Below, in pieces: positions 1-64,000 of a stretch of DNA of 64,000 nt. The notes beneath the pieces are model-generated. The model was not told where the DNA came from and did not search any database. It saw nothing but the letters and a program-made list of their open reading frames with translations. The position numbers were made by a program, and so were the translations under genes. The stretch's first letter is position 1, and each line of letters begins with the position of its first letter. This stretch comes from Cellulomonas sp. 73-145. GTDB lineage: Bacteria; Actinomycetota; Actinomycetes; Actinomycetales; Cellulomonadaceae. The stretch lies in contig MKTI01000001.1 of NCBI GenBank assembly GCA_001898185.1, positions 170,999-234,998 on the forward strand, given 5' to 3'.

Positions 1-608
1 TGCCCGGAGGCGACCCTGGTCGTCCACAGGGACACGTAGTGCAGCGGCATCAGCCGCAGCGCCGGTGTCGCCGTTCCGCTGAGGTTCGGTCCGAAGAACA
101 CGTCGACGATCCAGATGAAGAGGATGAGGACCGCGCCGTTCACCGGTACCCGGACCAGAGTGCCGACCACCGCACCCACCACGAGGTAGGCCACCGCCGC
201 GAGGAACGCGCCCAGGGCGACTCGCAGTGGCTGGTCCACCCGCACACGAAGGACGAGCGCTCCGAGCGCCGCCGCCGCCGATACTGCGGCCAGCACCAAC
301 CCGACCAGTACCCGGGCCGCGGCGAGCTTCACCGCTTTGGCCCCGGCCAGCACCAGCCTCCGGTCCGCCTCGCGCGAGTCGGTGACCTGCAGGTACATCG
401 CCATCCCCGTGACGAAGGCGGCAGCCCAGCCCGCCGTCGCGACCTCGACGGCGGGTCCACCGCCCCGGCCCCCCAGCAGCCGTGCGGCGTCGGCCAGCGT
501 CGGTGCGGCCACCAGGACGAAGGCCACCGGTACGAGCACGAGGACCACGGCCGTGGTGCGGTTGCGGGCGTGGTCCAGCAGGAACCGGCGCACCAGAATG
601 GGTGTCAT
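1..608 (-). CDS. ABC-2 type transporter permease (partial, cut by window edge)
   Basis: The reading frame starts at ATG 608 and runs off the left edge of the window, so about 202 N-terminal residues are visible. Its start overlaps the stop of the ATP-binding gene by four bases (ATGA, 605-608), so the two are translationally coupled. I translated five hydrophobic segments separated by short charged loops, including ones rich in V/L/A near residues 15-35, 95-120 and 130-155, ending with an aromatic-rich segment (ILFIWIVDVFF). This is the layout of an ABC-2 family membrane subunit, which would form an exporter with the neighbouring ATPase. The substrate is unknown. It lies next to csoR but runs downstream of the copper operon, so a link to copper is only positional. 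Confidence 0.7.
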   Translation of the reverse strand, partial: MTPILVRRFLLDHARNRTTAVVLVLVPVAFVLVAAPTLADAARLLGGRGGGPAVEVATAGWAAAFVTGMAMYLQVTDSREADRRLVLAGAKAVKLAAARVLVGLVLAAVSAAAALGALVLRVRVDQPLRVALGAFLAAVAYLVVGAVVGTLVRVPVNGAVLILFIWIVDVFFGPNLSGTATPALRLMPLHYVSLWTTRVASG

Positions 609-1264
609 CTCGGCACCGTGACCCCGTCGCGCAGCTCAAGGATGCGGTCGAACCGCTCCTCGTCCGCCACGAAGTGGCTGATCAGCAAGGTGGTGCGACC
701 GGCGGCGCGGCGCTGCCCCACGATCTGCCAGAACTTCAGGTACGTGTCCCAGTCGAAGCCGGCGTACGGCTCGTCCAGCAACAGCACGGGCGGGTCGGCG
801 AGCAGGGCCAACGCCAGGTTGAGCTTGGCCGCGGTGCCGCCGGACAGGCTCGCCGCCTGCATCGACGCATAACGCTGGAAGCCCAAGGACTCGTACAGGG
901 CCGATCGCGCGGAAAGCACCTGCGCTGACGGCATCCCGTACGCCCGGCCGAAGACCTCGAAGTGCTCGTCGCAGGTCAGCCTCTCGTACAGCTGCGGCTG
1001 CTGCGGGCAGTAGCCCAGCCGGCCCGTCCACGTCACCGACCCGGCGTCCGGCGCCAGTGCGCCGACGAGCACCCGCATCAGCGTGGACTTGCCGGAGCCG
1101 TTCTCCCCGACCAGGCCCACGACCTCCCCACCGGACAGCGCCAGGTCAGCCCCCTGCAGCACCCGGACCGACCGGCGGACCGGCCAGACCCCCGTCCGGT
1201 ACGACTTCTCCACGCCTGTCGCCGCGAGCACAGGACCTGCCCGCGGCCCGCTGTGGGTTCCCAT
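605..1264 (-). CDS. ABC transporter ATP-binding protein
   Basis: This is a 219-residue ABC ATPase if started at the ATG at 1264, which has AAGGAG 11 bases upstream; an in-frame start at 1306 would add 14 poorly conserved residues. It shows Walker A (GENGSGKST), the signature LSGG, Walker B (VLLLDEPYAGFD) and the switch histidine in LLISHF. It powers the permease encoded immediately downstream with an ATGA overlap. Such pairs are typical ABC-2 exporters. The gene follows csoR with a gap of about 57 bases, so co-transcription with the copper operon is possible but not shown. Confidence 0.88.
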   Translation of the reverse strand: MGTHSGPRAGPVLAATGVEKSYRTGVWPVRRSVRVLQGADLALSGGEVVGLVGENGSGKSTLMRVLVGALAPDAGSVTWTGRLGYCPQQPQLYERLTCDEHFEVFGRAYGMPSAQVLSARSALYESLGFQRYASMQAASLSGGTAAKLNLALALLADPPVLLLDEPYAGFDWDTYLKFWQIVGQRRAAGRTTLLISHFVADEERFDRILELRDGVTVPR

Positions 1265-1321
1265 CTCGATCGCCGCTCCTTCCTTCCTCTCGAGCCTTTC
1301 CTTCAAGCGGGGTCGCCCGGC

Positions 1322-1597
1322 TCAGCTACGGACGAGCCGAGCGATCGCCGCCGACGCCTCCCGCAACCGCGTGTCCTGCAGCTCGCCACCGTGCCGGGCG
1401 GCCTCGACCAGGCAATGGCTCATGTGGTCGTCCAGCAGCCCGAGCGCGACCGCCTGCAGCGCCCGGGAGGCGGCGGCCACCTGGGTGAGGATGTCGATGC
1501 AGTAGGCGTCGGCCTCCACCATCCCGGCGATCCCGCGCACCTGACCCTCGATCCGCCGCAGGCGGCGCAGCTGCTCCTGGGCGACCTCGGCGTTCAC
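1322..1597 (-). CDS. csoR: CsoR-type copper-sensing repressor
   Basis: This is a 91-residue all-helical metal-sensing repressor of the CsoR/RcnR (DUF156) family. The GTG at 1597 is chosen because the protein then begins as the family does and the start lies one base from the copA stop. Longer readings of the frame only add out-of-frame copA sequence. The N-terminal RRLRRIEGQVRGI helix is the family signature. The copper ligands Cys33, His58 and Cys62 are all present in the C-x(n)-H-x3-C arrangement of CsoR. In this family Cu(I) binding releases the repressor from DNA. It closes the copZ-membrane protein-copA-csoR operon, and a dyad matching its expected operator lies upstream of copZ (4335-4351), suggesting autoregulation. 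Confidence 0.93.
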   Translation of the reverse strand: MNAEVAQEQLRRLRRIEGQVRGIAGMVEADAYCIDILTQVAAASRALQAVALGLLDDHMSHCLVEAARHGGELQDTRLREASAAIARLVRS

Positions 1598-1598
1598 C

Positions 1599-3878
1599 TC
1601 ACACCGCCTTGGCCACGTGCACGGCGACCTGGGTGGACACCGCGCGGAACCGTCGCAGCCGCAGGCTGTTGCTGACGACGAACACCGAGGAGAAGGCCAT
1701 CGCGGCCCCCGCGATGAGCGGGTTGAGGACGGCCGCGACCGCCAGGGGGATCGCCGCGACGTTGTAGGCGAAGGCCCAGAACATGTTGCCCTTGATCGTC
1801 GCGAGGGTCCGCCGGGCCAACCGCACCGCGTCGACGGCGGCGCGCAGGTCGCCACGGACCGCGGTCAGGTCGCTGGCCTCGATCGCCACGTCCGTCCCGG
1901 TGCCCATCGCGATGCCGAGATCCGACTGGGCCAGTGCCGCGGCGTCGTTGACGCCGTCTCCGACCATCGCGACCACACGGCCCTGTGCCTGCAGGTCACG
2001 GATGACTGCCACCTTGTCCTGCGGGAGCACCTGGGCGATGACATCGGTGATGCCGACCTCGGCCGCGATCGCCCGGGCCGCGCGCTCGTTGTCGCCGGTG
2101 AGCAGCACCGGGTGCAGGCCTAGACCCTTGAGCTCGGCGACGGCCTCCGCGCTGGTCGGCTTGACCGTGTCGGTCACCACCAGCAGACCGCGCACCTGAC
2201 CGTCCCAGGCGACGGCCACAACCGTCCGCCCGGCGTCCTCGGCCAGGTCCAGCTGGGTGCGCAGCGCCTCGTCCATGGTCAGGGCCCACTCCGACGCCAA
2301 CCAGGCCGGCCTTCCGGCCGCGACGAAGTGACCCGAGACCGTCCCGGAGACCCCGAGACCTTGGGTGCTGACGAACGCTGTCACTGCTGGCAAGGCCGCG
2401 CCGCGAGCTCGCGCTCCGGTCGCGATCGCCGCGCCGATCGGGTGCTCGGACGCGTCCTCGAGCGCACCGGCCAGCGACACCAGCTCGTCCTCGTCGACCC
2501 CGGCTGCCGGCACTGCCGCGACCAGGACCATCCGGCCGGTGGTGATCGTCCCGGTCTTGTCCAGCACCACTGTGTCCACCCGCCGGGTGGACTCCAGCAC
2601 CTGCGGGCCCTTGATCAAGATGCCGAGCTGAGCCCCGCGGCCGGTACCGACCATGAGGGCGGTCGGCGTGGCCAGGCCGAGCGCGCACGGGCAGGCGATG
2701 ATCAGCACCGCGACCGCGGCGGTGAACGCCAGCTCCACGCCGCCACCTGCGCCGATCCAGAAGCCCAGCGTGGCGACCGCGAGGGTGATCACCACGGGGA
2801 CGAACACCCCGGAGATGCGGTCCGCCAGCCGTTGCACCGGTGCCTTGCCGCTCTGCGCCTCCTCGACCAGCCGTGCCATCTGCGCCAGCTGGGTGTCCGC
2901 CCCGATCCGGGTGGCGCGGACCACGAGCCGCCCGCCGGCGTTGATCGTGGCGCCGACCACCTCGTCGCCGGGTCCCACCTCGACCGGCACGGGTTCGCCC
3001 GTCAGCATGGACGCGTCCACCGCCGAGGCGCCTTCGGTCACGATCCCGTCGGTCGCGACCTTCTCCCCGGGCCGGACCACGAACAGGTCGCCGACCGCCA
3101 GTTGCTCGACGGGGATCCGCTCCTCGACGCCGTCGCGGAGCACCGCGACGTCCCGGGCGCCCATGGCCAGCAGGGCGCGCAACGCCGCGCCGGACTGCCG
3201 CTTGGCGCGAGCTTCGAAGTAGCGGCCGAGCAGGATGAACACCGTCACGACCGAGGCGACCTCGAGGTAGATCTCGTTCGAGGCGCCCCCGCGCCGCGGG
3301 ATCAGGCTGAAGCCCATCCGCATGCCCGGGTCGCCGGCCGTACCGAAGAACAGCGCGTACAAAGACCACAGCAGCGCGGCCAGCACTCCCGTGCTGATCA
3401 GCGTGTCCATGGTCGCGGCACCATGACGCAGGTTCTTCCACGCCCCCCGGTGGAACGGCCAGCCGCCCCAGACCACCACCGGTGCGGCCAGTGTGAGGGA
3501 CAGCCACTGCCAGTGGTTGAACTGCAACGGCTCGACCGTGGCGAGCACCAGCACCGGCGCGGCCAGCGCCGCGCTGATCACCAGTCGCCGGAACAACGGG
3601 TCCGCTTCGCGGGGCGCGTCCGCCTCCGTCGCGTCCGTAGTGACCACCGGACCAGGGACCGGCGCCGGGTCGTGGATGCGCGCCGCGTAGCCGGTCTCCT
3701 CCACCGCGGCGATGGCCTGCTCCACGCTCGTACCGTCCGGCAGCTCAACGGTGGCTCGCTCCGTCGCGAAGTTCACGCTCGCCTGCACCCCGTCGAGGCG
3801 GTTGAGCCTCTTCTCGATGCGGGCCGCGCACGACGTGCACGTCATGCCCTCGATCTCCAGCTGGACCGCCGTGCTCAC
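1599..3878 (-). CDS. copA: Copper-exporting P1B-type ATPase CopA
   Basis: This 759-residue inner-membrane pump exports Cu(I). An N-terminal HMA domain carries MTCTSC (Cys14, Cys17). After a linker come the transmembrane helices, the actuator domain with TGE, the CPC membrane motif ([14 protein letters not shown], near residue 395), the phosphorylated DKTGT motif, the HP-type SEHP motif and the GDGVND hinge. CPC together with DKTGT places it in the Cu+ class P1B-1. Length and domain order are normal. The start overlaps the stop of the 58-aa membrane protein gene by four bases, and csoR starts one base after its stop, so all four genes are coupled. Confidence 0.96.
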
Positions 3879-4051
3879 CGCGCCACCTCCGTTGTGTCCA
3901 CCTGCACGACGACCGGACCGATCGTCGTGCCGACCGGGTACGTCCCGGAGTCGGCGCGAAGCGGGCCGACCGCCGCACCGATCCCGAGGCCGGCGAGCAG
4001 GGCGAGCGCCAGCACCAGGGCGAAGGCCGCCAGTCGGCCCGCGTCGCTCAT
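3875..4051 (-). CDS. Small membrane protein between copZ and copA
   Basis: This 58-residue protein overlaps the copZ stop (ATGA, 4048-4051) and the copA start (ATGA, 3875-3878). It has one hydrophobic segment (residues 8-30, rich in A, L and G) followed by an extracytoplasmic tail of about 28 residues. No metal-binding Cys, Met or His cluster is visible beyond the initiator. The tight coupling on both sides argues strongly that it is a real gene. Its function is unknown; a role assisting CopA or anchoring CopZ is conjecture. Confidence 0.75.
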
Positions 4052-4272
4052 GACAGCGCGCCGGTCAGCTCGTACCCGACCTCGGCTACCGCAAGGGCGA
4101 CCTGGGTCGTTTCCAACGGTGCTGCTGAGGTGACCGTGACGGTCGAGACGCCGTCCGGCACAAGCTCGATCTCCACCCGGGTGACGCCCTCGAGCCGGCC
4201 CACCTCGCGGGACACCGACCCGACGCAGTGCCCGCACGTCATGCCCTGCACCTGGTACGTCGTCGTGCTCAT
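4048..4272 (-). CDS. copZ: Copper chaperone CopZ-like (HMA domain)
   Basis: This 74-residue protein is a single heavy-metal-associated ferredoxin-like domain. It carries the metal site GMTCGHC (Cys13, Cys16) and the typical beta-alpha-beta spacing ([12 protein letters not shown]). CopZ proteins carry Cu(I) in the cytoplasm to CopA and CsoR. It is the first gene of the copZ-membrane protein-copA-csoR operon. Its promoter region holds a CsoR-like dyad and a response-regulator-like direct repeat. Confidence 0.92.
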
Positions 4273-4334
4273 CTCTCCACCCTTCGACCTGCATCGTGAC
4301 TCCGACCGACGGCCGGACCTGCACGTCTTCCGGT

Positions 4335-4351
4335 ATACCCCTCCCCGGTAT
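4335..4351 (-). promoter_or_regulatory. Putative CsoR operator (ATACC-N7-GGTAT)
   Basis: An inverted repeat ATACC-N7-GGTAT sits 63 bases upstream of copZ, embedded in GGTATACCCCTCCCCGGTAT. Known actinobacterial CsoR sites are GC-tract dyads flanked by TA-rich half sites, which this resembles. The same dyad with the same N7 spacer recurs at 17067-17083 before the second metal operon. No binding data; the assignment is by pattern and position. Confidence 0.65.
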
Positions 4352-4376
4352 CGGTATCCAGCGAGTGCACCGGATC

Positions 4377-4393
4377 TTCATCGAACGTTGATC
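4377..4393. promoter_or_regulatory. Direct-repeat operator, copZ operon / lgt intergenic region
   Basis: TTCATC-GAACG-TTGATC: two hexamers at 11-bp spacing, the geometry bound by OmpR/PhoB-family regulators. It lies 26 bases beyond the CsoR-like dyad, between the divergent copZ operon and lgt. It is one of seven similar sites in the island. Confidence 0.6.
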
Positions 4394-4499
4394 GGACGCC
4401 AGCCGGACCCGAGGGGATCGGGCCTCACCGTGGTCGTCGGGCGCCTCGTCGCGCCATCAGCCGACGCCACCGACGTCGGACCCAGGAGGGGAGATTCAC

Positions 4500-5291
4500 G
4501 TGCTACCGGTGCTGTTCTCGATCGGCAGCTTCCACGTGCAGAGCTATGGCGTCAGCAAGGCGGCCGCCGCACTCGTGGCGATGTGGCTGCTCGGACATGC
4601 GTTCACCCGCCGTGGCCTGCCGAAGGACTCGGCGACCTCGCTCGTGCTCTGGGCGACGATCTGGGGGTTCGTCGGCGCGAAGATCTACTACGTCCTGGAG
4701 CACCTGTCCGACTTCAGCCTGCACCACCTGGGTGGCATGGGCTTCACCTGGTACGGCGGCCTGATCGGCGGCATCATCGCCGGGCTGGTGATCATCCGAC
4801 GGCACGGTCTGCCCATGGCCGAGGTCGTCGGCGCCGCCGCGGCACCCCTCGCCCTCGCCTACGGAATCGGCCGCATCGGCTGCTTCCTGTCCGGTGACGG
4901 CACCTACGGCACACCCACCACGCTGCCGTGGGGCGTGACGTTCACCAACGGCATCGTGCCGACCACCGTGCCGGTGCATCCCACACCGTTGTACGAGACC
5001 CTCGCCGCCGTGTTCATCACGCTCGTCCTCTGGCGGCTCGAGCGGCACCTCGCCCCCGTCGGGGTGTTCGGGGCCTACCTCGTGCTGTCCGGCATCTCCC
5101 GGTTCCTCGTGGAGTTCCTGCGGATCAACACCCCCGTGCTCGGCGGCCTGACCCAGCCGCAGCTGTGGGCGTTGCTCGGAATCGGCATCGGCGGCGCGCT
5201 GATCGCACGGGCAGGCCTGCGCCGCGACGGAGGCCCGCGGCCGGCCACGGCGCCCGCGGCTCTCACGGTGGATGCGAGCTCGGTGGACTGA
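4500..5291 (+). CDS. lgt: Prolipoprotein diacylglyceryl transferase (Lgt)
   Basis: This 263-residue polytopic membrane enzyme transfers diacylglycerol from phosphatidylglycerol to the lipobox cysteine of prolipoproteins. GTG 4500 is the start, preceded by AGGAGG. The Lgt signature region appears as GRIGCFLSGDGTYG near residue 120, followed by HPTPLYE and the C-terminal SRFLVEFLRIN. The family usually has GRxGNFxNxE, so this is a divergent member with Cys and Asp substitutions. Its position beside a DUF305 lipoprotein suggests it processes lipoproteins of the metal island. It overlaps the next gene by one base. Confidence 0.88.
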   Translation: MLPVLFSIGSFHVQSYGVSKAAAALVAMWLLGHAFTRRGLPKDSATSLVLWATIWGFVGAKIYYVLEHLSDFSLHHLGGMGFTWYGGLIGGIIAGLVIIRRHGLPMAEVVGAAAAPLALAYGIGRIGCFLSGDGTYGTPTTLPWGVTFTNGIVPTTVPVHPTPLYETLAAVFITLVLWRLERHLAPVGVFGAYLVLSGISRFLVEFLRINTPVLGGLTQPQLWALLGIGIGGALIARAGLRRDGGPRPATAPAALTVDASSVD

Positions 5292-5701
5292 TGACGACCA
5301 CCGGAACACCCCCGCAGGCCACCTCGAGCCGTCCCCGAACCCTGCGGGGACGACTGGTCACAGCGGCAACAGCAACCGTCGGGGCGATCGTCGGACTCGC
5401 ACCCCACGTCCTGCACCACATCGGACCACTCCTCGGTGTCGCGCTCATCGCAGGCACCGGGGGCACGATCCTCTTCGGGCTCCTCGGGCTGGCAGCCTCG
5501 GTCCCGATGCTCGTGCGCCTGCATCGACGGTTCCGCACCTGGCGCGCACCCGCGCTGGCACTGGCCCTGTTCGGGGTGGCCTTCGCTGTCTCGACGCTCG
5601 TGATCGGCCCGATGATCAGCGGATCGCGGTCCCCCGGGGTCGCACCGGACCCAGCACCTGCCGTCTCTGAACCGGCCCGGCACGCTTCGCACCACGGCTG
5701 A
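5291..5701 (+). CDS. Hypothetical integral membrane protein
   Basis: This 136-residue protein starts at ATG 5291, overlapping the lgt stop by one base. It has three hydrophobic segments (about residues 21-38, 42-64 and 79-100), short Arg-rich loops and a Pro/Ala-rich tail ending HASHHG. The His-rich end could bind metal, but only three histidines are present. I do not recognise the family. Coupling to lgt makes it a real gene in the metal island. Confidence 0.65.
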   Translation: MTTTGTPPQATSSRPRTLRGRLVTAATATVGAIVGLAPHVLHHIGPLLGVALIAGTGGTILFGLLGLAASVPMLVRLHRRFRTWRAPALALALFGVAFAVSTLVIGPMISGSRSPGVAPDPAPAVSEPARHASHHG

Positions 5702-5837
5702 CGCCGGGCGTCATGGACTCTCCCACGCGTCCGTGAACGGCGATCGACGGGCGGCGCGGCATCCCTTCGTGTTGGTCGTCCGGGCCGCCGCCCTCAAGCG
5801 GGTCATCCGACCCGGCCGCCGCTACCCAACGGCGATC

Positions 5838-5854
5838 TTGATCGGAACTTCATC
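5838..5854 (+). promoter_or_regulatory. Direct-repeat operator before DUF305 lipoprotein
   Basis: TTGATC-GGAAC-TTCATC at 11-bp hexamer spacing, 75 bases upstream of the lipoprotein start. It matches the other island sites. Confidence 0.6.
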
Positions 5855-5895
5855 GATCCACCGAGAAGCGCGCGCTGGACGTCCGAGAGACTCGA

Positions 5896-5911
5896 TGGGA
5901 CCAAAGTCCCA
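5896..5911 (+). promoter_or_regulatory. Short hairpin in 5' leader of DUF305 gene
   Basis: TGGGAC-CAAA-GTCCCA forms a 6-bp perfect stem with a 4-base loop, ending 17 bases before the GTG start. It could be an operator or a translational control hairpin; no family match is claimed. Confidence 0.3.
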
Positions 5912-5928
5912 ATCGAAAGGGTCGTCAC

Positions 5929-6549
5929 GTGCGTCCAACATCCCGATTCCGTCGCTGCGGCGCAGCAGTCCTCGGCACGGTCGCACTCGCCGCGTCCATC
6001 GCCGCCTGTGGTCGGGACGCGAGCACCCTGCGGGCCGGTGCGACGACCAGCGCTTCAGCCACCGCCGCCTCGCGGCACAGCGACGCCGACACCCAGTTCG
6101 CGCAGATGATGATCGTGCACCATCAGGGTGCCATCGAGATGGGCGAGCTTGCGGCCTCGAAGGGCTCGACACCTGACGTGCGAGCTCTCGGACAGCGGAT
6201 CGTGGCAGCACAGGGCCCGGAGATCGAGCTGATGTCGGGCTGGCTGGCCCAGTGGGGCGTGCCGTCGCCCACGGCATCGGATCACAGTGCGATGCCCGGG
6301 ATGGAGGTCGGCGGGATGTCGCAGTCGAACGCGACCGACCAGCTCTCAGGGAGCACCGGGACAGCCTTCGACCGGGAGTTCCTGACCTTGATGATCAGCC
6401 ACCACGAGGGTGCGTTGCAGATGGCCGCCAGCGAGCAGGCACATGGTCAGAGCGCGGACGCCCGCAACCTTGCGGCAGCCATCACCACATCACAGACAGC
6501 CGAGATCGAGCAGATGCGCGGCATGCTCGCCGCACTCGGCCCGGCCTGA
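5929..6549 (+). CDS. DUF305 domain lipoprotein
   Basis: This 206-residue protein starts at GTG 5929 with GAAAGG upstream. It has a lipoprotein signal ending SIAAC (Cys27), then a low-complexity linker, then a DUF305 (four-helix, ferritin-like) domain. The two halves each carry the family's HH motif: MMIVHHQGAIEMGELA and LMISHHEGALQMAASE. The paired histidines and nearby Met/Glu residues are thought to bind metal. DUF305 proteins are common in copper and silver resistance regions. The nearby Lgt and Lnt would modify its lipobox. A direct-repeat operator and a short hairpin precede it. Confidence 0.9.
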   Translation: MRPTSRFRRCGAAVLGTVALAASIAACGRDASTLRAGATTSASATAASRHSDADTQFAQMMIVHHQGAIEMGELAASKGSTPDVRALGQRIVAAQGPEIELMSGWLAQWGVPSPTASDHSAMPGMEVGGMSQSNATDQLSGSTGTAFDREFLTLMISHHEGALQMAASEQAHGQSADARNLAAAITTSQTAEIEQMRGMLAALGPA

Positions 6550-6561
6550 GGGGTGCCCCAT

Positions 6562-6606
6562 CCGCGCACGGGGCGCCGCACCAGTCGGTGCAGCGCCCGT
6601 GCGCGG
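6562..6606. terminator. Bidirectional terminator-like hairpin
   Basis: A long imperfect inverted repeat (CCGCGCACGGGG... paired with ...GCCCGTGCGCGG, with an inner GCACC/GGTGC stem) lies between two convergent genes, the DUF305 lipoprotein and the HMA protein. There is no T-run, as is common in high-GC actinobacteria. Confidence 0.6.
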
Positions 6607-6683
6607 CTCGGCGCGGGCCCCGCGGTGCCCTACACGGTGCGACGACAGCAGGTCTACGGCTCGGGACTCGTCCACTGACTGGT

Positions 6684-6974
6684 TCAGGCGTCGCGGCCCG
6701 AGGCGATCGTGGCGGCCAGCAGGTGCGCCGTACCGACGTGCGGTGCGCTCAGAGTGGTGCCGACGGTCAGGGCGAAGCCGGCGCTCTCGACCGCGGAACG
6801 AACGGCGACGGCATCGACTCCGTTCTCGCTGACGAGAACCAGGCGCGTCGCCCCTCCGACCGTGAGGTCGGCTGCCGCCTGTTCGACGGTGTCGAGGGAC
6901 CGGACCCGTTCGAGCAGCTCGGCCAGGCACGTCGCGCATGTCAGGCCCGTTACTTCGAAGTGCGTGACCACCAT
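6684..6974 (-). CDS. HMA-domain metal-binding protein
   Basis: This 96-residue protein starts at ATG 6974 with GAAAGG upstream. Residues 1-70 form an HMA-type fold with the site LTCATC (Cys13, Cys16), the usual Met being replaced by Leu. The last 25 residues (VGTTLSAPHVGTAHLL...) extend beyond a normal CopZ. It could be a second copper or zinc chaperone in the cytoplasm. A direct-repeat operator lies 79 bases upstream. Confidence 0.8.
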   Translation of the reverse strand: MVVTHFEVTGLTCATCLAELLERVRSLDTVEQAAADLTVGGATRLVLVSENGVDAVAVRSAVESAGFALTVGTTLSAPHVGTAHLLAATIASGRDA

Positions 6975-7052
6975 CAGGACCTTTCTGTCCCGCACGGTGT
7001 GCCGGACACGCTTCCACGCTAGGGCGGTAGGGCGCTGCCTTCGTTGCGGACC

Positions 7053-7069
7053 GATCAAGGTTTGATGCA
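7053..7069 (-). promoter_or_regulatory. Direct-repeat operator before HMA gene
   Basis: Read on the minus strand: TGCATC-AAACC-TTGATC, hexamers spaced 11 bp, upstream of the HMA gene and just past the end of the M23 gene. Confidence 0.5.
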
Positions 7070-7071
7070 GG

Positions 7072-8457
7072 TCACAGCCCGAGGTACGGCGCCGGATCGG
7101 TGGTCGCACCGTTGATGAACACCTGGAAGTCCAGGTGGCATCCGGTCGAGACACCGCCGGTCATGCCGGCATAGCCCAGCACTTGGCCCGCTTTCACCGC
7201 CTGCCCGGCGGACACCGCGAAGGTGTTGAGGTGGTTGTACGCCGTCATGAACGACGCGCCGTTGACCCAGCCGTGGTCCACCACGACACGGTTGCCGTCC
7301 CCGTAGATGGTCTGCAGCTTCAGGACCGTGCCATCCCGACCCGCATACACCGGCTGGTTGCAGCGGTCTTCGAGGTCGATGCCCGCGTGCAATCGCCAGA
7401 TCTTCAGGATCGGCTGCAGGCGCATCCCGTAGGGCGAGGTGACGACGATCGGGCTGTTCGCGGTCGGGTTGACGAACCACGCGCCCGCGCTCGCAGGAGC
7501 AGGTGGCCGAGGGCTCGTCGGACGGCTCGACGCCGCCTGCGCCGCCTGCTGCGCGACGATGCTGGCCAGCTCCTTGCCCAGCTGGGCCTGGGCAGCGTCG
7601 ACCTGCGCCTGCTCCGCCTTCGCCTGCTCGATCCGACCCTCGACGGCCGACTGCTGAGCGGCCTGCACCGCGACGAGCCGGTCCAGCTGGGCCTTCGCCG
7701 ACCCGGCCTCAGTGGCGGCCTGGTCCGCCACGAGCACGGTCTGGTCGGCGTCTGCCTTGAGCCCGTCGATCCGGGTGCGCACGGCTGCCAGCCGCACCTG
7801 CGCGTTGCGGTCCTCAGCGGACGCAGACTGCAGCTGGTCGAGCACCTGTTGCTGCGTTCGCTGAGCCGCAGAGGCGAGAACGAAGCGGTTCACGAAGTCC
7901 TGGGAGTCACTTGCGTCCAGGACCGCAGAGAGCGCGGACGCGTCGGCGGCCGCACCTGTCTGGTAGGCCCGCCGAGCCATCGTGCCGATGGCCGCCCGAA
8001 CCTCCGACGCGCGCGCGGTCGTGGAGGCGGCGGCGACGGCGAGCGTTCGTTCCTCGGCGCGGGCATCGGCCAGCTCCGCACCGACCCTTTCGGACTCGCG
8101 CTGCGCGGCCGCCAGGGCCGCATTCGCGTCGTCCACCTTCTGCTGGGCCGCAGGGAGCTGCGCCTGTGTCGTCTGCACGGCCGCCACGGCGTCGGCCAGG
8201 TCTGCGGACAGGTCTTCCAACGACGCGTCCAGCTGAGCCCGTGTCGCCGTGTTCGCCTCGATCTGGGCCTGCGTCTGCTTCCGCCGGTTCGCCAGATCGT
8301 CCGCGGTGGCCGGAGCAGTCTGTCCCGCCACGAGGACGAAGGCGATGGACAGCGTTGCCGCCAGGCCCGAGCGCATCCACCCGCCGGCACGACGCCTGCG
8401 CGTACGACTGACGTCGCCGAGGGGACCAACTGCGACGGGGCTGACTGCCACGGTCAC
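7072..8457 (-). CDS. M23-family (LytM-like) secreted peptidase with coiled coil
   Basis: This 461-residue protein has a signal peptide (hydrophobic stretch near residues 30-45, cleavage probably after ATA), a long Ala/Gln-rich coiled coil (about residues 55-300), a Pro/Ser linker and a C-terminal M23 peptidase domain. The coiled coil plus M23 layout resembles EnvC/NlpD amidase activators and actinobacterial cell-wall peptidases. The first zinc motif is present (HAGIDLED) and so is a catalytic-type His (YNHLNTF), but the usual HxH is HLD (GCHLDFQV), so the last zinc ligand is changed. The GTG at 8457 lacks a clear ribosome site; ATG 8376 is possible. A decayed paralogue lies at 17255-18270. 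Confidence 0.85.
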   Translation of the reverse strand: MTVAVSPVAVGPLGDVSRTRRRRAGGWMRSGLAATLSIAFVLVAGQTAPATADDLANRRKQTQAQIEANTATRAQLDASLEDLSADLADAVAAVQTTQAQLPAAQQKVDDANAALAAAQRESERVGAELADARAEERTLAVAAASTTARASEVRAAIGTMARRAYQTGAAADASALSAVLDASDSQDFVNRFVLASAAQRTQQQVLDQLQSASAEDRNAQVRLAAVRTRIDGLKADADQTVLVADQAATEAGSAKAQLDRLVAVQAAQQSAVEGRIEQAKAEQAQVDAAQAQLGKELASIVAQQAAQAASSRPTSPRPPAPASAGAWFVNPTANSPIVVTSPYGMRLQPILKIWRLHAGIDLEDRCNQPVYAGRDGTVLKLQTIYGDGNRVVVDHGWVNGASFMTAYNHLNTFAVSAGQAVKAGQVLGYAGMTGGVSTGCHLDFQVFINGATTDPAPYLGL

Positions 8458-8466
8458 CGCACCCGG

Positions 8467-8718
8467 CTACACAGTCGCGGCGTAGGCCGCAGGATCGGCG
8501 TCGAACAGGTCGACGCAGTGCGCGCAGCAGAAGTAGTACCGCCGTCCGTCGACATCGCGGACGCGACCGTCGCGCTCCGCTTCCGAGCGGACCGTCATGT
8601 TTCCCCGGACCGCGCAGACGACGAGCTCCTCGCCGGGGCCGGCGACCGCATCGTGACGGTGGCCGTGCCCGTGACCCTGACCGCGCCCACCCTGGCCCGC
8701 CGCGTGATGGTCACACAT
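8467..8718 (-). CDS. YHS-domain metal-binding protein, His-rich N-terminus
   Basis: This 83-residue protein starts at ATG 8718 with GAAGGAG six bases upstream. An N-terminal His/Gly-rich stretch (CDHH, then HGHGHGHRHD) precedes a YHS/TRASH-type domain with Cys35 and the motif RYYFCCAHCVDLF. YHS domains bind soft metals and often accompany CPx-type ATPases. It is divergent from the response-regulator gene and lies nine bases before the M23 gene, so the two may form an operon. Confidence 0.82.
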   Translation of the reverse strand: MCDHHAAGQGGRGQGHGHGHRHDAVAGPGEELVVCAVRGNMTVRSEAERDGRVRDVDGRRYYFCCAHCVDLFDADPAAYAATV

Positions 8719-9130
8719 ACTCTCTCCTTCGCTCCGGTGTGCTGGTGTGGCTGGAACGTTCGCGCCGACCGCTGTTTGACACCGAATGGTTGTCGCATGC
8801 AACCGGACGCGATACCGCCGCTCGCATGGCCAAAATAGGGCGATCAGATCGCCGGGAACGCTCACCGAGCACGACACAAGTGAATATGAACCGAACATTC
8901 ATGTGATCTTGACCGAGGGACGAGGCACGGCAGGGCCCACTGGGAGGGCGACGTCCGGACGCTCTACGGCAGCGGGGCGCTCGTTGCTTGCCGCTGCCCG
9001 GCAGCCTGGGCGGGACGAACGGAGGAAATCGCCGTCCAGTCAGCAGGAATACAGTGACCAATACCCCGGTCCTGTGACGTGCGTGCAATTCGTGCGCGAG
9101 CACTGGAACTGGCGGTGCAAGGAGGGTGAC
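8719..9130. promoter_or_regulatory. Divergent promoter region with direct-repeat operator (8898-8914)
   Basis: This 412-bp gene-free interval separates the YHS gene from the two-component operon. It contains TTCATG-TGATC-TTGACC at 8898-8914, a variant of the island's 11-bp-spaced direct repeat, which would allow autoregulation by the response regulator. The rest shows nothing I can assign. Confidence 0.5.
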
Positions 9131-9820
9131 GTGGCCAGGCGCGTGCTGGTGGTGGACGACGAGGCGGGCATCCGCCGCGTGCTGCGCGCCTACCTCGAGG
9201 CGGACGGGTTCACCGTGGCCGAGGCCGGGACGGGCACCGACGCGCTGGCCGAGCTGCGCCGGGATCGGCCGGACGTGGTGCTGCTGGACGTGATGCTGCC
9301 CGACGTGGACGGCCTCGAGGTGCTGCGGCGCATCCGTGCGACCTCCGGCCTCGGGGTGGTGCTGGTGACGGCACGTGCCGAGGAGGCCGACACACTGGTC
9401 GGCCTCGCCGTCGGCGCCGACGACTACGTCACCAAGCCGTTCAGCCCCCGCGAGGTGGTGGCCCGCGTCAAGGCCGTCCTGCGACGGGTGCGGGACGACG
9501 AGGCGGACCCGGAGCGCATCCGCTTCGACGGGCTGACCGTGGACCTCGCGGCCCGCGAGGTGACCGTGGACGAGCGTCCGGTCACACCGTCGGCCCTCGA
9601 GTTCGACGTGCTCGGCGCGCTGGCCCGCTCCCCCGGCCGGTTGTTCTCGCGTCGCCAGTTGCTGGAGCGGGTGTGGGGTGACGACTTCTACGGGGACGAG
9701 AGGGTGGTCGACGTGCATGTGCGCAGCCTGCGGCGGTTGCTGGCCGACAACGTCAGCTCACCGCGGTTCATCGCGACGGTGCGGGGTGTGGGGTACAAGT
9801 TCGTCGGGAGGCCGTCATGA
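9131..9820 (+). CDS. OmpR-family response regulator
   Basis: This 229-residue DNA-binding regulator starts at GTG 9131 after AAGGAGG. The receiver domain has the acidic pair DD (9-10), phospho-acceptor Asp53 (VLLDVMLPD), Thr80 and Lys102 (YVTKPF). The C-terminal winged helix ends in the typical VVDVHVRSLRRLL and RGVGYKF motifs. It overlaps the sensor kinase gene by four bases. Its neighbours are all metal-handling genes, and the 11-bp-spaced repeats found at seven island promoters fit the geometry of OmpR/PhoB proteins, so it is the best candidate regulator of the island. Confidence 0.93.
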   Translation: MARRVLVVDDEAGIRRVLRAYLEADGFTVAEAGTGTDALAELRRDRPDVVLLDVMLPDVDGLEVLRRIRATSGLGVVLVTARAEEADTLVGLAVGADDYVTKPFSPREVVARVKAVLRRVRDDEADPERIRFDGLTVDLAAREVTVDERPVTPSALEFDVLGALARSPGRLFSRRQLLERVWGDDFYGDERVVDVHVRSLRRLLADNVSSPRFIATVRGVGYKFVGRPS

Positions 9821-10911
9821 GCCGTCTGTCCACCCGTGCCCTCGTCAGCCACACGCTCGTGGCGATCACGGGTGCGGCGACCGCCTACGTGGTCACCCGC
9901 ACTCTGACGCCGCACTTCTACGACTCACGCATGGCGATGATGGCCGGCCAGATGATGCCCTTCGGGGAACAGCTGACCCGCACCTATGCCGTCAGCGCCG
10001 CCAACCGCGGCCTGGCGATCGGCGTGCTCGTCGCCCTCGCCGTGGCGATCGCCGCCGGAGCCTGGTCGTCGTGGCGGCTCTTGCGACCGCTCGGGGACCT
10101 GTCCGCGGCGGCGCACCGCATCGCGGCCGGCCGGTACAACCAGCCGGTCCCCCCGCCCCGCGAGGCGGAGCTGGCCCGGGTCGCGAACGACGTCAACGCC
10201 CTGGCCGCCCGGCTCGCCGAAACGGAGGCCCGTCGCATGCGGCTGCTCGGTGAGGTGGCCCACGAGATGCGCACCCCGCTCACCGTGCTGGACGGGTACG
10301 TCGAAGGTCTGCAGGACGGGGTGTTCACCCCCGAGCCGGAGCTTTACGCCGAGCTGTCCGGCGAGCTGCGCCGGCTGCGCCGCCTCTCGGAGGACCTCGG
10401 CGCCCTCTCCCGTGCGGAGGAAGGACGGCTCGGACTTCAGCTCGACCGCGTGGACGCGGCGGCGATCGCGATCACGGCGGCCGAGCGGCTGCGCCCGCAG
10501 CTGCACGACGCCGGCCTGGAGCTGAAGATCGAGGACGTCCACGGCCCGCTGCTGATCGAGGGAGACCCCGACCGGATCGCCCAGGTGGTGACCAACCTGG
10601 TCGGCAACGCCCTCGCGGCGACGGAGCCCGGACGACACGTCAGCTTGATGTGCCGGCGGACCTCCACCAACGCCGTCATCGAAGTCACGGACACCGGCAT
10701 CGGCCTCAGCCCGGCGGACGCCGAGAGGGTCTTCGAGCGGTTCTACCGCGTCCCTCGTGTCGCGAGCGGCCCGACGGCCGCCGGTAGCGGCATCGGGCTC
10801 ACCATCGCGCGGGGCATCGCCCATGCCCATGGCGGGACGCTCGACGCGACATCTCCCGGTCCGGGCACCGGCTCCACCTTCCGCTTGCAGCTCCCGCTCG
10901 CCAAGCCCTGA
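9817..10911 (+). CDS. Sensor histidine kinase with Met-rich extracytoplasmic loop
   Basis: This 364-residue membrane kinase is coupled to the response regulator by an ATGA overlap. TM1 spans about residues 10-28 and TM2 about 65-85. A HAMP linker follows, then the phospho-acceptor His149 (GEVAHEMRTPL), and a HATPase domain with N (VTNLVGNALAA), G1 (DTGIGL), F (FERFYR) and G2 (GSGIGLTIARG) boxes. The outer loop between the helices is short and contains a Met cluster (Met39, 41, 42, 46, 47: RMAMMAGQMM). Clustered Met residues are typical Cu(I)/Ag(I) ligands, so I infer that it senses copper or silver outside the membrane. Confidence 0.9.
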   Translation: MSRLSTRALVSHTLVAITGAATAYVVTRTLTPHFYDSRMAMMAGQMMPFGEQLTRTYAVSAANRGLAIGVLVALAVAIAAGAWSSWRLLRPLGDLSAAAHRIAAGRYNQPVPPPREAELARVANDVNALAARLAETEARRMRLLGEVAHEMRTPLTVLDGYVEGLQDGVFTPEPELYAELSGELRRLRRLSEDLGALSRAEEGRLGLQLDRVDAAAIAITAAERLRPQLHDAGLELKIEDVHGPLLIEGDPDRIAQVVTNLVGNALAATEPGRHVSLMCRRTSTNAVIEVTDTGIGLSPADAERVFERFYRVPRVASGPTAAGSGIGLTIARGIAHAHGGTLDATSPGPGTGSTFRLQLPLAKP

Positions 10912-11128
10912 CCGCCGACATCAAGGATCCCGCAAGCGACGGCGCGGAGCGCGAGGGGTCCGACGACGAGACCGCCGCGGGCGGCCGAGTGGCCGACGAA
11001 GGTACCCAGTTGTGTCTGCCATCCTGGGACGGTTGTCGACCCACGTGGGTCCGACTCGGTGCGAGCACCACATTCCGGCACGGTCGTCTCGACGTGCCAA
11101 GGCCCCGTCGCGAGAGGCGTCCTCACCC

Positions 11129-11779
11129 GTGAACAGCAAGCGCAAGTCCGAGCTGACCGAACGTCAGGCCCGCCTGGCAGAGATCAAGGCGACCCAGAAG
11201 CGGGCCGAACGCCGGCGAACCACCTTGATCGCCACGATCATCGGAGTCATCGTCCTTGCGCTGGTCGGGACGACCACGACCGTGCTTGTCCGCCAGGCCC
11301 GGCACCAGGCCAGCGTCCAGGCCGCTGCAAAGGCGCCGATCTCCGGCGTGCAGACGTTCACTAACTTGTCGCGGAACCACGTAACCGGGACGGTCGCGTA
11401 CGCCCAGAACCCGCCTGTGGGCGGCGACCACTCCGAGATCGATCAGAACTGCGGCTACTACTCCGCGCCGGTGGCCGACGAGAACGCCGTGCACTCCATG
11501 GAGCACGGCGCCGTGTGGATCACCCACCAGGCAGACCTGCCGACGGCCCAGCTGGCGACGCTGCGCGGCTTCGCAGGCAAGAGCGCCTATGTCCTGGTCA
11601 CGCCTCGTACCGGCCTACCGGCCCCCGTGGTCGCGTCCGCCTGGGGCGTCCAGCTGCAGCTGGCCTCCGCTGACGACCCGCGACTGGCAGCGTTCGTCAC
11701 CAAGTACGCCAACGGCGCCCAGACGCCCGAACCGGGCGCGTCGTGCTCCGGTGGGACCGGTACGCCCGAGGCGCAGTAG
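11129..11779 (+). CDS. DUF3105 membrane-anchored protein
   Basis: This 216-residue protein starts at GTG 11129 and has a Lys/Arg-rich cytoplasmic start, one transmembrane segment (about residues 35-57) and an extracytoplasmic DUF3105 domain. The domain shows the conserved PPVGGDHSEIDQNCGYY and HSMEHGAVWITH blocks. The invariant His, Cys and Met residues suggest a metal or redox site, but the family function is unknown. A 217-bp gap separates it from the kinase gene, so it has its own promoter or belongs to the downstream set. Confidence 0.85.
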   Translation: MNSKRKSELTERQARLAEIKATQKRAERRRTTLIATIIGVIVLALVGTTTTVLVRQARHQASVQAAAKAPISGVQTFTNLSRNHVTGTVAYAQNPPVGGDHSEIDQNCGYYSAPVADENAVHSMEHGAVWITHQADLPTAQLATLRGFAGKSAYVLVTPRTGLPAPVVASAWGVQLQLASADDPRLAAFVTKYANGAQTPEPGASCSGGTGTPEAQ

Positions 11780-11840
11780 CCCGAACCGAGCGGCCCGGGA
11801 GACCCAGCGCGCGACCCGACGAGTTCCGACCCACTCCCTC

Positions 11841-11857
11841 TTCATCGGATCTCAATC
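11841..11857 (+). promoter_or_regulatory. Direct-repeat operator before SHOCT/cupredoxin operon
   Basis: TTCATC-GGATC-TCAATC, hexamers spaced 11 bp, 91 bases upstream of the SHOCT protein start. It matches the other island sites with one changed position in the second hexamer. Confidence 0.55.
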
Positions 11858-11947
11858 ATCTCGGTGCGTGTCCCTTCGCACGGCGGGCGCACGCTGGATC
11901 TCAGCGGCCCGCCCCGAAGCGCGGCCGATGGGATACCGGAGGTCACG

Positions 11948-12253
11948 ATGATGGGTTGGTACGGCGGCGGCATGGGTGTCGGCGCCTGGATCATGATGGG
12001 CCTCTTCTGGGTGCTGCTGATCGGTGCGATCGTGTGGCTGGTGGCACAGCTGACGACCTCGGGCCGTGGAGCCGGACGGACCCCCGGGGGCTACGGCCCG
12101 TGGGACGACGGCGTGGGCCGCGCGGCTGCCGCACCGAGGACGCCGTCCGCGCTCGAGCTGCTCGACCACCGGCTCGCAGCCGGTGAGATCGACGTCGCGA
12201 CCTACCAGCAGACCCGCGCCGCTCTGCTGGACACCCGTGGTGGGCTGCCGTGA
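11948..12253 (+). CDS. Small membrane protein with SHOCT domain
   Basis: This 101-residue protein starts at ATG 11948 after GGAGG. It has a Met/Gly-rich N-terminus (MMGWYGGGMG), one transmembrane segment (about residues 13-35), a Gly/Pro linker and a C-terminal SHOCT motif (ALELLDHRLAAGEID). SHOCT domains are short oligomerisation helices found at the ends of membrane proteins. Its stop overlaps the GTG of the cupredoxin gene by four bases. The Met-rich start fits the copper context. Confidence 0.82.
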   Translation: MMGWYGGGMGVGAWIMMGLFWVLLIGAIVWLVAQLTTSGRGAGRTPGGYGPWDDGVGRAAAAPRTPSALELLDHRLAAGEIDVATYQQTRAALLDTRGGLP

Positions 12254-12900
12254 CCACTGACGTGCGGGGCCCGGGCGCAGGTCCCAGCGCCCCGGCCAGC
12301 CCGCCGGCCGGTGGGCGGCGACCAGGCGGGCGTGCCTGGCTCGTCGCGGCCCTGGTGACAGCCGTGGCGCTGCTCGCCGGGTCGATCGCGGGCACCATCG
12401 CCTGGAGCCGCAATGGCGGCGTCAGCACCTCGACCGGCTCGTCGTGGTCGCGCTCGGGCGGCGGCATGATGGGCGGTCGCGTGTCGACTCGCGTGCCCAC
12501 CCTGCCCGGGACGACGGTGCAGGTCACCGCCCTCGACATGGGCGCGATGATGGGCGGCCGCGCCGGCATGCGCCTGGCGGTCGACCGCACCACCGTCCCG
12601 GCTGGAACCGTGTCGCTCGTCCTGGGCAACTCGGGATTCCGGACGCACGAGCTGGTGGTGCTTCCGTTGGCGGCCGGCCAGCAGGCCGGCACCCGTTCCG
12701 TCGGCTCGGACCGAAAGGTCGACGAGACGGGCAGCCTCGGCGAGGCATCGCAGACCGGCGGCTCGGGAACGGGCGAGGGAGTTCAGCCCGGAACTGCAGG
12801 CTGGACCACGTTCGACCTCCCCGCGGGACGATACGAGCTGGTCTGCAACCTGCCTGGTCACTACGCCGCGGGCATGTACGCCGAGCTCACCGTCAACTGA
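12250..12900 (+). CDS. Cupredoxin-like (blue copper) membrane-anchored protein
   Basis: This 216-residue protein starts at GTG 12250 overlapping the SHOCT gene. A transmembrane anchor (about residues 30-52) precedes a Ser/Gly/Met-rich linker and a cupredoxin beta-barrel. The copper ligand pattern is clear: His in NSGFRTHELVVLP, then Cys-His-Met in YELVCNLPGHYAAGMYAEL, as in plastocyanin and sulfocyanin-type proteins. It probably binds copper outside the membrane, either as an electron carrier or as a scavenger. A strong terminator follows. Confidence 0.88.
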   Translation: MTTDVRGPGAGPSAPASPPAGGRRPGGRAWLVAALVTAVALLAGSIAGTIAWSRNGGVSTSTGSSWSRSGGGMMGGRVSTRVPTLPGTTVQVTALDMGAMMGGRAGMRLAVDRTTVPAGTVSLVLGNSGFRTHELVVLPLAAGQQAGTRSVGSDRKVDETGSLGEASQTGGSGTGEGVQPGTAGWTTFDLPAGRYELVCNLPGHYAAGMYAELTVN

Positions 12901-12919
12901 CCGAAGCCGCCGGTGAAGG

Positions 12920-12964
12920 AGGTCGCACCGGCTCGGGTCTGTAGGGGCCGAGCCGGTGCGACCT
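12920..12964. terminator. Strong bidirectional terminator
   Basis: A perfect inverted repeat with 17-base arms (AGGTCGCACCGGCTCGG and its complement) and an 11-base loop lies between the convergent cupredoxin and EamA genes. Confidence 0.85.
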
Positions 12965-13022
12965 CGGTCCGGATGAGCGCGCTTCGTTCCGCGGGAAGGC
13001 TGCGGCTATTCGTCGCTCCGCA

Positions 13023-13955
13023 TCACCGCGCACGGTCGTCGGTCTGGTCTGCGACTGTCGCGTCCCGTCGGGTGGGTCGGGTGGCAAGGCGGAGTGAAAC
13101 CAGCACCACGAGCAGCCCAGCCAGGGTCCAGCTGCGCGGCCGCTCACCGAGCAGGACAAGCGACAGAAGGATGCCGAACACCGGTGTCAGGAATGTCCAG
13201 GCGGTCAAGTCGTCCATGCGTGAACGGCGCGCTTCGGTGAACCAGGCGACGGTCGTGGCGGCGGTGCCGACCACGGCGAGGAAGCTCAGCGAGCCGATGA
13301 AGCGTGGCGTCCAGGCGATCGCGGGGGCCCCCTCGATCGCGCCCGCGGCCCCGGCGAGCACGATCCCGCCGATCAGCAGGTGCCAGCCCGTGGCGACGAC
13401 GACATCGATGGGGCCGAGCCTTCGGGCCAGCAGCGTGCCGGCGGTCACTGCCGCCGCGGCGAGAAGCGAAAGCGCAGCGCCTTTGCCACCCCCGCCGGGC
13501 AGCGCCACGAGCAGGAGCCCGGCGAAGCCGACGAGCAGCGCCGTCGTGGTCCGCGCGCAAAGCGATTCACCGTAGAGCCACCACGCAGGCAGCAAGATCA
13601 GCAAGGGTTGTGCATTCGCCAGGACCGCCGCCGTCCCGGTCGCCCCTGCGGCCGCTCCGGCGAACATGGCGGCAAACGCCAAGGTCACGTTGACCAGACC
13701 GAGGATCGCGATCCGCCCCCAGGCGCGCGCACCTGCCGGGAGTGGCCGGCGTTGCACCGCGCCGAGAGCCAGCAGCACAACCCCTGCGACGATCGCCCGC
13801 AGGGCGGCGAACCAAAGCACCGGGGCGTCGCGCAACCCCCACTGGATGGCGACGAAGCACCCACCCAGTACTGCAGTGATCCAGAGCATGCGCCCCGGCT
13901 TTGGTGGCCGCAGCACCGCACCCGCCTCCGGCGAGGTACCGCGCGCGGCGTCCAT
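13023..13955 (-). CDS. EamA/DMT-family transporter
   Basis: This 310-residue protein has ten hydrophobic segments in two EamA repeats, as in drug/metabolite transporters. Recognisable motifs include ALRAIVAGVVLL in the first repeat and LTPVFGILLSLVLLGERP in the second. It starts 11 bases after the stop of the His-rich P-type ATPase, so it is probably the last gene of that operon. The substrate is unknown; such proteins export amino acids, nucleosides or other small metabolites, and nothing points to metal. Confidence 0.88.
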   Translation of the reverse strand: MDAARGTSPEAGAVLRPPKPGRMLWITAVLGGCFVAIQWGLRDAPVLWFAALRAIVAGVVLLALGAVQRRPLPAGARAWGRIAILGLVNVTLAFAAMFAGAAAGATGTAAVLANAQPLLILLPAWWLYGESLCARTTTALLVGFAGLLLVALPGGGGKGAALSLLAAAAVTAGTLLARRLGPIDVVVATGWHLLIGGIVLAGAAGAIEGAPAIAWTPRFIGSLSFLAVVGTAATTVAWFTEARRSRMDDLTAWTFLTPVFGILLSLVLLGERPRSWTLAGLLVVLVSLRLATRPTRRDATVADQTDDRAR

Positions 13956-13966
13956 GTGTCGACTGA

Positions 13967-16570
13967 TCAGTGGCCGCCGGCGGGAGCTGGCGTCAGCGGG
14001 CGATGCTCGGCCACGGCATGCGGCGTCGCGGCCGGCGGCTGCTGCGCGGGTAGGCGCAGTCGCTTGAGCATCAACGCGTTCGCGGCGACGATCACCGAGG
14101 ACCCGGACATGGACAGCGCCGCGATCTCGGGGCTGAGCGACAGCCCGAGCGAGGAAGCGAACACCCCGGCCGCGATCGGCAGGGCGACGGTGTTGTAGCC
14201 GACGGCCCAGCCGAGGTTCTGGCGCATCTTGCGCAGCGTCCCCCGCCCGACGCGCAACGCCACCGGCACGTCCAACGGGTCGGACCGCATCAACACGATG
14301 TCCGCGGTCTCGATCGCCACGTCCGTGCCGGCGCCGATCGCGATGCCGATGTCGGCCGTCGCCAACGCGGGGGCGTCGTTCACACCGTCGCCTACCATCG
14401 CGACCCGCTTGCCGGCGCGCTGCAGCTCGGTGACCTTGGCAGCCTTGTCACCGGGCAGCACCTCGGCGATCACGGTGTCGATGCCCAGCTGGGCGGCGAT
14501 GCGGCGTGCGGTGGCCTCGTTGTCGCCGGTGAGCATGACGACCTCGATGCCGAGCTGGTGCAGCGAGGCCACGGCCAGCGGGGCGGTCTCGCGGGCCGCA
14601 TCGGCGAGGCCGACGACCGCGACTGCCCGTCCGTCGACCGCGCCGAGGACCGCGGTGCGACCGGTGTCGGCCAGCTCGTCGCGCACGGCGGCGAGGTCGC
14701 CGAGCTCGACGCCTTGGGCGTCCATCAGCCTGCGGTTGCCGACCACGACCCGGTGCCCCTCTACCGTCGCGGTCGCGCCGTGCCCGGCGACGTTCCGGAA
14801 CCCCGAAGCGGTCAGCACCGGCAGTCCCTTGTCGGCGGCGTGGAGCACCACGGCCCGGGCGAGCGGGTGCTCCGACTCGCGCTCCACCGCAGCGACCAGG
14901 GCCAGCGCCTCGTCCTCGGCCATGCCGCGGGCGACGACGTTCGTGACCTCCGGCTGCCCCTTGGTCAGGGTGCCGGTCTTGTCCATCACGACCGTGTCGA
15001 TGCGGGCGGAGGTCTCCAGGGCGGTCGCGTTCTTGAACAGCACGCCGCGCTTGGCACCGAGGCCGGTCCCGACCATGATCGCCGTCGGTGTGGCGAGCCC
15101 CAGAGCGTCGGGGCAGGTGATGACCACCACGGTGATCGCGTACAGCACCGCGGTCGCAACCGGCGCCCCGACCAGCCACCACGCCAGGAAGGTCGCACTG
15201 CCCCCCAGCAGGGCGACGAACACGAGCCAGAACGCGGCCCGGTCCGCGAGCCGCTGCCCGGGCGCCTTGGAGTTCTGCGCCTCCTGGACCATCTTGACGA
15301 TCTGCGCGAGCGCGGTGTCCTCGCCGACCTTCGTCGCGCGGGCCCGCAGCGTGCCCGAGACGTTGATCGAGGCGCCGATGATCGCGGCACCTGGAGCCTT
15401 GCTGACGGGCAGCGACTCCCCGGTCACCATCGACTCGTCGACCTCCGACTCGCCGTCCTCCACGACGGCGTCGACCGGGATCTTCGCGCCGGGGCGGACC
15501 AGCAGCAGGTCCCCGACCCTGACCTCGGCGGTCGGGATCTCGCTCTCGACGCCGTCTCGGAGCACGACGGCCTTCGGCGGCGCCAGCTCGAGGAGTGTGC
15601 GCACCGCGTCGTTCGCCCCGCCGCGGGCGCGCATCTCGAACCAGTGGCCCAGGAGCACGAAGGTCGCCAGCACCGTGGCTGCCTCGTAGAAGACGTCGCC
15701 ACCGCCGGTCAGAGTGACGCCCAGGCTGTAGAGCCACCCGGTGCCCACCGCGACGGCGACCAGCACCATCATGTCCAGCGTCCTAGCCCGCAACGCCCGG
15801 TAGGCACCGTCGAAGAAGATCCAGGCGGCGTAGAACACCACCGGCAGCGACAGCAGCAGCATGAACACGTCGTCGCGCAGCCCGAAGGGCGCCCGCGCGG
15901 TGAACCCGAGGAAGTCCCGCCCGATCGGCGACCACAGGGTGATCGGCACCGAGAACACCAGCGCGACCAGGAACCGGTTGCGCATGTCGCGCACCATGTC
16001 CGCCATCGACCCGCCGCCATGGTGGCCGCCGTGCCCCATCAGGTCGTGCGGCGAGGGCGACGACGACTCCTCGTGCGCCGCTGGTATGTCGTGCCCGGCG
16101 TGAGCCTGGTGCTCCGCAGGCATGTGGTGCCCGGCGTGAGCCTGGTGCCCCGCAGGCATGTCGTGCCCGGCGTGAGCTTGGTGCTCCGCAGGCATGTCGT
16201 GCGCGGCGTGAGCCTGGTGCCCCGCAGGCATGTGGTGCCCGGCGTGAGCCTCGCGCCCCACGGGCATGTCACGCCCGGCGCGAGCCTCGTGCCCCGCGTG
16301 CATGTCATCGGCCGGTTCGGCCATCGGCAAGCAGACGTGCCCGGGCACCGACCGTCCCTCGCAGTGGTACCCGCACGCGTTCACCCATCCGACGAGCTGG
16401 GCCAGCGACGTGACATCGGGGTCGAACGTGACCGTAGCCGTCTGCGACAAGGCATGAGCCTGCACTGCGAGCACGCCAGGCTGCCGAAGCAAAGTCTTCT
16501 GCACGATCGGCTCGGACGTGGCCCAGTGCAGGCCTTCCAGGGCGAGGACAGTTGTCCGCTGCTTCGTCAT
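13967..16570 (-). CDS. Heavy-metal P-type ATPase with His-rich repeat linker and CPD motif
   Basis: This 867-residue membrane pump starts with an HMA-like fold (residues 1-70) that has lost its CxxC (GLHWATS instead). A His-rich linker of 12-residue repeats follows (residues 90-166). The core shows the actuator TGES, the membrane motif [28 protein letters not shown] and GDGVND. The intramembrane CPD replaces the CPC or CPH of CopA or CopB pumps. The His-rich N-terminus resembles CopB-type pumps, which take Cu(II) or Ag. Metal specificity is therefore uncertain. It lies between the YHS gene upstream and the EamA gene downstream. Confidence 0.92.
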   Translation of the reverse strand: MTKQRTTVLALEGLHWATSEPIVQKTLLRQPGVLAVQAHALSQTATVTFDPDVTSLAQLVGWVNACGYHCEGRSVPGHVCLPMAEPADDMHAGHEARAGRDMPVGREAHAGHHMPAGHQAHAAHDMPAEHQAHAGHDMPAGHQAHAGHHMPAEHQAHAGHDIPAAHEESSSPSPHDLMGHGGHHGGGSMADMVRDMRNRFLVALVFSVPITLWSPIGRDFLGFTARAPFGLRDDVFMLLLSLPVVFYAAWIFFDGAYRALRARTLDMMVLVAVAVGTGWLYSLGVTLTGGGDVFYEAATVLATFVLLGHWFEMRARGGANDAVRTLLELAPPKAVVLRDGVESEIPTAEVRVGDLLLVRPGAKIPVDAVVEDGESEVDESMVTGESLPVSKAPGAAIIGASINVSGTLRARATKVGEDTALAQIVKMVQEAQNSKAPGQRLADRAAFWLVFVALLGGSATFLAWWLVGAPVATAVLYAITVVVITCPDALGLATPTAIMVGTGLGAKRGVLFKNATALETSARIDTVVMDKTGTLTKGQPEVTNVVARGMAEDEALALVAAVERESEHPLARAVVLHAADKGLPVLTASGFRNVAGHGATATVEGHRVVVGNRRLMDAQGVELGDLAAVRDELADTGRTAVLGAVDGRAVAVVGLADAARETAPLAVASLHQLGIEVVMLTGDNEATARRIAAQLGIDTVIAEVLPGDKAAKVTELQRAGKRVAMVGDGVNDAPALATADIGIAIGAGTDVAIETADIVLMRSDPLDVPVALRVGRGTLRKMRQNLGWAVGYNTVALPIAAGVFASSLGLSLSPEIAALSMSGSSVIVAANALMLKRLRLPAQQPPAATPHAVAEHRPLTPAPAGGH
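16073..16303 (-). repeat. 36-bp tandem repeats encoding His-rich linker
   Basis: Six to seven imperfect 36-bp units encode MPAGHQAHAGHD/MPAEHQAHAGHD. They are in frame inside the ATPase gene and supply about 25 histidines for metal binding. Slippage could change the copy number between strains. Confidence 0.85.
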
Positions 16571-16704
16571 GACCGATGAACCTTCCGTGAGGTAGGAACG
16601 TCTCTTCGTTGGTTCGACGCCGGCTCGCCGAGAGCGCAGATCGCGTGTTCGGCAGGCTCGCGGGTGGGTTTGTCCGCAGCGCCCTCGTCATCAGGCGCCC
16701 CGAG

Positions 16705-16744
16705 CTGGGCAGGCCACGCGGTGCGAGGCGCGCGGCCTGCCCAG
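16705..16744. terminator. Terminator-like hairpin after YHS gene
   Basis: Perfect 11-base arms (CTGGGCAGGCC and its complement) lie between the YHS gene and the downstream ATPase gene. It may cause partial termination, which would make the small YHS protein more abundant than the pump. Confidence 0.6.
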
Positions 16745-16749
16745 GCGAC

Positions 16750-16911
16750 CTACTTCGTGACGAACTTGGCCGGGTCTGCCTCGAAGCTCCTCGCACAGTG
16801 CGAGGAGCAGAAGTAGTACGGCACGCCCTCGTGCTCAACACTGGTGGCCGTGGCCGGGTCGACACTCATGCCGCACACGGGGTCGACGGCCTTCTGAGAC
16901 TTGCCGAACAT
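16750..16911 (-). CDS. YHS-domain metal-binding protein
   Basis: This 53-residue protein starts at ATG 16911 after GAAGGAGG. It is a minimal YHS domain: DPVCGMSVDP, then YYFCSSHCARSFEADPAKF. The Cys and aromatic pattern is the family metal site. Such proteins commonly accompany or are fused to CPx ATPases and may hand metal to the pump. It heads the YHS-ATPase-EamA operon, whose promoter carries both a CsoR-like dyad and a direct-repeat site. Confidence 0.9.
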   Translation of the reverse strand: MFGKSQKAVDPVCGMSVDPATATSVEHEGVPYYFCSSHCARSFEADPAKFVTK

Positions 16912-17066
16912 CGCTTCCTCCTTCTCGTCAGGTCTACTCGTTCTCTTCGTTGCGTCCGACTCGACGACCCGGACTGCGGCCACCCAGGGACGACACACCA
17001 GGGTCCGAACCGCCCGCCGCCCGGGAGCAGAGCGCCGCGTGCCGTCTCGGACCCACTCCGATAGGT

Positions 17067-17083
17067 ATACCCCGTATGGGTAT
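17067..17083 (-). promoter_or_regulatory. Putative CsoR operator (ATACC-N7-GGTAT)
   Basis: ATACC-CCGTATG-GGTAT, inside GGTATACCCCGTATGGGTAT, is the same dyad with the same 7-bp spacer as upstream of copZ. It lies 156 bases upstream of the YHS gene. Confidence 0.65.
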
Positions 17084-17100
17084 GTCGCGGTGATGGTACT

Positions 17101-17117
17101 GATGAAGATCTGACGAA
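17101..17117 (-). promoter_or_regulatory. Direct-repeat operator before YHS-ATPase operon
   Basis: On the minus strand: TTCGTC-AGATC-TTCATC, 11-bp spacing, located just upstream of the CsoR-like dyad. The relative order is the same as before copZ. Confidence 0.6.
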
Positions 17118-17254
17118 GATGCGGGTTGCGTTGCGCGGCCGACCCTGACGCACCGAGGGCACTCGGGATGCGCTCGAGAGACCCGATGCACGGCGGTCCT
17201 GAGCCGCTCGCGACATGCGCGCGGGTCGATCCAGCGGTCACCCGAGGCCGGCGA

Positions 17255-18270
17255 TCAAAGACCCAAGTAGGGAGCCGGGTTGACCGTGGTGCCGTTGATG
17301 TAGACCTGGAAGTCGAGGTGGCACCCTGTCGACACTCCTCCGGTCATCCCCGCGTACCCGATGAGCTGCCCGGCTCGCACCGCCTGCCCCGTCGACGCGG
17401 CGAACGTGTTCAGGTGGTTGTAGGCGGTCATGAGCGATTGGCCGTTGACCCAGCCGTGGTCGATCACCACGCGGTTGCCATCGCCCTCGATCGTCTGGCG
17501 CTTCAGCACCGTCCCGTCGCGGCCCGCGTAGACCGGCTGGTTGCACCGGTCGACCAGGTCGATCCCAGCATGCAGCCGCCAGATCTTCAGGATCGGCTGC
17601 AGGCGCATCCCGTAGGGCGACGTCACGACGATCGGGTTGTTCGCTGTGGGGTTGACGAACCATGCTCCGGCGTTCGCGCCGCCCGACGGCGCCGAACTCG
17701 TAGGTCGCGCAGCGGCAGCCTGGGCGGCCTGCTGGGCGATGATGCTCGCAAGCTCCTTGCCGAGCTCGACCTGCGCGGCGTCCACCTTCGCCTGGTCGGC
17801 TTGGGCTTGGGCGATCTGGCCCTGAATGGCCGCCTGCTTCGAGGATTGGTCGGCGATCAGCTCGTCCACCTGGGCCTTGGCTGCCGCCGCACCCTGCGAG
17901 GCTTGGTTAGCCACCAGTGCGTTCTGATCGGCGTCCTTCTTCAGCACGTCGATCCGCCCACGCACGGCTGCCAGTCGTGTAGCGGCGTTCCGATCCTGCG
18001 CAGCGAGCTCCTCGAGCTGTCCAAGAGCCTGCCGCTGCGTGCGCTGCGCCGCAGACGCGAGCACGAAGCGCGAGATGAAGTCCTGCGGGTCCTGGGCGCC
18101 CGCCGGGCCATCTGCCCGATCGCATTCCGTACCTGGCGCGCCTTCACGGCGCCCTCGGCGGTGGCATCGGTCGCGGACGCCTCTTGCGTCGTCGCGTCAG
18201 CAGCCACTTGGCGTCGGCCTGGACAGACAGCGAACCGGGCTCGCGGCCCGTGCGGGTCTCGACCCACGTC
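17255..18270 (-). pseudogene. Decayed M23 peptidase paralogue
   Basis: The C-terminal 269 residues (from 18064) are a close paralogue of the M23 protein at 7072-8457, including HAGIDLVDRCNQP and GCHLDFQV. Upstream, a different frame (to about 18270) continues the similarity as QVRNAIGQMARRA. Between the two, near 18097, a stretch matching about 20 residues of the intact copy is missing and the frame shifts. The signal peptide and the first part of the coiled coil are also absent. The product could not be exported normally, so I call it a pseudogene left from a duplication. Confidence 0.8.
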
Positions 18271-18394
18271 GCGTGAGCGGCGTACCCGGCGGCGAGTGCA
18301 CCTACCTCGTCGTCGGGTACCCGAGCGTGATCCCGTCCCGACGGTCCTACCCCGCCTTCAGGAGCGGACCCCTGCTCGTGATGCGACGCGACTT

Positions 18395-19006
18395 CTAGGC
18401 TGCGATGGTCTGGTGAGCCTGTGAGGTGTTCACCGGATCCGTCGGCGAGGAGTCCCTTGTCGAGGCGCGGCGACCGACCTCGGCGATGCGGTGCCACCAG
18501 CTGATCTTGCGTTCGAGCAGGCGGTCGACGCTCCACGGGGCGGGTCCGTCGTAGTAGCTGAAGAGCAGCAGGGCGGCGAAGACTATGGCGTAGATCAGTG
18601 CCGTGCCGACGTCGGCGGCGCCGGCGGTGTACGGACCGCCGAAGCCTTCGGCCACGCCCCAGATCAGCAGGCTGAAGATGATCGCGGCGCTGTAGGTGAG
18701 CTTGCGGGCAAAGCCGAGGATCACCGCGAGGGCGATCAGGGTCTCGACGACGGCAACCAGGTACTCGAAGGCCGTGACGCGCGGGTGCTGCACCGCGCTC
18801 CAGAACCGGAACCAGGGCTCGAGCCAGCCGGGCTGACCGTCGCCTTCACCCATGACCGCGTCCATGTACGCGGCGCGGAACCCGGGCAACCACTTCATCA
18901 CTGCGTCAACGAGCCAGACCACGCCAAAGCCGACACGAAGAACGGTTCGCGGCCAATGGCTGCCTGCCAGGCTCCGCCCGTCGGAACGAGTTCCCGTATT
19001 GGACAT
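18395..19006 (-). CDS. DoxX-family membrane protein
   Basis: This 203-residue protein starts at ATG 19006 after GCGAGGAG. It has four hydrophobic segments in a DoxX-like layout (VLRVGFGVVWLVDAVMKW; YLVAVVETLIALAVILGFARK; SAAIIFSLLIWGVAEGFGGPY; GTALIYAIVFAALLLFSYY) and a charged tail. DoxX-like proteins are membrane partners in redox or thiol stress systems; the precise role here is unknown. It is divergent from lnt, and a three-unit direct repeat lies between them. Confidence 0.82.
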   Translation of the reverse strand: MSNTGTRSDGRSLAGSHWPRTVLRVGFGVVWLVDAVMKWLPGFRAAYMDAVMGEGDGQPGWLEPWFRFWSAVQHPRVTAFEYLVAVVETLIALAVILGFARKLTYSAAIIFSLLIWGVAEGFGGPYTAGAADVGTALIYAIVFAALLLFSYYDGPAPWSVDRLLERKISWWHRIAEVGRRASTRDSSPTDPVNTSQAHQTIAA

Positions 19007-19443
19007 GGCGTGCTCCTCGCCGTTGGCGTCCGTCGCCGTTGGCGGACTGCACAGAACGAGAGTGCGAGTACCGATAGCCAAGCGCCAGAGGCCGGCGGCC
19101 CTTCCGACACAAGTGCGTCGAATCTTCATCGGGTCTCGACGCTGCGTTGATCGAACGGGCCCTGGAATGACCCGAGGTCTCCGTCCGTGCTTGAGGCGAA
19201 AGGTCAGGGCATGCAGCTTGACACTGACGGTGCCGTCGAGCTTGTACGGGGCACGGGCGTCGGCAGGACGAAGGCTCCCGGGGGCGAGTCCGGGCGTGAA
19301 CGCACCTGTGGGTTCTGCTCGAAGGCTGACGGGGGTGCAGTCGCGGGGCAACGCCGTGCGGCGAGAGCACAGGCGACTACGCGCGGCGAGAACGTCCGTG
19401 CACTTCCCGACGCGGCCGCGCCCTTGCGTATGTTCCGGTCGCA
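19007..19443. promoter_or_regulatory. Divergent intergenic region with triple direct repeat (19125-19152)
   Basis: The 437-bp gap between DoxX and lnt holds TTCATC-GGGTC-TCGACG-CTGCG-TTGATC at 19125-19152: three hexamers in exact 11-bp register, the outer two matching the island consensus. The rest has no gene I can support. Confidence 0.55.
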
Positions 19444-21072
19444 GTGAGGTGGACCTCGGCTATCGCCGCTGAACGTCCGGTCGGCCGTGCCCGCGAACCA
19501 GCGCGGATGGGCCGCCCTGGGCGAGGCCCTGCCGCCTGGGTGTCGGCGGCTCTGGCGGCGCTCGGCGGCACGCTTCTGGAGGCCGCCTTCCCAGGCTTGT
19601 CGTGGTGGTGGGCTGCGCCTGTCGCCATCGCCGTCCTGCTGCTGGCGCTGCGTCACGACTCGATACCGGCCGGCCTGGTCACGGGCGCGACTTTCGGATT
19701 GACATTCTTCCTGCTGCACGTGTGGTGGGCCGACGCCGCCGTCGGTGAACCGATCGGCTGGATCGCCCTCGCCGCCAGTCAAGCCGCGTTCGTCTCGGCC
19801 TTCGGCGGCATCTGGGTCTGGTTGCGCCGTGCCCGATGGCTGCACCATCGACGCGGCCGGCAGGTCCTCGCCGTGACGGTCACATGGGTCGCCATCGAAC
19901 GCCTCCGGGGCCGATGGCCTTTCGGGGGGTTCCCGTGGGGAGGCCTGGCGTTCTCCCAGACCGACGGCCCCCTCCTGCGACTCGCTCCCCTTGGTGGAAC
20001 CGCGCTCGTCAGTGTCGTCGTCGTCATGAGCGGCGCGCTGATGGCGACGACGCTCCACGGGACCGGTCGCCCACGGCGGCAAGCCGTCCTCGGGCTGGCC
20101 GCTGTGCTCGGCGTGGTGGCCGGGGTCCGGTTCCTGCCCCTGCAGGTGACACCCGAAGCCGGCACGCTCCAGATCGGGGCCGTCCAGGGCAACGTGCCGT
20201 CGGGTCCGCTCGACTTTCGCAGCCGCGCACTGCAGGTCACGGCCAACCATGCTGCCGGGACCAGCGCGCTCCTCGAATCAGCAGCCCCTGAAGCGCTGGA
20301 TCTGGTGGTGTGGCCGGAGAGCGCTGCCGACGTCGACCCACGGTCCGACGCCGTGGCCGCTGCAATCGTGGACGACGCGGCGCGGGCGGCCCGGGCGCCG
20401 ATCCTGCTCGGAACCCAACGGTTCGACGTCCGACGGAGGTTCAACGACTACATCGTGTGGGAGCCAGGTGCAGGCAGTCTGGCGTCGTACACCAAGCAGC
20501 ACCCGGTGCCGTTCGGGGAGTACATCCCTTACCGGTCGTTCTTCCGTCGTCTGACCCCCACGGTCGACCAGGTCGGCACGGACATGGCAGCCGGCCGCGG
20601 CACGGCGCTGGTCAAGGTGCCGATCACGCGCCTTGGCCGCTCGGTGCCCCTCACCACGGTGATCTGCTTCGAGGTCGCGTATGACGACCTTGTCCGGTCC
20701 TCGGTGCTGGCAGGCAGCGAGGCGATCATCGTCCCGACGAACAACGCGTCCTTCGGTCGAACCCAGGAGTCGGCTCAGCAGCTGGCGATGTCGCGTTTCC
20801 GTGCGGCTGAGCACAACCGCGCGGTGGTGCAGATCTCGACGGTCGGAGTCAGCGCGTTCATCGCCCCGGACGGCGCCGTACGCCGGCAGACCGGACTGTT
20901 CACCGCGGAGCAAATGATCGACGAGGTGCCGCTTCGCACCTCCTTGACCGTGGCCGACCGGCTCGGGTCGTGGCCCGGTCTGCTGGTCGACCTGGTTGGT
21001 GCCGTCCTGCTCGGCGGCGCAGTGCTCGACCGGACGAGGGGACGGGGTTCACGCCGACCACATGACGACTAG
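19444..21072 (+). CDS. lnt: Apolipoprotein N-acyltransferase (Lnt)
   Basis: This 542-residue membrane enzyme adds the third acyl chain to lipoproteins. An N-terminal multi-helix membrane domain (about residues 30-235) precedes a nitrilase-like domain with the catalytic triad: Glu in VVWPES, Lys in SYTKQHPVPFGEYIPY and Cys in TTVICFEVAYDD. NNASFGRTQES and the AEHNRAVVQISTVGVSA block are typical of the family. GTG 19444 is used, but ATG 19507 is equally possible because neither has a strong ribosome site. It overlaps the convergent Lgt-like gene by 24 bases. Confidence 0.93.
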   Translation: MRWTSAIAAERPVGRAREPARMGRPGRGPAAWVSAALAALGGTLLEAAFPGLSWWWAAPVAIAVLLLALRHDSIPAGLVTGATFGLTFFLLHVWWADAAVGEPIGWIALAASQAAFVSAFGGIWVWLRRARWLHHRRGRQVLAVTVTWVAIERLRGRWPFGGFPWGGLAFSQTDGPLLRLAPLGGTALVSVVVVMSGALMATTLHGTGRPRRQAVLGLAAVLGVVAGVRFLPLQVTPEAGTLQIGAVQGNVPSGPLDFRSRALQVTANHAAGTSALLESAAPEALDLVVWPESAADVDPRSDAVAAAIVDDAARAARAPILLGTQRFDVRRRFNDYIVWEPGAGSLASYTKQHPVPFGEYIPYRSFFRRLTPTVDQVGTDMAAGRGTALVKVPITRLGRSVPLTTVICFEVAYDDLVRSSVLAGSEAIIVPTNNASFGRTQESAQQLAMSRFRAAEHNRAVVQISTVGVSAFIAPDGAVRRQTGLFTAEQMIDEVPLRTSLTVADRLGSWPGLLVDLVGAVLLGGAVLDRTRGRGSRRPHDD

Positions 21073-22377
21073 GCCTGTTGCGAGCACGGCAGAGGCCACA
21101 ACCAACGTCACCATCCGACCGTTCCGTGTCACGCGAGCGACCGCCCGCATGGGGAACAGCAGCTGGCGGCCTACCAGGTAGGCGGCGAAGCCGACGATCA
21201 GCACGAGCCCGGACCCGGCGGCGTGTGACGTGACGACCGCGACTGCCGAGAGCGCAGCCAGCACCGAGCACAGCGACGACTCCATGATCTGGACGGGGAT
21301 GCGGCGCACGCCGAGATGCCGGTCGGAGGACCAGACGCCCCACCGCGATGCCGTCGGACGCCCGACGCAGCAGCCGGCAAACAGGCACCCGAGCCGACCG
21401 ACGGTCATCCCGAGGAACAACCCCGGTGCGGTGACGTCGAGCACGGCGCCCACGGGCATGCGAAGGAGTAATGCGCCGACCGTCAGCGTGCCCAGCGCGA
21501 CGATGACGAACCCCTGGACGGACATCCCAGGCGACCGGATCGATCGGCGGCGTTCCACCGGATGCGTGACCAGGTAGTAGCCCTTGGCGCCGACCAACCC
21601 CAGCACACCGGCCACGAGCGTGACAGCGGTCAGAGGTGGCCACGGCACGCCGAGCACTCCGGCCAAGACGGCCTGCAGTGTCAGCCCGAGGACGAAGCCG
21701 AGAAGGACGAACGCTGACCACGAGCCTGCCCACACACCCGGAGCCAGAGCATCGACGAGCATCCCGAAACCCGTCCGCCCGGAGGCCACACCGCGCACAA
21801 GCCCGGGACGCTTGGCCGCCGCGCGCTGCGCGGCACCCCCTTCCGGCCCGGTGAGCGGAGTCACGTTGACCTCCCGCACGTCGTGCACCGTGGTCACGAC
21901 CTCGAAGACCGTCGGCTCCTTGGGCTGGTTCTGCTCCGGCTCGACCAGACGTCCCTTCACCAACACCGACTGTGGCCGCCGTTCGCCCTCGTTGGGCGCC
22001 TCGAACCAGTACGTCACGCCGAGGGCGGTCGGGTCGAGCCCGTCGAGGGCGGCGCAGCTGGCAGAAGAGACCTCCGCGGGCAGTCGAGGCCTTCGACCTG
22101 CAAGCCGCGGCGGGTGCACCAGCCGGGTCGCAGCTGCTGGTTCCGGCATCGTGCGCGGAGGTGGGACCGAGACCTTCTGGAGCGTGCTGACCCGGGGCGC
22201 GGACCCACCAGTCGGGCCGCGATCGGGCGACGCCTTCGGGGCACCCTGGCGGAAGAAGGAGGCGCCCGGCCCGTTCTGCGTCCGCTCCGGCCCTGGAGGA
22301 GTCGGTACAGAGCGGACAGGCCCCGAACGGGCGGTCATCGCGTGACGTGCCCGAATGCGTTGTGCGTCATACATCAA
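21049..22377 (-). CDS. Lgt-like membrane protein with long N-terminal extension
   Basis: This reading frame of 442 residues has a C-terminal Lgt-like membrane domain (about residues 195-440) with GRLGCLFAGCCVGRPTASRWGVW, the position of the Lgt GRxGNF motif, and a His-rich helix start (KGYYLVTHPVERRR). About 190 N-terminal residues are hydrophilic and unlike standard Lgt. They include a block with EVVTTVHDVREVNVTPL. The start is unclear (TTG 22377, ATG 22374 or ATG 22338). It may be an Lgt paralogue with altered substrate or a non-catalytic relative. It is the second Lgt-type gene in the island and lies tail-to-tail with lnt. Confidence 0.72.
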   Translation of the reverse strand: MMYDAQRIRARHAMTARSGPVRSVPTPPGPERTQNGPGASFFRQGAPKASPDRGPTGGSAPRVSTLQKVSVPPPRTMPEPAAATRLVHPPRLAGRRPRLPAEVSSASCAALDGLDPTALGVTYWFEAPNEGERRPQSVLVKGRLVEPEQNQPKEPTVFEVVTTVHDVREVNVTPLTGPEGGAAQRAAAKRPGLVRGVASGRTGFGMLVDALAPGVWAGSWSAFVLLGFVLGLTLQAVLAGVLGVPWPPLTAVTLVAGVLGLVGAKGYYLVTHPVERRRSIRSPGMSVQGFVIVALGTLTVGALLLRMPVGAVLDVTAPGLFLGMTVGRLGCLFAGCCVGRPTASRWGVWSSDRHLGVRRIPVQIMESSLCSVLAALSAVAVVTSHAAGSGLVLIVGFAAYLVGRQLLFPMRAVARVTRNGRMVTLVVASAVLATGLVVMWSA

Positions 22378-22513
22378 CGATCTGACGCTCGCACAAAGTC
22401 GCGCCTAAGGAATGATGAGCAACCGATGAAGGACTGCGTCGGCGGCATCAGCCTTTAGGACAGGGGAGCCTCGGCCAGGCTGACGATCACAGCTTGGCGC
22501 GCGCCGTCGACAG

Positions 22514-23908
22514 TCAGGGTCGACCTTCGAATTCCGCGGGCCGGTAGAGGGCCGGAGGTTCATACGCGGTGGCTCGCGCCACCGGCGCAACGTACGGCGC
22601 TATGTGGCCGGTTGCCGCGTCTACAGCCTCGTAGCGCTGCACCGTTTCCCTGACACGGGCCATCGGCGCGAGGATCCTGCGCGCGCCGGTCAACTTGGCG
22701 GCAGTGGCGATCGGGTCTTCGCTCAGGGTCTCGCCGTCGAGAAGTCGGGTTGGGACGTGAAGGAGCTCGGAGCGCGAGAGCGTCGCGAACACCGTCTGGT
22801 TCATGTGCGCGATCTGGCCAAGGGCCTCGCACGTGCCGTGCAGCGCCTCGAGTGTGTTGCGGGTCTGCGGGTCCGAGATCGTCAGCGCGCGCGCCGGTCG
22901 GTGCAGCGGCACGATCTCGGCGACGATCTGTCGCACCGCGAGGATGTCGACGCGGATGGCTGGGTTCGGCGGACCCGGCGCAAGGTAGTCGTCCAGGTCG
23001 ACCATGAGGCGCTGGAACGCCCGGGCGGTAGCGACGAGGCGGTTCGGCGACGTGCTGGGCTCGCGATAGTCGATGCCGTGGGCGTGGGCGGTGTGCATAT
23101 GCGCTGCCATGCCCAGGCCCGCCAGGTCGTGCAGGGTGACGACGGAGTAGTCCGGGGTCGCGGCTGCGAGCTGCCAGGCGGCGTGCCGCAGGCGCAGCAT
23201 GCGATCACCGAGCTCGACGACCGGGTCGCCCTCACGCACGGGGTAGATGTTCGTGGTGACGTCACGGAGTCCGCGTCCTTGGTCGTGCTGGGACGCGAGC
23301 TGGTGCATTCGGTGGGTCAGGGCTTTGGTGGTCGACCGGTCCGGTAGCCACTGGTTGACCTGCTCCCAGGGGATGTCGCGGTGTCGGCATGCGGCTCCGA
23401 TGGCCGAGTCGGCGTTCAGCGTCAGGTCCGTCAGTGCCGCGATGAACGCGAGAGCGCCGTGGCGTTGCTCCAGGTCCAGCACCAGGGCTGCTTGCTCGGA
23501 GCGCGGTTCGTAGCGGGGGCCAACGTGCGTGGCGAGCAGGTCGGTGGCCGCGCCGAGCTTGTCGGCTGCGTCGCGCCACGGGTGGTCGAACGTCGGTTCG
23601 GGGTACGGCATCTGCACGGGTCGCTGCGTGAGAGGACCCAGGCTGGCGAAGAGGTTCGCCGCGACGCGGTCAAGGTCATCGTGGTCGGGCCGGCCCCGGC
23701 CCTGGGGCGGCAGGTCTGCGCTGCGAGCCTTTGCCGGGTCGAGCAGCCACCAGGCGTGGTTGCGTAGGGCTGCCAGCAGGTCGTAGTACGTGCCGACGGT
23801 GTTCTGGGCCTGCGTGGGGTCGTGGAAACCCCGGCGCATCACCTGCAGGAGGCCGGTGTGGATGTCGACCCCGGCGCGCCCGACGAGGTCACCGTAGGTC
23901 GCCCTCAT
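22514..23908 (-). CDS. Hypothetical conjugation-region protein
   Basis: This 464-residue protein starts at ATG 23908, overlapping the upstream gene stop (ATGA). It is predicted to be mostly helical, without transmembrane segments or recognisable catalytic motifs. Blocks such as HAWWLLDPAKARS and LRHAAWQLAAATPDYSVVTLHDLAGLGMAAH may help in finding relatives. The gene pair lies divergent from the relaxase, where actinobacterial mobile elements often carry accessory transfer genes. No function is proposed. Confidence 0.6.
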   Translation of the reverse strand: MRATYGDLVGRAGVDIHTGLLQVMRRGFHDPTQAQNTVGTYYDLLAALRNHAWWLLDPAKARSADLPPQGRGRPDHDDLDRVAANLFASLGPLTQRPVQMPYPEPTFDHPWRDAADKLGAATDLLATHVGPRYEPRSEQAALVLDLEQRHGALAFIAALTDLTLNADSAIGAACRHRDIPWEQVNQWLPDRSTTKALTHRMHQLASQHDQGRGLRDVTTNIYPVREGDPVVELGDRMLRLRHAAWQLAAATPDYSVVTLHDLAGLGMAAHMHTAHAHGIDYREPSTSPNRLVATARAFQRLMVDLDDYLAPGPPNPAIRVDILAVRQIVAEIVPLHRPARALTISDPQTRNTLEALHGTCEALGQIAHMNQTVFATLSRSELLHVPTRLLDGETLSEDPIATAAKLTGARRILAPMARVRETVQRYEAVDAATGHIAPYVAPVARATAYEPPALYRPAEFEGRP

Positions 23909-24330
23909 GGCCGCAGGTCCATCAGCACGTCGCGAGCCGCCAAGACCTTCGAGCCGACCCTTCGCGCGAGCTGCCGGTCGCTGGGCGCGCGGCCGGCGGC
24001 CCCGAGCGGAGTCAGCCGGTGCAGTGCGCCGTCCAGCAGGCTGACGATCACCGCGCGGGTGGCCGACACGTCGAGGCTTTGGCTCGCAGGTCCCAGGTCG
24101 ACGGCGAGGGCTGCCAGCGGCACGTCGGGGTGCGCCCAGCCGACCTCGTCGCGCGCCTCGCCGGAGTCCATCGCGGCGTAGGCCAGCTCGGCGCCGAGGT
24201 CGAGCGGCACGAGCAGGGACAGGCGGAAGGTGGCCTTGGTCGCGGCGAACAGCAGCGACCACACCCCTGCCCAGTCGTTACCGACGTGCTCGAGCACCGC
24301 CGCGGCGCCCGTCGACCACGTGTAGCTCAT
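23905..24330 (-). CDS. Hypothetical protein coupled to the preceding gene
   Basis: This 141-residue protein starts at ATG 24330 with GGAGG five bases upstream. It is helical and Ala/Leu-rich (WSLLFAATKATFRLSLLVPLDLGAELAYAAMDSGEA) with no clear membrane segment or motif. The good ribosome site and the ATGA overlap with the downstream gene support it as real. Function unknown. Confidence 0.65.
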   Translation of the reverse strand: MSYTWSTGAAAVLEHVGNDWAGVWSLLFAATKATFRLSLLVPLDLGAELAYAAMDSGEARDEVGWAHPDVPLAALAVDLGPASQSLDVSATRAVIVSLLDGALHRLTPLGAAGRAPSDRQLARRVGSKVLAARDVLMDLRP

Positions 24331-24775
24331 GGTGACCTCCGATCCCCCATTGGTCCCAGGGTCGAGCGGCGCCAGCGTCCAGGGGGCCGGCAGCCGATGT
24401 TCTGTGGACGACACGGCCCCTCATAAGCGGGTGTGCGGAATCGGCGAAAGACGCGACGCCGAAGTCCGCTGCGCCGCGTGATCACCGGGCCCTCCCGGCG
24501 CGCCACCTCCCTCCCCCGCCGGCCATCCACCCGGCCCTTCCGCACCCGACCCCTCCGCACCCGACCCCTCCCACTCCCCCGCCCCCCACAGCACCTGCCG
24601 ACCCGCCCCGCCGCCATCGACCTACCCGGCCCACCTGCCATCAACCCGCTAGACACCTCTGGCACCCGGGCTCTCGGTCCGGCCGTCGCCGTCGCGTGTT
24701 TCGGCGGATCCGCGCTCCCGCTGATGTGGGGACATGCGCGCACGGCGGGCCGAGGTGGGGTGGTCGGCAGTGGTG
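24331..24775. other. Divergent intergenic region, candidate oriT
   Basis: This 445-bp gap separates the hypothetical pair from the MobF relaxase. It has a strongly pyrimidine-rich strand (about 24485-24600) and a perfect 15-bp tandem repeat, CCGCACCCGACCCCT, at 24540-24554 and 24555-24569. oriT sites of MobF relaxases usually lie next to the relaxase gene, so this is the likeliest place. No nic site could be identified. Confidence 0.35.
24540..24569 (+). repeat. 15-bp tandem direct repeat
   Basis: Two exact copies of CCGCACCCGACCCCT side by side in the region before the relaxase gene. It could be an accessory-protein site of oriT, or simple sequence. Confidence 0.6.
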
Positions 24776-27700
24776 ATGACGATGCACCGGCTATCCGCTG
24801 GGGCGGGGTACCGGTACCTGCTGCGGCAGGTCGCCACCGGTGACTGCCAACGCACCGGACCGGCACCGGTGACGGCGTATTACCTGGAGTCGGGCAACCC
24901 GCCCGGCCGTTGGCTCGGCCGCGGCCTAGCCGGCCTGACCGACCCCACCACCGACCCCTCGGTGCTCTCTGCGGGCGCCGTCGTCGAGGAAGTGGGGATG
25001 TCGCGGCTGTTCGCCCACGGACTGAACCCGCTCACCGGTGTCCCGCTGGGGCGCGCCTACCCCGCTGTGATCTCGCCCGCCGACCGCGTTGCCGCCCAGG
25101 TCAAGGCCCTACCTGCGGACATGTCACCGCCGGCCCGGCAGGCGGCGATCGAGGCGATCACCCGGGTGGAGCTGGGCCGGGACACCTCGCCGGTGGTCGC
25201 CGGGTTCGACCTGACGTTCACCGCGATGAAGTCCGTCTCCACCCTGTGGGCCGTGGCCGACGAGACGACCCGGCAGGCCGTCACCGACGCGCACGCCGCG
25301 GCGGTCGCGCAGGCGATGGACGTCCTGCAGGGCCGCGCCCTATACACCCGGACCGGGCACTCGGGGTGTCGGCAGGAGTCGACGCTGGGGGCGGTCGCGG
25401 TGGGGTTCGACCACTGGGACTCCCGGGCGGGTGACCCGAACCTGCACACCCACGTGGTGCTCGCCAACAAGGTCCAGGGTCGCGACGGTGCGTGGCGGTC
25501 GGTGGACTCCCGCGCCTTGCACCACGCGGTCGTCGCGGTCTCCGAGGCCTACAACGGGTTCCTGGTCGATGAGCTGTCCCGCCGGCTGCCCGTGGGGTGG
25601 GGGTGGCGGTCCCGGGGGGCGCACCGGTCGTTGGCGTTCGAGCTGGACGGGATCAGCGATGAGCTGATGACGGCGTTCTCCCAGCGCACCAGCCAGATCG
25701 ACGAGGCCATGACCGCCGCCGTGGCCGGGTTCGCCGCCGGGCACGGGCGGGCGCCGAACCGGATCGAGATCACCCGCCTGCGTCAGCAGGTCACCCGCGC
25801 CACCCGCCCCGCCAAACGGGTGTCACCACTACGCGAGCTGCTCACCAGGTGGCGGCGGCGGGCCGCGGATGTCACCGGAATGTCACCGCACGAGATCACC
25901 GCCGCGGTCCTTCGTCACTCGCAGGTGCGACCGGTCCAGGCGCGGGCCGTTCCGGGCGTGGTCATCAACGACCTGGCCGATCAGGTGCTGGCCGGGGTGC
26001 GCGAACGACGCTCGACCTGGACCCGGTGGAACGTGTTCTCCGAAGCCGCACGCGTCACCCGCGCGCTGATCACTACCTCCCCGGCCGACCGGCTCCAGCT
26101 TCTGGACGCGATCACCGACGCAGCGTTGGGCCGGTGCATCAGCCTGGAGGCCCCGGCCGTGCTTCAAGCGACCGGCCGGTACGCCCGCCCCGACGGGGGC
26201 ACAGTGTTCGACCGGCCCGACGAGCACACGTTCACCGACGCCGTCATCCTCGACGCCGAAACCCGCCTCCTGGACGCCGCCACCGACCTCACGGCCCCCA
26301 CCGCTCCTGTGTTCGACGATGCCCTGGCCCTCCCCGGCGACACCGACGACTTGCTCGCGGACGACCAGGTCGAGGCGGTCCGTTCGATCGCGGGATCCGG
26401 CCGGTTGGTCGACCTGCTGGTCGGCCCCGCCGGGTCGGGCAAGACCACCACGCTGGCTACCGTCCGCACGATCTGGGAACGGACCCACGGGCACGGGTCC
26501 GTGATCGGGCTCGCGCCGTCCTCGACCGCGGCGGCCAACCTCGCCGGAGCGTTGGGCATCAGCTGTGAGAACACCGCCAAGTGGCTGCACGAGTCCACCG
26601 GCCCCGGCGCCACAACCCGGGCCGCCGTCATCGACCAGCTGACCACGCTGCGGGAACACACCGGCGGGACGGACCTGACCCGGCTGCGGACCATCGACAC
26701 CGCCCTGGCCGACTACCACCGCCAGCAGCAGCACTGGACCCTGCAACCGGACCAGCTGCTCATCGTGGACGAGGCATCCCTGGCCGGGACCCTCGCCCTG
26801 GACGAGCTGACCCGCCAAGCCACCGCGGCGGGGGCCAAGATGCTGCTCGTCGGGGACCACGCCCAGCTGTCCGCCGTCGACGCCGGCGGCGCATTCGGAC
26901 TGCTCGCCACCCGCACCGGCGGAGCCCGGCTACGCAGCCTGTGGCGATTCACCCACCCCTGGGAAGCAGCCGCCACCACCGCCCTGCGCGACGGCAACCC
27001 CCGTGTCCTCGACACCTACCAGGAGGCCGGGCGGATCCACGCCGGGCCCGGGGAATCGATGCTCGAGGAGGCCTACACCGCCTGGTCGACCGACGTGACC
27101 GCCGGCTACACCACCGTCCTGCTCGCCCCCGACACCACCACCGTCACCGCCCTGAACACCCGCGCCCACAACGACCGCGTCCAAGACGGGCTCGTCGCCC
27201 CCAGCGGCCTGACCACCCGCACCGGGACCACCATCGGCGTCGGAGACCGGATCGTCACCCGCCTCAACGACCGACACCTGAAGACCGCCCGCGGGTACGT
27301 GCGCAACGGGGACCTTTGGGACGTGCACCACATCGACCCCGACGGGTCCCTCACCGTCGCCCCCGCACGAACCCGGCTGGCCCGCCGCGGCGTCGTCGGC
27401 ACCCCCGGCTCACAAGACAGCGACCCGGTCGTGCTGCCCGCGGCGTACGTCGCCGACCACGTCGAGCTGGCCTACGCCACCACCACGCACCGCGCCCAAG
27501 GCATCACCGTCGACCGGGCTCACGTGCTCACCCACGCCGGCATGACCCGCGAGAACCTCTACGTCGCCATGACCCGCGGCCGCGAGGCCAACCACCTCTA
27601 CGTCGCCACCGACACCCTCGACACCGACTGCGACACCCTGCCCGACCCACACGCCGGCCTCGACGCCCACGACATCCTCACCCGCGTCCTGGCCACCACC

Positions 27701-28333
27701 GGCGCCGAACAGTCCGCCACCACCACCATCGCCGCCCGGCAAGACCAGGCCACATCCCTGCGACGGCTCGAACCAATCGCCCGCACCCTGTACGCGGACG
27801 CCGCCCAAACCCGATGGACCCACGCCCTGGCCGACCTCGGGATGACGGAACCGGCCATCGACCGACTGACGCGCTCCCCCGACGCCGGACGCGTGTTCAC
27901 GACCCTCGACGTCCTCACGACGCTTGCGCCGGACCCAGAAGCAATTCTCGTCAGCCTCATCACGGCCCTCGATCCCCAAACGGAGCCCGCGCCCGCGCTG
28001 CTGTCTGGCGCTCGGGCGTACCTGGACCGGCACGGCGACGAAGCCCACGACATCTGCGCAGTCCCGGACGCCACCGGACTCGACCCGGCCGGGCGGGACC
28101 TACTCGCCCAGGTCAACCAGCTCATCGACGAACGGCAGCAGGCACTGACCCACGCAGCCCTCCAGACCCACCCGCACTGGCTGGACAGACTCGGGCCCGA
28201 ACCCGTGAACCCAGCCGCTCACGCCGCCTGGCTCGCCGAGATCACCACCACCACCGCCCACCACGACCGGCTGCCCACCGGAGCCACCACCCGGGGTACC
28301 GGCGCCAACTCAAGCCCGCCCATCTCACGCTAG
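24776..28333 (+). CDS. MobF-family conjugative relaxase/helicase (TrwC/TraI-like)
   Basis: This 1185-residue protein nicks oriT and unwinds the transferred strand. The start at ATG 24776 gives the typical N-terminus MTMHRLSAGAGYRYLLRQV. The relaxase domain (about 1-330) has the three-His metal site around LHTHVVLANKVQ. A helicase domain follows with Walker A (VGPAGSGKTTTLATV), Walker B (LLIVDEASLAG), GDHAQLSAVDAGG and the C-terminal UvrD-like motifs (TTTHRAQGITVDRAHV and NLYVAMTRGREANHLY). Length and order match MobF relaxases of actinobacterial elements. It is followed by a small gene 12 bases on. Confidence 0.95.
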   Translation: MTMHRLSAGAGYRYLLRQVATGDCQRTGPAPVTAYYLESGNPPGRWLGRGLAGLTDPTTDPSVLSAGAVVEEVGMSRLFAHGLNPLTGVPLGRAYPAVISPADRVAAQVKALPADMSPPARQAAIEAITRVELGRDTSPVVAGFDLTFTAMKSVSTLWAVADETTRQAVTDAHAAAVAQAMDVLQGRALYTRTGHSGCRQESTLGAVAVGFDHWDSRAGDPNLHTHVVLANKVQGRDGAWRSVDSRALHHAVVAVSEAYNGFLVDELSRRLPVGWGWRSRGAHRSLAFELDGISDELMTAFSQRTSQIDEAMTAAVAGFAAGHGRAPNRIEITRLRQQVTRATRPAKRVSPLRELLTRWRRRAADVTGMSPHEITAAVLRHSQVRPVQARAVPGVVINDLADQVLAGVRERRSTWTRWNVFSEAARVTRALITTSPADRLQLLDAITDAALGRCISLEAPAVLQATGRYARPDGGTVFDRPDEHTFTDAVILDAETRLLDAATDLTAPTAPVFDDALALPGDTDDLLADDQVEAVRSIAGSGRLVDLLVGPAGSGKTTTLATVRTIWERTHGHGSVIGLAPSSTAAANLAGALGISCENTAKWLHESTGPGATTRAAVIDQLTTLREHTGGTDLTRLRTIDTALADYHRQQQHWTLQPDQLLIVDEASLAGTLALDELTRQATAAGAKMLLVGDHAQLSAVDAGGAFGLLATRTGGARLRSLWRFTHPWEAAATTALRDGNPRVLDTYQEAGRIHAGPGESMLEEAYTAWSTDVTAGYTTVLLAPDTTTVTALNTRAHNDRVQDGLVAPSGLTTRTGTTIGVGDRIVTRLNDRHLKTARGYVRNGDLWDVHHIDPDGSLTVAPARTRLARRGVVGTPGSQDSDPVVLPAAYVADHVELAYATTTHRAQGITVDRAHVLTHAGMTRENLYVAMTRGREANHLYVATDTLDTDCDTLPDPHAGLDAHDILTRVLATTGAEQSATTTIAARQDQATSLRRLEPIARTLYADAAQTRWTHALADLGMTEPAIDRLTRSPDAGRVFTTLDVLTTLAPDPEAILVSLITALDPQTEPAPALLSGARAYLDRHGDEAHDICAVPDATGLDPAGRDLLAQVNQLIDERQQALTHAALQTHPHWLDRLGPEPVNPAAHAAWLAEITTTTAHHDRLPTGATTRGTGANSSPPISR

Positions 28334-28345
28334 GAGGAACACGTC

Positions 28346-28723
28346 ATGACCCAACCCGACGGCTTCTACCCGCCGCCACGACTGAAGCAGCCACGCCAAC
28401 CACCCGTCGTCTTCGCCTGGTCCGCCCAGACACCCGACGACGAACACCTCTTCCTCGAGAGCCTCGACCTGTGGGTGCTCTGGCTCGCCGACCGCTACCA
28501 ACTCGACCACCGCACAGTCCCCGAATGCTGGCACCAACACCCCGAACTCATCGAAGAACTCTCCGCCCTCCACCTGTCCTGGAAAGGCTCCTTCGCCACC
28601 ACCGCCTCCCACGACGCACCCCTGCTGTGGCACGAACGGTTCGCCATCGCCCGCGTCCGCATCGGCGACTGGGTCGCCCGACTCGGATGCCGACCGGACA
28701 GCCACCGGGCACCGCGTCCTTGA
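28346..28723 (+). CDS. DUF4913-like conjugation-associated protein
   Basis: This 125-residue protein starts at ATG 28346 after TAGGAGG. The central part (LFLESLDLWVLWLADRY, then CWHQHPELIEELSALHLSWKG) resembles DUF4913 proteins, which occur next to relaxases in actinobacterial elements. Trp, His and Cys residues are conserved in that family. The function is unknown. It is the last gene on this side before the linaridin cluster. Confidence 0.68.
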   Translation: MTQPDGFYPPPRLKQPRQPPVVFAWSAQTPDDEHLFLESLDLWVLWLADRYQLDHRTVPECWHQHPELIEELSALHLSWKGSFATTASHDAPLLWHERFAIARVRIGDWVARLGCRPDSHRAPRP

Positions 28724-29017
28724 CTGCTCGCGAACCAGTGCGTTCCCGCACCGCTTGCCGGCGATCTTGGGCCACCGTGACCAATGGGGCAACACCCATG
28801 CCGTTGGTATGAGTCTGGCTGGAGAGCGAAACGACGAAAGTCGGAGTGGGCGGTCCGGCGCAGGCCGCAGAAGAAGTTCTGTCTCACGACCGATGTCTGG
28901 GACCTAGGTCCCGGGAGACGGTGGACGAGGCGACTCGCCGAACAGTGGATCTCACCGGCGAACGCCAGCTACATCAGCCGATGTGGCTGCTGCGAGGCAC
29001 AGTGAAGGGGGAACACC
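28724..29017. promoter_or_regulatory. Upstream region of linaridin precursor with palindrome
   Basis: This interval marks the change from transfer genes to the RiPP cluster. It contains a perfect 14-bp palindrome GGGACCTAGGTCCC at 28899-28912, about 105 bases before the precursor start. The precursor has the ribosome site AAGGGGG. A 73-codon open frame here (28784-29005) has no supporting features and is not annotated. Confidence 0.45.
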
Positions 29018-29200
29018 ATGGCTCAGGCCAACACTCTGGCGCCGGACTCCTCGATCGCCCAGGCGGTCAACGAAGTGTTCGCTGACGTCCAGGCCGGCTT
29101 CGTCAACCGGCACAACGAACCGGCGATGACCACGCCCGCCATCGTCTACGAGGCGGCCGTCACGGTGGTCGCCGGCAGCACCATCTGCCTGATCTGCTGA
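29018..29200 (+). CDS. linA: Linaridin (cypemycin-type) precursor peptide
   Basis: This 60-residue peptide starts at ATG 29018 after AAGGGGG. Its C-terminus, GSTICLIC, is nearly identical to the GSTICLVC end of the cypemycin precursor as I recall it. The leader ends EPAM followed by TTPA, compared with TPAM followed by ATPA in CypA. By analogy the leader is residues 1-37 and the core Thr38-Cys60, 23 residues long. Thr38, 39, 49 and 55 would be dehydrated to dehydrobutyrine. Cys57 and Cys60 would form the C-terminal aminovinylcysteine ring. The five genes downstream are of types found in linaridin clusters, which makes the assignment strong even though the peptide is short. Confidence 0.9.
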   Translation: MAQANTLAPDSSIAQAVNEVFADVQAGFVNRHNEPAMTTPAIVYEAAVTVVAGSTICLIC

Positions 29201-29223
29201 GTCCTCGGCGGTTGGCGACACCA

Positions 29224-29285
29224 CCCTCCGCGTCGGCGTGCCTCTCCCGACGTACCTGTCGCGTGAGTGCCGCCGGCGCGGAGGG
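29224..29285 (+). terminator. Attenuator-like hairpin after precursor gene
   Basis: CCCTCCGCG (29224-29232) pairs perfectly with CGCGGAGGG (29277-29285), with further GC pairing possible inside the loop. It lies between the precursor and the first enzyme gene, so it may reduce read-through and keep precursor RNA in excess, as in many RiPP operons. Confidence 0.5.
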
Positions 29286-29385
29286 GCGTCTTGCACATCT
29301 GGCATACGACCCACGGTTTGTGACGGGCTTCCAGATCGTTCCGGAGCTGTCCGTCGTTGTAGTCGGCTTCGCCAAGGGGGACCAC

Positions 29386-30237
29386 GTGAGTACTGGAACG
29401 TTGACGTCGCGGCATGCCGTCCTAGGTGAGGTTCGGACGGAAGATGCTCGGTACTGGGCGATGGCGCCCGCTGCCGTCGGAGAAGTAATCGACGCACTTG
29501 AGGCGCTGACCCACATCACTGACTACGGGCCGGACACCATCCTGCGGGGACGGGCCGCGATGGTTCCCTCGCACTTCCTCCCGGTGGCGGTGCGCCGCGC
29601 ACTAGACACAACTGGCGGACTGGTCGTGCTCAAGCTCGCGAGCCTGGCAGGAGCCGGTTCGGTGCTCCTGGGACGGCGGAGCCGCACAGCTCAGATAGCG
29701 GGCGCCGGCCTGATCTTCTCTTCGCGGTGGCTCGGCGACCTACGGAATCCCTACGGTCGCGATGGGTCCGACCAGATGAGCGGGCTGATCGCCGGCTACC
29801 GGCTGGTCACCGCTGCGGTCCCGAACGCCGAAGCGTCCGACGACCTGTTTCTTCGTGCGGTCAGCGCCCAGACGTTCGTCTCATACCTGGCCTCAGGTCT
29901 GGCCAAGCTCGTCGGAAGCAGCTGGCAGTCCGGAGAAGCGTTGGATCAGGTGCTGCAGACCCGGCAGTACGGGCAAAGCCCCGCGGCGCGTCTCATCCGT
30001 GAGCACCCGCCGCTCGCCAGGCTGCTGACCTGGTTCACGATCGCCTGGGAGACCGGGTTCCCAGTGGTCTACCTCCTGCCGCCGAACCGGGCGCGCCTAG
30101 CGCTGACCGGCGTGAAGGCATTCCATCTGGGTATCGCCGCCACCATGGGTCTTCCCCGGTTCTTCTGGGGCTTCTCGTCAGCGCACGCGGCAGTCGAGTA
30201 CGTGATCGCACAGAAGCGGGGCGGCCATGACCGTTGA
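29386..30237 (+). CDS. linL: Linaridin LinL-like HTTM membrane protein
   Basis: This 283-residue protein starts at GTG 29386, with GGGGG five bases upstream; the frame is open further back to 29212 but without a ribosome site. It has several hydrophobic helices and the HTTM (vitamin K carboxylase-like) region SGLAKLVGSSWQSGEALDQVL, followed by WFTIAWETGFPVVYLL and FHLGIAATMGLPRFFWG. In known linaridin clusters a membrane protein of this type (CypL/LinL) is needed with LinH for the early core modifications. It overlaps linH by 11 bases. Confidence 0.82.
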   Translation: MSTGTLTSRHAVLGEVRTEDARYWAMAPAAVGEVIDALEALTHITDYGPDTILRGRAAMVPSHFLPVAVRRALDTTGGLVVLKLASLAGAGSVLLGRRSRTAQIAGAGLIFSSRWLGDLRNPYGRDGSDQMSGLIAGYRLVTAAVPNAEASDDLFLRAVSAQTFVSYLASGLAKLVGSSWQSGEALDQVLQTRQYGQSPAARLIREHPPLARLLTWFTIAWETGFPVVYLLPPNRARLALTGVKAFHLGIAATMGLPRFFWGFSSAHAAVEYVIAQKRGGHDR

Positions 30238-31138
30238 AAGGCAGGCCGCCGCCGTATTCTTCACCGCGCTCGGCGTCAGTGCAGCTGTCGCTCAGATCCG
30301 TCAAGAGGAGGACTTCGCCCGTCGCGCCGGCCTCAAAGGCACCTCGGTCATCACCGATCCGGAGGGGCGCGCAATCGAGTACAAGTACGTGGCGCCCGAC
30401 GGACCGACGCGGGCCGTTGCGGTGCTCGAGAACGGGCTGGGCGCCGCACTCGAAGGGTGGGACTGGGTCACCCGAGAACTCAGGAAGCAAGGCATCGGAG
30501 TCCTGACCTACCATCGGCGCGGTTACGCCCGCACCAAGAGCCAGAAGCGGCCGGCCCAGCTGCTTGAGCAGCTCCTGCGCCAGTGCGCCCCAGAGGGTCC
30601 GGTCCTCTTCGTCTCGCACTCGATCGGCGCGCTGATCACCGCGAACGCTCTCGCCGAGTCGGCCTATCTACGAGATCGCGCCGCTGGCGCGGTGGTCGTT
30701 GACGGCACCGATGCCGACTTGCTGGCGGAGGACCGGCGTTCCCCTCAACGACTGGGCCGCTTTCGTCAGAGCACAGTCCTGGAGATCCTCGGCAGCGTCA
30801 CCGGTCTGAATCGGTGGGTCCAGTCCCCGACCGAGCGCGATGTGGAGTACGTCCCGGACGTGCAGCGCGCATTCCTGACGACCGGTTCAGCGCCGACGAC
30901 GCTCCTGGCGGCCCATCGCGAGTACCGGACAGAGCCGACGAGCGGACAAGCCGCGCTGGCGGCCTCCGGTCTCCCAGCGACGGTGCTGGCAGCGGCCGAC
31001 AACATAGAGCAGCAGCGGGAGCTGGCCACCAAGCTCGGCGCGAAGTTCGAGGTGATCGAGGCCAGCAGCCACCGCTCGATTATCGGCCGACCCGCTTGTG
31101 CGCATGACGTCTGCGAAGCTGTCGGGAGGATGCTGTGA
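30227..31138 (+). CDS. linH: Linaridin LinH-like alpha/beta hydrolase protein
   Basis: This 303-residue protein has a hydrophobic N-terminal segment (about residues 7-22) that could anchor it in the membrane, then an alpha/beta hydrolase domain. The nucleophile elbow is SHSIG (Ser132), with the first Gly changed to Ser. A likely acid lies in VVDGTDADLL and a C-terminal His in SSHRSIIGRP. LinH proteins (CypH, GrmH) are required for core modification, and a cofactor-independent epimerase role has been reported for relatives. It is coupled to linL and to the next gene by overlaps. Confidence 0.82.
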   Translation: MTVERQAAAVFFTALGVSAAVAQIRQEEDFARRAGLKGTSVITDPEGRAIEYKYVAPDGPTRAVAVLENGLGAALEGWDWVTRELRKQGIGVLTYHRRGYARTKSQKRPAQLLEQLLRQCAPEGPVLFVSHSIGALITANALAESAYLRDRAAGAVVVDGTDADLLAEDRRSPQRLGRFRQSTVLEILGSVTGLNRWVQSPTERDVEYVPDVQRAFLTTGSAPTTLLAAHREYRTEPTSGQAALAASGLPATVLAAADNIEQQRELATKLGAKFEVIEASSHRSIIGRPACAHDVCEAVGRML

Positions 31139-31677
31139 GCCGACTTCGAGTTGCCCTCCTCACACTCGCTCAGTCCGCGCTGGTCGCCCACATCGTCGTG
31201 ACTGCTTTCGAGAACCTGCCACCGAATCAGGTCTCGCTCGGCATGCGGCTTCCGGTGTTCAAGAAGATTCCCCAATGGCGGTTCTTCGCGCCGAATCCTG
31301 GTGTCGAGGATATCTACCTGATGTACCGCACGCGTGAGGGCGAGCAGATCGCGTGGAGTCCCTGGCAGGACCTGCCACTGCAGTCGAAGAGCTCAACGAC
31401 CGCGATGATCTGGAACCCCGGCACGCGCAAGGCGAAGGCCCTGTTCGACGCGACCCAGCAGCTGCGCATCCTTGCTGGCTACGGCTCGTCGTTCGAGTGG
31501 ATGGTGTCCAGCGACGGGTTTCACCTGGTGTCCGACGTCGTTCGCGCGACATGCGTCGCGAGCAAGGATCGAGGCGAGTACCAGTTCATGATCGTCGCCT
31601 CGATGCCCGCAGAGGGCAAAGCCGGCCTACGCCCGATCCTGGTCTCTCCCGCTGCACCGGTGCCAGCCCGTGGCTGA
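31135..31677 (+). CDS. Linaridin-cluster protein of unknown function
   Basis: This 180-residue protein starts at GTG 31135, overlapping linH (GTGA). It has one N-terminal hydrophobic segment (about residues 5-25) and a soluble part containing IPQWRFFAPNPGVEDIYLMY. The W-x-FAPNP block resembles small proteins encoded next to HTTM membrane proteins, so it may be a partner of LinL. I see no catalytic motif. Its position inside the coupled operon argues for a role in linaridin maturation. Confidence 0.7.
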   Translation: MSRLRVALLTLAQSALVAHIVVTAFENLPPNQVSLGMRLPVFKKIPQWRFFAPNPGVEDIYLMYRTREGEQIAWSPWQDLPLQSKSSTTAMIWNPGTRKAKALFDATQQLRILAGYGSSFEWMVSSDGFHLVSDVVRATCVASKDRGEYQFMIVASMPAEGKAGLRPILVSPAAPVPARG

Positions 31678-32263
31678 CGAACTGTTGACCGCAGCCACCG
31701 CTCGACCGGACTTCACGCCGCGTCGGCTGATGCTCTTTGTCACGGGATCGATCAACGCCGCGCTCGTACCACACTGGCTGACATGGCTGCGGCACCTCTA
31801 CCCCGACGTGGTGTCCAGCATCGTCGTGACCCGCTCGGCCGAACGGTTCGTCACCCTCGACGCGCTGCGTGCAATCACCACGGGAAGTGTCTGGCGCGAC
31901 TCGTGGGACGAAGAGCTGCCCGGCGGGTCGTACATGGGTCTGGAGACAGAGGCGGACGCGTTCGGGGTCTTCCCAGCAACGCTGGACTTCGCGATGAGGC
32001 TGGCTTCGGGGTTCACCAACACACCGATGCTGATGACCCTGCAGTGCACCGAGAAGCCGATCGGCATCGCCAGTACCTTCCCGGGCACAAACCCGGTGAT
32101 CGAAGCCCAGCTAGCGCTCCTACGCAACCGCCCGAACCTGAGATTCGTCGAGACGATGCCGGCGTTCAGCCTCGGTAAGGGTGCCTGGGCCGGAAGCACC
32201 GGCTTCCACCTACCCGCGTTGCTGCAGACACTCCAACAGCTCGTGAGCGAGCGGGCGTCCTAG
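31670..32263 (+). CDS. linD: Flavin-dependent Cys decarboxylase, LinD/CypD-like
   Basis: This 197-residue protein starts at GTG 31670 with an 8-base overlap. It fits the HFCD family of FMN-dependent cysteine decarboxylases (EpiD, CypD): an N-terminal LMLFVTGSINAALVPHWL flavin-binding start, VFPATLDFAMRLASG where the family has PASANT, and TFPGTNPVIEAQLALLRNRPNLRF as in the substrate loop. These enzymes oxidatively decarboxylate a C-terminal Cys to give the enethiol used for aminovinylcysteine. The precursor's terminal Cys60 is the expected substrate. The usual catalytic His of the H-x2-L-x3-AD motif is Tyr88 here (YMGLETEAD). Confidence 0.8.
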   Translation: MADELLTAATARPDFTPRRLMLFVTGSINAALVPHWLTWLRHLYPDVVSSIVVTRSAERFVTLDALRAITTGSVWRDSWDEELPGGSYMGLETEADAFGVFPATLDFAMRLASGFTNTPMLMTLQCTEKPIGIASTFPGTNPVIEAQLALLRNRPNLRFVETMPAFSLGKGAWAGSTGFHLPALLQTLQQLVSERAS

Positions 32264-32284
32264 GTCTCGGAAGAGGGAGGCGCT

Positions 32285-33772
32285 GTGAAGGTCGTCGTCG
32301 TCGGTTCAGGGCCGAATGGGCTGGCTGCGGCCATCACGCTGGCTCGTGCTGGTGCCGAAGTCGTCGTTCTCGAGGCCGAAGCTGTCCCGGGTGGGGGCGT
32401 TCGCACGCTCGACCTCCACCTCGCGGAGGGGCTGCGTCACGATCTTTGCTCAGCGGTGCACCCCCTGGCGTGGGCTTCGCCGTTCTTTGCTGAGTTCGAC
32501 CTCCCGGCCCGTGGTGTGCAACTGCTGGCCCCCGAGGTTTCCTTTGCGCATCCTCTGGACGGCGGGCGCGCCGCTGTGGCATATCGGGATCTGAGTGAAA
32601 CAGCGGCCGGTCTGGGGCCGAGCGGTCGAGCCTGGATGCGCTTGTTCGCGCCACTGGTAGAGCGCTGGCCCTTGCTCGTAGGCAACTTGCTCAGTGACAT
32701 GCGGCGGCTTCATGGGCCGTTGAGGCCCGGGACGCTCGCGACGCTGGCCCGGTTCGGCATCGGCGCCGTTCGCCAGGGCGGGGTCCTGCCGGCACTGCGC
32801 GAGGAAGCGGCGGCCTTGTTCGGAGGAGTGGCGGCGCACTCGATGGGTCGTTTGCCGTCCCTTCCCGCGGCGGGCGTCGGGCTGATGCTCGCCACCCTGG
32901 GACACACTCCGGGTGGGTGGCCGATTCCGCACGGCGGGTCGGGGACGATCGTCGCGGCCATGATCTGGGATCTGGAGACACACGGCGGCAGACTCTTCAC
33001 CGAGACGCGGGTCGAGACCCATCGCGATCTACCCCCGGCTGATGCGTACGTGTTCGACACGACCCCGTCGCATGTGGCGCGAGTGTTCGAGGACCAGCTC
33101 AGGCCGCGGAGCCGCCGCCGGCTTCTCGCATTCCGGCACGGCGCCGGTGTGGCAAAGGTCGACTTCGTCCTGTCAGGCCCGGTGCCCTGGACGCACGCAG
33201 ACGTCGCTCGTGCTGGAACCGTGCACGTCGCCGGCACACCTGCGCAGATGGCCGCTGCCGAAGCAGATGTGGCCCGTGGCCGCCACGCCGAGCGGCCGGT
33301 GTGCCTGGTGAGCGACCCTGCGGTGGCAGATCCTTCCCGTGCGGTGGGCGGCCTCCGGCCGCTGTGGAGTTACGCCCACGTCCCGGCCGGATCCCCAGGC
33401 GACGTGACCGCAGACGTCACCGCGCAGATCGAGCGCTTCGCGCCCGGATTCCGAGACGTCGTCTTGGCATCCCGATGCATTCCAGCGGCTCAGATGGCCC
33501 AACACAACGCGAACTACGTCGGTGGCGACATCGCAGGCGGAGCGATGTCGCTGCGACAGGTCGCCGCTCGTCCGGCCGCGTCCTGGGACCCCTACGCGGT
33601 GAGCGGACTAGATGGGGTCTATCTCTGCTCCGCCTCCACCCCGCCGGGTCCCGGCGTGCACGGCATGGGTGGCCTGGGAGCTGCCCGAAGCCTGCTTCGC
33701 CGCTTCAGCCAGCGGGTTCCCGATCTGTCTCCCGACCAGCGCGAGGCCGCTATACGCGGACGGGGGCTCTAG
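32285..33772 (+). CDS. Phytoene-desaturase-like FAD oxidoreductase
   Basis: This 495-residue protein starts at GTG 32285 after GGGAGG. The N-terminal dinucleotide-binding motif is VVVVGSGPNGLAAAITLARAG followed by VVVLEAEAVPGGG. The C-terminal FAD motif includes GLDGVYLCSASTPPGPGVHGMGG. It belongs to the NAD(P)/FAD-dependent amine oxidase/CrtI-like group. Related oxidoreductases occur in some linaridin clusters, but their step is not established. Here it could modify the core or reduce dehydroresidues. It ends tail-to-tail with the exporter permease, sharing CTAG. Confidence 0.85.
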   Translation: MKVVVVGSGPNGLAAAITLARAGAEVVVLEAEAVPGGGVRTLDLHLAEGLRHDLCSAVHPLAWASPFFAEFDLPARGVQLLAPEVSFAHPLDGGRAAVAYRDLSETAAGLGPSGRAWMRLFAPLVERWPLLVGNLLSDMRRLHGPLRPGTLATLARFGIGAVRQGGVLPALREEAAALFGGVAAHSMGRLPSLPAAGVGLMLATLGHTPGGWPIPHGGSGTIVAAMIWDLETHGGRLFTETRVETHRDLPPADAYVFDTTPSHVARVFEDQLRPRSRRRLLAFRHGAGVAKVDFVLSGPVPWTHADVARAGTVHVAGTPAQMAAAEADVARGRHAERPVCLVSDPAVADPSRAVGGLRPLWSYAHVPAGSPGDVTADVTAQIERFAPGFRDVVLASRCIPAAQMAQHNANYVGGDIAGGAMSLRQVAARPAASWDPYAVSGLDGVYLCSASTPPGPGVHGMGGLGAARSLLRRFSQRVPDLSPDQREAAIRGRGL

Positions 33773-35268
33773 AGCCGGCGAAGGCGACGGCGCAGGCCAA
33801 GGACGAGCAGCGCAACGACGACCAGGGCGAAGACCAAGAGGCGCACTGGTGACCCCGCCGCCGCGACGGCGAGTGCCCCGGCCACCATGGCGATGATGAG
33901 CGCATCGGCCTCCCAGAGGGAGACATTGACAGAGGATAGATCGCCGATCGGGCTTGGCATAGGCGTCAGAAGAACGACAGGAAGAGGCCCCTTGGCGCTG
34001 TCGTAGGCACGGGCCAGCACCACAAGGATCAGCACCACGCATACCGGCAGCAGTCGCATGCCGATGCCGAGAGCGGACGCGCTGACCGCGCCCAACGCAG
34101 CCGCGACGGCAGCACCGGCCAAGGGGGCCACGCCGTGGCGGGAGAACAGCGCCGGGGTTCCGTAGCCGTAAAGCGCTGGGGCCACGGCTGCGTCGGTGGC
34201 GTGACGAAACCCGTCGGCGAGCACTCCCACTGCTAGGTATGCCCCCGTCGCGCCCACCGAGGCCAGGACCCACCCGGCCGGCAGGCTCGAGGCGAGGGCC
34301 AGCGTGATGACCGCTGCGACGAGAGTGACGATCCCGACGAGCAGCCGCACGGGCGTGCGCGCCGCACCGACCATGTCCCGCACCAGGAACACAGCTATGG
34401 ACGGCCCACCACGGACGGCTGACCACCGACGACCGACCGACGGGCGTGCCCGCAAGCTTCCTAGCGCGTGCGCGACGTCACCGGAGAGAGCGGCAGTGGT
34501 GGCTGCTCGCCATCGCGTCGCGTCGTCCGTAAGCCGTGAGCTCCGCAGGCGGTCCAACAGGGGCCGCGTTGCCACGACGGCGAGAGCAGCCACCACACCT
34601 AGGGCCAGATCGGTGGTTGCGGGCGGCCCTGCAATGGGTGGCCACGCGGCTGCGACCCAACCCCACGGAAGCCATCGGCCGAACCCAGGGAGCGCTAGGC
34701 CGAGTAGTGCCAGCGCTGTCGTCAGCGCTCCGGCGAGCCCGGCAACTCGCTGAGAGGTCGCTTGGCCGGCGAGCCAGGCAACCGCAGCCATAACCGCGAA
34801 CATCGCGCACAAAGCCGTGAATCGCGCCGCACCCGCCAGGCTTGCGAACCCGCCGTTCACAAGCACACCGCCGAACAGCGCTGCCGCCATCAGCGCAACG
34901 CCTACGACAGCCGCTGCCTTGATGGCGAACGGGCGGCTCAGCGTCCGGTGCCGCGGAAGGTCGGTGTCTGCCAGCAGGCGCACAAACGCGGGCTCGAGGG
35001 TGACCGGGCCGTACAGCACGCCGAGCCACATGAGAGCTGCCATGAGCAGCCCGAGCACCATGCCCACCGTGGGGACACTGCTGGGGCCGACCAACGCTGC
35101 CAGTACGCGCGAACCGCTGAGTGCTAGCACGATCGTTCGGACGACCGGGAAGACAACCAGTGGTGCCAGTAGCGCGGCCAGGTACACGTTATATGCCACG
35201 TCTGACCGGCTCCCCCGGTCACCGCGGGAGTGGTACGCGCGCCGCAAGATGACGAGTCGCTCAGCCAC
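33769..35268 (-). CDS. Multi-pass ABC exporter permease
   Basis: This protein of about 500 residues has roughly twelve hydrophobic segments and no ATPase domain. I favour GTG 35268, which has GGAG 11 bases upstream and overlaps the ATPase gene stop by eight bases; ATG 35289 would overlap more and lacks a ribosome site. It pairs with the ATP-binding protein encoded just upstream. Together they probably export the linaridin or confer self-protection. The sequence is not close to any permease family I recognise. Confidence 0.72.
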   Translation of the reverse strand: MAERLVILRRAYHSRGDRGSRSDVAYNVYLAALLAPLVVFPVVRTIVLALSGSRVLAALVGPSSVPTVGMVLGLLMAALMWLGVLYGPVTLEPAFVRLLADTDLPRHRTLSRPFAIKAAAVVGVALMAAALFGGVLVNGGFASLAGAARFTALCAMFAVMAAVAWLAGQATSQRVAGLAGALTTALALLGLALPGFGRWLPWGWVAAAWPPIAGPPATTDLALGVVAALAVVATRPLLDRLRSSRLTDDATRWRAATTAALSGDVAHALGSLRARPSVGRRWSAVRGGPSIAVFLVRDMVGAARTPVRLLVGIVTLVAAVITLALASSLPAGWVLASVGATGAYLAVGVLADGFRHATDAAVAPALYGYGTPALFSRHGVAPLAGAAVAAALGAVSASALGIGMRLLPVCVVLILVVLARAYDSAKGPLPVVLLTPMPSPIGDLSSVNVSLWEADALIIAMVAGALAVAAAGSPVRLLVFALVVVALLVLGLRRRLRRL

Positions 35269-35914
35269 CGTAGCCGTCGCTCCGGTCATCAAGCGTCAGC
35301 GTCTGGTCGGTGAGTCGCTTAACGAGGTGTTGGCTGTGGCTCGCGAGCACGACGGTGGCGCCAGCGGCCTGGCGGCGGCTGAGCGCGTCGCCGACCAGGC
35401 TGAGCCGGTCGGCGTCCAGGCGCTGCTCCGGCTCGTCCAACAGCAGGATGCGGAACGGTCGCGCGAGAGTGACGGCCAGGACGTATAGCTGGGTCTGACC
35501 AGACGACAACTCGTGCGGAAACCGGGACTCGAGCCGGGCGATTCCCAGTTCGTCGAGGAGATTGCCTGCGTCCCTTTCCGCGAGCGGCTGGTCGACGCCC
35601 CAGGAGATCCCGATGAGCGTCAGGTACTCGCGCAGGGTGAGGTTCCGGGCGAGAGGCGGCACGCCAAGCAACGCCGCCACGGTCGAACGGAAACCCGGAC
35701 GGCGCTCGTCGGGCGTGCCGCCTCCGACGGTGACGGTTCCCGACGAGGGTGAAGTCAGTCCCGCGAGAACGCGCAAGAGCGTGGTCTTGCCCGAGCCGTT
35801 CGGCCCGACGACGGCCAGCGTGCGGCCGGCCTCAAGCTCAAAGCTCACCGGAGGCAGGAGGCTGACATCGCCGACCGTGACGCCGACATCCTCCGCGACG
35901 ACCGCCGCGGTCAT
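35261..35914 (-). CDS. ABC transporter ATP-binding protein (linaridin exporter)
   Basis: This 217-residue ATPase starts at ATG 35914, overlapping the HTH gene stop (ATGA). It has Walker A (GPNGSGKTT), the signature region as ELSSGQTQLY, Walker B (ILLLDEPEQRLD) and the switch region VVLASHSQH. It is coupled upstream to an HTH regulator and downstream to the permease, forming a three-gene regulator-exporter operon opposite the biosynthetic operon. Confidence 0.88.
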   Translation of the reverse strand: MTAAVVAEDVGVTVGDVSLLPPVSFELEAGRTLAVVGPNGSGKTTLLRVLAGLTSPSSGTVTVGGGTPDERRPGFRSTVAALLGVPPLARNLTLREYLTLIGISWGVDQPLAERDAGNLLDELGIARLESRFPHELSSGQTQLYVLAVTLARPFRILLLDEPEQRLDADRLSLVGDALSRRQAAGATVVLASHSQHLVKRLTDQTLTLDDRSDGYGG

Positions 35915-36426
35915 GATGCCGGTGTCCCTGCGGCGACGAGGATCGCGAGCAGCGGAACCACTCGCGCTGGAGGAACGTCGAATGCCCCGCGCCGCGGCGA
36001 GAACAACCACCCGGCCGTCGTAAGTTCCTTCAGGTGGTGGTAGATCTGTCCCGAAGTTCCGGCGTCGAGTTCATCTACAAGTGCAGTTGCGGTCGTGACT
36101 CCTCGCAACACGGCCTGCAGCATGCGCAGTCGCACAGGGCTACCCAAGGCAGTCAGTTGACCGGCGAGGTCGGCCCACTCGCGGTCGAAGATGTCCGCGG
36201 CCGCCTCCCCGTACTGCCAGCGCAAGGTCTTGCCGTGGGGCGTTCGCACGCTGCCCGCGTACAAGACCGCACCGTGCGGGGCTCGAACCTCGATGCCGTT
36301 CAGGGCCCACAACGGGTCGGCCGCCGACGAGTCGCTGGAAGGCAACTCGCTCATCCGACGCGCGACCAGGTCCGCCACCGTCCTCTCGAGTGCGGCCATG
36401 CGCGTCTCGATGTCATCGCTCGCCAC
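35911..36426 (-). CDS. ArsR-like winged-helix transcriptional regulator
   Basis: This 171-residue protein has an N-terminal coiled stretch (residues 1-30), a central beta-rich part (GAVLYAGSVRTPHGKTLRWQYG) and a C-terminal winged helix: LGSPVRLRMLQAVLRG, then TSGQIYHHLKELTTAGWL. The recognition-helix pattern is ArsR/HTH_20-like. No metal ligands are seen. It is the first gene of the regulator-exporter operon and probably controls it, and perhaps the linaridin genes. Confidence 0.8.
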   Translation of the reverse strand: MASDDIETRMAALERTVADLVARRMSELPSSDSSAADPLWALNGIEVRAPHGAVLYAGSVRTPHGKTLRWQYGEAAADIFDREWADLAGQLTALGSPVRLRMLQAVLRGVTTATALVDELDAGTSGQIYHHLKELTTAGWLFSPRRGAFDVPPARVVPLLAILVAAGTPAS

Positions 36427-36648
36427 GCCATCACTCTACGCTAAGACGTAATACCGTCGGTTCGGGACTGTCGCGCCGGCCGCCACCCGGAGGCGGCGGC
36501 CGGCGTGCCCGGGCTCACGGGAGCCGCGATGGCCTGCTCGTGATGTGCGCAGATTCATAGCCAAACGAGCAACGCTGATGACCGGGGACCGTCTACGGTG
36601 CTGGCGCCGGGCCCGAAGACGGCGCCGGCGCCACAGGGGGCTGATGCT

Positions 36649-37340
36649 GTGATCCGAGTCCTGATAGCTGACGATCAAGAGGTCATACGACGCGGCTTCA
36701 GACTGTTCCTTAAACCGGCGCACGACATCGAGGTGGTCGGTGACGCACCCGACGGGCTGCAAGCGGTCAAGAGGCGCACGAGCTCAGGGCGGACGTCGTG
36801 CTCATGGACGTGCGCATGCCTGGAGGAGACGGGATCGAGGCGACCCGAACTCTCGCGGGCCCAGGCGTCTTGGATCCGGTCGCGGTCATCGTCGTGACCG
36901 CGTTCGATCTTGACGAGTACATCTTCGGAGCACTCGATGCCGGCGCATCAGGGTTCCTGCTCAAAGATGCGGGCCGAGCCGTCCTCACGGAGGCCGTGCG
37001 AGCTGCTGCTCGCGGCGATGCAGTGGTCTCCCCGACGGTGACTCCCCGCGTCATTGCTGAGTTTGCGCGCCGGCAGACAGGCGAACGTGGCGGGAGCGCC
37101 GACCGAGCCGCAGACGTCGCCGCCGCCGGCCTGACGGCCAGGGAGCAGGAGATAATCCGGGCACTGGCGCGTGGCATGAACAACGCCGAGATCGCCAGGC
37201 ACCTCCATCTCGTCCCCGGGACAGTGAAAACACACCTGACGCGAATCAACGCGAAGATTGGTACTCGGGATCGACTGCAGATCGCAATCTGGGCCTTCGC
37301 CCACGACCTCGTGCAGCCGGACAACGTTCCCCGTTATTGA
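36649..37340 (+). pseudogene. LuxR-family response regulator with single-base frameshift
   Basis: From GTG 36649 the frame encodes a receiver start (VIRVLIADDQEVIRRGFRLFL) up to about 36770. The remainder (LMDVRMPGGDGIEATRT onward, then a LuxR HTH with LTAREQEIIRALARGMNNAEIA and GTVKTHLTRINAKI) lies in another frame to 37340. Restoring one base at AAGAG near 36770 (AAGGAG expected) would give the normal VKEAHELRADVVLMDVRMP. It is an orphan NarL-type regulator with no kinase nearby. It is either truly broken or carries a sequencing error. Confidence 0.85.
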
Positions 37341-37725
37341 GACGTGCGCCTACCGTCGGACAGAGGAACATCCGGTGCGCCGTCGGGCTACGCGCGGTCG
37401 TGACCTACGCGGCACTCGCGGAGTGGCCGCAAGGCTGCAAGTTGTGCGCCAGCACCTGTGATGACGTTTACCGGCGACTCCCACCGGCTCAAGAATCGCG
37501 ATCTCGGCTGCCCACCCGCGGCCAACACCGACTGACCACACCACGAGAGGGGTTCACAGGTTCGGACGTCGCCACGGGGTCCACACCTTTAGCCGCCGTT
37601 GACAGCATTGGCACTGCGCAGCCCCTGTCCCAGGACCATGCGAGGCGCCCAGGCGTGGGGAGCTTGGCGATGAACGCGATGAGAGGCGGTCGAGTCCCCG
37701 CTGGACGAGGCCGACGCGACCTCCG
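37341..37725. other. 385-bp interval without a supported gene
   Basis: A plus-strand open frame covers part of this interval, but its composition (many Arg, Thr and Pro, no motif) and the lack of a ribosome site give no support. No repeat or hairpin of note was seen. Confidence 0.5.
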
Positions 37726-38277
37726 CTAGCCCTCGCTAGGCGTGCGCCACTCACGCACGGGGCCGATGCCGAGATCGGCGCGCATCGCATTGAGAGCAGC
37801 TCGGCACGCCTCCGTCGCGTCCCCAATGGGGTCAGGGTGCATGGGCACACCATCGAAGAACACCGTCCCGCCGATCTCCGCCAGGGACTCGTCTGCCGCG
37901 AAGACGGCATCACGAACGGTGTCAGGAGCGAGCAGATCGAGCTCGGCGTGGACGTCGTTCATGCGCATCCACGCCGCGCTATCCGCGTCGATCGCGGCCC
38001 CGCGCTCAGTAGAGCCGACGGGCCTGGTGAGCATGTCGGTCTCGGCATCGAGCAGGTCGGTCAGCGTTGCCTGTGCTCGGACGTAGATCAACCGCTTCTC
38101 CTGTACCCAGCGCCGCTCAAGTTCGAGGTCCCTCTCCTGCTGGGTGCTGGCCTGCGCATCGAGGCGGCCCCGCTCGTCGCGCTCCCTTGTGTCCTTGCGG
38201 GTCATGAAGAACTGCGTGATCGCCCAGGCAGCACCACCGACGCCGAGTACGAGCGCGACCCAGGTCCCTCCGTCCAT
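37726..38277 (-). CDS. Hypothetical membrane-anchored protein
   Basis: This 183-residue protein starts at ATG 38277 (a TTG at 38286 is an alternative). An N-terminal transmembrane segment (WVALVLGVGGAAWAITQFF) is followed by a charged coiled-coil stretch (about residues 25-65) and a helical C-terminus. No enzyme motif is visible. A similar small anchored protein with coiled coil lies at 56731-57258. Function unknown. Confidence 0.6.
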   Translation of the reverse strand: MDGGTWVALVLGVGGAAWAITQFFMTRKDTRERDERGRLDAQASTQQERDLELERRWVQEKRLIYVRAQATLTDLLDAETDMLTRPVGSTERGAAIDADSAAWMRMNDVHAELDLLAPDTVRDAVFAADESLAEIGGTVFFDGVPMHPDPIGDATEACRAALNAMRADLGIGPVREWRTPSEG

Positions 38278-38408
38278 GACTCGCAACCTAGCGGCGGTCC
38301 TACCGTCGCATCAGCCGCCAGGCCGAAGGCCATCGGGCCAGGCGTCCAGCCCGGCGATCCAGGAACAGATCGGACGCTCGACCGGCCCTCCCCGGCAAGA
38401 CTCGTCAG

Positions 38409-39231
38409 CTACGCGCCGACGCCGGCCTGGTCGAGCCGCCGGTGGATGTAGGAGAAGAGCGAGAAGGCATCCAGGAAGTCGTCACGCGCTTCGGTCGAGC
38501 CCAGCCGCGCGATGCGCGCGAGGGTTGCGGTAGTGGCCGTGGACGCCGACCAGGATGTTCTTGAACCCGCGGTGCTCGCTGACCTCTGAGTCGCTCGCCA
38601 GGGAGTTGATCTGGATGAGCGGCGTCATGTTCTGCGATCCGAGCGCCTGGTCGTATAGCGCTGCGCCGTCGCCGGCCAAGCCGGTGTGCCGCCGAATGCG
38701 GTCGGGGATCGTCTTGGACGCCTCGCTCACGGCGTGAAAGAGGGACTGCTGGATCAACTCCTCAGAGCAGTACTTGAGCAGGACGGCGTGGCATCCGCGA
38801 CGTCGGAGCTCGGTCAACAGCTCCCCGGAGAATTGGGCCGCCTCGGACAGCGTCGTGGCCGCGTGGCCGCGCGCCAGCTTCCCTTCCTCGTTCACACGCA
38901 GCCCATACAGGACCAGTACGGCGTTGAGCTGTCCGCGCAGTGCCTCCCAGCGCAACGGGTCGGTCACGTATCGCGCCGGGCTCATCGCCGCATTGATGAA
39001 CAGGATCAGCGTGTTGCCCGTGCCGCGAAGGACCTGGGCGTTGTGCAGAGTCGTCAGGAGGCGGGTGCGCTTGTTCGCTCCTTCGTCGAGCGACTCGATC
39101 CTGACGACCCGCAGCGCGGAGATCAACTCGGACGATGACAACGCCGGTGGATCGGTCGCTCCGAGCACATTGCACACCGCCTCGGTGAACGCGACCTCGA
39201 ACACTGGATTGCTGCTGGCCGTTCCCACCAT
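38409..39231 (-). pseudogene. TIGR02391/Ymh-like protein gene with C-terminal frameshift
   Basis: The main frame (39231 down to 38482) encodes 249 residues. The C-terminal portion ends GFKNILVGVHGHYRNPRAHR, the TIGR02391 signature. It then departs from the family. In another frame the family end continues as ARDDFLDAFSLFSYIHRRLDQAGVGA, stopping at 38409. A single-base shift near 38508 therefore separates the last 30 or so residues. TIGR02391 proteins are of unknown function and frequent in mobile or defence regions. It may be a broken gene or a sequence error; the main frame may still yield most of the domain. Confidence 0.75.
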
Positions 39232-39471
39232 CTCCTCCGACCGACTGTGTAGACCACCGACGCGCCCTCAGGGAACGTCCGACCTGCCGCATCGTTGCGC
39301 GTCCGCGCCACCCCGTCGCCGACGAGGCCCTGGGTGCCCCGGCAGCGGGATGGCGCGGTACCCGAAGCCCTCGCTCACGCTGTGACCTCAGCGGCGTCGC
39401 ATCGTGCACGTACCCAGCATGGTGGGCACGTGTGACACCGGCGGTCGTCGGAGCTATTGGTCGGGTCGCTC

Positions 39472-40332
39472 TCACTTCTCTACCTGAAGAAGGGCGATCG
39501 GCGCAGGCATATGTTGCGCCGGAGTAGGAGCGTTGACCGGAACGGTCCGCTCAAGGCTCGGGCCCGTGCGCGGCGCCCGTTCGCTAACTTGGTCGAGACC
39601 TTCGAGAAGTCCTTGGGCGACAGTGACGACGGTGCTCATGTGGTGGCGCAAGACGTCGAGGTCATCGGCCCATCCGGCGATGTAGGGGACGGAGTACGCG
39701 GTGGGGTCCATGCCGAGGTGGCTGGTGACGATGTAGGCGATCGACTCGGCTTCGACCTCGGCGGCGCCGCGGCACGTGCGGTCGATGCCGTAGTCGGGGA
39801 ATCGTCCGGCGTGGTTGGCGCGGATGTGTCCGAGCTCGTGGGCGAGGGTCTTGGTGGCCTGCGCTGGCTCGAGGTCGTCGGCGACGACGACGAGTCCGTC
39901 CTCGGGCGCGGTCCAGCCGTTCACGCCTGTAGGGCAGGTGCGCCGTTCGAGCCGGTATCCAGCGCTCGTAGTGAGGGCGACAAGCCCGTCCCAGACCTCG
40001 CGAGGTGCCTGTCCTGCGAGTAGTTGCGGCTGGACATCCGGCAGCGGGGCGCCGTCGGTCTGGGTGACGTCGAAGACGTGCACGACCCGGAACCCCTGCA
40101 GCTCTCGTCGCGGCATGGCCTCCTCGTCACCCGACGCTCTCCGCGGGGTGGTCTCCGGCCGGTCCGCCTCGGGCGGAACTTCCTCGCGGCTTCGGTACAC
40201 GCAGGGCGCAATGATCGCGATGCCGTGCTCGCCCTTGACGATGTGCCGGTTCAGTCCGTTCCAGGTGCGGATCCCGGCGACACGAGTCGCATCGGGGCGC
40301 TGGGCTGCGATGAGCAGGACGTTCGAGGGCGA
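39472..40332 (-). pseudogene. ardC: ardC antirestriction gene, 3' part (split by insertion)
   Basis: This holds the C-terminal 286 residues of an ArdC-type protein, starting SPSNVLLIAAQRPDATRVAG and including the zincin-type HELGHIRANH motif. Directly before the Ser codon the frame meets a TAG (40333-40335), and no usable start precedes it until GTG 40200. The missing N-terminus (ending FTTYS) is found at 48606-48746 in the same orientation. ArdC proteins bind single-stranded DNA and protect incoming DNA from restriction. The two parts join exactly at the Tyr-Ser codons, so the gene was cut by the element between them. A shortened product from GTG 40200 would lack half of the DNA-binding domain. 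Confidence 0.9.
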
Positions 40333-40335
40333 CTA
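40331..40335 (+). other. Left attachment core (attL)
   Basis: GACTA at the point where ArdC homology resumes. The flanks are GAGGGC on the ardC side and TGGCC on the element side. Confidence 0.65.
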
Positions 40336-40528
40336 TGGCCAATCGCATCGACTGCGTGATTCACGGTCCTTGCACTGCGCTTCGGGCGTCGTGACCGGGG
40401 TGGCAGCGGCGGACGGCGAAGGCCGCGATGTGGGCCGGACCGGGGCGTTGGAAGACGGACGGCCCCCGCAATCCTGCATCTGATGAGTGATACGGTCATC
40501 GGACCACGACGGTCTGGGGCGGAGTTGG

Positions 40529-41641
40529 ATGCGAACTGATCGATCGGTTCGGGAGGTGGTGGCAGGCTCGGCGGTGTCGGTGTTGGCGTCCGAGGTGTCG
40601 TTCCTCGCCCCGGAGGAGGCGGTTTTGGAGGCGATGCTGGCGGGCTGGGTCGCGCAGCAGACGTCGCGCCTCTTGGCGGCGACGACGATCGAGCAGCGGT
40701 TGTTGTTGGTGCGTCGGCTGGTCGCATTCACCAACGCCTACCCGTGGACGTGGACCCCGGGCGATGTCGAGGAGTGGACGACCGCGCTGGTCAGTCGGGG
40801 TCTGGCGCACTCGACGCTGCGCAACTACCAGATGGCGGTGCAGTTGTTCTGCGGGTACGTCACCGATCGCCGCTACGGCTGGGACGAGGTGTGCGAGCAG
40901 CGGTTCGGCACGCATCCGGTGCAGGTCTTCCACGAGTGGAACACCGCCGTGCACCGCGACCAGAGCGAGGCGCGGCCGGGGAATCGTCCGTTGAGTCGCC
41001 CGGAGCTGCAGCGGTTCTTCGACTACTGCGACGAGCGGGTGGTGACGGTGGGTAGGTCCGGGCGCAAGGGCTGGCTGGCGGCGTTCCGTGACGCGGCGTT
41101 GTTCAAGACGGTGTACGCCTTCGGGCTGCGCCGACGCGAGGCGGCGATGCTGGACCTGGCCGACCTGTCGCCGAACGCGCACGCCGAGCAGTTCGGCCGG
41201 TACGGCGCGGTCTCGGTGCGTTACGGCAAGGCGATGAAGGGCGGCACGCCGCGCCGGCGCACCGTACTGACCACGATGGGCTGGGCCGCCGGCACCCTCG
41301 CGGAATGGGTCGAGGAGATCCGCCCGGGTTACGCCTCCGCGTCGACGACGTTGTGGCCAACTGAGCGGGGCGCAGCCATTTCGACCGATCACATCAACGC
41401 CCGGTTCGCCGCTTACCGCGACCAGTGCGGTTTGCCGCGCGAGCTGGGACCGCACTGCCTGCGCCACTCGTACATCACGCACCTGATCGAGGACGGGTTC
41501 GATCACCTGTTCGTCCAGCAGCAGGTCGGCCACTCCTGGGGGTCAACCACAGCCGGGTACACGTCAGTCGGCTCGGACTACAAGAACCGGGCGCTGCGTC
41601 GGGCCCTGAGCCCGGCGTTCACCGGTCCGGCTACGCCGTGA
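40529..41641 (+). CDS. Tyrosine recombinase/integrase
   Basis: This site-specific recombinase is 370 residues from ATG 40529 (384 from the in-frame start at 40487). An N-terminal SAM-like core-binding domain (about residues 15-130) precedes the catalytic domain. Active-site residues are visible: Arg in YAFGLRRREAAML, Lys in RYGKAMKGG, His-x-x-Arg in HCLRHSYIT, the second His in VGHSWGSTTAGY and the nucleophilic Tyr of that motif. It is the likely integrase of the element that split ardC. Its stop overlaps the start of the XRE gene. Confidence 0.93.
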   Translation: MRTDRSVREVVAGSAVSVLASEVSFLAPEEAVLEAMLAGWVAQQTSRLLAATTIEQRLLLVRRLVAFTNAYPWTWTPGDVEEWTTALVSRGLAHSTLRNYQMAVQLFCGYVTDRRYGWDEVCEQRFGTHPVQVFHEWNTAVHRDQSEARPGNRPLSRPELQRFFDYCDERVVTVGRSGRKGWLAAFRDAALFKTVYAFGLRRREAAMLDLADLSPNAHAEQFGRYGAVSVRYGKAMKGGTPRRRTVLTTMGWAAGTLAEWVEEIRPGYASASTTLWPTERGAAISTDHINARFAAYRDQCGLPRELGPHCLRHSYITHLIEDGFDHLFVQQQVGHSWGSTTAGYTSVGSDYKNRALRRALSPAFTGPATP

Positions 41642-42006
41642 CAGACAGGACAATCGGAATGGCACCCGCCCGCAAGCTGGGATACGCCTGGCACCTGAGA
41701 CTGCTGATGGCCGAACAGGGCATGTTCGCCACGACCGACCTGGTGCCGCTGCTGGCCGAGCGTGGCGTGATCCTGTCAGCCGCGCAGGTCTACCGTCTGG
41801 TCACCCAGACCCCCGAACGTCTGAGCCTGCGCACGCTCATGGCCCTGTGTGACATCTTGGCGTGCGGTCCCAATGATCTGATCGAACCGGTCGCGGCGAC
41901 CCGCCGGTCCCGGGCCACGGGCACCGGCGGTCCGGCAGCCCCCGCGACCGGGGACGGTGTGCGGGGGCGCATACCGCGGCGAGCCGAGATCCACCGCGAC
42001 CGGTGA
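41638..42006 (+). CDS. XRE/Cro-type helix-turn-helix protein
   Basis: This 122-residue protein starts at GTG 41638, overlapping the recombinase stop; ATG 41659 is an alternative. The N-terminal HTH is of the Cro/C1 type (LLMAEQGMFATTDLVPLLAERGV, then SAAQVYRLVTQTPERLSLRTLMALCDIL). The tail is Arg/Pro/Gly-rich. It probably controls recombinase expression or acts as a directionality factor. It overlaps the next gene by four bases. Confidence 0.85.
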   Translation: MTDRTIGMAPARKLGYAWHLRLLMAEQGMFATTDLVPLLAERGVILSAAQVYRLVTQTPERLSLRTLMALCDILACGPNDLIEPVAATRRSRATGTGGPAAPATGDGVRGRIPRRAEIHRDR

Positions 42007-44360
42007 GCGATCCGGCCTGCGCTGGGTGCGGTCGCCACGTCACGCTCAGGGGCACCGGACCGCGAGGGCGCATCTGCACCGCGTGCATGGCGCGCGCCCA
42101 CCAGGGCCTGTGCGCCTCGTGCGGTCGGCACCGCAAGCTCGTGGGCCGCAATCCAGACGGCGCGCCGTGGTGCGACGCCTGCTACAGCACGGCGGGCGCG
42201 GCCCGGCTGGCCGCCGACCGCCGGACCGTGATCTTGGCCGCCGTCGCGGCGGCCGAACCGACGTTGGGCGAAGCCGCCGTCCTGCGGGTCATCGACCAGA
42301 TGTCTGAGGGGCGCCGGTTCGGGCAGCTCGCCGACCACCTGCGTGCCCATCCCGACGTCCTAGTCATCGGGCCGACCAGTCGGCCGCCGGTCCTGGACCG
42401 GTTCGTTGAGGCCCTGGTCGCGGCAGGTGCGCAGACCATTAAGGCGATCGACCCGACCTGCCTGGACTGCGGTCGGACGCGTGCCGCTCGCAGGGAGCTC
42501 CCCGGCGGGGCGGTGATCTGCTCCGCCTGCTCCGCCCGACGGACCAGTACGCGGCTGTGCGCCGGGTGCGGTCGCCCCCGGCGCCCGTACGCGCGCGACG
42601 AAGCCGGTCACCCACGCTGCCACGCCTGCACGCAGCGGGCCCGCAACGACGTGCAGCGCCTCGAGCAGGTCGAGCGGCTCACGTCGGTGCTGTCCGCGCA
42701 GGTGGCGCTGGATCCCGCGCAGATCATCGACGTCGTGACGAGTCTTGCGCCCCGCCGGCACGACCTGCAGGTCCTGGCCGGACTACTCGGCGACCACCGC
42801 CTGACCGACCCGCGGGCCCCGTTCGTCGTGGCGCGCCTCGTCATCGCGCTGCGCGCCGCAGGGGCGAACCTGCCTTGCCCGCCCTGCGGGTCCTGTCAGC
42901 AGCCCGCCGGGACCGGCGCCAGCCTGTACGGACAGCGCGTGCGGTGTCAGGCCTGCGTGCGTTACTGCCCCGGATGCGCCAGGCCGGCCCGCGGGGAGGA
43001 TGAACGCGTTTGTGGGCGGTGTCGTCGGGACCTTCATCGGCTGCGCGCGGCTTGCGCGACATGCCGGGAACCCGACCGGCTCCTCGACGACAGGGGGTTG
43101 TGCCGGTGGTGTCGGGAGCGGGGGGAGCGCCGCTGCGCGCACTGCCACCACAGCCGCACCCTGACCACGGTCGATGGCGAGCGACTGTGCGGCCCATGCT
43201 CGCTGCGACGCACCGTCGACGGGTTGCTGGCCGACGATCCGCCCGGAGCCCTGCACGCCCTGCGGGCGCCGATCCTGGCCGCCGAGCCTATGACTACCCG
43301 CCGCTGGCTGCGCCGACCGGCGATCACCGCGCTGCTCACCTCGCTCGATTCGGGACGCCTGGCGCTGACCCACACCTCCCTGGACGCCGAGCCCGCCAGC
43401 AGAGCGGTCGAGCATCTGCGCGACCTGCTGGTCGCCACCAGCGCGCTGGGCTCCGACCCGGGCCGGCTCATCGACCGGTTCGCGCACGACATTAACCAGA
43501 TGCTGGTGGAACTGGACGCCCACGATGCCCGGATCGTGCGCGCCTGGATGCGCTGGCAGGTCCTGCCGCGCCTGCGTCGCCATCATGACGGGACCGCGGA
43601 CATCGGCGCAGCGGTCACCAACGCACGTCGCACCCTGCGCTCGGTCATCGCGTTCTTGAGCACCATCGAAGCCGCTCAGGGCACGCTGACCAGCGTAAGG
43701 CAGAGCGACATTGACCACTGGTTCGCCAGTCCCAGCGCCCGAGCCCACCAGGTGCGGCCGTTCCTGGCTTGGGCCCGGCGCACCCGAGTGCTCCCACCGT
43801 CGACGATGCTGCCGCCATCGGCCAGTGGGCGAAACGATCGGCACACCGACACCGAACGGCGGTGGAACGTAGCCCGCCGTCTGGTCCAGGACGTCACCCT
43901 CGACACCGTCGACCGCGTCGCCGGTGCCCTCGTCGTCCTCTATGCCCAACCCCTCGTCCGTGTCTGCGCTCTGACCACGGACGACGTCGCCGGGGACGGG
44001 GATGTCGTGACAGTTCGTCTCGGCGGCGACCTGCTCCAGCTCCCCGAACCCTTCGCGGCTCTGATCCAAGGACTACCGTCACCTCGACGCAAAGGCGTCG
44101 CCGAGCAGCTCCCTGGGTGTTGGCTGTTCCCGGGTCAGCGGGCCGGTCGCCACCTCGCGGCCGCGAGCCTGGGACGCCGGCTGCGTACCATCGGCATCGA
44201 ACCGCGCCGGACCCGGCTGGCCGCCCTCGGCCAGCTCAGCGCCGAGATCCCACCAGCCATGCTCGCCGGGGTCCTGGGCCTGAAAGCCTCCCAGGTGGTC
44301 CGGCACACCACACGCGCCGGCGGCGACTGGGCGCAGTACGCGGCCGACCGAGCAACCTGA
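42003..44360 (+). CDS. Zinc-ribbon protein with C-terminal recombinase-like domain
   Basis: This 785-residue protein has about sixteen CxxC pairs in residues 1-400 (for example CAGCGRH, CASCGRH, CLDCGR, CATC, CAHC), enough for several zinc ribbons. The C-terminal 350 residues resemble a tyrosine recombinase, with a SAM-like region (TSVRQSDIDHWFAS) and an end of HTTRAGGDWAQYAADRA, similar to the His/Trp-to-Tyr segment of integrases. The HxxR motif is not clear (RTRLAALGQL instead), so catalytic ability is doubtful. It is coupled to the integrase and XRE genes. I infer a DNA-binding partner of the integrase. Confidence 0.8.
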   Translation: MSDPACAGCGRHVTLRGTGPRGRICTACMARAHQGLCASCGRHRKLVGRNPDGAPWCDACYSTAGAARLAADRRTVILAAVAAAEPTLGEAAVLRVIDQMSEGRRFGQLADHLRAHPDVLVIGPTSRPPVLDRFVEALVAAGAQTIKAIDPTCLDCGRTRAARRELPGGAVICSACSARRTSTRLCAGCGRPRRPYARDEAGHPRCHACTQRARNDVQRLEQVERLTSVLSAQVALDPAQIIDVVTSLAPRRHDLQVLAGLLGDHRLTDPRAPFVVARLVIALRAAGANLPCPPCGSCQQPAGTGASLYGQRVRCQACVRYCPGCARPARGEDERVCGRCRRDLHRLRAACATCREPDRLLDDRGLCRWCRERGERRCAHCHHSRTLTTVDGERLCGPCSLRRTVDGLLADDPPGALHALRAPILAAEPMTTRRWLRRPAITALLTSLDSGRLALTHTSLDAEPASRAVEHLRDLLVATSALGSDPGRLIDRFAHDINQMLVELDAHDARIVRAWMRWQVLPRLRRHHDGTADIGAAVTNARRTLRSVIAFLSTIEAAQGTLTSVRQSDIDHWFASPSARAHQVRPFLAWARRTRVLPPSTMLPPSASGRNDRHTDTERRWNVARRLVQDVTLDTVDRVAGALVVLYAQPLVRVCALTTDDVAGDGDVVTVRLGGDLLQLPEPFAALIQGLPSPRRKGVAEQLPGCWLFPGQRAGRHLAAASLGRRLRTIGIEPRRTRLAALGQLSAEIPPAMLAGVLGLKASQVVRHTTRAGGDWAQYAADRAT

Positions 44361-44576
44361 ACCGTCACGGGTGAGTTGGGGGTGGTCACGAGTTCCACAT
44401 GCGGAGCCAGGCGGTGTCGATGTGTGCCGCCGGGATGGCCAACCGGGTGGATGCCGTGGTTGTCAACGACGGCTGAACGAACCCCCTGGCGGCCCCAGGA
44501 TCCGCCCGTCGGATGGTCAGGATTCAGCCGACGTTGAGAGTGGTCGCCCGGTGCGAAACTCGGGTAGCCTGTGCGC

Positions 44577-44800
44577 GCAAGGTGCCAGTCGTTAGCTGAG
44601 GCTCCTTCGCGGAAACAAGCCAGCGACCCCGAACGTCCAGAGACGCCCCGGGTCAGGACAGGCTTCCCCGACCTAAGGGGTAGCCCCGATTGGCTCCCGC
44701 CACTGCGGGTTGACGCCGCGAAGTGCCAAAAGTCTTACGAGGACGAGGAACCCCAGACCGTTCGGTCGGACCTCGCGTGCGCGCCCTGCGAAGCGAGAGG
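44577..44800 (+). ncRNA. M-box (ykoK) Mg2+ riboswitch
   Basis: The leader contains GTTAGCTGAGGCTCCT (44591-44606), GGAAACAAGCCAGCGACCC, an AACGTCCAGAGACGCC hairpin and GGGTCAGGACAG (44651 onward), the conserved core of the M-box family as I know it. A TAGCCT -10-like element at 44565-44570 fits a start just upstream. M-box RNAs fold on Mg2+ and switch off Mg2+ uptake genes. The two genes that follow are both magnesium-transport related. Exact 5' and 3' limits are estimated. Confidence 0.85.
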
Positions 44801-44809
44801 AGCACGCCG

Positions 44810-44860
44810 ATGAACGAAGGCCATAGTCCGCGTCTCCTGCTGAGTCCAGCCGCCCGCTAG
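44810..44860 (+). CDS. Short leader ORF after M-box
   Basis: A 16-codon frame (MNEGHSPRLLLSPAAR) follows GAGAGGAG with 7-base spacing, between the riboswitch and the transporter gene. The strong ribosome site and the position suggest a regulatory leader peptide, as in other Mg2+ transporter leaders such as mgtL. It is too short for homology support. Confidence 0.45.
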   Translation: MNEGHSPRLLLSPAAR

Positions 44861-45010
44861 GTGTGCCGGGCCTTTCGCCCCTGGGTTGCCGCTGCGACGC
44901 TCGACCACGTCGAGGTCGCGTGGACCTGTTCGCGCACGAACGCAGGAGAACCGCCGGCCCGCTTCACTTCCGTAGACCAATCCGCGAATCAGCGCGGAGG
45001 GCAGGTTGAG

Positions 45011-46657
45011 ATGACTAGCTACACGAGCCCCACACCAGCGCAGCGGGAGACCGCGGTTCTTGACTCCGCGCACCTCGGCGACATCGAAGGCGCGTTCGGT
45101 ACGATCCGCCAAGGTGACGACGCTCCGCGTCCTCGGCTCTCGATGAAGATGCGCACGCTGCTCGCCATCGTCGGCCCCGGGCTGATCGTCATGGTCGGTG
45201 ACAACGACGCCGGAGCTTTCGGCACCTACACCGAAGCCGGACAGAACTACGGCACACGGCTGCTGTGGACTCTGCTCCTGCTCGTACCGGTGCTCTACGT
45301 CAACCAGGAGATGGTGCTGCGCCTGGGCGCGGTCACCGGGGTTGGCCATGCACGGCTGATCCTGGAGCGGTTCGGCAAGTTCTGGGGCGCATTCAGCGTC
45401 ATCGACCTGTTCATCCTCAACGCGCTCACGATCGTCACCGAGTTCATCGGCATCAGCCTGGGTCTGCGCTATCTGGGGATCGCCCAGGTCCCGGGGGTGA
45501 TCATGGCTGCTGTCGTGGTCATCGCGGCGGTGAGCACCGGGTCGTTCAAGCGGTTCGAGCGCGTGAGCATGGTCTTGGTCGCCGGATCGCTGCTGCTGAT
45601 ACCGATCTTCTTCATGGTGCACCCGGGCATGGGTCAGATCGCTCACAACATCCTGATCCCCGGCATGCCACCGGGGGCCCAGCTGTCGACCGTGATGCTG
45701 CTCATCATCGGGATCGTCGGCACCACGGTTGCGCCGTGGCAGCTGTTCTTCCAGCAGTCCTACGTCATCGACAAGCGCATCACCCCCCGGTTCATGAGCT
45801 ATGAGAAGGTCGATCTGTGGATCGGGATCGTCATGGTCATCGTCGGCGCCGGCGCGATCATGACGTTCACCTACACGACGTTCGTGGGGCATCCCGAGTT
45901 CGGCGCCTTCACCGACGCGCTCGGGGTCGCGAAGGGACTGGGCGCCTACGTGAGCCCCGTGGCCGGTGTCCTTTTCGCGATCGCGCTGATCGACGCCTCG
46001 ATCATCGGAGCATCAGCGGTCGGTCTCTCGACGTCGTACGCGATCGGTGACGTGCTCGGCCTTCGGCACTCCTTGCACCGCAAGCCACGCGAGGCCAAGG
46101 GCTTCTATGCGGTCTTCGCCGGGTTGCTCGTCGTCGCCGCCGCGGTCGTGCTGATCCCGGGCAGCCCGCTTGGCCTGCTCACCGTGGGTGTCCAGACCCT
46201 CGCCGGGGTGCTGCTTCCCTCGGCGACGGTGTTCCTGCTGCTGCTGTGCAACGACAACCAGGTCCTCGGGCCGTGGGTCAACGGCCGGTGGCTGAACCTG
46301 TTCACCGCGCTGGTCATCGCCGTGCTCGTGATGATGTCCATCGTGCTCACCGCAAGCGTCCTGTACCCGGCCATCACTGCCGGGACCATCCTGGGGATCC
46401 TCGGTGGTGGCAGCGCGATCACCGTTGCGGTCGGCACGGGCCTCGCGATCCACCGGCGTCACCATCCACCGACCGACGTGGCGGCGCCGGTCGACCGCAG
46501 CCTTCGGGCGGGCTGGCGGATGCCGCCCCTGGCCCTGCTCGCTCGCCCCGAGATCTCGGCAAGCAGGCGCGTCGGGCTCACCGTGCTGCGCACCTATCTT
46601 CTGATTGCGATGGCGCTGGTGGTAGTCCGGGTCGTCCAGCTGGCTCTCGGACAGTGA
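45011..46657 (+). CDS. Nramp-related Mg2+ transporter (NRMT-like)
   Basis: This 548-residue membrane protein starts at ATG 45011 after GGAGGG. It has about eleven hydrophobic helices. The TM1 metal motif, DPGN in ordinary Nramp proteins, is GDNDAGAF, and the TM6 region reads TTVAPWQLFFQQSYVIDKR instead of carrying the Met-containing motif. These are the changes expected for Nramp-related magnesium transporters. Control by an M-box riboswitch supports Mg2+ uptake rather than Mn2+/Fe2+. It is probably co-transcribed with the MgtE-N/CBS gene 67 bases on. Confidence 0.88.
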   Translation: MTSYTSPTPAQRETAVLDSAHLGDIEGAFGTIRQGDDAPRPRLSMKMRTLLAIVGPGLIVMVGDNDAGAFGTYTEAGQNYGTRLLWTLLLLVPVLYVNQEMVLRLGAVTGVGHARLILERFGKFWGAFSVIDLFILNALTIVTEFIGISLGLRYLGIAQVPGVIMAAVVVIAAVSTGSFKRFERVSMVLVAGSLLLIPIFFMVHPGMGQIAHNILIPGMPPGAQLSTVMLLIIGIVGTTVAPWQLFFQQSYVIDKRITPRFMSYEKVDLWIGIVMVIVGAGAIMTFTYTTFVGHPEFGAFTDALGVAKGLGAYVSPVAGVLFAIALIDASIIGASAVGLSTSYAIGDVLGLRHSLHRKPREAKGFYAVFAGLLVVAAAVVLIPGSPLGLLTVGVQTLAGVLLPSATVFLLLLCNDNQVLGPWVNGRWLNLFTALVIAVLVMMSIVLTASVLYPAITAGTILGILGGGSAITVAVGTGLAIHRRHHPPTDVAAPVDRSLRAGWRMPPLALLARPEISASRRVGLTVLRTYLLIAMALVVVRVVQLALGQ

Positions 46658-46724
46658 ACCGTCTCCCCCTACTCTCAAGTCATGTGTCGCCAGAGCTCGC
46701 CACGTTTCCGGAAAGGGTCTGGTC

Positions 46725-47996
46725 GTGAACACCACCGTTGAGGAGAACGCTGAGTCTCCCATCGTCTACCTGTCGTCTTTGCTCAAGCACCCGGTCGTCG
46801 ACATAAAGGGCAAGCCGCTCGGCAAGCTTGCCGATGCGATCGTCAGACTCAGGGCCGGTGAGTACCCCCAGGTCAGCGCGCTGGCCGTGCAGGTCTCTTC
46901 GGGCGTTGTCTTCGTTCCGATCGCCGATGTCTCGGCGATGAGCGGGGAGCAGATCCAGCTCGCCACGGCGCGGTTGGACGTGCGCCCGTTCGAGCGCCGG
47001 GCCGGTGAGGTCCTCTTGCGAGCGGATGTGCTCGGCCACCGGTTGATCGACGTCGAGCACGCCGCTCTGGTGCGGGCCAACGACATTCTGCTGACCCGGG
47101 TCCAGGATCAGTGGGTCGTCACGGGTCTCGACGTACGCGGGAGGACCTGGTGGGGCGGGGCGAAGAAGAACGGAAGTCACCACTCGCGTGACTGGCGCTC
47201 GTTCGAGGCCTTGATCGGACATGAGCCTTCGGTACTCGTGCGATCCACGTTCGGTCAGCTGCAGCGCCTCAAGGCCGCCCAGATCGCCGACCTGATCGAG
47301 ACGGCCTCAGTGAAGGAGCAGGACGAGCTCCTGACCCAGGTCCATGAGGACCCCGAGCTCGAGGCCGACGTCTTCGAGGAGCTAGAAGAGGACCGGCTCG
47401 CCCAGCTGCTGAGGACCCGCAGCCTCACCGAGGTCGCGTCGGTCCTGAACCGCATGCGCGCCGACGACGCGGCCGATGCCGTCACGGACCTGCCCCAGGA
47501 CCGCCGTCAGGCAGTCCTGGACTTGATGAACACCCCGCAACGCATCAAGGTCATGAGTCTGCTCGGCTACCAAAACGCCACCGCGGGCGGCCTCATGGGC
47601 GTGGAGTACCTCGCCGTCTCCGAGGACGAGACCATCGAGCACGCCGTCAACCTGGTCAGGGTCGCCACCGGACAGCAACCCGAAGCCCTCACCATGATCT
47701 TCAGCATCGACGACGACAAGCGGCTCGTCGGGGCGATCAGCCTCGTCCACGCGCTGCAGGTCGCCCCGGGATCGCTCCTCAGCGATGTCGCGGAGTCCGA
47801 CCCCGTGCACGCGGCACCCCAGGACGACATCGTCGACGTGACGACCCGGATGGCCGACTTCAACCTTCTGGTGCTGCCCGTCCTCGACGACCGAGGCCGC
47901 ATCCTCGGGGTCGTCACCGTCGACGACGCACTCGAGGGCGCCATCCCGGATGACTGGCGCCGCAGGGAACCACAGTCACACGTATCATCGACCTGA
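46725..47996 (+). CDS. MgtE N-terminal/CBS domain protein without membrane part
   Basis: This 423-residue cytosolic protein starts at GTG 46725 after GGAAAGGG. A PRC-barrel-like N-terminus (residues 10-120) is followed by a MgtE N-domain (about 185-290, with LEADVFEELEEDRLAQLL and MRADDAADAVTDLP) and a CBS pair (about 300-410, with GGLMGVEYLAVSEDETIEHAV). In MgtE these domains sense Mg2+ and gate the channel, but no transmembrane domain is present. It probably regulates the neighbouring Nramp-like transporter in response to Mg2+. Confidence 0.87.
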   Translation: MNTTVEENAESPIVYLSSLLKHPVVDIKGKPLGKLADAIVRLRAGEYPQVSALAVQVSSGVVFVPIADVSAMSGEQIQLATARLDVRPFERRAGEVLLRADVLGHRLIDVEHAALVRANDILLTRVQDQWVVTGLDVRGRTWWGGAKKNGSHHSRDWRSFEALIGHEPSVLVRSTFGQLQRLKAAQIADLIETASVKEQDELLTQVHEDPELEADVFEELEEDRLAQLLRTRSLTEVASVLNRMRADDAADAVTDLPQDRRQAVLDLMNTPQRIKVMSLLGYQNATAGGLMGVEYLAVSEDETIEHAVNLVRVATGQQPEALTMIFSIDDDKRLVGAISLVHALQVAPGSLLSDVAESDPVHAAPQDDIVDVTTRMADFNLLVLPVLDDRGRILGVVTVDDALEGAIPDDWRRREPQSHVSST

Positions 47997-48098
47997 ACCC
48001 GGACCACCGATCAGCAAGCAGCCTGACCCAATCGGTGAGTTCGCGCAGCCTGTGGTGCATTTTTGAAGGCACGTGGCAGTTTCACTGAACGGGTGCGC

Positions 48099-48344
48099 AT
48101 GTCTTCCACGTCAAAGCGTGTTGGGTCGCGATCGGCAACCGTCGCGGCCGGGGTGGTGGCATTCGCTGACGTTGTATTCACCGTGACCAGATCGGGGTCA
48201 CTCGGCGGGCCGATGGCATTGGTGCCGCTCGTCGTGGGAGCCGGATGTTCACTGACGCTAGCGTGGCAGGCGCATCTTGTTCGCGCGGCACGTCTCGTCG
48301 ACCCCCAGGTGTCCGCAGCGCCACGAGACGCCGCCGACCAGTAG
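48099..48344 (+). CDS. Small hypothetical membrane protein
   Basis: This frame of 81 residues from ATG 48099 (93 from 48063) encodes two hydrophobic segments (ATVAAGVVAFADVVFTV and MALVPLVVGAGCSLTLAW). No clear ribosome site or family match. It is the last possible cargo gene of the element inserted in ardC. Confidence 0.4.
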   Translation: MSSTSKRVGSRSATVAAGVVAFADVVFTVTRSGSLGGPMALVPLVVGAGCSLTLAWQAHLVRAARLVDPQVSAAPRDAADQ

Positions 48345-48605
48345 TCGAGGAGTTGTCAAGCAGCGGCGCAGGTAACAGGTCATCAACACCAGCGGCAGAC
48401 CCCATAGCGCCCCGCACACACTCGACAACGACCGTGCGCGCTCGACGACCAGCCCCCTGCCCGTGCCAGGACGCCACCGCGGCGAGTTCGACCTGTTCCT
48501 CGGAGCGGCAGGCTTCGGTCCATGGTCTCGCCCCCGGCTCATCTTCACCAGGCCGCGACCGACGGGTTCCAATTCACGGTGTTCGAACATCGCAACTCCG
48601 CCACC

Positions 48606-48746
48606 TGAGTAGGTGGTGAACCGGGCTGCGACGGTGAGCATCTGGGCCCACTTGTCGGAGTGGACGAGCTCGGCGACGGCGTCGACCAGCTGGGCGTGCA
48701 GGGCGGTGAGCTTCTCATCCGTGGAGGGACCGCCGGTGGGGCGCAT
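48606..48746 (-). pseudogene. ardC: ardC antirestriction gene, 5' part (split by insertion)
   Basis: ATG 48746 starts 47 codons of ArdC N-terminus (KLTALHAQLVDAVAELV, then WAQMLTVAARFTTYS). Beyond Ser47 the frame runs into element sequence, so it no longer matches. The continuing part is at 39472-40332. The start lies one base from the stop of the peptidoglycan hydrolase gene, so the intact ardC was the last gene of the type IV secretion operon. Confidence 0.88.
48607..48611 (+). other. Right attachment core (attR)
   Basis: GAGTA at the point where ArdC homology stops. It lies inside a 5-bp inverted repeat, CCACC-TGAGTA-GGTGG (48601-48616), which looks like paired recombinase arms around the core. 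Confidence 0.65.
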
Positions 48747-48747
48747 G

Positions 48748-49482
48748 TCAGCTCCCGGTCACGACGGGTCGGGCGCCGGCGGGCAGGAGGGCGCCGGCGC
48801 AGACGGGGTCGGACCAGCCGAGGTACCCGTGCCCGCCCAGGTACATGCCTTCGAGCCGGCCCAGGGACAGCTGATAGACACCGCCGTGGTTGCCGGTGGC
48901 CCGGTCGAAGATTTCGTTCGCGGTGACCTGGATGACGTTCGGGTCGCAGCCTGAGGGGTCGGCTTGGACGACGAGGGAGACGTGCCCGTCGGGTCGGCCG
49001 GTGTTGAAGAAGACGAACGATCCCAATGGTGGGCACGGGTCGCCGGGATGGGCGTGGCCGGTGGCCAGCATGGCCAGCCAGTGGGTGCGCGCGGAGACGT
49101 ACCCGGAGTTGGCGTAGCCGTAGGCGCGGCAGGCGAGCTGGTCGCAGCGTTGGTACCAGCCGCTGGTCACCCCGACGTATGCCAGCCCGGTGCTGACCGC
49201 GGCGGCCACATCGGCCGACGTTCCGGCGGGGATGGCCGACGCGGTGGGGCTGGCGCCCAGGCCCGGCACGCACCCGACACTCGTCGCCCCGGGCGTGGGG
49301 GTGGGGGTGGGCCCGGAGTCCGGCAGGAGTGCCTCAGCAGTGAACGTCGCCTCCGGAGCGGGGGTCGTGCTGCCCGAGGTGATGCAGCGTTGTGTGCTGG
49401 AGCCGACGGACAGCGCGGTCACGGTGGCTAGTGCCAGCACGGTGAGGACGAGCAGGGCGCCGGTCATGAGTTTGCCGATCAT
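48748..49482 (-). CDS. Secreted peptidoglycan hydrolase of the conjugation system (NlpC/P60 or CHAP-like)
   Basis: This 244-residue protein starts at ATG 49482, overlapping virD4 (ATGA). It has an N-terminal membrane anchor or signal (residues 3-25), a Thr/Pro-rich linker and a papain-like domain. The catalytic Cys is likely in QLACRAYGYANSGY and the His in GRPDGHVSLVV, with an Asn/Asp further on. Such enzymes open the wall for type IV secretion. The gene sits between virD4 and the ardC start. Confidence 0.78.
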   Translation of the reverse strand: MIGKLMTGALLVLTVLALATVTALSVGSSTQRCITSGSTTPAPEATFTAEALLPDSGPTPTPTPGATSVGCVPGLGASPTASAIPAGTSADVAAAVSTGLAYVGVTSGWYQRCDQLACRAYGYANSGYVSARTHWLAMLATGHAHPGDPCPPLGSFVFFNTGRPDGHVSLVVQADPSGCDPNVIQVTANEIFDRATGNHGGVYQLSLGRLEGMYLGGHGYLGWSDPVCAGALLPAGARPVVTGS

Positions 49483-51287
49483 GCGGGCACCTGCGTTCCG
49501 GTAGCGGTGGCGTGCTCGACGAGCGTCCGGTCGGCCTCCAGCTGGGTGGCGTCGCGGCGGGCGGTCCATGGGTGCAGGTCGATGACGGTGGGTTTGGTCT
49601 GCCGCAGGAGGAGCACTCCGGTGCCGAATGGGAGGGTGCGCAGCACTGCGGGGGGCATGACCGGCACGGATCGCACAGAGGTGGACGAGGACCGGTCACC
49701 GCCGCGGCCGGCGGTGCGGGTTTCGACGAGCTCGTCGATGTGGCCGAGCAGCTGGGCGACCTCGTCCAGGTCCCGGTACTTGCCCAGCCCGCCGAGGACG
49801 ACCTTGACGGTGGCGGCATCCCAGATGGTGTCGGCGGCGTGCTCGCCCCATCGGTTGCGGGCTTGGGCGAGGGACTGCAGCACCGCCAGGGTGGTGATCC
49901 CGGACCCGCCGCCTTCGGACATCAGAGACGGCAGGGACGGCAGGGGCGTGAGGTTGGCGATCTCGTCCAGCGCGAGCATCAGCGGCGGATCCAGGCGGGC
50001 GCCGGGCGCGCGGGCGGCCAGGGTGCGGGCGGTCTCGGTGATGTCCTCGACGAACGCCGCGATCAGAGGGGCGCAGGAGGCGGCGGCGACCGACGACGCA
50101 AGCAGGTAGAGGGTGCCGGACTCACGCAGGAAGGCCGTCGGGTCGAACTCGGTCCCGGGTTCGGGGTCGAGGGCTGCGAGGACGTCGGGGTCGGCCATCG
50201 CTCCCAGCGCCTGCCGGACGGCGAGCCAGATGGAGTCGCGGGTGCGCGGGTCGGAATGGACGACCGTGTCGAGGGCGTCTGCCCAGCCTTCGGCCGGGGA
50301 GGACCGGTTCAGGATGGTGATGGCGTCTTCGGCGAGCGCCGGGTTCAGGGACCACCGGTACAAATCGATGGTGCGGCGCCCGTCCAGCGCCGCGGCGTGC
50401 AGCAGGCACCGCAGTGCGGTTTCGGTCTGCCCGGCCCAGAAGTCCGCGTCGGTGACGGACTTGCCCAGGCCGGCGCCGGCGGCCAGGCCGCGGGCGCGGA
50501 CCATCGCGGTGTGCGGTGCCTCGCACCCGCGGATCGGCGACCAGGCCAGTCCACCGGCCATGCCGGCGAGGCGTTGGGGGTCGAAGATCGCGACCGGTCG
50601 AGACTGCCGCCCGCGGGCGCGCAAGGTGACGGCGAGGGTGTCGGGTCGGGTGGAGGTCGTCACGACCGGGCCAGGGGCGTCCAGCACCCACGGGATGACC
50701 AGGTGCAGGCCCTTGCCCATCCGGGGCGGGCCGACCAGCAGCACCGAGTCCTCGACCGTGCACCACAGGTCGTGGCCGCGCAGCGCCCCGAGTCGGTAGC
50801 CGATCTGCGACGGTTCGGCCCGCTTGTCGAGTGAGGGTCGCACGACGGGGGCGCGTACCCGCAGGGCGCGGGCGTCGGCGGCTCGGTGCACCTCGGCGGG
50901 GTGGGCGGTGCCCGGCAGGTGCCGCAGCCGGTTCGCCTCCGAGCCTGCGCCGGACAGCCGCAGGTAGAGCCTCCGCCCGGCGAGGGTGAGGACGACAACG
51001 AGGGCGAGCACGATGGCGGTGCCAGACCAATAGGCGATCGGTCCCGGCAGCTGACTGCGGTTCGGCCAGGCCGCGGCTGGATTGCCGGCGTGGGCCAAGG
51101 ACACCATCGCAGGCAGCAGTCCCCCGGCGGGCGCTCGGCGTCCGGTCAGGATGCAGCCGACCAGGGCACCGGCCCAGAGGAGCCCAGCGAGGGCGAGCAG
51201 GCCACCGAGGGCGGCCAGCGCCCAACCCGTCAGGTCACCGCCCCCGGCGGCCGCAGGCTGCCGGTTCACGGGCGGTCGGCCGTTCAT
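49479..51287 (-). CDS. VirD4/TraG-type coupling ATPase
   Basis: This 602-residue membrane protein starts at ATG 51287, overlapping the DnaB-N-like gene. Two N-terminal transmembrane segments (about residues 22-45 and 85-105) precede the ATPase domain with Walker A (GPPRMGKGLHL), Walker B (LMLALDEIANL) and the ITTLAVLQSLAQARNRWG region. It brings the relaxase-DNA complex to the secretion channel. Earlier in-frame sequence (to 51689) belongs to the overlapping gene and is not counted. Confidence 0.93.
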   Translation of the reverse strand: MNGRPPVNRQPAAAGGGDLTGWALAALGGLLALAGLLWAGALVGCILTGRRAPAGGLLPAMVSLAHAGNPAAAWPNRSQLPGPIAYWSGTAIVLALVVVLTLAGRRLYLRLSGAGSEANRLRHLPGTAHPAEVHRAADARALRVRAPVVRPSLDKRAEPSQIGYRLGALRGHDLWCTVEDSVLLVGPPRMGKGLHLVIPWVLDAPGPVVTTSTRPDTLAVTLRARGRQSRPVAIFDPQRLAGMAGGLAWSPIRGCEAPHTAMVRARGLAAGAGLGKSVTDADFWAGQTETALRCLLHAAALDGRRTIDLYRWSLNPALAEDAITILNRSSPAEGWADALDTVVHSDPRTRDSIWLAVRQALGAMADPDVLAALDPEPGTEFDPTAFLRESGTLYLLASSVAAASCAPLIAAFVEDITETARTLAARAPGARLDPPLMLALDEIANLTPLPSLPSLMSEGGGSGITTLAVLQSLAQARNRWGEHAADTIWDAATVKVVLGGLGKYRDLDEVAQLLGHIDELVETRTAGRGGDRSSSTSVRSVPVMPPAVLRTLPFGTGVLLLRQTKPTVIDLHPWTARRDATQLEADRTLVEHATATGTQVPA

Positions 51288-52384
51288 CGGGCGAGCTCCT
51301 GAGCGCGGGAGACGCTGGGCAGCGCAATGACCCGGGCGGTCGTGTCGTGGTCGACGGGCAGGACGGCTGCGGTGCGGCGCAGGGCGTCGGTGATCGTGTG
51401 CCCGGTGTCGACCAGATCGCCGATGAGGACACCGGGGTTGGCGGCGGCTTGCTGCAGCTGGCGGGCACCGGTGTCGGCCAGGCGGCGGGCCTGGTCGGTG
51501 GCGACCGTGCGGGCCGTGACCGTCGGGAAGGCGTACCAACCGGCCTCGACCGCCTGGCCCAGCTCCTCCAGGGAGGGCAGCGCGGGGCCGTGCTGGGCGT
51601 GCTGGCGGGCCGTCCACGCGACGGTGACCAGGTCGACCGGTTCGCCCAGCTCGGTCAGCTCGATCGTCGTCCCGTAGATCAGCCGCCACCCAGGGTCACC
51701 GATCGCGGCGATCGGCAACCACGAGGCGACCTCGCCGACCGCCTCGGGGTGGGCGATCAGCGCGCCGACGAGCGCGACGACGTGGCTACGCTCGGCCTCC
51801 ACGTCACGCCCTGCGTGCGCCTCCACGTACCGCGCTGCCCCCTCCTGCGCCTCGCCGTTGCGGAACGCGGCTCGCAGCGCCAGGGGCACGACGTTCTCCT
51901 GTGGCTGGGCGACTCCGGTGGCGGCGGCCCAGCGGCTGGCGGCGGCGTCCAGGCCGACGTCGACGAGGTTGCACGTGGTGGTCAGCGGGACGCTGGTCCG
52001 GTCGACCGCGGACTGCACCGCGCCGGCCCGCAGCAGCACCCCCAACCCGACGAGCTCGCGGCGCAGCCCGGTGTCGAGCACCATCCGCGCGTACGCCAGG
52101 GCGTTCGGCGTGTAGGGCGTTGCGGTGATCAGCGCCGCGAACCGCGGCCGGTCCGCCAGCCGTGCGCCGAGCCGGTCGGTGAGCGCGTCGGCCATCGCCT
52201 GCGGGTCAACGGACTCCCCTGCGACGTGCCGTTCGATCACGCCGGTGTACAGGGCACGGTGCCAGGTGTCCGTGAAGTCCCCCGGCCGCAACCAGCCCCG
52301 TACCTCACCGACCGGTGTGGGGTCGTCCATCAGGGCACGCAGCAGCGACCGCTCGGCGAGCTGCTCGACGTCGGATCGCAGCAT
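51284..52384 (-). CDS. DnaB N-terminal-domain protein of the conjugation operon
   Basis: This 366-residue protein starts at ATG 52384, sharing one base with the virB4 stop. It has two copies of a DnaB N-terminal-like helical domain: residues 1-90 (LLRALMDDPTPVGEVRGWLRPGDFTDTWHRALYTGVI) and about 200-290 (VVALVGALIAHPEAVGEVASWLPIAAIGDPGWRLIY). No helicase core follows. In replicative helicases this domain mediates ring assembly and primase contact, so it may recruit host replication proteins to the transferred strand. This is inference. Confidence 0.78.
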   Translation of the reverse strand: MLRSDVEQLAERSLLRALMDDPTPVGEVRGWLRPGDFTDTWHRALYTGVIERHVAGESVDPQAMADALTDRLGARLADRPRFAALITATPYTPNALAYARMVLDTGLRRELVGLGVLLRAGAVQSAVDRTSVPLTTTCNLVDVGLDAAASRWAAATGVAQPQENVVPLALRAAFRNGEAQEGAARYVEAHAGRDVEAERSHVVALVGALIAHPEAVGEVASWLPIAAIGDPGWRLIYGTTIELTELGEPVDLVTVAWTARQHAQHGPALPSLEELGQAVEAGWYAFPTVTARTVATDQARRLADTGARQLQQAAANPGVLIGDLVDTGHTITDALRRTAAVLPVDHDTTARVIALPSVSRAQELAR

Positions 52385-53664
52385 CACGACCACCCCCCGG
52401 CGCGCATGGCGGCGTCGGTGTCGATCAACGGTTCTTCGATGGGCAGCAGCACGTGCTGCACGACGTGGCTGCGCCTGGGCAGCTTCCACAGCCCGGTGCC
52501 GCGGGACAGCAGCGGCAGCAGGTCCCGCTCCGGCTCGCTCAGCCCGAGGGATGCCGTCGCGGCCGACAGCTGGTCGGCCTCCTGCCGGTAGATCACCCGG
52601 GTCGAGCAGTCGGCGAGCAACCCGTCGGCCAGGGCCCGGGTCTCGGATCCGCGGTGGCCGACCGCGTCCAGGTCGGACAGGCGGTGCAGCACGAGGAGGT
52701 TGGCGATCCCGTATGCCCGGGACAGCTTCCACTGGGCTTGCATGCGCCGGATCAGCCCGGGGTGGCGCAGCAGGCGCCACGCCTCGTCGTAGATCACCCA
52801 CCGTGGGTTCGTCGACGAGGCCAGGGCACCCTCGACCCAGGCGGCAGCGCACGTGGAGGCGATCGCCAGGGCGTCGTCGTCGGACCCCAACGCCGACAGG
52901 TCGAGCACCACGATCGGCGCCATCGGATTCAGGGCGTCGGTGGTCGGGGCGTCGAACAGGCCGGCCAGGTCCCCGGAGACCAGGCGACGCAGGCCGTGCA
53001 CCAGATCGCGGCCGTCGGCCGCCCGGTCCTGCACCCGCAGCCCGTCCGCTCGCGCCAGGCAGGTATCCGGGGTCACCAGGGCCTCGATGACCTCACGGAC
53101 TGTGATCTGGCCTCGACCCGAGAGGTGAGCGAGGGCGGCGTCCAGGGCGCTGTGCTCGGCAGCGGTCAGGTCCCGGCGCAAGGTCGCGGAGGCCACCCCG
53201 GCCAGCAGCTGCGACCGCAGCGTCTGCCGGTCCTCGCCCACGACGTCCAGCGGGTTCAGCCGGGTCGGCGACCCGGGTCCGAGGCGAAGGACCGTGCCGC
53301 CGACCGCGTCGGCAACCACGGCCCACTCCCCTTTCGGGTCCCCCGGCACGTACACGGCCCGGCCGGCGGCGATCGAGCGGAGCGCCAGGGACTTGGCCAG
53401 GGCGGACTTGCCCTGCCCGATCACCCCGGCGAGCAGCACGTTGGGGTTGGTGAGGGTGCCGTCGGCGTACTGGGTCCAGGGGTCGAAGCAGAACGCGCCC
53501 CCGCTGAACAGGTCCACCCCCACCGGCACGCCCTGAACCAGGGTGGGCGGGGCCAGGAACGGGTACGCCCCCGCCAGGACCGCCGAGGATGCGCGGTGCG
53601 CGGGCAGCCGCAGCACCGGCCCGGCCGAGTAGTGACCGGTCCGGGTGCGGAACCGGGCGCTCAC
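52384..53664 (-). CDS. VirB4/TraC-type conjugation ATPase
   Basis: This 426-residue protein starts at GTG 53664, overlapping the SCO6880 gene (GTGA). Walker A is GVIGQGKSALAKSLALR and Walker B WVIYDEAWRLL, with the downstream SRAYGIANLLVLHRLSDL and TRVIYRQEADQL motifs of VirB4. The protein is shorter than classical VirB4 because it lacks most of the N-terminal domain, as in actinobacterial systems where SCO6880 precedes it. It energises assembly of the channel. Confidence 0.9.
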   Translation of the reverse strand: MSARFRTRTGHYSAGPVLRLPAHRASSAVLAGAYPFLAPPTLVQGVPVGVDLFSGGAFCFDPWTQYADGTLTNPNVLLAGVIGQGKSALAKSLALRSIAAGRAVYVPGDPKGEWAVVADAVGGTVLRLGPGSPTRLNPLDVVGEDRQTLRSQLLAGVASATLRRDLTAAEHSALDAALAHLSGRGQITVREVIEALVTPDTCLARADGLRVQDRAADGRDLVHGLRRLVSGDLAGLFDAPTTDALNPMAPIVVLDLSALGSDDDALAIASTCAAAWVEGALASSTNPRWVIYDEAWRLLRHPGLIRRMQAQWKLSRAYGIANLLVLHRLSDLDAVGHRGSETRALADGLLADCSTRVIYRQEADQLSAATASLGLSEPERDLLPLLSRGTGLWKLPRRSHVVQHVLLPIEEPLIDTDAAMRAGGWS

Positions 53665-55082
53665 AGCACACCTCGCGCCAGAGGAAGGGCACCAGCCAGG
53701 AACGCGACACCTTGCTGGCCGACCAGACGTCGCACCTCGCACATCGCCTGCGCAGCGGCGGTCTCCAGCGCCACGCACCGGTCCTGCAGCTGCGTCTCGC
53801 TGCCCGCGGAGACGGTCACCAAGCCGGTGAAGCGAAGGTCACCGTGTCCGGCGACGAGCTCGGCCTCGCGGCGTTGCAGGTCGGCGACCTCAGCACGGGT
53901 CGCCTCGTCCTCGATCTGCCCGATCCGCTGCCGCTGCGCGGCATCGGCGGCGTGCTCGACCTTCGCCTTGCGGATCTCCCGCAAGGCACGGGCCGTCGGC
54001 AGCGGTTCGGCGATCACGCTCAGAACCCGGGTGCCGGTGTCCCCGAGCAGCAACGGCTGCAAGAACCCCGGGTGCGCCGCTGAGCGGGGCCACTCACTCA
54101 CCCAGTACGTCGCGTGGAACGCCGTCCCGATGATGATGGACGCCCAACGCTCGTTGACGCCGTCTGCTGGCGGCATCGGCCGGGCGGGAAGGCCCTCGCG
54201 TCGTGCGGCCGCGGCTGGGTCGTAGGCACTGGTGAGCACCTCGGCCAACCGAGCCGTGTCGAGCCATCCCGACGGGTTCAGGTCGGCGGCCCGCAGGGAC
54301 GAGGCCACGGCGTCGAGCTGCGCGACGACCGCCTGCAGACGTTCAAGGTGCCCGCCCCGGTAGCCGCGGGGCAGACGCGCCGCCACAACGAGCAACGTCT
54401 CGCGTCGATGGGCGGACACGAAGCCGTCGTCCAGCATCGCGGAGACGGCCTCTGCGATCCGGCTGCCGGTTGCCCCGCGGTGCTCACGCCACCACTGCCG
54501 TGCCCGGCTCAGACCACCCGGCACGGTCCGAACCAGGATCTGGACCCGGACGATCGTCGACTGCTGGCAGACACCGGCCAGGACCCGCCCCCACGCGCCG
54601 ACCTTGTGCTCCTGCACAGAACCGTCGTCCAGCAAGAACCCCGACGCGTTCACCGCCAGAAGCGCTGTGGCCGTGCCGGCCCTGCGGTCGACGACCAGGA
54701 CGCCACCGAGGGCAGGCTCCTCGACGAGCTCAAGACGCCCGGCCACACCGGGCAACGTGAGCGCGCGGGGCTGATGCTCAACTCGGGTGCTCCGCGCGAC
54801 GCTGGTCGTCCCGAGCAGCCGGCGGCCCCGCCACGCGGTCATCAGCGGGAGCCAGCCCACCAGCGGACGGCCCCCGACGGTGACGGTGCCCACGACCAGC
54901 AGCACCACCCACAACGGGGCCGACACGAGCAGGCCCCCGCTACCGGCGGAGTAAACCGCCGCCACCGCGACTGCCGCCGCGACACCGACGACGACCAGCT
55001 GGGCAGCCGACAAGCCGAGCAGGACCCCGCGCCGCTCGAGCCGACCAAACACCGTCGTCGACCCGGACTGCGGCGCGCTCAT
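53661..55082 (-). CDS. SCO6880-family conjugation membrane protein
   Basis: This 473-residue protein starts at ATG 55082, overlapping the VirB6-like gene. Two N-terminal transmembrane segments (about residues 25-45 and 48-70) are followed by a large cytosolic domain with GVLVVDRRAGTATALLAVN and WLDTARLAEVLTSAYDP. The family name comes from a Streptomyces protein and it is a marker of actinobacterial conjugation modules. The domain probably replaces the VirB4 N-terminal part and contacts the ATPase. The function is inferred from gene order. Confidence 0.85.
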   Translation of the reverse strand: MSAPQSGSTTVFGRLERRGVLLGLSAAQLVVVGVAAAVAVAAVYSAGSGGLLVSAPLWVVLLVVGTVTVGGRPLVGWLPLMTAWRGRRLLGTTSVARSTRVEHQPRALTLPGVAGRLELVEEPALGGVLVVDRRAGTATALLAVNASGFLLDDGSVQEHKVGAWGRVLAGVCQQSTIVRVQILVRTVPGGLSRARQWWREHRGATGSRIAEAVSAMLDDGFVSAHRRETLLVVAARLPRGYRGGHLERLQAVVAQLDAVASSLRAADLNPSGWLDTARLAEVLTSAYDPAAAARREGLPARPMPPADGVNERWASIIIGTAFHATYWVSEWPRSAAHPGFLQPLLLGDTGTRVLSVIAEPLPTARALREIRKAKVEHAADAAQRQRIGQIEDEATRAEVADLQRREAELVAGHGDLRFTGLVTVSAGSETQLQDRCVALETAAAQAMCEVRRLVGQQGVAFLAGALPLARGVL

Positions 55083-56194
55083 CGACCCTCACCGCCAGCC
55101 GCGGGTCGCGGCGCCGCGGGGGGCTGCCCGGGCGGACGTACGGCGCTCGCTGCACCGGCCGCTGTCCCAGCGCCTCGAGCCGCGGCCGCGCCCGCGCCTG
55201 CACCACCGGTGACCGCGGACAACGCCACGTGCTGAGCCGCGAACTTGGTGGTGTTCGCCGCGGACTGCCCGACCCGGCTGATCGGGTTGGCGGCCACGTT
55301 GGCATGCATCACGGTCGCGGCCTCCAGCCCCGACCAGTGCACGAACCGCCACGTCAACCACGGCGCCCAGATGGCGATCGCCAGCAGCAGGACCCCGACG
55401 AGCAGGTCTGACAGGCCGGTGCTGTCACTGCCGGCCGGCGCGCTGCCGACAGCCGGGCCGGTGCCCGAGAACGCTGAGGCGCCGACGACGAAGGTGACGA
55501 CGATGACGACCTTGCAGAACACCAGCGCGGTGACGATCTCCACCCACCGGCGCGTCCACACCCGCGTCTGGTCCCACGCCGACCCCGCGAACGCGATCGG
55601 CGCGAACACCGCCACCAAGATCAGTGCCGCCTTGCGGAACAGCAGCACGCCCCACAGCAGCACGAACCCGACCATCAGCAGCAGCCCGAGCAGCAGCTGC
55701 AACGCCGGCGACAGCCCGGTCAGGAAGCTGAACCGGAAGAACCGCGCCGCGGCCGAGCCGACGGTGTAGCCGGCCGAGCCGGCGATGTACTGGCAGAGGG
55801 CATCAACCAAGGTGAGCGCGACCTGCGTGACGGCCAATGCCAGCGCGGCGCCCAGTAGAGCGCGGCCCACGCGGATGACCCCACGCACGAGGCCGCCCGG
55901 CTCACGGCGCAACACCGACGTGAGCACCTGAATCACGAACAGGCCGACAATCGCAGGCAGCGCGATCGACGCGATCACCGCGACGTTGGCCCGGAACCAC
56001 GTCGCGCCGAGATCGATTGCCGTGGTGGTGTCCAGAGCGGTCAGCGCCAGCTGGCCCACCTGGGCCGAACCGCCGACGAAGGCGGAGCCGAGACCGCCCA
56101 GCACGTAGTCGGATGCCGCGCCCTGCACGGCGTCCGTGACCTGGCAGACCAGATCCAGCGGACCAGAGCACACGCTCGTCACCGCGGCGGCCAC
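55079..56194 (-). CDS. VirB6/TrbL-like polytopic membrane protein
   Basis: This 371-residue protein starts at GTG 56194, one base after the preceding stop. Six or more hydrophobic segments include VIASIALPAIVGLFVIQVL and LLLGLLLMVGFVLLWGVLLF, with AALILVAVFAPIAFAG typical of VirB6/TrbL. The C-terminus is Ala/Gly/Pro-rich. It forms part of the secretion channel in the cytoplasmic membrane. Confidence 0.85.
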   Translation of the reverse strand: MAAAVTSVCSGPLDLVCQVTDAVQGAASDYVLGGLGSAFVGGSAQVGQLALTALDTTTAIDLGATWFRANVAVIASIALPAIVGLFVIQVLTSVLRREPGGLVRGVIRVGRALLGAALALAVTQVALTLVDALCQYIAGSAGYTVGSAAARFFRFSFLTGLSPALQLLLGLLLMVGFVLLWGVLLFRKAALILVAVFAPIAFAGSAWDQTRVWTRRWVEIVTALVFCKVVIVVTFVVGASAFSGTGPAVGSAPAGSDSTGLSDLLVGVLLLAIAIWAPWLTWRFVHWSGLEAATVMHANVAANPISRVGQSAANTTKFAAQHVALSAVTGGAGAGAAAARGAGTAAGAASAVRPPGQPPAAPRPAAGGEGR

Positions 56195-56195
56195 G

Positions 56196-56507
56196 TCAGA
56201 TCCGCCCGCCCATGGCGGAGAAGAACGCCACGATCGCGTTCGCCCCACCGATCAGCAGCGCCCCGCCTGCCGAGACGAGCACGCCCGTCTTGGCACCGGA
56301 GGCGTAGCCGTAGTTGCCCTGTTGGCGGGCAACCGCCCAGGTGATCACCGAGATCACCAGACCCGCGACGCACGCGACCAGACCCCAGGTCAGCAGTGCC
56401 CCGACGATCTGGCGCAGGACCACTAGGCCCGGGAGCCCGTTGTCGTTGGGCGTGATCCCCGGGTCAGCGGCCGGGAGCAGGAGCAGCAGTTTCGCGGACG
56501 ACGTCAT
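56196..56507 (-). CDS. Small conjugation membrane protein (DUF6112/VirB2-like)
   Basis: This 103-residue protein starts at ATG 56507 with GGGG nearby; ATG 56519 would add four residues. It has two transmembrane segments (LLTWGLVACVAGLVISVITWAVA; VLVSAGGALLIGGANAIVAFF) in the layout of VirB2-like pilins or DUF6112 proteins. It is the first gene of the secretion operon on the minus strand. Confidence 0.75.
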   Translation of the reverse strand: MTSSAKLLLLLPAADPGITPNDNGLPGLVVLRQIVGALLTWGLVACVAGLVISVITWAVARQQGNYGYASGAKTGVLVSAGGALLIGGANAIVAFFSAMGGRI

Positions 56508-56730
56508 GGCGCACCCCATGCCAGTTCAGGGCGCCCAAGGTCGGGGAGCCTCTACTAGCGGGAGTGCACCCACGGGCGCAACACGCGACGCCCAGCGATG
56601 GGCAGGTCCGCGTCGAGGCTCGACCTCCGTGCCGGCAACCGCGCCGAGGCTTGCAGTGAGAGACGAATCAGGCGTCTCGGCCGCCTCGCGGTGCGGCGGA
56701 GTCCAGGGAGGTAAAGCGCAGTCTCGGCGG

Positions 56731-57258
56731 TCAGGATGCCTGGACGAGCACTCCCTCGTGGGTCCGACGCCACACCGTGCCGTTGGAGTCGGTAAAGAAC
56801 AGGGTCCACACGGCCTCCGAACGGGGTCCGGTTAGCGCGTGCGCCTTTGTCGCGTCTTCCCACCTTTCGCCAGGCACCAGCACGTCGCGGTACTGGATCG
56901 ATTCGGTCTCGGCGTGACAAGCGGTCTGGATCACCATCTGGAGGTTCGTCACCGGCCACGTGCTGCCGTTCTGCACGCGGTACTTCCACGCCCGGCCGAC
57001 AACCCGGGAGACCTGGTCGAGGACTTCGATTACGTCGTCGACCCACACCTTGGCGGTGACGGCGACGGCCTGCCGCTTCCCGTCGAGGGACTCGGAGAGC
57101 TTGCGCTGCTCGTGGGCGTCCTGACGGGCGCGGTTAGCGATGCGAACCGCGACGATGGCCGCTCCCGCTGCACCCAACGCGCCGACGGCGTCGATGATCA
57201 GGCTCAGCCAGGGGGACGGCCCGGATGCAGAGCCCGGGAATGGGATCGGTGTTGACAC
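56731..57258 (-). CDS. Hypothetical membrane-anchored protein with coiled coil
   Basis: This 175-residue protein has an N-terminal transmembrane segment (LSLIIDAVGALGAAGAAIVAVRI), a charged helical stretch (about residues 45-70) and a C-terminal beta-rich part (NLQMVIQTACHAETESIQYRDVLVPGERW). Its layout is like that of the protein at 37726-38277. It lies between the conjugation operon and the defence-like operon. The function is unknown. Confidence 0.65.
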   Translation of the reverse strand: MSTPIPFPGSASGPSPWLSLIIDAVGALGAAGAAIVAVRIANRARQDAHEQRKLSESLDGKRQAVAVTAKVWVDDVIEVLDQVSRVVGRAWKYRVQNGSTWPVTNLQMVIQTACHAETESIQYRDVLVPGERWEDATKAHALTGPRSEAVWTLFFTDSNGTVWRRTHEGVLVQAS

Positions 57259-57563
57259 GGGCTCACCGTACGGGCACGCGTCGGGCTGTTACGCGTGATC
57301 TGAGAGCGTCTCAGCGCGGCCTTGGAAGACGCGGCACGGTTGGCGGGCGTCGGACTCCGCCCAGGCTGAGTGACCTCCTCGGCTTCCTGACAGGCGGGAC
57401 CGCCTCGACCCCTGTCACGCCTTCGATGCCTAAGCACGGGCGGCGGGCTCACAGGCGTCGTGGCGCTCACAGATGTGCAGTGCTGACGTGCGTCACGCGA
57501 ATGGCCCCTTTGGGTTCGGCGCCCAGATAGGGTGGTGTACGCCGCGCGTCGAAGGAGGAGCGG
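57259..57563. other. Divergent 305-bp interval before the TcmP operon
   Basis: It must hold the promoters of the hypothetical gene and of the TcmP operon. No clear operator, repeat or small gene was seen. The TcmP gene has the ribosome site GAAGGAGG. Confidence 0.4.
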
Positions 57564-58703
57564 ATGCCGGGGGGCGAAGCGCGGGCCGACAATATCTTGT
57601 GGCCCGCAGCGCTGCACACGCTCGCCAAGCACCGGATCTACGAACGGTATCTGAGCAAGTGGATGCCGATCATGATCCACAGCTGGAAGGGCAACGTCAC
57701 TTACGCCGAGGGCTTCGCGGGTCCCGGCGTATACACCGGGGGCGAGCCCGGTTCGCCTGTGATTGCCTTGCGTTCCCTGGTCGGCGACCCCCTCATCCGC
57801 ACCAAGGCGCATGATGTGCGGTTCCTTTTCGTCGAGAAGGAAGCGCCTCGAGCAGATCGGCTGCGCACTGAGCTAGCCAAGGCTGCCCGTCCGGTAGCTC
57901 TCGATGCGCTCGACCGGTACGGCATCGACCTCGCTGTGAGGACTGGCGAGTGCGATCCGACTCTGCTCGAGCTGCTCGCAGCCCACAACGCGTGGGGTCG
58001 GCCCATGCTCGTGGTCCTAGACACTTGGGGGGCGTCGGTCAGGCTCGACCTCGTGCGGCGCATCGCGCAGAACCCGTCGAGCGAGGTGATTATCACCTTC
58101 GAACCGCAGCACTTCAGTCGGTTCGCCACCTCTCCGACCGAGAAGCACGCCGACACTGTGTTCGGTGACCGTCACTGGCGCGAGGTTGCCGGGCAGCCGC
58201 CCGAAGAAAAGGCGAAGTGGTTGGTCGAGAAGTACCGGGAGGTACTCGTCGACGCGGGTTTTCCCTTCGTCTTGACGTTCGAGCTGGTCAATGCCGGGGG
58301 CCAGTCCCTCTTTCTGGTCTTTGGCACCACGCATGTGCGCGGCCTTCAGAAGATGAAGGAAGCGATGTGGGAGGTAGACCCGACCCGTGGCGTGCAGTAC
58401 CGCGACCCAGCAGACCCGAACCAGCAACTCCTGGACATCGAGCCGGTACCGGTGACCGGGCCGCTGGAACGGGAGCTAGCCCAGTACCTGCGCGGCCAGG
58501 ACGATAACACCGCGACGGTCGGTGACCTGCGTCGCTTCGCTTTGTACCAGACCGTCTACAAGGAGAGCCAGGTCAAACCAGTGCTCGACCGGATGATCGA
58601 GCGGGGTAGGGCCGTCGGTGACGGTCCCGCAGGTCAGGCACGGCTCGGCGGCAGCGTCCGACTGCTGAGCGACAGCAGCCAGAGCACCAGGGGGCACGAA
58701 TGA
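57564..58703 (+). CDS. Three-Cys-motif partner (TcmP-like) protein
   Basis: This 379-residue protein starts at ATG 57564 after AAGGAGG. The region KGNVTYAEGFAGPGVYTGG looks like a methyltransferase-type nucleotide-binding start, followed by MLVVLDTWGASVRLDLV and SSEVIITFEPQHFSRFA. This matches the TcmP family, found next to three-Cys-motif (Gp37/Gp68, DUF5131) proteins, and such a protein is encoded two genes on. The catalytic role is unknown. It is coupled to the helicase gene by an ATGA overlap. Confidence 0.78.
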   Translation: MPGGEARADNILWPAALHTLAKHRIYERYLSKWMPIMIHSWKGNVTYAEGFAGPGVYTGGEPGSPVIALRSLVGDPLIRTKAHDVRFLFVEKEAPRADRLRTELAKAARPVALDALDRYGIDLAVRTGECDPTLLELLAAHNAWGRPMLVVLDTWGASVRLDLVRRIAQNPSSEVIITFEPQHFSRFATSPTEKHADTVFGDRHWREVAGQPPEEKAKWLVEKYREVLVDAGFPFVLTFELVNAGGQSLFLVFGTTHVRGLQKMKEAMWEVDPTRGVQYRDPADPNQQLLDIEPVPVTGPLERELAQYLRGQDDNTATVGDLRRFALYQTVYKESQVKPVLDRMIERGRAVGDGPAGQARLGGSVRLLSDSSQSTRGHE

Positions 58704-61198
58704 GCGTCTTTGACAACCTCGGACGAAATCGCGACTTGCGGGCAATCCGCGAACCGGTCCAGCTCTTCGACACGCTGCCGAACAAGGGCCCGGGCCTTGG
58801 CTACCTGCGACAGGCGCAGGGCGTCGTCTTGGACAAGTGGTCGGCACGCCGTGACGAGACAGACTTGGTCGTCAAGATGAATACCGGCACCGGCAAGACG
58901 ATCGTCGGTCTACTCATCCTGCAGTCGAGCCTGCACGACGGGGTCGCCCCAGCACTCTACGTGGCACCCGACCCGCACCTAGCGGACGAGGTCGCGAACG
59001 AGGGTCGACGTCTCGGTTTGGACATCGTCAACGACCCCAAGGATCCGAAGTTCCGGGCCGGCACGGCGATATGCGTTGTGTCGTTGCAGAAGATGTTCAA
59101 CGGCCGATCAGCGTTCGGCCTCGCCGGGGCGAGCACCCCCATCAAGGTCGGCACGATCGTCGTAGACGACGCACACTCTGCGGTCGCCCGACTCGACGAG
59201 CTCAGCCGGGTCGTCGTCCCTGTCGCCGATCCTGCGCACTCCGACCTGATGGCTCTTTTCGAGGACGACCTGCGACGCCAGAGCGCTTCCAAGCTCCTGG
59301 ACATCCAGGCAGATGAGTACGGCGCGGTCATGCGCATCCCATTCTGGTCGTGGCAGGAGAAGGCTGACGACGTACTACGCATCCTCCACCCACGACGCGA
59401 CGAGCAGTTCCTCGAGTGGACATGGCCCTTGATCGGCGACCACCTGTCCCTGTGCGAGGCGACAGTGACGAGCCGTGGCATCGAGATCGCCCCTCCATTG
59501 CCTCCCATCCACAAGTTCGCGAGCTTCGTGGACGCCAAACGCAGGGTGTACCTGACCGCCACTCTGGCCAACGACTCTGTCTTGGTCACGCACTTCGACG
59601 CTGACGACACCTCGATCGCCGACCCGATCTTCCCGGACTCCGCGGCAGACCTGGGAGACCGGCTCGTCCTGGCGCCGCAGGAGCTGCTACCAAGCCTGAC
59701 CGACGATGAGGTCCGCACAGCGGTTGCCGGGTTGGCTGTGACCCACAACGTCGTTGTCCTCGTGCCTTCGTTGGCACGTGCCGAACGGTGGCACGACGTC
59801 GCAGACGACACCGTGTCGTCGATGGCCGAAATCACGACCGTGGTCGGGCGCTTGCGGCAGGAAAGGCCAGGAGCGCTCGTCGTCATCGTCAACCGCTACG
59901 ACGGCATCAACCTGCCGGACGACGCATGCCGGGTCCTGGTCCTCGACGGTCTACCGCAGGTGACCTCGGGTTCGGAGCGCAGGGAGGCCGATGCCCTCAG
60001 GGACTCGACAACCACGCTTACCCGCCAGGTCCAACGCTTCGAGCAGGGTCTCGGTCGGGGCGTGCGGTCACGCGAGGACCGATGCGCTGTGCTCGTCTTG
60101 GATCGCCGGCTCGTCGAGTTGATGGCCGACCCGGACACGCCTGCCCGACTGTCGGCGGGAACGCGAGCACAGCTTGAACTCTCTCGTCAGGTCGCCGCAG
60201 CGTTGGGCGGTGGTGTGACCCTGGAGCGCATCATCGACACGGTGCACGAGGTGATCGATGGGAGCGAGCAGTTCAAGACCGCCGCTCGCGAGGCATTGAT
60301 TGGTGTCACCTACGAGACGGCCCCGCTGGCAGCCACCGCGAGGCCTTTGCGTGACGCCTACGCGGCGGCGGTACGCGGCGACAACCTGGCAGCGGCGGCA
60401 GCGGCTGACGTGGCTGTGAACGTAGCGCGAACCACAGACAAGAGGCTGGCCGGCTGGCTGATGGAGAAGGCTGCGGCGTATCGGAACCCGGTTGACCCCG
60501 TCGAGGCTCAGAAGATCCTGGCGTCAGCGACAGCACTCAACTCCTCCACGCTACGGCCCGTTGGGGGCATCGCATTCACCGCGCAACGGCCCACGCGCAG
60601 GCAGGCGGACGCCGCCGTTGACTACCTGACACACAAGTACCCCACCGGGAACGACCTGTGTATCGGAGTGGAAGCGCTCCTGGCTGACCTGGCCTGGGAC
60701 CCCGAGCACACCGACGAGGCCGAGCAGGCTCTCTGCGACCTTGGCGAGCACCTGGGGTTCGCCAGCCGGCGGCCCGAGAAGGAGACCGGAAGCGGTGGTG
60801 ACGTCCTGTGGTGCCTAGGTGACAATCACTACCAGCCGATCGAGGCGAAGACTGGAGCGGAGACCGACTTCATCGCCAAGAAGGACGTCGACCAACTGGG
60901 CGGCACTGTGCGCTGGGTCCAAGAGAGGCTCCGCCCGAGCGGCGAGGTCATCCCGCTGATGATGCACCCGAGCGCAGTGGCTCACGCCACGAGCACTCCG
61001 CCGCCCGGCATGCGAGTGATCGACACCGATCACAGGGCCAAGCTGATCGCCGCCGTGCGCGCGTATGCGACTGCCCTGGCGGCCAACGACGCCTACCAGC
61101 AAGAGGATGCAGTCCAGCAGCAACTGGCCCACTGGGGATTCAACGGAAGGCAGTTCACCACCCGGTACGCCACGCCTGTGCACGCCCAGGGTCGATGA
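58700..61198 (+). CDS. SF2 helicase with C-terminal nuclease-like domain
   Basis: This 832-residue protein has helicase motif I (MNTGTGKTIVG), the DEAD-type box DDAH (GTIVVDDAHSAV), motif III (YLTATLAND) and motif VI (RFEQGLGRGVRSRED). The C-terminal region (about residues 690-740) includes GGDVLWCLGDNHYQPIEAKTGAE, a D-x(n)-ExK pattern as in PD-(D/E)xK nucleases. The combination suggests a DNA- or RNA-processing enzyme in restriction-like defence. It lies between the TcmP-like and DUF5131 genes. Confidence 0.85.
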   Translation: MSVFDNLGRNRDLRAIREPVQLFDTLPNKGPGLGYLRQAQGVVLDKWSARRDETDLVVKMNTGTGKTIVGLLILQSSLHDGVAPALYVAPDPHLADEVANEGRRLGLDIVNDPKDPKFRAGTAICVVSLQKMFNGRSAFGLAGASTPIKVGTIVVDDAHSAVARLDELSRVVVPVADPAHSDLMALFEDDLRRQSASKLLDIQADEYGAVMRIPFWSWQEKADDVLRILHPRRDEQFLEWTWPLIGDHLSLCEATVTSRGIEIAPPLPPIHKFASFVDAKRRVYLTATLANDSVLVTHFDADDTSIADPIFPDSAADLGDRLVLAPQELLPSLTDDEVRTAVAGLAVTHNVVVLVPSLARAERWHDVADDTVSSMAEITTVVGRLRQERPGALVVIVNRYDGINLPDDACRVLVLDGLPQVTSGSERREADALRDSTTTLTRQVQRFEQGLGRGVRSREDRCAVLVLDRRLVELMADPDTPARLSAGTRAQLELSRQVAAALGGGVTLERIIDTVHEVIDGSEQFKTAAREALIGVTYETAPLAATARPLRDAYAAAVRGDNLAAAAAADVAVNVARTTDKRLAGWLMEKAAAYRNPVDPVEAQKILASATALNSSTLRPVGGIAFTAQRPTRRQADAAVDYLTHKYPTGNDLCIGVEALLADLAWDPEHTDEAEQALCDLGEHLGFASRRPEKETGSGGDVLWCLGDNHYQPIEAKTGAETDFIAKKDVDQLGGTVRWVQERLRPSGEVIPLMMHPSAVAHATSTPPPGMRVIDTDHRAKLIAAVRAYATALAANDAYQQEDAVQQQLAHWGFNGRQFTTRYATPVHAQGR

Positions 61199-61319
61199 CA
61201 GCGTTGACTTCGTGATGTACGGGTCAGGTGCCCCATGGTCACTCTGCGGCCCGGCGGCCGAGTAGGAGCCGGTCCGACACTGCTGCATGATGCGTACACC
61301 GCAACCCTTGGAGGTGGCC

Positions 61320-62066
61320 ATGGCGGACCGGTCGCGTATCGAGTGGACCGAAGCGACTTGGAACCCGGTTACCGGGTGCGATCGTGTCTCGTCCGGGTGT
61401 GACAACTGCTATGCGCTGACGTTGGCAAGACGACTCAAGGCCATGGGGGCGGATAAGTACCAACACGACGGCGACCCCCGCACGTCCGGTCCCGGGTTCG
61501 CGGTAACGGTCCATCCGGCGAGCCTCGACCAGCCCCGGCGCTGGCAGGCACCTCGCACCGTCTTCGTCAACTCGATGAGCGACCTCTTCCACGCCAAGGT
61601 GCCGTTGGAGTTCATTCAGCAGGTGTTCCAGGTCATGGTGGAAACACCACGGCACACCTACCAGGTACTCACCAAGCGCCCCCTGCGGGCGGCACGACTG
61701 GCTAAGCACCTACCATGGCCACCCAATGTGTGGCTCGGCGCATCCGTCGAGAACATGGATGTTGCGCACCGGGTCGACCACCTGCGCCGCGTGCCCTCCG
61801 CGGTGCGGTTCTTGTCATGCGAACCGCTGCTCGGCCCTTTGGGAGGACTCGACCTCACCGGCATCGATTGGGTGATCGCCGGCGGCGAGTCTGGACCGAA
61901 CTACCGTCCCATGGACACTCGCTGGGCACGTGGCATTCGAGACGCGTGCATCGCTGCCGAGGTGTCGTTCTTCTTCAAGCAGTGGGGCGGCCGGACCCCG
62001 AAGTCGCTAGGAAGGGAACTTGACGGCGAGTTCTGGGACCAGATGCCCCAACGCCGAGCGCTCTAG
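61320..62066 (+). CDS. Three-Cys-motif protein, Gp37/Gp68 (DUF5131) family
   Basis: This 248-residue protein starts at ATG 61320 after GGAGG. The N-terminus has the defining block WNPVTGCDRVSSGCDNCYA with Cys residues spaced C-x6-C-x2-C. VFVNSMSDLFHAKVP, QVLTKRP, VWLGASVEN and VIAGGESGPNYRPMD are the other conserved blocks. The family occurs in phages and bacteria and may be related to radical-SAM enzymes such as spore photoproduct lyase, but its activity is unknown. It completes the TcmP-helicase-DUF5131 operon, 121 bases after the helicase. Confidence 0.92.
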   Translation: MADRSRIEWTEATWNPVTGCDRVSSGCDNCYALTLARRLKAMGADKYQHDGDPRTSGPGFAVTVHPASLDQPRRWQAPRTVFVNSMSDLFHAKVPLEFIQQVFQVMVETPRHTYQVLTKRPLRAARLAKHLPWPPNVWLGASVENMDVAHRVDHLRRVPSAVRFLSCEPLLGPLGGLDLTGIDWVIAGGESGPNYRPMDTRWARGIRDACIAAEVSFFFKQWGGRTPKSLGRELDGEFWDQMPQRRAL

Positions 62067-62086
62067 CTGCTCCACCGCGCCGCTAG

Positions 62087-62101
62087 GCCCGCAGCGCGGG
62101 C
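62087..62101. terminator. Small terminator-like hairpin
   Basis: GCCCGC-AGC-GCGGGC forms a perfect 6-bp GC stem between the convergent DUF5131 and AlbA_2 genes. Confidence 0.45.
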
Positions 62102-62191
62102 GAGAGCCGGGATGAGCCCAGCGTCATCTACGAGGCCGGGAACCCGCGGAGCGGCCTCTAGCCACCCTGATGACCGCGGTTCGCTCGCAAG

Positions 62192-63772
62192 CTACCTCGA
62201 CGGTGCAGCTCCCTCCTCGGCAACGAACCGTGCGACCTTCGGCGACTCATCCACGCCAACCCACCAACCGCCGTAGTGATGCGACTGGCGGACCGCCAGG
62301 TCGAGCACGGTCGCGACGGCATGAGCGATCTCGGCGTCCGAGAGCGACCCGAACGTGTCGCGGCGCGCCTCGGTGTCGCTCGCGATCGTTTCGAGTGCCG
62401 GCTGCGCTCGGTACTGATGGAACGCGGCACAGCTGGGGTAGAACTGCGCGCTGTCGCTACCGCGACCCAGCGCGCGGGCCAGGACACACCACAGCACGTC
62501 GAACTGGCACAGTGAGTTCAAGATCCAGTCGTCGACGGCCAGGTCCTCCCACGCGGTTACCGCGGCCGCCGGGCCACGATCGGGCCGCAGCAGTGGCACG
62601 CCCGCGATGAGTCGACGCACGAGCGACAGCACCTGCCCGCCACGTTCGGCGCCCTTCTCGTCGAGCAGCAGGCTTGCGCGGGAAGCCTGCACGAGCGCGT
62701 GCCGTAACCATGTCCCGTAGGTGTAGTGCGCGGCGACGGGAACCGGATGGTCGACCAGTGTGCGCAGCATCGACCATCGCCGCGTGCGGACCACGGCCGC
62801 GCCGACCGCGAACACTCGAAGGATGACATCGAGCTCGTGCGCGGCACGTTCCGCGTCCTGCCCGCTCAGCCGGATCCCGTCGGCGGGGACCGGCGTCACT
62901 TGGTAGGCGTTCCACAGCGCCTCCACAGCGGCGGCGAACTCGGTCGGCCTGTCGAACAGAGCCGCCTGGCAAGCGACGGCCGCCATGAGGTCGAGCGCTC
63001 GGTCCTTGCTCATGACGATCTCCGACTCGCCGGCGACCACGTGCGTCGCGGCGTTCAGGAACCGGCTCAGCGCCACGGGGGTGGTCGCCTCGAACGCGGC
63101 TGGGATAGCACCAATGAGTGCGTTGTCGTCCATCCCGACGTCGAGTAGCACCACCGCAGCGGGCTGCTCGCGTGAGTCCATCTGAGCGGCCAACCTGGCG
63201 AGCAGCTGATCGACGTCGGTGCGCGTCTCGGCACGGACGCGATCTCGGTACCGGCTCAGCAGACCGTCCCAGTGCGCGTACCGCAGACGCACGTTCGACG
63301 TTCCCTCCCGGATCAGCACCTCACCCTCGCTGAACACCGTCTTCATGGCGCCCGTGCCGTCGTCGTACTGCCCGATGGCCTTGATTGGCACCGGCAGGCC
63401 GGACTCGTTGGGGCGCACGTAGACCAACACGACGTCCCGGCCATCCACGACGTGGGCCTGGGCGGCCACGTGCATGGGGGCGTCGACGTACCTTGCGATG
63501 CGGGCGCGCAGCGTCGCGGAGTCGAACTGACCGACCTCGACTGGCTGCTCGTCGTGCGCCGGGTTTCCACGGTTGTCCACGCCGATGATGAGGTACCCAC
63601 CGTTTGGCAGGTTGCCCATCGAGATGGCGTCCTTTACGAACTCGAGAACCGACCGGGACGAGCCGCGTGACAGGTCGACCGTCGCCTTGAAGTCGAGCTC
63701 CGTGTCTTCGGTGCCGGTAGCAAGCAGTTCGAAGAGCTTCTCTTCGTCGGTCCGTCCATCGACAACGATCAC
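62192..63772 (-). CDS. Schlafen AlbA_2 domain ATP-binding protein
   Basis: This 526-residue protein starts at GTG 63772. The N-terminal AlbA_2/Schlafen-type domain shows TELDFKATVDLS and the GNLPNGGYLIIGVDN loop, followed by VVLVYVRPNESGLPVPIKA. The C-terminal 350 residues are helical with no motif I recognise. AlbA_2 proteins occur in bacterial defence loci as nucleic-acid-acting modules, and the Schlafen relatives act on tRNA or viral RNA. It is convergent with the TcmP operon, so it may be a separate defence gene. A weak ribosome site makes the start uncertain. Confidence 0.82.
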   Translation of the reverse strand: MIVVDGRTDEEKLFELLATGTEDTELDFKATVDLSRGSSRSVLEFVKDAISMGNLPNGGYLIIGVDNRGNPAHDEQPVEVGQFDSATLRARIARYVDAPMHVAAQAHVVDGRDVVLVYVRPNESGLPVPIKAIGQYDDGTGAMKTVFSEGEVLIREGTSNVRLRYAHWDGLLSRYRDRVRAETRTDVDQLLARLAAQMDSREQPAAVVLLDVGMDDNALIGAIPAAFEATTPVALSRFLNAATHVVAGESEIVMSKDRALDLMAAVACQAALFDRPTEFAAAVEALWNAYQVTPVPADGIRLSGQDAERAAHELDVILRVFAVGAAVVRTRRWSMLRTLVDHPVPVAAHYTYGTWLRHALVQASRASLLLDEKGAERGGQVLSLVRRLIAGVPLLRPDRGPAAAVTAWEDLAVDDWILNSLCQFDVLWCVLARALGRGSDSAQFYPSCAAFHQYRAQPALETIASDTEARRDTFGSLSDAEIAHAVATVLDLAVRQSHHYGGWWVGVDESPKVARFVAEEGAAPSR

Positions 63773-64000
63773 GACGCCCAGTCTTGTGCGTAGCCTGGCC
63801 CTCGAGCCTGCAGACGCGCGCCTGAACCCACCTGGACTCGTGTTCGCCTGCGCCCGCGATCGCGCCCACCGAGCGTCCGATGCGAGAACGTGGAGTCGCT
63901 GTCGGCGACGCCTGAAAACTGACCCCGTGGCGACGGGGTGGTTTCCAGTCGTCGTCGCAACACGTCCTTGAGAATCGGGGTTCGTGTTGGCGTCGTCTCG
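63773..64000. other. Terminal interval without supported gene
   Basis: Open frames here are short and lack motifs. The promoter of the AlbA_2 gene must lie here, but no -10/-35 pair stands out. Confidence 0.4.

Follow-up and report, generated by a model that had tools for sequence, protein, structure and literature searches.

N-terminal N,N-dimethylation is stated for all characterised linaridins, and described as essential for the activity of cypemycin, in the available sections of PMC10373908. Corynaridin from Corynebacterium lactis is the accepted exception, according to the accessible part of PMC9927463; because of this exception, we did not treat LinM or N,N-dimethylation as defining for type A. 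The same source cites a figure of 561 linaridin clusters. In the same part of it, the HTTM protein of the corynaridin cluster is the product of the G gene, the hydrolase that of the E gene, and LinL is encoded by a separate third gene. For Brevibacterium sp. 239c, the available portion of PMC5719810 describes a linaridin cluster with homologues of cypH, cypL, cypD and cypT.

The DNA analysed here (the window) is a stretch of 64,000 nucleotides from Cellulomonas sp. 73-145. To judge from its sequence, the segment at 29018-36426 is a complete-looking type-A (AviCys) linaridin cluster, with the following genes:

29018..29200, + strand: LinA precursor, 60 aa (NF033752 profile match; alignment with 14 relatives)
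29386..30237, + strand: LinG, the HTTM membrane half of LinH as a separate gene (fused in relatives; predicted fold)
30227..31138, + strand: LinE, the alpha/beta-hydrolase half of LinH as a separate gene, its start overlapping LinG (PF12697, E 5e-10)
31135..31677, + strand: LinL-type protein (N-terminal helix, PxWRFFAPNP motif, DUF5819-like)
31670..32263, + strand: LinD, CypD-type flavin-dependent peptidyl-cysteine decarboxylase (NF033753; 6jdd)
32285..33772, + strand: FAD/NAD(P)-dependent oxidoreductase, CrtI/CrtO-like (PF13450, E 8e-10; PF01593, E 8e-7)
33769..35292, - strand: ABC exporter membrane protein (kept beside the ATPase in type-A relatives)
35261..36010, - strand: ABC exporter ATPase (PF00005, E 1e-25)
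35911..36426, - strand: ArsR-type regulator (PF12840, E 1.4e-6)

Comparison with described and related clusters

With the cypemycin cluster of Streptomyces the window shares the precursor family, the PAM/xTP junction, the STICLxC tail and the LinH, LinL, LinD and ABC set. It differs in lacking LinM, in a LinH split into two genes, in an extra FAD oxidoreductase, and in a core that starts with Thr instead of Ala, differs in the middle and is one residue longer (23 vs 22). Among our comparison loci, we take the core of L023 to equal that of cypemycin. The closest relatives are two loci from Acaricomes phytoseiuli (L004 and L028; genome data only), which also have a split LinH, Thr at core position 1 (Thr1) and no LinM on their contigs. 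Identity of L004 to the window is 53% for A, 55% for LinG, 51% for LinE, 54% for LinL and 51% for LinD. Both loci are without the FAD oxidoreductase; in L004 a convergent ABC permease lies 7 bases after linD, and no linD was seen on the 5.4-kb contig of L028. The Brevibacterium sp. 239c cluster (L009/L011/L125) resembles the window in Thr1 and in that no LinM was found, but it has a fused LinH, a shorter core and no FAD oxidoreductase that we could see. Corynaridin, of type B, likewise has separate G and E genes, LinL, an ABC transporter and no LinM, whereas it differs from the window in having no LinD, no C-terminal Cys, an SDR gene and a characterised product (PMC9927463, sections available).

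Precursor, decarboxylase and exporter

The precursor matched the linaridin_CypA profile NF033752 with 85.2 bits (E 2.9e-24; curated cut-off 35), which rules out a chance ORF at 29018-29200. In a six-frame search of the own genome, with all 30 candidates scored, this was the single precursor site. The leader is MAQANTLAPDSSIAQAVNEVFADVQAGFVNRHNEPAM and the predicted core TTPAIVYEAAVTVVAGSTICLIC; the precursor ends in GSTICLIC, and thus the core in CLIC, a C-terminal CxxC. The PxxxTP junction of the CypA family is present as PAMTTP, and by analogy with cypemycin the leader would be cut after EPAM. LinD matched the CypD family NF033753 (E 5.5e-47) with 159.5 bits, which is under the equivalog cut-off of 215, and the solved cypemycin decarboxylase 6jdd with E 5.3e-40. 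A preliminary description of this DNA had proposed a type-A linaridin cluster with a new core, a 60-aa precursor with an EPAM/TTPA leader-core boundary, an HFCD decarboxylase followed by an FAD oxidoreductase, and regulator and exporter genes on the opposite strand. All of this agrees with our results, the type-A assignment through the precursor family and the CypD-type decarboxylase. The permease gave no convincing match in Pfam and was recognised by its conserved position beside the ATPase; it likely serves export or immunity. Type-A relatives keep the order precursor-LinH-LinL-LinD, and the ABC pair precedes or follows this block.

A lanthipeptide identity was rejected, as no lanthipeptide dehydratase or cyclase families occurred among the matches of the cluster proteins. 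Among the plasmid records matched by LinD are class V lanthipeptide clusters (H1 and H6), and therefore LinD alone is no linaridin marker. No precursor relatives were found in plasmid records or in viral contigs.

A split LinH and a separate LinL

The HTTM and hydrolase parts form a single ORF, LinH, in 10 of the 14 type-A loci, while the window and the two Acaricomes loci have them as separate genes, and LinH of L025 is frame-broken. The start of LinG was placed at the GTG at 29386, which follows a G-rich ribosome site, in preference to a longer TTG ORF. Identity to the type-A relatives is about 41-55% for LinG and 36-51% for LinE. Sequence matches of LinG were weak (PF05090, E 0.032; SdpB TIGR04033, E 3e-4), and in the search with its predicted fold ranks 1-12 were all vitamin K-dependent carboxylase (probability 1.00, E 1e-3 to 2e-2). 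K174 of LinG is invariant (35/35 sequences).

Every locus in which LinG was matched has a LinL-type gene beside LinG or LinH; loci L104-L119, retrieved via the LinL-type protein, were excluded as evidence for this co-occurrence. Of 12 LinL-type members, 10 matched PF19136 with E values of 1 or less, the best being 2e-6. The predicted fold of LinL gave no usable match in the PDB (best E 0.46), and neither the LinL nor the LinG profile matched PDB sequences up to E 1. We named the 31135-31677 product LinL because it is the remaining conserved gene beside the LinH halves, so the name is a putative one given by elimination. The preliminary description had instead called the HTTM protein LinL, the hydrolase LinH and this third product an unknown anchored protein. 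The HTTM assignment is ruled out by the corynaridin gene naming (PMC9927463, part available) and by the fused ORFs of type-A loci, where HTTM is part of LinH. The hydrolase was correctly recognised, but it is only half of LinH, with the HTTM gene as the other half, and the supposedly unknown protein is the conserved third gene kept beside LinH.

The FAD oxidoreductase

The FAD oxidoreductase gene begins 22 bases past linD, and none was seen in the other type-A loci (14 loci including the window). Type-B-like clusters (e.g. L031, L074 and L104) encode an enzyme of the same family in the same kind of operon, 48-53% identical to the window enzyme, and the Kocuria one is 39% identical. In the enzyme tree, 13 of 14 linaridin-cluster copies formed one clade with 100% support, with the Kocuria copy outside. 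The window enzyme also lay outside, near same-genus copies with weak support, and its inheritance with linaridin clusters is thus not supported. Despite this position, GC3 of the gene (0.75) agrees with that of the cluster genes (0.75-0.82), unlike the same-genus copies (0.89-1.0). The enzyme matched no PDB sequence up to 1e-5. It possibly performs an extra tailoring oxidation or reduction, or it may be a hitch-hiker.

Conjugation genes around the cluster

The cluster is located between DNA-transfer genes, as had been described before:

24770..28333, + strand: MOBF relaxase-helicase TraA/TrwC, adjoining the cluster (PF08751, E 1.7e-77)
40556-41641: phage-type integrase (E 2e-16)
49479-51287: coupling protein TraG/TraD (E 6e-27)
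55079-56194: TrbL, a T4SS part (E 6e-6)

Relaxase, coupling protein, T4SS part and integrase, the parts of an integrative or conjugative element, are all present. In 16-64 kb, where the window ends at the contig end, we found no direct repeats that convincingly delimit the region as element ends, and no tRNA genes occur in the window. Cluster GC3 is lower than that of most flanking genes, and precursor relatives were sporadic among the genomes searched, in many of which part of the candidates was scored. With the relaxase next door, these observations make the horizontal spread suggested earlier plausible.

An alternative that we regard as improbable is that a conjugative element carries the cluster as silent or non-functional cargo. 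The search for sigma-70-like promoters found 0 (0.4 in shuffles) with a method unsuited to high-GC actinobacteria, the ORF of the adjoining response regulator is spread over two frames, and relatives contain decayed linaridin genes, namely the L027 precursor with an in-frame stop and linM of L030. However, the ORFs of the window cluster are open, overlapping or closely spaced, and purine-rich ribosome sites precede most of them.

Loci whose core starts with Thr show no intact LinM

LinM gave no match across the cluster span, and the best tblastn match in the whole window had an E of 0.059 over 20 residues. The preliminary description overlooked this absence, which alters the expected product. 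In the four type-A loci with LinM (L010, L023, L024 and L029, from Streptomyces or a same-class genome), the gene follows linD in 4/4, and core residue 1 is A, A, A and V, respectively. In the cluster regions of the other ten type-A loci, including the window, LinM was not found, with L004, L008 and L028 lying on short contigs; residue 1 is T in 10/10. Taxonomy alone does not set this state, because L012, which has LinM, belongs to the window's own order.

The genome set was extended by searches whose counts are lower bounds, since in many genomes part of the candidates was scored. LinG matched 17 plasmid records, of which we took 11, omitting four near-duplicates and two non-actinobacterial ones; a later genome search gave at least 25 matches, three of them already in the set, 18 added and four weak ones omitted. 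Among loci with a recognised precursor, Thr1 occurred in 11/11 without intact LinM and in 0/19 with LinM, where residue 1 is Ala, Val, Phe or Leu. Near-identical loci (L005/L007 and L006/L026) were counted separately, and L073 was counted once (first cluster). At L111 the junction was read as PIM/ATP (script output: a later PAIFTP), and second precursor-like ORFs without the full motif in L031, L072, L073 and L076 were not scored. Left out were the lanthipeptide clusters L033 and L034, loci in which no precursor was recognised (L032, L071, L075, L077, L078, L109 and L113-L121), and L027 with its in-frame stop, a decayed Thr1 locus near which one ORF weakly resembles a methyltransferase (E 1e-4). 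With the rule fixed beforehand, 8/8 newly added loci with LinM and a recognised precursor were without Thr1, and the Brevibacterium Thr1 locus without LinM was the only new LinM-free case.

On the LinG+E+L tree with 28 tips (L009 and L073 are in the 30-locus tally but outside this test), both traits change three times by parsimony, and the dependent trait model was favoured over the independent one (LR 22.1, p about 2e-4). Shared ancestry explains part of the association, and about three co-changes carry the signal.

The window could also encode a type-A linaridin of the ordinary kind, whose Thr1 is left free and unmethylated (or undehydrated), LinM being simply lost and Thr1 incidental. Ten of the 11 Thr1 loci are indeed related type-A clusters, and corynaridin, without LinM, is reported as simply not dimethylated (PMC9927463, sections available); there the absence of LinM may just leave a free N-terminus. 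Yet the association holds in 30/30 scorable loci, and Thr1 and LinM loss coincide in a separate pair too: L104 has an intact LinM and the core LTP, L030 frame-broken LinM remnants and the core TTP, while their other genes are 71-85% identical. Moreover, all threonines are dehydrated in the main form of corynaridin, so an undehydrated Thr1 would be an exception (same source, same part). We therefore consider this explanation rather unlikely.

That N,N-dimethylation is retained, with the methyltransferase gene at another place in the genome, seems very improbable. The own genome has methyltransferase-like stretches, the best LinM-like matches reaching E 1.8e-7 and 1.7e-4, but these are weak and partial (39% over 113 residues and 35% over 106), whereas LinM of the four type-A loci sits inside the operon and is 78-96% identical among them.

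Predicted maturation and product

We propose that the split LinH (LinG and LinE) together with LinL would act at the membrane to dehydrate Thr1, 2, 12 and 18 of the core, and perhaps also epimerise residues. Cys23 would be oxidatively decarboxylated by LinD, and the resulting enethiol would close onto the dehydroalanine from Cys20, giving the C-terminal AviCys ring. A peptidase cut after EPAM would then free an N-terminal dehydrobutyrine (Dhb) from Thr1, which may hydrolyse spontaneously to 2-oxobutyryl. This keto cap would take the place of cypemycin's N,N-dimethyl group, and LinM would no longer be needed. The ABC pair, controlled by the ArsR-type regulator, would export the peptide and/or confer immunity.

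The keto cap is predicted on the precedent of other RiPPs in which a dehydrated Thr at the N-terminus is reported to turn into 2-oxobutyryl, namely rosin A1 (PMC12291118, available part) and a variant of thiostreptamide S1T (PMC8153245, available part). In these sections of the two papers, which also mention linaridins, the 2-oxobutyryl group is assigned to the thioamitide variant and the lanthipeptide. The calculated [M+H]+ of the keto-capped product, with four dehydrations and AviCys, is about 2144.15 (2144.146; [M+2H]2+ 1072.577). The corresponding [M+H]+ values would be 2143.162 for a dehydrated Thr1 that keeps its nitrogen, 2161.173 for an intact Thr1 and 2189.204 for an intact, dimethylated Thr1, and action of the FAD enzyme may move any of them by 2 or 16 Da. 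The mass expected previously, that of the core minus four waters and with decarboxylation, omits the loss of H2S on AviCys formation and the predicted cap. On balance, we find it probable that the segment is a LinM-less type-A linaridin cluster whose product would bear a 2-oxobutyryl keto cap.

More broadly, and with somewhat less than even confidence, we suggest two N-cap chemistries among linaridins: methylation by LinM on non-Thr cores, and spontaneous 2-oxobutyryl formation on Thr cores without LinM. The window would then encode, on a conjugative element, a 2-oxobutyryl type-A linaridin with independently recruited FAD tailoring. For the unassigned dehydration/epimerisation step, a handle is offered by LinH in its split form and by the carboxylase-like HTTM fold with its invariant lysine. 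A sequence rule for missing dimethylation and its replacement would alter the masses predicted across an entire branch of linaridins. Such altered masses are a reason why these products may have been missed so far, and a keto cap would offer a reactive ketone handle for their discovery.

A rare precursor in a type-A gene order

The genes named in the preliminary description are all present in the window and are designated here as follows.

29018–29200: linaridin precursor (LinA)
29386–30237: HTTM protein (LinG)
30227–31138: alpha/beta hydrolase (LinE)
31135–31677: LinL-type protein
31670–32263: decarboxylase (LinD)
32285–33772: FAD oxidoreductase

The 60-aa LinA, proposed earlier as a linaridin precursor, matched the curated model of the cypemycin-type precursor family (E 2.9e-24, 85.2 bits, cut-off 35), and its gene is the sole site of this family in its own 3.87-Mb genome. 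The family is rare: members above cut-off were found in at least 2 of 297 sampled genomes of the window's order, at least 3 of 392 Streptomyces genomes, at least 3 of 398 in the family to which the Microbacterium locus belongs and at least 2 of 396 in a phylum sample. These counts include the query genomes and are lower bounds, since candidates were scored in part for many genomes. Among the seven same-genus genomes listed, with candidates again partly scored, only the window's own contained it. Scanning contigs of 84,980 species with the precursor returned seven relatives, the best, from Acaricomes, 53% identical. Thus, the core peptide is new, as had been proposed, with respect to this collection. 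Plasmids and viral contigs yielded no relative.

We compared 14 type-A loci (the window and relatives L004–L010, L023–L026, L028 and L029), among which the order precursor, LinH, LinL-type gene and LinD is common, with an ABC pair before or after. LinH, the HTTM and hydrolase parts in a single ORF of 584–628 aa, occurs in 10 of the 14; the window, L004 and L028 have two separate genes, and in L025 a frame change interrupts the ORF. Since L004, L028 and the window form a group with 100% support in a tree built from the three proteins common to the loci, one fission would explain the type-A split. PMC9927463 (section 5) names the HTTM gene G, the hydrolase E and the third conserved gene L for corynaridin. 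The names LinL for the HTTM gene and LinH for the hydrolase, as first given, are therefore replaced, and 31135–31677, the third conserved gene, is called LinL by elimination. It carries a PxWRFFAPNP motif, and its family is weakly related to DUF5819, which 10 of 12 members matched at E up to 1, the best at 2e-6. The assignment of LinD stands: it matched the cypemycin decarboxylase structure 6jdd (E 5.3e-40) and scored 159.5 bits with the NCBIfam equivalog model, under the cut-off of 215. LinD was found in 13 of the 14 loci and was not found on the 5.4-kb contig of L028. The L028 core ends CLAC although this short contig shows no linD; its host, Acaricomes phytoseiuli, has two different linaridin loci, L028 and L004.

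LinG and the FAD oxidoreductase

A fold search with the predicted LinG model (pLDDT 89.6) placed gamma-glutamyl carboxylase (GGCX) structures in the top 12 positions (prob 1.00; query-based TM 0.50–0.62; E between 1e-3 and 2e-2, with no match below 1e-3). The predicted LinL model gave no fold match. K174 of LinG, within YxxxGxxKLxxxxWxxGxA, is invariant in 35 of 35 aligned sequences, and H247 is conserved in 34. From the GGCX motif, K174 is a putative counterpart of GGCX Lys218. GGCX acts through Lys218, which starts formation of the vitamin K superbase that takes a hydrogen from Glu (PMC9146348). As a suggestion only, carbanion chemistry in LinG would suit dehydration and epimerisation alike.

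On two Streptomyces plasmids (L078, 7731–10079; L075, 7917–10292), LinG, LinE and LinL genes also adjoin the lantibiotic dehydratase and lanthionine cyclase genes of class I lanthipeptide clusters; these are possible hybrid lanthipeptide-linaridin clusters. In L114–L119 an HTTM gene adjoins a LinL/DUF5819-like gene, with neither a LinE match nor a recognised precursor, and this pair may be a module wider than linaridins. For comparison, LinG matched SdpB (TIGR04033) at E 3e-4.

The FAD oxidoreductase gene, 22 bases 3′ of linD, was found only in the window among the 14 type-A loci (L004 has none at that position), and many type-B-like loci have a member of its family. In a tree, 13 of 14 linaridin-locus enzymes tested form one clade (100%), with the window enzyme outside. 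With weak support, it lies near the same-genus copies (56–62% identity to these versus 49–51% to three linaridin ones). GC3 of the gene is 0.75, with 0.75–0.82 for cluster genes, 0.90 for the precursor, 0.79–0.93 for other called window genes (one short doubtful ORF 0.75) and 0.89–1.0 for the same-genus copies. Because of this cluster-like GC3 and the tree position outside the linaridin clade, the gene appears to be part of the foreign block and to have been recruited separately.

Genomic setting

As described before, transfer genes surround the cluster: a TrwC relaxase, an integrase, a coupling protein and TrbL. No bounding repeats were found around the region and no tRNA in the window, whose end is the contig end. 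The cluster is likely carried on a conjugative element. The same contig holds metal-transport genes, identified by DNA matches on plasmids as a P-type ATPase (13967–16570) and an NRAMP-type transporter (45011–46657). Near the 5′ end of a gene with DNA matches to heavy-metal P-type ATPases lie 36-bp tandem repeats (16037–16324), and by eye more ORFs at 1599–4272 have a metal-binding look. Beside the cluster, a response regulator (36646–37340) reads in two frames, the longer ORF missing the start of the receiver domain, and is therefore probably broken or mis-sequenced.

Threonine at core position 1 and absence of LinM

The N-terminal methyltransferase LinM follows linD in four type-A loci (L010, L023 and L024 from Streptomyces; L029 from the same class), at 78–96% mutual identity. 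Searches of the remaining ten, the window included, revealed none; the Brevibacterium contig is cut. Alpha-N-dimethylation by a locally encoded methyltransferase is stated for all characterised linaridins (PMC10373908), with corynaridin as a reported exception (PMC9927463).

The leader/core junction motif is PxxxTP. The core was taken to begin at its fourth residue, a start we assume by analogy with cypemycin. Processing of corynaridin at this motif is consistent with it (PMC9927463). Threonine occupies core position 1 (Thr1) in 11 of 11 loci without intact LinM and in 0 of 19 with it.

First core residue and LinM in linaridin loci
No intact LinM, T: window, L004, L005, L006, L007, L008, L009/L125, L025, L026, L028, L030
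LinM, A: L010, L012 (window's own order), L023, L024, L035, L073, L074, L076, L105, L106, L108, L110, L111, L112
LinM, V: L029
LinM, F: L031, L072
LinM, L: L104
LinM, A and V: L107

The rule was fixed before further loci were fetched class-wide. All eight newly fetched LinM-containing loci with a recognised precursor conform, and the cluster of Brevibacterium, for which presence or absence of LinM was not known beforehand, showed no LinM, as the rule expects. For loci lacking LinM, the fetch added no case with a recognised precursor; this half of the rule therefore depends on the initial loci together with Brevibacterium. The most informative evidence is a pair with shared genes 71–85% identical: L104 (same class) has an intact linM and core LTP, and Streptomyces L030 has core TTP and frame-broken linM remnants (7055–7558) amid otherwise well conserved linaridin genes. 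On the protein tree, parsimony gave three changes each for Thr1 and LinM. With 28 tips, a dependent trait model outperformed an independent one (LR 22.1, p about 2e-4, approximate, with rates at bounds); Fisher's test on the same 28, ignoring relatedness, gave 8e-8. A second Microbacterium rhizomatis locus (L027) has an in-frame TGA in its precursor (9951–10106) and only ABC genes recognisable; it is apparently decayed.

The N-terminal 2-oxobutyryl of rosin A1 is ascribed to dehydrobutyrine deamination after leader removal (PMC12291118), a thiostreptamide S1T variant likewise carries this group (PMC8153245), and every Thr is dehydrated in the main form of corynaridin (PMC9927463). Given these precedents, a Thr1 linaridin should begin 2-oxobutyryl-Dhb-Pro. 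A literature search, with incomplete coverage of key linaridin papers, found no linaridin with a 2-oxobutyryl group. The mass arithmetic used for predicted products returned 2095.13 for the cypemycin control, in agreement with its known mass. Such a keto cap would leave no amine to methylate and make LinM useless, which would explain why Thr1 and LinM are mutually exclusive.
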